Assembly: GCA_028865845.1 (NCBI GenBank)
Contig: JAGWJK010000020.1
Coordinates: 1-14,547 of the forward strand
DNA length: 14,547 nucleotides
DNA from: Rhizobiaceae bacterium
GTDB taxonomy: Bacteria > Pseudomonadota > Alphaproteobacteria > Rhizobiales > Rhizobiaceae
Reading direction: 5' to 3'
Both the position numbers and the translations under genes were made by a program. A model generated the notes under the pieces. The model searched no databases, was not told the DNA's origin, and saw nothing but the letters and a program-made list of their open reading frames with translations. Below, piece by piece: positions 1 to 14,547 of the stretch (position 1 is its first letter; every line of letters begins with the position of its first letter).

Positions 1-529
1 TTCCTACCGGCCGGACCAGTGCACGACGGAAATCGCCAGACGGTTGAACGCCGAGGGTATCAATTTCTACGCGCCGCTCGTGCTGAGTTCCGAACGACTG
101 GCGCAGGAGCTGCGGCAGGAGCCGGTGATCCAGGAGCAGCTTGCAACCATTCCTCACTGCAGCCTTGCGCTCTATTCCGTGGGCGGCATCGAGGCCGACA
201 GTCATCTGGTGAAGTGCGGGGCGTTGACAGCTGAGGAGATGCTGGCGCTTGGCGAGCAGGGCGCCGTCGGCGTCATCGCCGGTCAGGTCATCGATCGGGA
301 AGGGCAGCTGATGGACTGCGCCCATAACCGCCGCTGCATTTCGGCTGACCTCGACTCCATCCGCGCCATTCCGAAGCGGATGATGGTGGTACAGGAAGAC
401 GAGAAGCTTGAGGCGCTCATTGCCGCCATCAAGGGTGGATTTGCCTCGCATCTCATCATCACCGCCTCGATGGCCCGGCGATTGCTGGAGCGTTGGGGCG
501 TGGGGGCTGCGACCAATACGGTCGCATAA
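1..529 (+). CDS. SorC-family sugar-binding transcriptional regulator, C-terminal part (5' end outside window)
   Basis: The frame is open from base 2 and ends at TAA 527-529, giving about 175 residues. They match the effector-binding domain of SorC/DeoR-type regulators (as in SorC, CggR and Bacillus DeoR), which bind phosphorylated sugars. Visible landmarks are the GALTAEEMLALGEQGAVGVI stretch, followed by AGQVIDREGQ and a C-terminal KGGFASHLIITASMARRLL segment, in the usual family order. The N-terminal helix-turn-helix lies upstream of the window, so DNA binding cannot be checked. The next gene follows after 68 bases on the same strand with no obvious terminator, so the two are probably cotranscribed. 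By location it is the natural candidate to act at the inverted repeat 6513-6537, with a sugar phosphate of the pathway as ligand. The family call is fairly firm. The target and ligand are inferred. Confidence 0.82.
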   Translation, partial: SYRPDQCTTEIARRLNAEGINFYAPLVLSSERLAQELRQEPVIQEQLATIPHCSLALYSVGGIEADSHLVKCGALTAEEMLALGEQGAVGVIAGQVIDREGQLMDCAHNRRCISADLDSIRAIPKRMMVVQEDEKLEALIAAIKGGFASHLIITASMARRLLERWGVGAATNTVA

Positions 530-583
530 GTTTCAGCACATGTCGGGCAAGGCGGGTGCGGAGGCGCTGGTCTTGCCATGAAT

Positions 584-592
584 GGAGGGAGG
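584..592 (+). promoter_or_regulatory. Ribosome binding site fixing a TTG start
   Basis: GGAGGGAGG lies 5 bases before TTG 598. It decides the start of the aldolase/dehydrogenase, because no suitable in-frame ATG stands near it; the ATG at 579-581 is in another frame. Confidence 0.7.
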
Positions 593-597
593 ACATC

Positions 598-2652
598 TTG
601 GAAAATCTTTGGCGCGACAGCGATGCGGAAGCAATGGTCGAAGCCTATGCCAAAAAGGGCGTCAATCGCGACCTGGCGCTTCGAACCTATACGACACGGC
701 TGCTTGGGGGCGAGCCGCGCCTGGTGCTTCACGGCGGCGGCAATACCTCGGTAAAGACGTCGGTTACGGATCTGATCGGCGACACCTGGGATGTCCTCTG
801 CGTCAAGGGCAGCGGCTGGGACATGGGCACGATCGAGCCCGCGGGACTGCCCGCCGTCAAGATCGCGCCGCTTCTCAAGGCTCGCCATTTGGAGACATTG
901 TCGGACGAGGACATGGTGACGCTGCAGCGTGCCAATCTCATCGACCCCGCCTCGCCAAACCCGTCCGTGGAAGCCTTGCTGCACGCCTTCCTGCCGCACA
1001 AATTTGTCGACCATACCCATTCGACCGCGATCCTTGCCATTGCCGACCAAGCGCGAAGCAAGGAGATGAGCGCCGCCGTCTTCGGCACGAAAATGGGCTT
1101 CGTACCCTATATCATGCCGGGCTTTGCGCTCGCGAAAGCAGCAGCGGAGGTATTCGATCGCGATCCAAGCGTCGATGGCCTCATCCTCGACAAGCACGGC
1201 ATCTTCACCTTCGGCGATACGGCGAAGGAAGCTTATGACCGCATGATCCACTATGTAACGCTTGCCGAGGCTCACGTTCGCGTGCAAGGCAGGAACCCAT
1301 TTACGCCGGCGAGGCTTCCGGAAAAGCTCGCATCCTCAGGAGATATTGCCGCGATGCTGCGCGGCGCCGTTGCGGTCGCGCGCGGCGAAGGCCGGTATGA
1401 TCGCATGGTCAGCGAGTTTCGCACCTCGCCGGCGATCCTCGCATTCGTCAATGCGGCCGAGGTGCAGGACATGGCCGCCCGCGGCGTCTCGACGCCGGAT
1501 CTCTCCATTCGCATCAAGACCGGTCCGATGGTGCTGCCGGCGCCGGATGCCGACAAGATCAGAGAGTTCCGCGCCGTCATCGACGATCATGTCGCGGCTT
1601 TCGTTACGAACTACACAGAATATTTCCGCGCCAACGATGCCCGCGACGACGTCAAGCGCATCATGCTTGACCCGATGCCGCGGCTGACGCTGGTTCCGGG
1701 CGTCGGCATGTTCGGCCACGGCCGCACGCTGAAGGATGCCAAAATCGCCGCCGATGTCGGCGAGATGTGGATCGAGGCCGCACGCGACGCCGAGTCTATC
1801 GGACGTTTCGAGCCGGTGAGCCGGCCCGATCTCTTCGATCTCGAATACTGGTCGCTGGAGCAGGCAAAGCTTGCCGGCGCCAAGCCGAAGCCGCTGACGG
1901 GGATGGTGGCATTCGTGACCGGTGGTGCCGGTGCGATCGGCGCGGCAACGGCAAAGCTCTTTGCGCGTGAGGGCGCGCATGTCGTCGTTGCGGATCTCGA
2001 CGCCGGCAAGGCAGCGGAGGTCGCCAAGGCAGCCGGCAACCAATCGATCGGCGTCGGTTGCGACGTCACCGATGCCGCTTCCGTCCGTGCCGCCTTCGAC
2101 AAGGCCGTTTCAACCTATGGCGGCGTCGATATCATCGTCTCGAACGCCGGTGCGGCCTGGGAGGGCGCGATCGCCACGCTCGATGACAACCTGCTACGCA
2201 AGAGCTTCGAGCTGAATTTCTTCTCGCATCAATTGGTCGCCCAGAACGCAGTCCGGATCATGAAGCAGCAGGGAACGGGCGGCGTCCTGCTCTTCAATGC
2301 CAGCAAGCAGGCGGTCAATCCCGGTGCGAAATTCGGTGCCTACGGACTTCCCAAGGCCGCAACGCTTTTCCTGTCGCGGCAATATGCGCTGGAACATGGT
2401 GCCGATGGCATCCGCTCGAATGCGGTCAATGCCGACCGTATCCGCTCTGGCCTGCTGAACGACGAGATGATCGCCAGCCGCGCTGCGGCACGTGGTCTTT
2501 CGGTGAAGGACTACATGGGCGGCAATCTGCTTGGCCAGGAAGTCACCGCCGAGGATGTGGCACAGGCTTTCCTGCATCATGCGCTGGCGGAACGGACGAC
2601 GGCTGACGTCACCACCGTCGACGGCGGAAATATTGCAGCCGCGCTGCGCTGA
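598..2652 (+). CDS. Bifunctional class II aldolase / short-chain dehydrogenase (RhaD-like fusion)
   Basis: Protein of 684 residues, the usual size of rhizobial RhaD-type fusions, which split L-rhamnulose 1-phosphate into DHAP and lactaldehyde and then oxidise the aldehyde. The class II aldolase domain fills roughly residues 30-260: phosphate-binding HGGGNTS (45-51), candidate catalytic Glu125 in SVEALLHAFLP, and metal ligands His139, His141 (DHTHS) and His200 (DKHGIF). A linker leads to an SDR domain at about 435-684, with TGGAGAIG at the nucleotide fold, Asp466 after the second strand (suggesting NAD), NAG, and a catalytic Ser569-x12-Tyr582-x3-Lys586 set. Both active sites look intact. The TTG start follows a strong GGAGGGAGG. 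No rhamnose kinase or isomerase is nearby. With MtnK and MtnA in the locus, the likely substrate is a 5-substituted ribulose 1-phosphate, yielding DHAP plus (methylthio)acetaldehyde that the SDR reduces or oxidises. A true rhamnulose-1-phosphate aldolase remains possible. Confidence 0.88.
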   Translation: MENLWRDSDAEAMVEAYAKKGVNRDLALRTYTTRLLGGEPRLVLHGGGNTSVKTSVTDLIGDTWDVLCVKGSGWDMGTIEPAGLPAVKIAPLLKARHLETLSDEDMVTLQRANLIDPASPNPSVEALLHAFLPHKFVDHTHSTAILAIADQARSKEMSAAVFGTKMGFVPYIMPGFALAKAAAEVFDRDPSVDGLILDKHGIFTFGDTAKEAYDRMIHYVTLAEAHVRVQGRNPFTPARLPEKLASSGDIAAMLRGAVAVARGEGRYDRMVSEFRTSPAILAFVNAAEVQDMAARGVSTPDLSIRIKTGPMVLPAPDADKIREFRAVIDDHVAAFVTNYTEYFRANDARDDVKRIMLDPMPRLTLVPGVGMFGHGRTLKDAKIAADVGEMWIEAARDAESIGRFEPVSRPDLFDLEYWSLEQAKLAGAKPKPLTGMVAFVTGGAGAIGAATAKLFAREGAHVVVADLDAGKAAEVAKAAGNQSIGVGCDVTDAASVRAAFDKAVSTYGGVDIIVSNAGAAWEGAIATLDDNLLRKSFELNFFSHQLVAQNAVRIMKQQGTGGVLLFNASKQAVNPGAKFGAYGLPKAATLFLSRQYALEHGADGIRSNAVNADRIRSGLLNDEMIASRAAARGLSVKDYMGGNLLGQEVTAEDVAQAFLHHALAERTTADVTTVDGGNIAAALR

Positions 2653-2671
2653 TTTCAGCTGATTGCGGCTC

Positions 2672-2694
2672 GCCTCCCGCCTTGTGCGGGAGGC
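2672..2694 (+). terminator. Hairpin after the aldolase gene
   Basis: GCCTCCCGC (2672-2680), a 5-base loop and GCGGGAGGC (2686-2694) form a perfect 9-bp GC-rich stem 20 bases after the aldolase stop. The following bases (GTTCCTATT) are only weakly T-rich, so it may be an imperfect intrinsic terminator or a 3'-protecting hairpin. Confidence 0.5.
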
Positions 2695-2733
2695 GTTCCT
2701 ATTGCCTGACGCACCGACATCAACAAGCAACGG

Positions 2734-2758
2734 AAAAAGGCGGCCCGAAGGCCGCCTT
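2734..2758 (-). terminator. Rho-independent terminator of the ABC importer operon (UUCG loop)
   Basis: Read on the - strand, AAGGCGGCC-TTCG-GGCCGCCTT is followed directly by more T. This is a perfect 9-bp stem capped by a stable C(UUCG)G tetraloop with a T run, 25 bases downstream of the binding-protein stop. It is a textbook intrinsic terminator and separates the importer from the convergent aldolase gene. Confidence 0.88.
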
Positions 2759-2783
2759 AAAATTTGTCCGGTAGAGCCGGATA

Positions 2784-3836
2784 TTACTTCTTGCTCGGCA
2801 GCGGCATCCAGGCCGGCACGGCGACATCGGCATGAGCGAACTGCGGCAGCTTGGCGCCGAGCTCTTCCATGTTCTTGATGTCGGCATCCTTCAGCGCCTG
2901 CTGCGTGATCAGGGTCGGCGGCACGATAACGTTGTGGCCCGGATCCTGGCCGGCGAGCAGCATGGCAAGCGCGCGCACGGAGACCTGGCCGACGACGGCG
3001 GGGTTCGTTGCGGCTGTCGCGGCCCACGCGCTGTCGGGTTCGCGCATCGCGGCGATATCCGAGGTCGAGATATCGGCCGAGTAGATCTTCACGCTCGTCG
3101 AAAGCCCTGCCTCATCGACGGCAATCTTCACGCCCTTGGCGAATTCGTCGTAAGGCGCGAACATCACCTTGATGTCGGGATTGGCCGACAGCACCGAGCG
3201 TGCCTGGTTGGCAACCGAATTGGCGATCGGATTGTCCATCGTGCCGAACATGGCGGCCTCATGGATGCCCGAATACTTCTTCTTGAATTCCTTCCAGGTT
3301 TCGTCGCGGCGATCGAGCGGGGCGATGCCGGCGACATAGACGTAGCCGGCCTTCCAGCTTTCACCATTGTCCTTGATGGCCTGCTCGAGCGCCAGGCGCG
3401 CAAGATCGCGATCCGACTGTTCGATCTGCGGGATCTTCGGGTTCTCGACGTTGACGTCGAAGGCGACAACCTTGATGCCGGCGTCGACTGCACGCTGGGC
3501 CGCGTCCTTCATCGATTCCGTGAGGCCGTGCTGGATGATGATGCCGTCAACCTTCAGTGCAATTGCCTGATCGACCATGTCGGCCTGCACGGCCGCGTCC
3601 TGACGGCTGTCGAAGACGCGAAGATCGACGCCGAGAGCCTTGGCCTGGGCTTCGACGCCAGAGAGATAGGATTGGAAGAAGTCTCCAGTCGAAAGGTAAC
3701 GCACAAGTGCGATCTTCACCTTGCCGGGGTTGTCGAATGGCTTGGGCATGTCTGCGGCAAAGGCTGCGCTGGAAAAGGCAGTTGCCCCCATGAGGCCGAT
3801 CGCCAGCTTGCCGAGTGTTCTGCGGGTAATATTCAT
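2784..3836 (-). CDS. Periplasmic sugar-binding protein of an ABC importer (RbsB-like)
   Basis: Protein of 350 residues with an N-terminal export signal: TRRTLGK (a twin-arginine-like motif), a hydrophobic stretch and an AFA-AD cleavage site after residue 27. The mature part follows the ribose/simple-sugar binding fold (Peripla_BP_4 type). It opens with KIALVRYLSTGDFFQSYLSG, then AKALGVDLRVFDSRQD, DQAIALKVDGIIIQHG and a second lobe containing VMFAPYDEFAKGVKIAVDEA. The start is the ATG at 3836, set by GGAGGAG just upstream; the in-frame ATG five codons earlier lies before that site. It is the last of three importer genes, 60 bases after the permease. It should deliver the pathway's substrate, probably a ribose-like sugar such as 5-methylthioribose or 5-deoxyribose. 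The ligand cannot be read from sequence. Confidence 0.9.
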   Translation of the reverse strand: MNITRRTLGKLAIGLMGATAFSSAAFAADMPKPFDNPGKVKIALVRYLSTGDFFQSYLSGVEAQAKALGVDLRVFDSRQDAAVQADMVDQAIALKVDGIIIQHGLTESMKDAAQRAVDAGIKVVAFDVNVENPKIPQIEQSDRDLARLALEQAIKDNGESWKAGYVYVAGIAPLDRRDETWKEFKKKYSGIHEAAMFGTMDNPIANSVANQARSVLSANPDIKVMFAPYDEFAKGVKIAVDEAGLSTSVKIYSADISTSDIAAMREPDSAWAATAATNPAVVGQVSVRALAMLLAGQDPGHNVIVPPTLITQQALKDADIKNMEELGAKLPQFAHADVAVPAWMPLPSKK

Positions 3837-3896
3837 TTCTGTCTCCTCCACAATAGACTTTGTTGCTTATGCGTATGCGCGAAGGGCCTCCCAGCC

Positions 3897-4961
3897 CTAT
3901 CGTTTGCCTCTCCCCGAAAGAGCAAAGGTAAAGACCAGCGCGATGACCAGCACCGCTCCCTTGACGAAATCCTGGGTGTAATAAGGCGCGTTCATCATCG
4001 TCAGGCCCTGCAGCAGGACGCCGACGAACAGTGCGCCGATCGCGGTGCCGAAGGCATTCGGCTTGGCGACACCGAGCACGGCGAAACCGATCAGTGCCGC
4101 AGCGACCGCATCCAGCAGAAGATTGTTTCCGGAGGCGATGTCACCGCGGCCAAGGCGCGCGGCAAGCAGGATGCCGCCGATCGAAGCGAAGACGCCAGAG
4201 ATGACGTAGGCAAAGATCTTGTAGCCGTTGACCGGCGCACCGGCGAGCTGCGCTGCGCGCTCGTTCGAACCCACGGCATACATCATCCGGCCGAAGCGCG
4301 TATATTCCAGAAAGAACCAGATGAGCACGGCAAGCGCGATCAGCACGACCACCGAGACCGGCAGCAGGTTGGGCAATATGAAATCGAAGCGATGACGTCC
4401 GAGCGCCAGGAAGGCGGGACTGAAAGTGCCGTCCGCCGTGCTGCCATCCGGCATGCTCATGCCGGTCGCGATCGAGCGGCCTTCGGTCGGAATGCGCTGC
4501 AGGCCGACGAGCAGGAACATCATGCCGAGCGTCGCCAGCAGGTCCGGCACGCGCATGTAAACGACGAGAAAGCCGTTGATGAGCCCGATGACGATGCCGA
4601 TCAGCAGGCAGACGGCAATGGCGGTCAGGCCGTCGCCATTCATGATGACCATGATGTAGGACGAGGCCATCATCGCGGTCGTTGCGACCGAGCCGATCGA
4701 AAGATCGAAGCCCCCGACGACCATCGTCGCCGTCACGCCGAGCGCCAGGATGCCGGTGATCGAAACCGACTGCAGAATGAAGACGGCGCTTTGTGGCGAG
4801 GCAAAGCCGCTGGTGACGATCGAAAAATAGATGAGCATGCCGACGAGCAGCAGCAGAAAGCCGTAGCGGATCGCCAGATCGCGCATGCTTAAGCCCGCTG
4901 CCGGCGGCGGAACGAGTTTTGCCGGGGGTGCTGCAGCGATCGGAGTGTCGTGATCAGTCAT
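3897..4961 (-). CDS. Sugar ABC transporter permease (RbsC-like)
   Basis: Protein of 354 residues, typical for BPD_transp_2 permeases of the ribose/xylose type. A polar, proline- and alanine-rich tail of about 30 residues precedes a run of hydrophobic helices covering the rest of the protein. Family marks include GGFDLSIGSVATT in an early membrane segment and the cytoplasmic coupling-loop sequence GSNERAAQLAGAPV that contacts the ATPase. The ATG directly abuts the TGA of the ATPase gene (no spacer), so the two are translationally linked. Only one permease gene is present, so the channel is presumably a homodimer, as in RbsC systems. The family is clear and the substrate is inferred from context. 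Confidence 0.93.
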   Translation of the reverse strand: MTDHDTPIAAAPPAKLVPPPAAGLSMRDLAIRYGFLLLLVGMLIYFSIVTSGFASPQSAVFILQSVSITGILALGVTATMVVGGFDLSIGSVATTAMMASSYIMVIMNGDGLTAIAVCLLIGIVIGLINGFLVVYMRVPDLLATLGMMFLLVGLQRIPTEGRSIATGMSMPDGSTADGTFSPAFLALGRHRFDFILPNLLPVSVVVLIALAVLIWFFLEYTRFGRMMYAVGSNERAAQLAGAPVNGYKIFAYVISGVFASIGGILLAARLGRGDIASGNNLLLDAVAAALIGFAVLGVAKPNAFGTAIGALFVGVLLQGLTMMNAPYYTQDFVKGAVLVIALVFTFALSGRGKR

Positions 4962-6473
4962 TCAATTCACCATTCCATGCTGACCGGCGATTTCGGCCAG
5001 AAGCTTGTTCACATCGATGCCGGCATTGCGGTGTTCGCCCACGAGCGTCTGTTCCGACATCACCAGGATCCGGTCGGCGATTTCGAAAGCCTCGTCGAGC
5101 TCGGTAAGGAAGACCACGGTTGCCCGTCCTTTCGCCGAGGCACGAAGCTTGCTCGCGATATCGCGGCGCGCGGCGATATCGACGCCCTGGAAAGGCTCGT
5201 CGAGCACCATTAGCCGGCATGGCTGGCTGAGCCAACGCGCGACCATGACCTTCTGCAGATTGCCGCCGGACAGCGTGTTCATCTCGTCGCGCTCGGAGCG
5301 GCAGACGATGCCAAGCGCGGAAATCTGCCGCCTTGCTTCGCCACGCTCCTCACTGCGGCTTGAAACGCCGCCAAGATGGGCGAGCTGCCTCAGGAACGGC
5401 AGGCTGATGTTCTCATAGATATTGAAATCGGGGACGATGCCGCTTTCGGCGCGATCCTTGGCAACGAGGAACACCCCGGCGGCAATCGCCTGCCGTGGCG
5501 TGCGCGGCTGATACGGCTGCCCGTCGAGCGACATGCCGCCCGCCACCGGCTGTCTTGCACCGAACAGCGTTTCGGCAAGCGCAGTCTTACCAACGCCGAC
5601 GAGGCCGGTGACGGCGACTACCTCGCCCTCACACAAGGAAAAAGAAAAGGGCCGCGAGCCGGAGCCGAGCTGAAGATTTTCCGCCGTCAAGATCGCGCGT
5701 CCGCCATCCTGAACGACAATGCCGCCGTGGCTGGTGGTCTTGCCCAGCATGGCGTTGACCGCACCTTCATAATCGAGTTCCGGGCCTGTGAAAGTGCCGG
5801 TGATGCGGCCATCGCGCAGGCTGACGATACTGTCGGCCAGGCGGCGGATATCGGACATGCGGTGCGAGATGTAGAGAATGGCGACCCCGCGGCTGCGCAG
5901 GCGGTCGACGAGTTGGAACAGCCGGTCCGCTTCGGCGCTCGACAGAGACGAGGTCGGTTCGTCGAGGATGAGCACTTTCGGCTCATGCGCCATGGCCCGA
6001 GCAATCGCCACCATCTGCCGATCGGCGAGCGACAAATCGGCAATGCTGGCGTTTAAATCGATGGAAAGGCCCATCCGATCGGCAACGGCCTTCGCCTCGC
6101 GCCGGACGCGTCGCGGGTTGAAGAACCAGCGCGCCGAGCGGCCATTCAGGCGATCGAGCGTCAGGTTGGTGGCGACATCGAGATCGGCGACCACGCCGTC
6201 ATTGATGTTCTGATGAACCGTGACCACGCCAGAGCGAATGGCTTCGGCCGGTGATGAGGGGAGGAAGTCCTTGCCAGCCAGCGTGATGCGGCCGGCGTCG
6301 CGCGTGTAGACACCGCTGACGATGCGCACCAGCGTCGACTTGCCCGCGCCGTTAGCCCCCATCAAGGCGGTGACAGAGCCGGCACGAAGCGCCAGATCGA
6401 CCCCGCCCAAGACCTGGATACGACCAAAAGATTTCCGCAATCCTTCGATGCGGAACACCGGTTCTTCGCTCAT
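4962..6473 (-). CDS. Sugar ABC transporter ATP-binding protein, tandem domains (RbsA-like)
   Basis: Protein of 503 residues with two nucleotide-binding domains, as usual for carbohydrate-type (CUT2) importers. First domain: Walker A GANGAGKST near residues 39-47, a divergent signature LSLADRQ near 147-153, and Walker B LILDEPTSSLS near 168-178. Second domain: a shortened P-loop GLVGVGKT near 290-297, signature LSGGNLQ near 401-407, and Walker B LMVLDEPFQGVD. This asymmetry, with one degenerate half, is normal in RbsA/MglA. The start at 6473 was chosen because GGGAGG stands 6 bases before it; an ATG two codons earlier would sit directly on that site. It is the first gene of the importer operon and runs divergently from mtnK across a shared control region. 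Confidence 0.93.
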   Translation of the reverse strand: MSEEPVFRIEGLRKSFGRIQVLGGVDLALRAGSVTALMGANGAGKSTLVRIVSGVYTRDAGRITLAGKDFLPSSPAEAIRSGVVTVHQNINDGVVADLDVATNLTLDRLNGRSARWFFNPRRVRREAKAVADRMGLSIDLNASIADLSLADRQMVAIARAMAHEPKVLILDEPTSSLSSAEADRLFQLVDRLRSRGVAILYISHRMSDIRRLADSIVSLRDGRITGTFTGPELDYEGAVNAMLGKTTSHGGIVVQDGGRAILTAENLQLGSGSRPFSFSLCEGEVVAVTGLVGVGKTALAETLFGARQPVAGGMSLDGQPYQPRTPRQAIAAGVFLVAKDRAESGIVPDFNIYENISLPFLRQLAHLGGVSSRSEERGEARRQISALGIVCRSERDEMNTLSGGNLQKVMVARWLSQPCRLMVLDEPFQGVDIAARRDIASKLRASAKGRATVVFLTELDEAFEIADRILVMSEQTLVGEHRNAGIDVNKLLAEIAGQHGMVN

Positions 6474-6492
6474 CTCCATCCTCCCGAACATG

Positions 6493-6522
6493 ATGCTAGG
6501 ATGACAGATCATCAAATGTCAA
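6493..6522 (-). promoter_or_regulatory. Putative promoter of the ABC importer operon
   Basis: On the - strand TTGACA (6522-6517) and TAGCAT (6498-6493) are 18 bases apart. The perfect -35 hexamer lies inside the left arm of the inverted repeat. The predicted start, near 6486, gives a very short leader that just includes the GGGAGG of the ATPase gene. Confidence 0.45.
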
Positions 6523-6537
6523 GTGCGTTGACATTTG
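6513..6537. promoter_or_regulatory. Operator: perfect 10-bp inverted repeat in the divergent control region
   Basis: CAAATGTCAA (6513-6522) and TTGACATTTG (6528-6537) are exact reverse complements separated by GTGCG. The element lies between the divergent importer and mtnK operons, and each arm contains a TTGACA hexamer facing outward. A bound protein would block both promoters at once. Partial outlying half-sites ATGACA (6501-6506) and TGTCAT (6561-6566) could help a tetrameric regulator. The SorC-type protein encoded at the start of the window is the obvious candidate binder, which is inference. Confidence 0.75.
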
Positions 6538-6556
6538 CCAAAGTTGTCCATATCAG
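6528..6556 (+). promoter_or_regulatory. Putative promoter of the mtnK operon
   Basis: TTGACA (6528-6533), a 17-base spacer and TATCAG (6551-6556) make a good sigma-70-like match. The -35 hexamer is part of the right arm of the inverted repeat. Transcription would start near 6563 and leave a leader of about 100 bases before mtnK. Confidence 0.55.
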
Positions 6557-6585
6557 ATGGTGTCATGATCGTCGATCGAGGGGTC

Positions 6586-6616
6586 GTCGGCTTGCCTAAG
6601 AGGAGGGCAAACCGAC
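6586..6616 (+). other. Leader RNA hairpin upstream of mtnK
   Basis: GTCGG (6586-6590) pairs with CCGAC (6612-6616), and TTGCC (6592-6596) pairs with GGCAA (6606-6610), with one C/A mismatch between the two blocks. The nine-base loop carries a purine-rich AGAGGAG. It lies inside the predicted mtnK leader. I do not recognise it as a known riboswitch, and it has no T run to make it an intrinsic terminator. Confidence 0.35.
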
Positions 6617-6664
6617 TGCGAGGATTGGAAACGAAGCCGCGCCGACGCGATCTGGGAGGAAAAA

Positions 6665-7936
6665 ATGACGGATGCGAAACCGTTCGTGGCGCTTTGCCCC
6701 GAAACGTTGCCGATGCGGCTTGGCGCCTTGCCGGTGCTGAAGGAAAAGCTCGGAACCAACACCAGTTGCTGGCGCGTGAAAGAAGTCGGCGACGGCAATC
6801 TCAACCTGGTCTTCATCGTCGAAGGCGAACAGGGAAAAGCCATCGTCAAGCAGGCTCTGCCTTACGTGCGCCTGGTCGGCGAAAGCTGGCCGCTGCCGCT
6901 GAAGCGGTCGTTCTTCGAGTACCACGCGCTGATGCGGCAGGCGGAACGCGATCCCGGCATGGTGCCGAAGATTTTCCATTTCGATGCCGATCAGGCAATC
7001 ATCGTCATGGAATTCCTGTCGCCGCACATTATTCTGCGGCGCGCCCTGATCGAAGGCCAACAACTGCCGAAGATCGGCCGGGACCTTGGCTTGTTTGTCG
7101 CCCGCACGCTTTTTCGCGGTTCCGATCTCGCCATGCCCGCACGCAAGCGGAAGGAAGATCTGGCTTTGTTTTCCGACAATGTCGAACTGTGCGACATTAC
7201 GGAAAACCTCGTCTTTTCGGACCCCTATTTCGAAGCGACGCTCAACAGGCATACATCGCCGCAGCTCGACGGCATCGTCGCTGAGCTCCGCTCTGACCGG
7301 GACCTGAAGGTCGAGGCACAGAAACTCAAGCACCTGTTCGCCGCCAAGGCCGAGACCTTGTTGCACGGCGATCTGCATACCGGCTCCGTCATGGTGACGC
7401 CGGACGAGACACGCGTCATCGATCCCGAATTCGCCTTCTACGGCCCAATTGCCTTTGACGTCGGCATGATGATCGCCAATTTCTGGATGAGCTATTTCTC
7501 GCAGGCCGGTCACGAGACAAATGGCGATCGCGAGGGCATGCGCAGCTATCTGCTCGGCGTCGTCGAGGAGATATGGATGACCTTCCGCGCCGAATTCTCC
7601 AACCTCTGGCGCAGCGAACGCAACGGCATGCTCTATCAACGGTCGCTGTTCGAAGATCGTGGCGACACACTCGGCGCCGAGCAGGCGCTCGACCATGTCC
7701 TGCACGAAATCTGGACTGATATGCTGGGCTTTGCCGGTGTTGAAATCCACCGCCGCATCCTAGGCCTTGCCCACAACGCCGATTTCGAAGCGATTGCCGA
7801 TGAAAACGTACGCGCCCGTTGCGAGACGAAGGCGCTCAAGCTCGGCCGTCACCTCGCGGTCAATCGCCGCCATATCCACAGCCTCGCAGAGATCAATTCC
7901 CTGGCCGAACGGCTCGAGAAGGAGACTGTCATTTGA
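6665..7936 (+). CDS. mtnK: S-methyl-5-thioribose kinase
   Basis: Protein of 423 residues, slightly longer than the roughly 400 typical of MtnK. It belongs to the aminoglycoside-phosphotransferase-like kinase fold and phosphorylates C1 of 5-methylthioribose with ATP; relatives also accept 5-deoxyribose. Visible marks are [11 protein letters not shown] at the glycine-rich N-lobe loop (about residues 40-50), the basic [11 protein letters not shown] strand, the catalytic loop HGDLHTGS at 234-241 with Asp236, and the metal-binding [16 protein letters not shown] from about 252. HGDLHTGS with DPEFAFYGP is diagnostic for MtnK among these kinases. The start ATG follows GGGAGG at 6654-6659. It is the first gene of a five-gene operon and overlaps the start of mtnA by four bases. 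Confidence 0.94.
7919..7924 (+). promoter_or_regulatory. Ribosome binding site fixing the mtnA TTG start
   Basis: AAGGAG ends 8 bases before TTG 7933. That TTG overlaps the mtnK stop in the sequence TTGA, a typical coupling arrangement, so it is preferred to the in-frame ATG at 7819 inside mtnK. Confidence 0.65.
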
Positions 7937-9027
7937 AAGTAGGAGCACGTCACTATCACACCATCTGGCTGAGCGAGGATGGCGCGTCCGTCGACATCAT
8001 CGATCAGCGGTGGCTGCCGCATGAATTCCGCGTCGTCACGCTGAAGACCGTCGACGATATCGCTGTCGCCATTCGAGAGATGTGGGTGCGCGGTGCACCG
8101 CTGATCGGCGTCACCGCCGCCTATGGCGTCGCCATCGCGATGGTATCCGACAGCAGCGACGCCTCGCTCGATGCCACCTGGGAAAAGCTCCACGAGACTA
8201 GGCCAACGGCTATCAACCTGCGCTGGGCGCTCGACAACATGCGCAATGTCCTCAGCAAATTGCCGCCGGGCGAACGGGTCGAGGCAGCCTACAGGCGTGC
8301 GGCTGAGATCGCCGCAGAGGATGTGGATCTCAATCGCAGCATCGGCATGAACGGCCTTGCCGTCATCCGCGACATCGCCGCCCGCAAGAAGCCGGGCGAG
8401 CCGGTCAATATCCTCACGCACTGCAATGCCGGCTGGCTTGCGACCGTGGATTACGGCACGGCGACTGCGCCGATCTATCTAGCCGCTGAAGAAGGCATCC
8501 CGGTCCATGTCTATGTGGACGAGACCCGGCCGCGCAACCAGGGCGCCCAGCTAACCGCCTGGGAGCTGAACGGCCATGGTGTGCCGCATACGTTAATCGT
8601 CGACAATGCCGGTGGCCATCTTATGCAGCATGGCGATATCGACATAGTGATCGTCGGCACTGACAGAACGACGGCGAACGGAGACGTCTGCAACAAGATC
8701 GGCACCTATCTGAAAGCGCTCGCCGCCAAGGACAACAACGTTCCCTTTTATGTAGCGCTGCCATCGCCGACGATCGACTGGACGGTGCATGACGGCGTCA
8801 AAGAAATACCGATCGAGGAGCGCAGCAGCGACGAAGTGACTTTCGTGCAAGGCCGCGGCGCCGACGGCGCGATCGTGCGCGTGCGCGTCTCGCCGGAAGG
8901 CAGTCCCGCCGCCAATCCGGCATTCGACGTGACGCCGGCCCGCCTGATCACCGGCCTTATTACCGAACGCGGCATAGCCGAAGCCTCGCCCGCGGGGCTG
9001 AAGGCGCTTTTTCCGGAACGGAGATAG
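7933..9027 (+). CDS. mtnA: S-methyl-5-thioribose-1-phosphate isomerase
   Basis: Protein of 364 residues, a normal MtnA length, in the family related to eIF2B alpha subunits. It opens the furanose ring of 5-methylthioribose 1-phosphate and isomerises it to the ribulose 1-phosphate; the same enzyme type acts on 5-deoxyribose 1-phosphate. Marks visible are [30 protein letters not shown] with catalytic Cys164, [20 protein letters not shown], and [17 protein letters not shown] with catalytic Asp244. Both catalytic residues are in place. The TTG start overlaps the mtnK stop by four bases and has AAGGAG upstream. The next gene starts 3 bases after its TAG, so expression is tightly linked. Together with mtnK it defines the substrate class as a 5-modified ribose. 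Confidence 0.95.
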
Positions 9028-9030
9028 TTG

Positions 9031-9966
9031 ATGACCTTACGAAACAAGCAGCGCACGGAAGATGTGGCGGCTGGTATCCGCAAGCGCGTCTTCCTGCATA
9101 CGATGCGCAACAATGGAGGCTATCTGAGCCAGGCCTGTTCGGCCGCGGAAAGCCTCGCATTTCTCTATAATGAAGCGCTGAACCTCGGCGAGCCGACCCT
9201 TCCGAAAGTGCCCCTGCCCTTTGCCGGCGTCCCCTCGTCCAGCAATCCCGATGCCTTCACCGGCGCCGGCTATCACGGACCTTTTGCGCCGGACTACGAT
9301 CGGTTCATCGTCTCCCCCGCCCACTATGCGCTCGTTATCTATTCCGCGCTGATCGAGGTTGGCCGCATGGACGAGGATGCGCTGGCGCATTTCAACCGCG
9401 ATGGCAGTTCGGTCGAAATGATCGGCGCCGAACACAGTCCGGGCATGGAAGTCACGACGGGTTCGCTTGCGCAGGGGCTTTCGATGGCGGCGGGAATTGC
9501 CTGGGCGCGCAAGCGCCATGGCGAGCCGGGCAAGGTCTGGGTCTATATGTCGGATGGCGAATTCCAGGAGGGCCAAACCTGGGAGTGCCTGGCGGCGATG
9601 AGTTACCACGGCATCGACAACATCAGAGTCGTCGTCGACGTCAACCGGCAGCAATGCGACGGTGCCATGTCGTCCGTGCTCGATCTCGGCGACTTGCCGG
9701 CTCGGGTCTTGTCGTTCGGTGCCGCCTGCCGCTCGATCGATGGGCATGATCTGGATGCATTCCGCAATGCGACCGAGAGTGCGGAAGTCGGCAAGCCGCT
9801 GATCATCCTTGCCAATACCTCGCCTTTTGAAGGCATGCCGTTCCTGAAGAAGCGCTTTCCGCGCCTTCACTATGTCCGTTTCAAATCCGCCGAAGAGCGC
9901 CATGAAATGCAGGCCGCCCTTAGCGTCGAGCTTGGCGTCGATCCGGCAGAAATCGCGAGGGCCTGA
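9031..9966 (+). CDS. Transketolase-like protein, N-terminal (diphosphate-binding) subunit
   Basis: Protein of 311 residues forming the first half of a split transketolase. The thiamine-diphosphate/Mg motif begins at SDGEFQEG (174-181; Ser replaces the usual Gly) and ends near VDVNRQQCDG with Asn205. SPAHYA (His98) matches the conserved active-site His near the start of the family, and MEVTTGSLAQGLSMAAGIAWARK is the normal helix after it. In most transketolases a conserved His stands in the GHxGG motif; here the segment reads RNNGGYLS, apparently with Asn27 in its place. About 30 extra residues rich in Pro/Gly (around 55-85) precede His98. The start ATG is set by GGAG 7 bases upstream. A general pentose-phosphate role is possible, but the operon position between mtnA and the RLP gene points to a dedicated, unusual substrate. 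Confidence 0.88.
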   Translation: MTLRNKQRTEDVAAGIRKRVFLHTMRNNGGYLSQACSAAESLAFLYNEALNLGEPTLPKVPLPFAGVPSSSNPDAFTGAGYHGPFAPDYDRFIVSPAHYALVIYSALIEVGRMDEDALAHFNRDGSSVEMIGAEHSPGMEVTTGSLAQGLSMAAGIAWARKRHGEPGKVWVYMSDGEFQEGQTWECLAAMSYHGIDNIRVVVDVNRQQCDGAMSSVLDLGDLPARVLSFGAACRSIDGHDLDAFRNATESAEVGKPLIILANTSPFEGMPFLKKRFPRLHYVRFKSAEERHEMQAALSVELGVDPAEIARA

Positions 9967-9968
9967 TC

Positions 9969-10970
9969 ATGGTCGAAATTGTCAACCGCCCCTATGCCAA
10001 GGCCTTCGAAACCTTCGCCTCCGCCCGGCCTGAAGTTCTCTGCCTCTCGGCCGATCTGACCTCGTCCTGCGAAGTCGACGGTTTTCGCGATCGTCATGGC
10101 GATCAATTCCTTTCGCTCGGCATGGCGGAGCAGAATATGCTCTCCTTTGCCGGCGGTCTGGCGATGCAGGGTTTCCGTCCCTTCATCCATACCTTTTCCG
10201 TGTTCCTCTACCGGCGGCCCTATGATCAGCTGATCAACTCCATCGCCTATTCCAACCGCAAGGTCCGGATGATGGGTTTTCTTCCCGGCATCACCACCCC
10301 CGGCGGGATCACCCATCAGGCGATCGAGGACATATCCGTCATGCGCGCCATCCCGAACATGACAGTGCTCGAAACCGGTGACGCAACCGAAGTCGAGAGC
10401 GTTTTGGAAGTGGCCGACAGCATCGATGGTCCGGTCTATGTCCGCGTGCTGCGTGGTGAGGTGCCGCGGCTGTTTTCGACGCCCTTCGAATTCAACCGGC
10501 TGCGGACGTTGAGCGAAGGCGATGACATTCTCGTCGTCACGTCAGGCGTCTGCACTGAAGAGGCGCTGCGCGCGGCCGGTCCGCTCAAGGAGCGCGGCAT
10601 CGGCGTGCACCACCTTCATGCCTCGACGCTGAAACCCTTCGATCGCGATGGGCTGCTCAAGGCGGTGCGCGGCAAGAAGGGAGTGGTGACGCTCGAAAAT
10701 CACACGATCAACGGCGGGCTCGGCTCGCTCGTTGCTGAAATCCTGGCGGAAGAAGGCATTGGCGTCCGCCTTCGCCGGCTGGGACTGGAAGATACCTTCG
10801 CCCACGGTGCCTCCAAACCCTACCTCATGAAGAAATACGGGCTCGACGCCGGAGCGCTGACGCGGGCAATCGGCAAGCTTATCGGTCGCGACCTCGATAT
10901 CGCCGATGCCGAGCTCGATGCCGTGCGCCTCGATACGGTTCATTCCGCGCAAAAGGCGGAAGCACTCTGA
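9969..10970 (+). CDS. Transketolase-like protein, C-terminal (pyrimidine-binding) subunit
   Basis: Protein of 333 residues, the partner half of the preceding gene. It carries the pyrimidine-binding domain with the activating glutamate Glu54 in LGMAEQNMLSFAGGLA, followed by FRPFIHTFSVFLYRRPYDQL and GITTPGGITHQAIEDIS, then VYVRVLRGEVPRL and a C-terminal transketolase domain from about residue 190. The ATG comes two bases after the N-subunit stop, so the halves are made together and should form an alpha2beta2 enzyme. Split transketolases are known, for example in D-apiose catabolism, where one acts on apulose 4-phosphate. Here the likely role is thiamine-dependent cleavage or transfer of a ketose phosphate made by the RLP, which is inference. 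The stop overlaps the RLP start by one base (TGATG). Confidence 0.88.
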   Translation: MVEIVNRPYAKAFETFASARPEVLCLSADLTSSCEVDGFRDRHGDQFLSLGMAEQNMLSFAGGLAMQGFRPFIHTFSVFLYRRPYDQLINSIAYSNRKVRMMGFLPGITTPGGITHQAIEDISVMRAIPNMTVLETGDATEVESVLEVADSIDGPVYVRVLRGEVPRLFSTPFEFNRLRTLSEGDDILVVTSGVCTEEALRAAGPLKERGIGVHHLHASTLKPFDRDGLLKAVRGKKGVVTLENHTINGGLGSLVAEILAEEGIGVRLRRLGLEDTFAHGASKPYLMKKYGLDAGALTRAIGKLIGRDLDIADAELDAVRLDTVHSAQKAEAL

Positions 10971-12106
10971 TGGCCCCGCGTTTTTCGGTCACATACTGGC
11001 TCGACGCCAGCGACGAGAAGGAAGCAAGGGCTCGTGCGCTCGACGTCTCCGTCGAACAGACGGTCGAAATTCCCCGCCATATCGTGCCTCATGGTTATGT
11101 CGAGGAAGAGATACTCGGCCGGCTGGAAAGTCTTGTGCCCGGCCACGACAGCCGACGCGGCTTTCTCGCGGAGATATCCTACAGCGAGGACGATGTCGGC
11201 GGCGACTTTCTGCAGCTGCTGAACATCGTCTTCGGCAACTCCTCGATCAAGACCGGCACTCGCGTTGAGTCAATCACCCTCTCCGACGGCTTGCGGACGC
11301 TTTGCCCGGGACCTCGATTCGGTGCCGAGGGACTGCGCACGCGAACCGGCATCACGTCCGGGCCCTTGGTGATGTCGGCGATCAAGCCCGTCGGCCTGTC
11401 GACCGCCAGGCTTGCCGACCTTGCCCACCGCTTTGCGCTGGGTGGCATGCATCTGATCAAGGACGATCACGGGCTGGTCGATCAACCGACATCACCCTAT
11501 AGCGAGCGCGTGGCTGCCTGTGTGGCCGCCGTCGCCGAAGCCAATGCCAAGACCGGCCTGCATTGCGCTTACGTGCCCAATATTACCGGCCCGGCGTCAC
11601 AGATCGTCGAGCGCGCCTATATGGCGAAGGAGGCCGGAGCGGGCGCGGTGATGCTCGCACCATCGCTCGTCGGCTTCGATATATCCCGCAGCCTTGCAGC
11701 CGATGCCGATTTCGGCTTGCCGATCATCTCCCACCCGACCTTTGCCGGCGCAAACGTCATCACGCCGACAACGGGGTTCTCGCATCGCTTCTTTTTTGGA
11801 ACACTGCAGCGGCTGATGGGCGTGGATGCCGTGGTGTTTCCGAATTTCGGCGGCAGGTTCGGCTTTTCGCGCGAGGAGTGCCTTTCCATCCTTGAAGGAT
11901 GCACCGAGGATCTCGGCGGCCCGAAGCCGATATTCCCGGCGCCCGGAGGCGGCATGACGTTCGCGCGGATACCGGAAATGCAAAGCGCCTATGGCGATCA
12001 TGTGATCTATCTGGTCGGCGGCGCCCTGCTGCGTGAAGACGATCTGGTGGCGGCATCGCAGAAATTGCGGGCGGCGATAGCGGATGTGACCGCGAAATCG
12101 GGCTAG
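10970..12106 (+). CDS. RuBisCO-like protein (RLP, form IV type)
   Basis: Protein of 378 residues, shorter than true large subunits. It has a small N-terminal domain (about 1-120) and a TIM barrel. Lys139 (SAIKPVG) and Lys164 (LIKDDHG) match the catalytic and carbamylated lysines of RuBisCO with the right 25-residue spacing, and Asp166 matches a metal ligand. The second acidic ligand, normally Glu, is His167. Loop 6 (FPNFGGRFGFS, 290-300) lacks the essential Lys. A His is kept at SHPTFAG (255), and APGGG near 326-330 and LVGG near 346-349 match the phosphate sites. It therefore cannot be a carboxylase but could enolise a ketose phosphate. In Rhodospirillum rubrum an RLP isomerises 5-methylthioribulose 1-phosphate to 1-methylthio-xylulose 5-phosphate; linkage to mtnK and mtnA suggests similar chemistry. 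Other RLPs decarboxylate or hydrolyse apiose-derived acids. Confidence 0.92.
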   Translation: MAPRFSVTYWLDASDEKEARARALDVSVEQTVEIPRHIVPHGYVEEEILGRLESLVPGHDSRRGFLAEISYSEDDVGGDFLQLLNIVFGNSSIKTGTRVESITLSDGLRTLCPGPRFGAEGLRTRTGITSGPLVMSAIKPVGLSTARLADLAHRFALGGMHLIKDDHGLVDQPTSPYSERVAACVAAVAEANAKTGLHCAYVPNITGPASQIVERAYMAKEAGAGAVMLAPSLVGFDISRSLAADADFGLPIISHPTFAGANVITPTTGFSHRFFFGTLQRLMGVDAVVFPNFGGRFGFSREECLSILEGCTEDLGGPKPIFPAPGGGMTFARIPEMQSAYGDHVIYLVGGALLREDDLVAASQKLRAAIADVTAKSG

Positions 12107-12153
12107 CCGACAGCGCCCTTTCGCGCCGGAAAATTCAAAAAGCGATGAAACGG

Positions 12154-12180
12154 GACGGCTTGCAGCGACCCCTTGCCGTC
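12154..12180. terminator. Weak inverted repeat between convergent genes
   Basis: GACGGC (12154-12159) and GCCGTC (12175-12180) are complementary across a 15-base loop, between the RLP stop and the convergent DUF982 stop. There is little T run after either side, so it is at best a weak bidirectional terminator. Nothing else is seen in 12107-12188. Confidence 0.25.
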
Positions 12181-12188
12181 TCTTGGCC

Positions 12189-12440
12189 TCAATATCGGAT
12201 GAACACCCCGGCTTCAATTACGGCCGCCAGAAACGAATCGCGTGCGTCAGCGGCCGTGAGGCGACCTTCGTGTGCATCGAGCAAGGCTTGCTTGGCGGCG
12301 ACGTAGCTTTCCTCGTCGAACTCCTTCGGCCATTCCAGCAGCAAATATTCCGCCGCACGTTCGGTGCTGCCGATCGTGACATATTGGCCGAGCTTGTCGG
12401 TCTCGACGACGATGGGTTCATCCCAGAACTGTTTCTCCAT
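12189..12440 (-). CDS. DUF982 small protein
   Basis: Protein of 83 residues of the DUF982 family, small cytoplasmic proteins common in rhizobia and without an assigned role. Visible features fit the family: an initial FWDEPIVVET strand, YVTIGSTERAAEYLLLEWP, a central tyrosine-containing helix (YVAAKQALLDAHEG) and the closing ADARDSFLAAVIEAGVFI. The start ATG has AAAGGAG upstream. It converges on the RLP operon and diverges from a second DUF982 gene, so it is not part of the catabolic operon. No signal peptide or membrane segment is seen. Confidence 0.82.
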   Translation of the reverse strand: MEKQFWDEPIVVETDKLGQYVTIGSTERAAEYLLLEWPKEFDEESYVAAKQALLDAHEGRLTAADARDSFLAAVIEAGVFIRY

Positions 12441-12553
12441 TATTCACTCCTTTGATCCTAAACGATGGAGCATTCGGCCGGTTCCGTCTTTGGAGGAAAG
12501 GGCGTGTTACCGGTCCTGCCGGCTGCCATTTCCAACATACAATGCAGCTCCTG

Positions 12554-12578
12554 GGAACACTCGGGAGGTTAGAGAGTT
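12554..12578 (+). promoter_or_regulatory. Possible EcfG-type stress promoter before the second DUF982 gene
   Basis: GGAAC (12554-12558) and AGTT (12575-12578), 16 bases apart, resemble the alphaproteobacterial general-stress promoter pattern GGAAC-N16/17-CGTT, with one mismatch. The predicted transcript start is about 30 bases before the ATG at 12616. The match is short and may be chance. Confidence 0.3.
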
Positions 12579-12615
12579 CAGCTCACTCAGCAGAATTCGG
12601 CAGGAGGACCTGGAC

Positions 12616-12882
12616 ATGACAAATCCAAGCGTTGATACGGTCGAAATCGCCCTCGACAAGGCCGAGACCCGTTATGTCATAAGCGATGTTCAGAGCTTGG
12701 CGGAGGCATTGCTCGCCCGCTGGCCCGAGCGTTTGCGCGGGAGGGCGCACCTTAGAGCACGTAAGAAGTGCCACGCCGCGCTGGAAGGGAAATGCAAGCC
12801 GATAGAGGCGAGGACGGCATTTATCGCCGCCTGTCGCGAAGCTGGCATTTCGGTTTTCCCTGACGACGCCCAACGTCCTTAG
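12616..12882 (+). CDS. DUF982 small protein
   Basis: Protein of 88 residues and a second DUF982 member. The pattern is the same as in its divergent neighbour: an opening strand (VEIALDKAETRYVISDVQSL), AEALLARWPERLRG, ARKKCHAALEGKCKPIEAR and the closing TAFIAACREAGISVF. The ATG follows AGGAGG at 12602-12607 with 8 bases between. The two DUF982 proteins differ widely outside these marks, so they are old paralogues and not a recent duplication. Function is unknown for the family. The call rests on the WP...AR.AF..A..EAG.. pattern. Confidence 0.85.
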   Translation: MTNPSVDTVEIALDKAETRYVISDVQSLAEALLARWPERLRGRAHLRARKKCHAALEGKCKPIEARTAFIAACREAGISVFPDDAQRP

Positions 12883-13359
12883 GGCTCCGACTCCAGATTG
12901 ACGCCGTGCAGATTTGCTGAGGTGGCGAAAATCAACGGCTCTGCGCGTTGGGCGGCGCTACTGCAGGATCATAGTCACGGCATGGCTACTTCAGCCAGCG
13001 TCCACTTTTTCATTGAAATCGCGAAACTTAATAATTTACAATTTTGAATCGCAATTTGTGCTTCATGAGTAGGTCACCACAAAAAAACTTACACTTTTGC
13101 GTGTCAAATACCAGCCTTTTGGTGGAGATCTACCTTGAATGAAGTGGTTGTCCACCAGCTAGCCGAAATCATTAACATTTGGTAACAAATAAACATCAAA
13201 GCCAGCAATATCAGGGCATAGAGCATCCTGTCCGATATTCATCGCGTTGATCGAAGCGGTATCGCGAACAACCTTTGTTTGCGGCACGGCAATGAGACAG
13301 CTTTGCTTGCAGCAACCTATGGTGTATTAAACGATATAGTTTATTTAAGGACGTCTTGC
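12883..13359. other. Intergenic region, AT-rich in its centre
   Basis: No convincing gene is seen in these 477 bases. About 13010-13200 is clearly more AT-rich than its surroundings. It includes small inverted repeats: ACAC/GTGT around 13091-13104, TGGTGGA (13120-13126) with TCCACCA (13151-13157), and TAAAC (13328-13332) with GTTTA (13339-13343) just before the secretion gene. AT-rich stretches of this kind ahead of rhizobial surface and secretion genes are often targets of Ros/MucR-type repressors, but I see no exact known box. The frame of the downstream gene is open back to the TAG at 13219-13221 without an ATG. Confidence 0.6.
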
Positions 13360-14547
13360 TTGTTACCTGATTTGGAACGCCATTCGTATTCATCCTTTGC
13401 GGCGGTTTTATCGTCTTTAAAGCGAACATTTGTCGTTATCGGCCTGACAAGCGGCTTCATCAATATTTTGGCGCTGACCGGCTCGTTCTTCATGTTGCAG
13501 GTCTACGATCGGGTCGTACCGGGTCGCAGCCTTCCGACGCTGGCCGGTCTCGCCATCATTGCCGCGAGCCTCTACATATTCCAGGGCGTGCTCGAGTTAC
13601 TGCGCTCGATGCTGCTCGTGCGCATCGGCACCTCCGTCGACGAACGCCTGAGCCGAAGCGCGATCAGCTCTTTGATCTACCTACCGGCGCGGGCCCAGGT
13701 GCCGGGCAACGGGCTGCAGGCTGTCCGCGACGTCGACCAGGTACGATCGTTCCTCAGCGGCAGCGGTCCGGCGGCACTCTTCGATTTGCCCTGGATGCCG
13801 TTTTATCTCGCCCTCTGCTTTGTTTTTCACTTCTGGATCGGCGTGACCGCCCTTTGCGGTTCCATTCTGCTGGTTTCGCTAACGATTTTTGCGGATTTCA
13901 TGACACGCAAGCGATCGCAGCAGGCAACGCGGCTTGCCGCCTCGCGCATAGAATTCGCGGAAGCCATCCGCCGTAATTGGGAAGTTGTTCTGGCCATGGG
14001 CTTCATGCATCGCGTTGCCGATCGCTGGACCGACGTGAACACAAGCTTCCTCGCCGGCCAGATGCGCGCCAGCGACGTCGTCGGTGGTCTGTCCATCGTT
14101 TCGAGAATCCTGCGGATGATGCTGCAATCGACGATGCTCGGGGTCGGGGCGATCCTCGTCATCGAGCAGCAGGCAACCGGCGGCATCATGATTGCGAGCT
14201 CCATCCTCGTCAGCCGCGCGCTTGCGCCTGTCGAACTTGCGATCTCGCAGTGGAAAGGTTTAGTCGCGGCCAGGCAGAGCTGGGCGCGCATGAAACGTCT
14301 CATGGAAATGCTTCCCGACAACGACTGGAGCGTTCAGCTTCCTGCCCCGAAATCGTCGCTGAGTGTGGAAAGCATTATCGTTCCTGCGCCGGGCACCCGT
14401 GACATCATCGTCCGGAATGCGAGATTTGAGATCCCAAAAGGTACGGCGCTCGGGATCATTGGACCAAGCGCATCCGGCAAATCGTCGCTCGTCCGGGCAA
14501 TCGCCGGGGTATGGCCGGTACTTTCAGGCTCGATCCGGCTCGATAAC
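13360..14547 (+). CDS. Type I secretion system ABC transporter (PrtD/PrsD-like), 3' end outside window
   Basis: The first 396 residues of an inner-membrane permease fused to an ATPase, the type that exports proteins such as proteases, glycanases and RTX-like adhesins through a HlyD-type adaptor and an outer-membrane channel. The membrane domain begins with TFVVIGLTSGFINILALTGS and MLQVYDRVVPGRSLPTL, a hallmark of this family. It continues with VRDVDQVRSFLSGSG, DLPWMPFYLALCFVF and an AMGF cytoplasmic loop. The ATPase domain starts near residue 345, with Walker A GPSASGKSS at 368-376. The signature motif and Walker B lie beyond the window. No ATG stands near the expected start. TTG 13360 is chosen for an AAGGA about 10 bases upstream and an N-terminus of normal length; TTG 13372 is the alternative. 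It is probably unrelated to the sugar locus. Confidence 0.85.
   Translation, partial: MLPDLERHSYSSFAAVLSSLKRTFVVIGLTSGFINILALTGSFFMLQVYDRVVPGRSLPTLAGLAIIAASLYIFQGVLELLRSMLLVRIGTSVDERLSRSAISSLIYLPARAQVPGNGLQAVRDVDQVRSFLSGSGPAALFDLPWMPFYLALCFVFHFWIGVTALCGSILLVSLTIFADFMTRKRSQQATRLAASRIEFAEAIRRNWEVVLAMGFMHRVADRWTDVNTSFLAGQMRASDVVGGLSIVSRILRMMLQSTMLGVGAILVIEQQATGGIMIASSILVSRALAPVELAISQWKGLVAARQSWARMKRLMEMLPDNDWSVQLPAPKSSLSVESIIVPAPGTRDIIVRNARFEIPKGTALGIIGPSASGKSSLVRAIAGVWPVLSGSIRLDN

Follow-up and report, generated by a model that had tools for sequence, protein, structure and literature searches.

A locus in this soil bacterium of the Rhizobiaceae appears to serve the uptake and breakdown of a sulfur-containing sugar, a leftover of methionine chemistry. 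Its recurring core is a pair made up of a RuBisCO-like protein (RLP) and an unusual, usually split, transketolase (TKT), and almost all genomes with this pair also encode MtnA; the kinase gene mtnK and the importer form a rhizobial front end outside that core. The reading that we regard as probable is that a 5-substituted ribose, most likely 5-methylthioribose, is imported and passed in turn to MtnK, MtnA, the RLP and cleavage by the TKT, with a side branch through an aldolase. The route by RLP and TKT looks like a new variant of methylthioadenosine (MTA) and methylthioribose salvage. The initial annotation knew of no described pathway combining these parts, and none of the papers searched links a transketolase with an RLP or with methylthioribulose.

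The window, meaning the whole stretch of DNA that was analysed, is exactly one contig of 14547 bases. All of the parts named in the initial annotation (regulator, aldolase fusion, importer, MtnK, MtnA, two TKT halves and RLP) were recovered by profile matches (Table 1). The regulator gene is truncated by the contig edge, and is intact on a Rhizobium rosettiformans plasmid (L224). Start codons were assigned by the ribosome-binding site for the aldolase fusion (TTG at 598) and for the transporter ATPase, whose open frame begins at 6515, and by eye for the substrate-binding protein, where an internal ATG was chosen in a frame that begins at 3851; for tktN, an ATG at 9031 is a possible alternative start. 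From mtnK to rlp, neighbouring genes touch or overlap throughout, with the TTG start of mtnA at 7933 overlapping the mtnK stop codon, tktN following directly after mtnA at 9028, and the rlp start at 10970 overlapping the tktC stop codon.

Table 1. Features of the window and the matches supporting each assignment
Feature	Position	Strand	Support
SorC/DeoR-type regulator, C-terminal (sugar-binding) part	2..529	+	PF04198, 120.9 bits
Class II aldolase / short-chain dehydrogenase (SDR) fusion	598..2652	+	NF006192, 1150 bits (cut-off 639); PF00596 and PF13561
Sugar ABC transporter substrate-binding protein (SBP), RbsB-like	2784..3836	-	PF13407, 121.6 bits
Sugar ABC transporter permease	3897..4961	-	PF02653, 145 bits
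Sugar ABC transporter ATPase, two ABC domains	4962..6473	-	PF00005, 165 bits, 2 stretches
Operator palindrome CAAATGTCAA-N5-TTGACATTTG	6513..6537	none	Divergent region between importer and enzyme operons
mtnK, 5-methylthioribose (5-substituted ribose) kinase	6665..7936	+	TIGR01767, 499.9 bits (cut-off 275); PDB 2pyw, 2olc
mtnA, 5-methylthioribose-1-phosphate isomerase	7933..9027	+	TIGR00512, 441.6 bits (cut-off 279)
tktN, ThDP-binding half of split transketolase	9028..9966	+	PF00456, 62.4 bits (cut-off 22); PDB 6yak
tktC, pyrimidine and C-terminal half of split transketolase	9969..10970	+	PF02779/PF02780; PDB 6yaj
rlp, RuBisCO-like protein	10970..12106	+	PF00016, 72.9 bits (cut-off 30.1); best PDB match 3qfw, E 9e-69

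The proposal that the importer and enzyme operons share one operator is borne out by the palindrome at 6513-6537, which is the sole site of its kind in the window, did not occur in 200 shuffles, and is conserved across rhizobia, its core recurring in 57 of the 65 rhizobial divergent regions that were compared, or in 48 of 55 once identical sequences are collapsed. In a promoter scan, the palindrome overlaps a promoter-like site directed towards the importer, at its -35-like TTGACA. The SorC-type regulator would presumably be the protein that acts at this single operator.

Conservation of the locus was assessed on the best 80 of 563 loci ranked by likeness to the window RLP, a sample that thus favours loci of the TKT type. 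Among these, all eight genes for the SBP, permease, ATPase, MtnK, MtnA, TktN, TktC and RLP are present in 39 of 41 Rhizobiales loci, so the clustering seen in the window is real and not a matter of chance; the two loci with less than the full set are a 7.8-kb contig (L104) and an RLP standing alone (L118). Of the 39 stretches fetched from outside the rhizobia in the same sample, 4 contain mtnK and 9 contain mtnA, and mtnK was accordingly rejected as a member of the core. At the level of the neighbourhood, then, homologous loci do keep the RLP and TKT in the absence of mtnK and mtnA, the outcome named beforehand as one that would count against a regulon built around these two genes, whereas at the level of the genome the tie to MtnA holds, with a match in 50 of the 51 searched genomes that carry both RLP and TKT (49 above the cut-off).

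Co-occurrence across genomes leads to the same pair. In a census of 297 genomes of the family, 34 encode the RLP, 36 encode an RLP-type TktC (at least 58% identity) and 33 encode both, leaving one genome with the RLP alone and three with the TKT alone (Fisher p 3e-39, uncorrected for kinship). Both genes are retained in four genomes where they lie apart (G173, G233, G700 and G707). The three RLP-less copies (G085, G186 and G208), whose loci were read by Pfam and BLAST only, all have an FGGY kinase nearby. MtnA scores above its cut-off in 32 of 34 RLP genomes of the family as against 84 of 263 others, although one genome with both RLP and TKT has no MtnA match (G254); across phyla, 57 of 58 RLP genomes have a match, 56 of them above the cut-off. 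In the window's own genome, the mtnA of the locus is the only MtnA match. MTA phosphorylase (MTAP) passes its cut-off in none of 24 rhizobial genomes but in 28 of 34 others, among them 21 of the 27 non-rhizobial genomes that bear the TKT. Thus, the RLP-TKT pair seems to act downstream of MtnA however the 1-phosphate arises.

In R. rubrum and R. palustris, according to PMC5893883 and PMC4958253, an RLP converts 5-methylthioribulose-1-phosphate to 1-methylthioxylulose-5-phosphate, and a neighbouring cupin releases methanethiol. The TKT and this methylsulfurylase-type cupin nearly exclude each other as partners of the RLP. Among 66 RLP genomes searched for both, 53 have the TKT, 9 the cupin, none both and 4 neither, and neither the 53 TKT genomes nor the window's own genome yield a cupin match at E 1e-20; of 8 further RLP genomes searched for the cupin only, 7 were positive, so that the TKT search covers 9 of 16 cupin genomes. 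On the RLP tree, the cupin label requires four changes, with cupin-linked RLPs beside TKT-linked ones (for example, L140 and L156 beside L132, and L121 beside L155), a topology indicating that partners have been switched.

The rlp product is predicted to be a 1,3-isomerase of 5-methylthioribulose-1-phosphate, or of a related 5-substituted ribulose-1-phosphate. It falls in one tree with the cupin-linked, isomerase-type RLPs and shares with them the conserved lysine, aspartate and histidine columns of alignment A1; RLP rows from R. rubrum and R. palustris are absent from the tree, and what connects the rlp product with them is the cupin neighbours together with PDB entry 3qfw, which we take to be R. 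palustris RLP1. Of the two activities that the initial annotation gives for form IV RLPs, isomerisation is the one favoured here, while an enolase of the MtnW type was rejected, the scores against two MtnW models being far below the cut-offs (202.6 bits against 409, and 161 against 513.6). An apionate-type (OiaX) identity was likewise rejected, on a score of 76.7 bits against a cut-off of 700 and on different neighbours. The RuBisCO N-domain model had no match in the window's own genome, probably because the domain is too diverged.

The transketolase is unusual at its active site. ThDP-binding and catalytic residues (D155, H261, E411 and H473 in E. coli numbering) are kept in 53 of 53 TktN and 58 of 58 TktC sequences, the latter also keeping R520 throughout. 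In every one of the 53 RLP-linked TktN proteins examined, however, H26 of E. coli TktA is replaced by tyrosine and the GHP motif at H100 is absent, and D469 is glycine in all 58 TktC copies; in the E. coli enzyme, these three positions contact donor and acceptor. Among 12 split TKTs not tied to an RLP, tyrosine occupies the H26 position in 7 and the H100 histidine is missing in 7, so these changes are no proof of a donor lacking a C1 hydroxyl, and loss of H100 by itself was rejected as such proof. The letter aligned at H100, as at H461, varies with the sequence set used.

These observations can be assembled into a pathway in which breakdown would proceed without oxygen chemistry. The importer would bring in a free 5-substituted ribose, for which 5-methylthioribose is the likeliest candidate. 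MtnK would convert this sugar to the 1-phosphate, and MtnA would then form 5-methylthioribulose-1-phosphate; reactions of the MtnK, MtnA and RLP types are supported by published work on relatives of these proteins. The RLP would then shift the carbonyl along the chain of this compound, or of an analogue, yielding 1-methylthioxylulose-5-phosphate, which the split TKT-like ThDP enzyme would cleave between C2 and C3 to glyceraldehyde-3-phosphate and a ThDP-bound C2 unit carrying the methylthio group. Beta-elimination from a ThDP-bound C2 unit is a feature of phosphoketolase and of sulfoacetaldehyde acetyltransferase, and the fate that we favour here is such an elimination of methanethiol, the remainder leaving as an acyl product such as acetate or acetyl phosphate; plain release of methylthioacetaldehyde, or transfer of the unit to an aldose, are alternatives. 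The aldolase/SDR fusion, likely a DHAP-forming side branch joined to an aldehyde oxidoreductase, would probably provide a second, parallel DHAP-type branch for 5-deoxyribulose-1-phosphate and for some of the methylthioribulose-1-phosphate.

The initial annotation had proposed a regulon that imports and dismantles a 5-substituted ribose through MtnK and MtnA instead of regenerating methionine through MtnB/C/D. Gene content favours the import and dismantling, although mtnK and the importer do not belong to the core. The acireductone dioxygenase (MtnD) model has no match in the window's own genome, which is 82% complete, and in 58 RLP genomes its matches amount to 5 fragments scoring 20-28 bits, of which 4 barely exceed the cut-off of 27. 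That methionine is not regenerated at all may be wrong, since in one Bacillota locus (L132), which parallels a cupin locus (L140), the TktN-TktC-RLP run is followed by MetX, a Cys/Met PLP enzyme and CysK, and methionine may there be regenerated another way. Genes that fit a sulfur-sugar reading lie beside the pair in more than one form, as methionine and cysteine genes by a few copies and as S/N-oxide-reductase-like genes by others. Homologues of the former are located no more than 7 kb from the RLP in only 3 of 27 non-rhizobial TKT loci from the best 80 of 563 (L131, L132 and L151). In Ponticoccus, the genes run PNP, deaminase, mtnA, S/N-oxide reductase, TktN, TktC and RLP, and relatives of the reductase occur in two other RLP-TKT loci (L040, and L043 where the copy is cut by a contig end). 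In a further locus (L129), the RLP is followed by a gene resembling methylthioinosine or MTA phosphorylases.

The same kinase and isomerase would also serve 5-deoxyribose, and it is unlikely, though worth serious consideration, that this is the main substrate. MtnK and MtnA would then yield 5-deoxyribulose-1-phosphate, the aldolase fusion carried in the window would be the principal route, yielding DHAP and acetaldehyde, and the RLP and TKT would make 1-deoxyxylulose-5-phosphate and split it into glyceraldehyde-3-phosphate and an acetaldehyde unit. The published 5-deoxyribose salvage sets (PMC6079011) combine a kinase, an isomerase and a class II aldolase; among the clusters drawn there, four include sugar transporter genes and one a homologue of fucose mutarotase. 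An RbsD/FucU gene is present in 8 loci of a second rhizobial group and also in L064 and L139. However, the RLP-TKT pair recurs without an aldolase nearby, several RLP-TKT loci have the sulfur-linked neighbours described above (MetX, CysK, S/N-oxide reductase and methylthioinosine phosphorylase), and draining 1-deoxyxylulose-5-phosphate would squander an isoprenoid precursor. Another pentose, with C5 free or differently substituted, is a still less probable substrate; here the RLP would give ordinary or substituted xylulose-5-phosphate to a ketol transferase of a broadly classical kind. The importer does resemble ribose and arabinose importers, the RbsD family includes ribose pyranases, and FGGY kinases occur near all three RLP-less TKTs of the family, beside the TKT-RLP pair of Vibrio nigripulchritudo, where no MtnA was seen within 17 kb, and beside the RLP in two Chloroflexota loci (ABC-FGGY-RLP) whose genomes have neither TKT nor cupin. 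The Vibrio and Chloroflexota loci indicate that other substrates exist. For the window, this reading is at odds with MtnK and MtnA scores far above their equivalog cut-offs, with MTAP in 21 of 27 non-rhizobial TKT genomes, with release of methanethiol by the cupin that occupies the same slot elsewhere, and with loss of the classical TKT donor and acceptor residues.

Two further readings place the locus within established metabolism. It is highly improbable that the TKT serves an isoprenoid shunt by replacing DXS or feeding 1-deoxyxylulose-5-phosphate. TktC does match the DXS model, but at 170.4 bits against a cut-off of 465.95, and one relative's TktN is named a DXS N-terminal-domain protein in RefSeq. 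Seven of 60 genomes, all TKT-bearing, have no DXS match at E 1e-100, but six of the seven are Chloroflexota (one of them by a taxonomy assignment that we presume correct), where a mevalonate route is possible, and a true DXS is present in the other 53, the window's own included, on which grounds replacement of DXS was rejected. Classical methionine salvage with the RLP as an MtnW-type enolase is barely credible: the partial matches to the MtnW models fall far short as noted, no convincing MtnD accompanies them, and N90 of the RLP aligns with a lysine that has a role in MtnW.

For the favoured route from imported methylthioribose, a more specific proposal can be made, tentatively, and may well not hold in full. 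The TKT would be a new ThDP enzyme, a thiol-eliminating 1-methylthioxylulose-5-phosphate ketolase with glyceraldehyde-3-phosphate, methanethiol and acetate or acetyl phosphate as products, and with the RLP and MtnA it would constitute, in about eight bacterial phyla, a third oxygen-independent fate of 5-methylthioribulose-1-phosphate in addition to the isoprenoid and DHAP shunts. In rhizobia this would have become a catabolic regulon for imported methylthioribose, and bacteria in which an FGGY kinase is able to supply the 5-phosphate directly would do without the RLP. A partner that replaces the cupin across phyla offers a direct, testable assignment for RLPs, many of which have no settled role, above all in anaerobes. 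If correct, bacteria would have an added route to dispose of methylthioadenosine without oxygen chemistry while gaining triose phosphate, the volatile sulfur compound methanethiol may be released, and a transketolase with a new donor would be revealed.

Each known system shares some of these parts. Universal methionine salvage (MtnBCD or MtnW/X/D) has MtnK and MtnA in common with the locus, but the RLP here is not of the MtnW type and no convincing MtnD was found in 58 genomes. Apionate RLPs (OiaX) likewise sit in rhizobial sugar-catabolism loci, and differ in model score and neighbours. The Carboxydothermus split transketolase (6yaj, 6yak) is also encoded by two genes and is the best PDB match to both halves, yet it keeps the GHP and EDG motifs that the RLP-linked family has lost. 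The DHAP shunt and 5-deoxyribose salvage (DrdK, DrdI, DrdA; Ald2) share the cluster of kinase, isomerase and class II aldolase, sometimes with a sugar transporter or fucose-mutarotase-like gene, whereas here the aldolase is fused to an SDR, and an RLP and split TKT that recur elsewhere without it are added. The MTA-isoprenoid shunt of R. rubrum and R. palustris (RLP1 and cupin) has the same upstream methylthioribulose-1-phosphate formed by MtnA, the RLP of the locus has the conserved columns of cupin-linked RLPs, and both routes would be oxygen-independent; here, a ThDP enzyme stands in the cupin's place, the feed is an importer and kinase, and the probable products are glyceraldehyde-3-phosphate and a C2 unit instead of 1-deoxyxylulose-5-phosphate.

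The RuBisCO-like protein (RLP) and the split transketolase (TKT; tktN, the ThDP-binding half, and tktC, the pyrimidine and C-terminal half) are predicted, with high confidence, to work in series on a product of MtnA, the 5-methylthioribose-1-P isomerase. The window spans an entire contig of 14547 bases from a draft genome that is 82% complete, and the searches place the close relatives of this genome in the Rhizobiaceae. Past the cluster are two back-to-back DUF982 genes (12189-12440, minus strand; 12616-12879, plus strand), and an open frame (13380-14547), by eye like a type I secretion permease/ATPase, that continues past the contig end.

Genes of the cluster and its palindrome, with gene starts picked by eye from context
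Feature	Position	Remark
SorC/DeoR-type regulator	2-529	truncated at left edge
aldolase_II/SDR fusion	598-2652	
ribose/arabinose-like importer: substrate-binding protein, permease, ATPase	2784-6473	strand opposite to aldolase_II/SDR fusion
palindrome CAAATGTCAA-N5-TTGACATTTG	6513-6537	between divergent operons; one in window
mtnK	6665-7936	
mtnA	7933-9027	
tktN	9028-9966	
tktC	9969-10970	
rlp	10970-12106	

The initial annotation proposed that the importer and enzyme operons share one operator, and this is borne out by the single palindrome between them, the core of which is kept in 57/65 rhizobial divergent regions (48/55 once identical sequences are removed). R. rosettiformans has one palindrome at the same position and none ahead of the regulator gene, and the SorC/DeoR-type regulator is predicted to bind the palindrome of the window. 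The neighbourhood search for co-clustered mtnK, mtnA, RLP and split transketolase that the annotation called for upheld the clustering in rhizobia: among the best 80 of 563 stretches confirmed in an RLP-alignment scan of named genomes, 39 of 41 Rhizobiales loci carry all eight genes from the importer to the RLP. Another group of rhizobia, with RLPs 41-51% identical, has the same gene kinds in a different order, and eight of its loci, together with L064 and L139, carry a gene of the RbsD/FucU mutarotase family. The last of these, from an unplaced bacterium, reads mtnK-mtnA-RbsD-tktN-tktC-rlp-aldolase/SDR, close to the rhizobial set. For the non-rhizobial loci of the same best 80, transketolase genes lie within 7 kb around the RLP in 27/39 (28 by a looser count), and the TKT loci, mostly from metagenome-assembled genomes, are assigned in their records to Bacillota, Chloroflexota, Spirochaetota, Nitrospirota, Pseudomonadota (Thiotrichaceae), Planctomycetota, Calditrichota and candidate division FCPU426. 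Two TKT copies are single-chain fusions (L151, 644 aa; L219, an open frame of 702 aa). The locus looks accessory, since RLP, TKT and MtnA are all absent from the four same-genus genomes searched (G029, G128, G194 and G250), and in several relatives it is plasmid-borne.

Across 297 Rhizobiaceae genomes, including that of the window, RLP is present in 34 (two extra matches of 30-32% identity being excluded), RLP-type TktC in 36 (counted at 58% identity or more, with six copies of 41-44% excluded) and both in 33 (Fisher p 3e-39, kinship uncorrected). The lone RLP without TKT, in G273, is an orphan (L220:9237-10244) with a shortened N end and the other cluster genes not nearby, and a search of that genome found neither TKT nor MtnA. 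TKT without RLP occurs in G085, G186 and G208, with FGGY kinase relatives near all three; the RLP-less TKT loci L213, L214 and L215 each have an FGGY kinase nearby, and L214 a SorC-type regulator. Both genes are present but non-adjacent in two family genomes (G173, G233) and two outside it (G700, G707). MtnA scores above cut-off in 32/34 RLP-bearing family genomes (the exceptions being G254 and G273) versus 84/263 others; eight genomes with sub-cut-off matches are scored as without. A set of 58 RLP genomes comprised 24/34 of the rhizobial ones and those of 34/39 other loci (leaving out L120, L125, L130, L150 and L127); an MtnA match was found in 57 (56 above cut-off), and in 50/51 of the TKT-bearing subset (49 above cut-off). 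Methylthioadenosine (MTA) phosphorylase is above cut-off in 28/34 non-rhizobial RLP genomes, 21/27 of those with TKT, and in 0/24 rhizobial ones. Thus, the RLP-TKT pair seems to be positioned downstream of MtnA, with the 1-phosphate likely made in rhizobia by MtnK from a sugar taken up from outside, and elsewhere, in most phyla, by MTA phosphorolysis. The acireductone dioxygenase model returned five short fragments from the 58 genomes (20-28 bits, four barely over the cut-off of 27), which are read as other cupins.

The strongest sign that cupin and TKT act on the same RLP product is that one RLP family has two alternative partners. A cupin follows the other alphaproteobacterial RLPs scanned (four, 36-41% identical to that of the window), and the RLP-adjacent cupin of R. 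rubrum and R. palustris is described as 1-methylthioxylulose-5-P methylsulfurylase (PMC5893883, PMC4958253). The cupin was sought in 74 RLP genomes and TKT in 66 of those; among the 66, TKT occurs in 53, cupin in nine, both in none and neither in four, namely G691 and G699 (ABC-FGGY kinase-RLP), G704, and G702, the 88-bit cupin match of which is well under the scores of the others. The remaining eight, searched for cupin only, have it in seven, the eighth (G523) having a contig that ends near the RLP. The Chloroflexota loci L135 and L144, from genomes without TKT and cupin, place the RLP after a sugar ABC transporter and FGGY kinase, an arrangement that we regard as a further RLP use. On an RLP tree of 78 rows, which includes neither R. 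rubrum nor R. palustris and has many deep forks without resolution, long-branched outgroups and nine rows of unusual composition, the cupin label requires four changes: the Bacillota cupin loci L140/L156 adjoin the TKT locus L132 (98/69), cupin locus L121 adjoins L155 (89/87), and a 13-row cupin clade is nested in the proteobacterial group.

The TKT active site was compared over 53 TktN and 58 TktC rows that passed identity (>45%) and length filters. All rows retain D155, H261, E411, H473 and R520 (positions as in E. coli); H26 is Y in 53/53, the GHP motif with H100 is gone in 53/53, and D469 is G in 58/58; the letter aligned at H100 and H461 varies with the alignment. H26, H100 and D469 are present in E. 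coli TktA and in two full-length TKTs of the window's own genome, and these positions touch the donor and acceptor hydroxyls in classical transketolases. Unlinked and RLP-less TKT copies have the identical pattern. The argument from residue changes is weakened because 12 split TKTs unconnected to RLP share them in part, with Y at H26 in 7/12 and no histidine at H100 in 7/12; only G at 469 is, in the present sample, restricted to the RLP-linked family. The window's genome also encodes a second split transketolase (G000:C1222:7036-8888, locus L209), with Y at H26 and no GHP motif; the genes around it encode sugar-acid dehydratase-like proteins, an SDR, a 2-hydroxyacid dehydrogenase and a pyruvate-dehydrogenase E1-like fusion protein.

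RLP1 is reported to yield 1-methylthioxylulose-5-P and its ribulose epimer at 3:1 (PMC5893883). The window RLP would make the same xylulose compound, and TKT would cut it to glyceraldehyde-3-P, the compound being configured like xylulose, as transketolase donors are; the TKT-bound C2 unit may then expel methanethiol. FGGY kinases near RLP-less TKTs could form 1-substituted xylulose-5-P directly. The aldolase/SDR probably forms a DHAP branch parallel to this route, by analogy with R. palustris, in which RLP1 and the aldolase Ald2 operate alongside each other (PMC5893883). A kinase, isomerase and aldolase of such type convert 5-deoxyribose and, in vitro, 5-methylthioribose (MTR), as reported in PMC6079011.

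A methylthio sugar is favoured, with moderate confidence, as the main substrate. In the TKT locus L132, tktN-tktC-rlp and one opposite open frame are followed by MetX (477.9 bits, cut-off 331), a PLP enzyme of Cys/Met metabolism, DUF2292 and CysK (462.3, cut-off 351); the cupin locus L140 starts its run with a frame that by similarity is Cys/Met PLP-like and continues with MetA, cupin, a CoA-binding protein, RLP and CysK. A cysteine synthase lies ahead of the fused TKT in L151, and a Cys/Met PLP relative ahead of that of G700 (L219). Such neighbours are suggestive only as a sulfur sign, since Cys/Met homologues occur no more than 7 kb from the RLP in 3/27 non-rhizobial TKT loci of the best 80 of 563 (L131, L132 and L151). 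In L129 the RLP is followed by a gene that passes the methylthioinosine phosphorylase model (239, cut-off 223). The Ponticoccus alexandrii plasmid p-SCP4 (L222:605-9128) carries, in a single run, a nucleoside phosphorylase, a deaminase-like amidohydrolase, mtnA, an S/N-oxide reductase (BisC-family, 901 bits, under its 1017 cut-off), tktN, tktC and rlp, which suggests that MTA is used there in a sulfoxide or nucleoside form. L040, an RLP-TKT locus, and L213 and L215, which have TKT but no RLP, contain relatives of this reductase (46-55% identity); in L043 its final 75 residues (82%) sit at the contig edge ahead of tktN. The order TKT-RLP-FGGY kinase in Vibrio nigripulchritudo, where the 17 kb examined contain no mtnA, counts against a single substrate for the pair.

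The initial annotation knew of no described pathway combining these parts, and this stands for the literature searched, mostly non-subscription and in part-text, where no paper was found tying a transketolase to RLP, methylthioribulose, methylthioadenosine, methionine salvage or methylthioxylulose. One paper (PMC8102628) reports promiscuous transketolase use of free 5-deoxyribose as acceptor, a different reaction, and refers to a proposal that archaeal salvage of 5-deoxyribulose-1-P includes a transketolase step. In one NCBI record, an RLP with 69% identity to that of the window is annotated as 5-methylthioribulose-1-phosphate isomerase. The RLP-TKT locus looks like a new form of MTA/MTR salvage.
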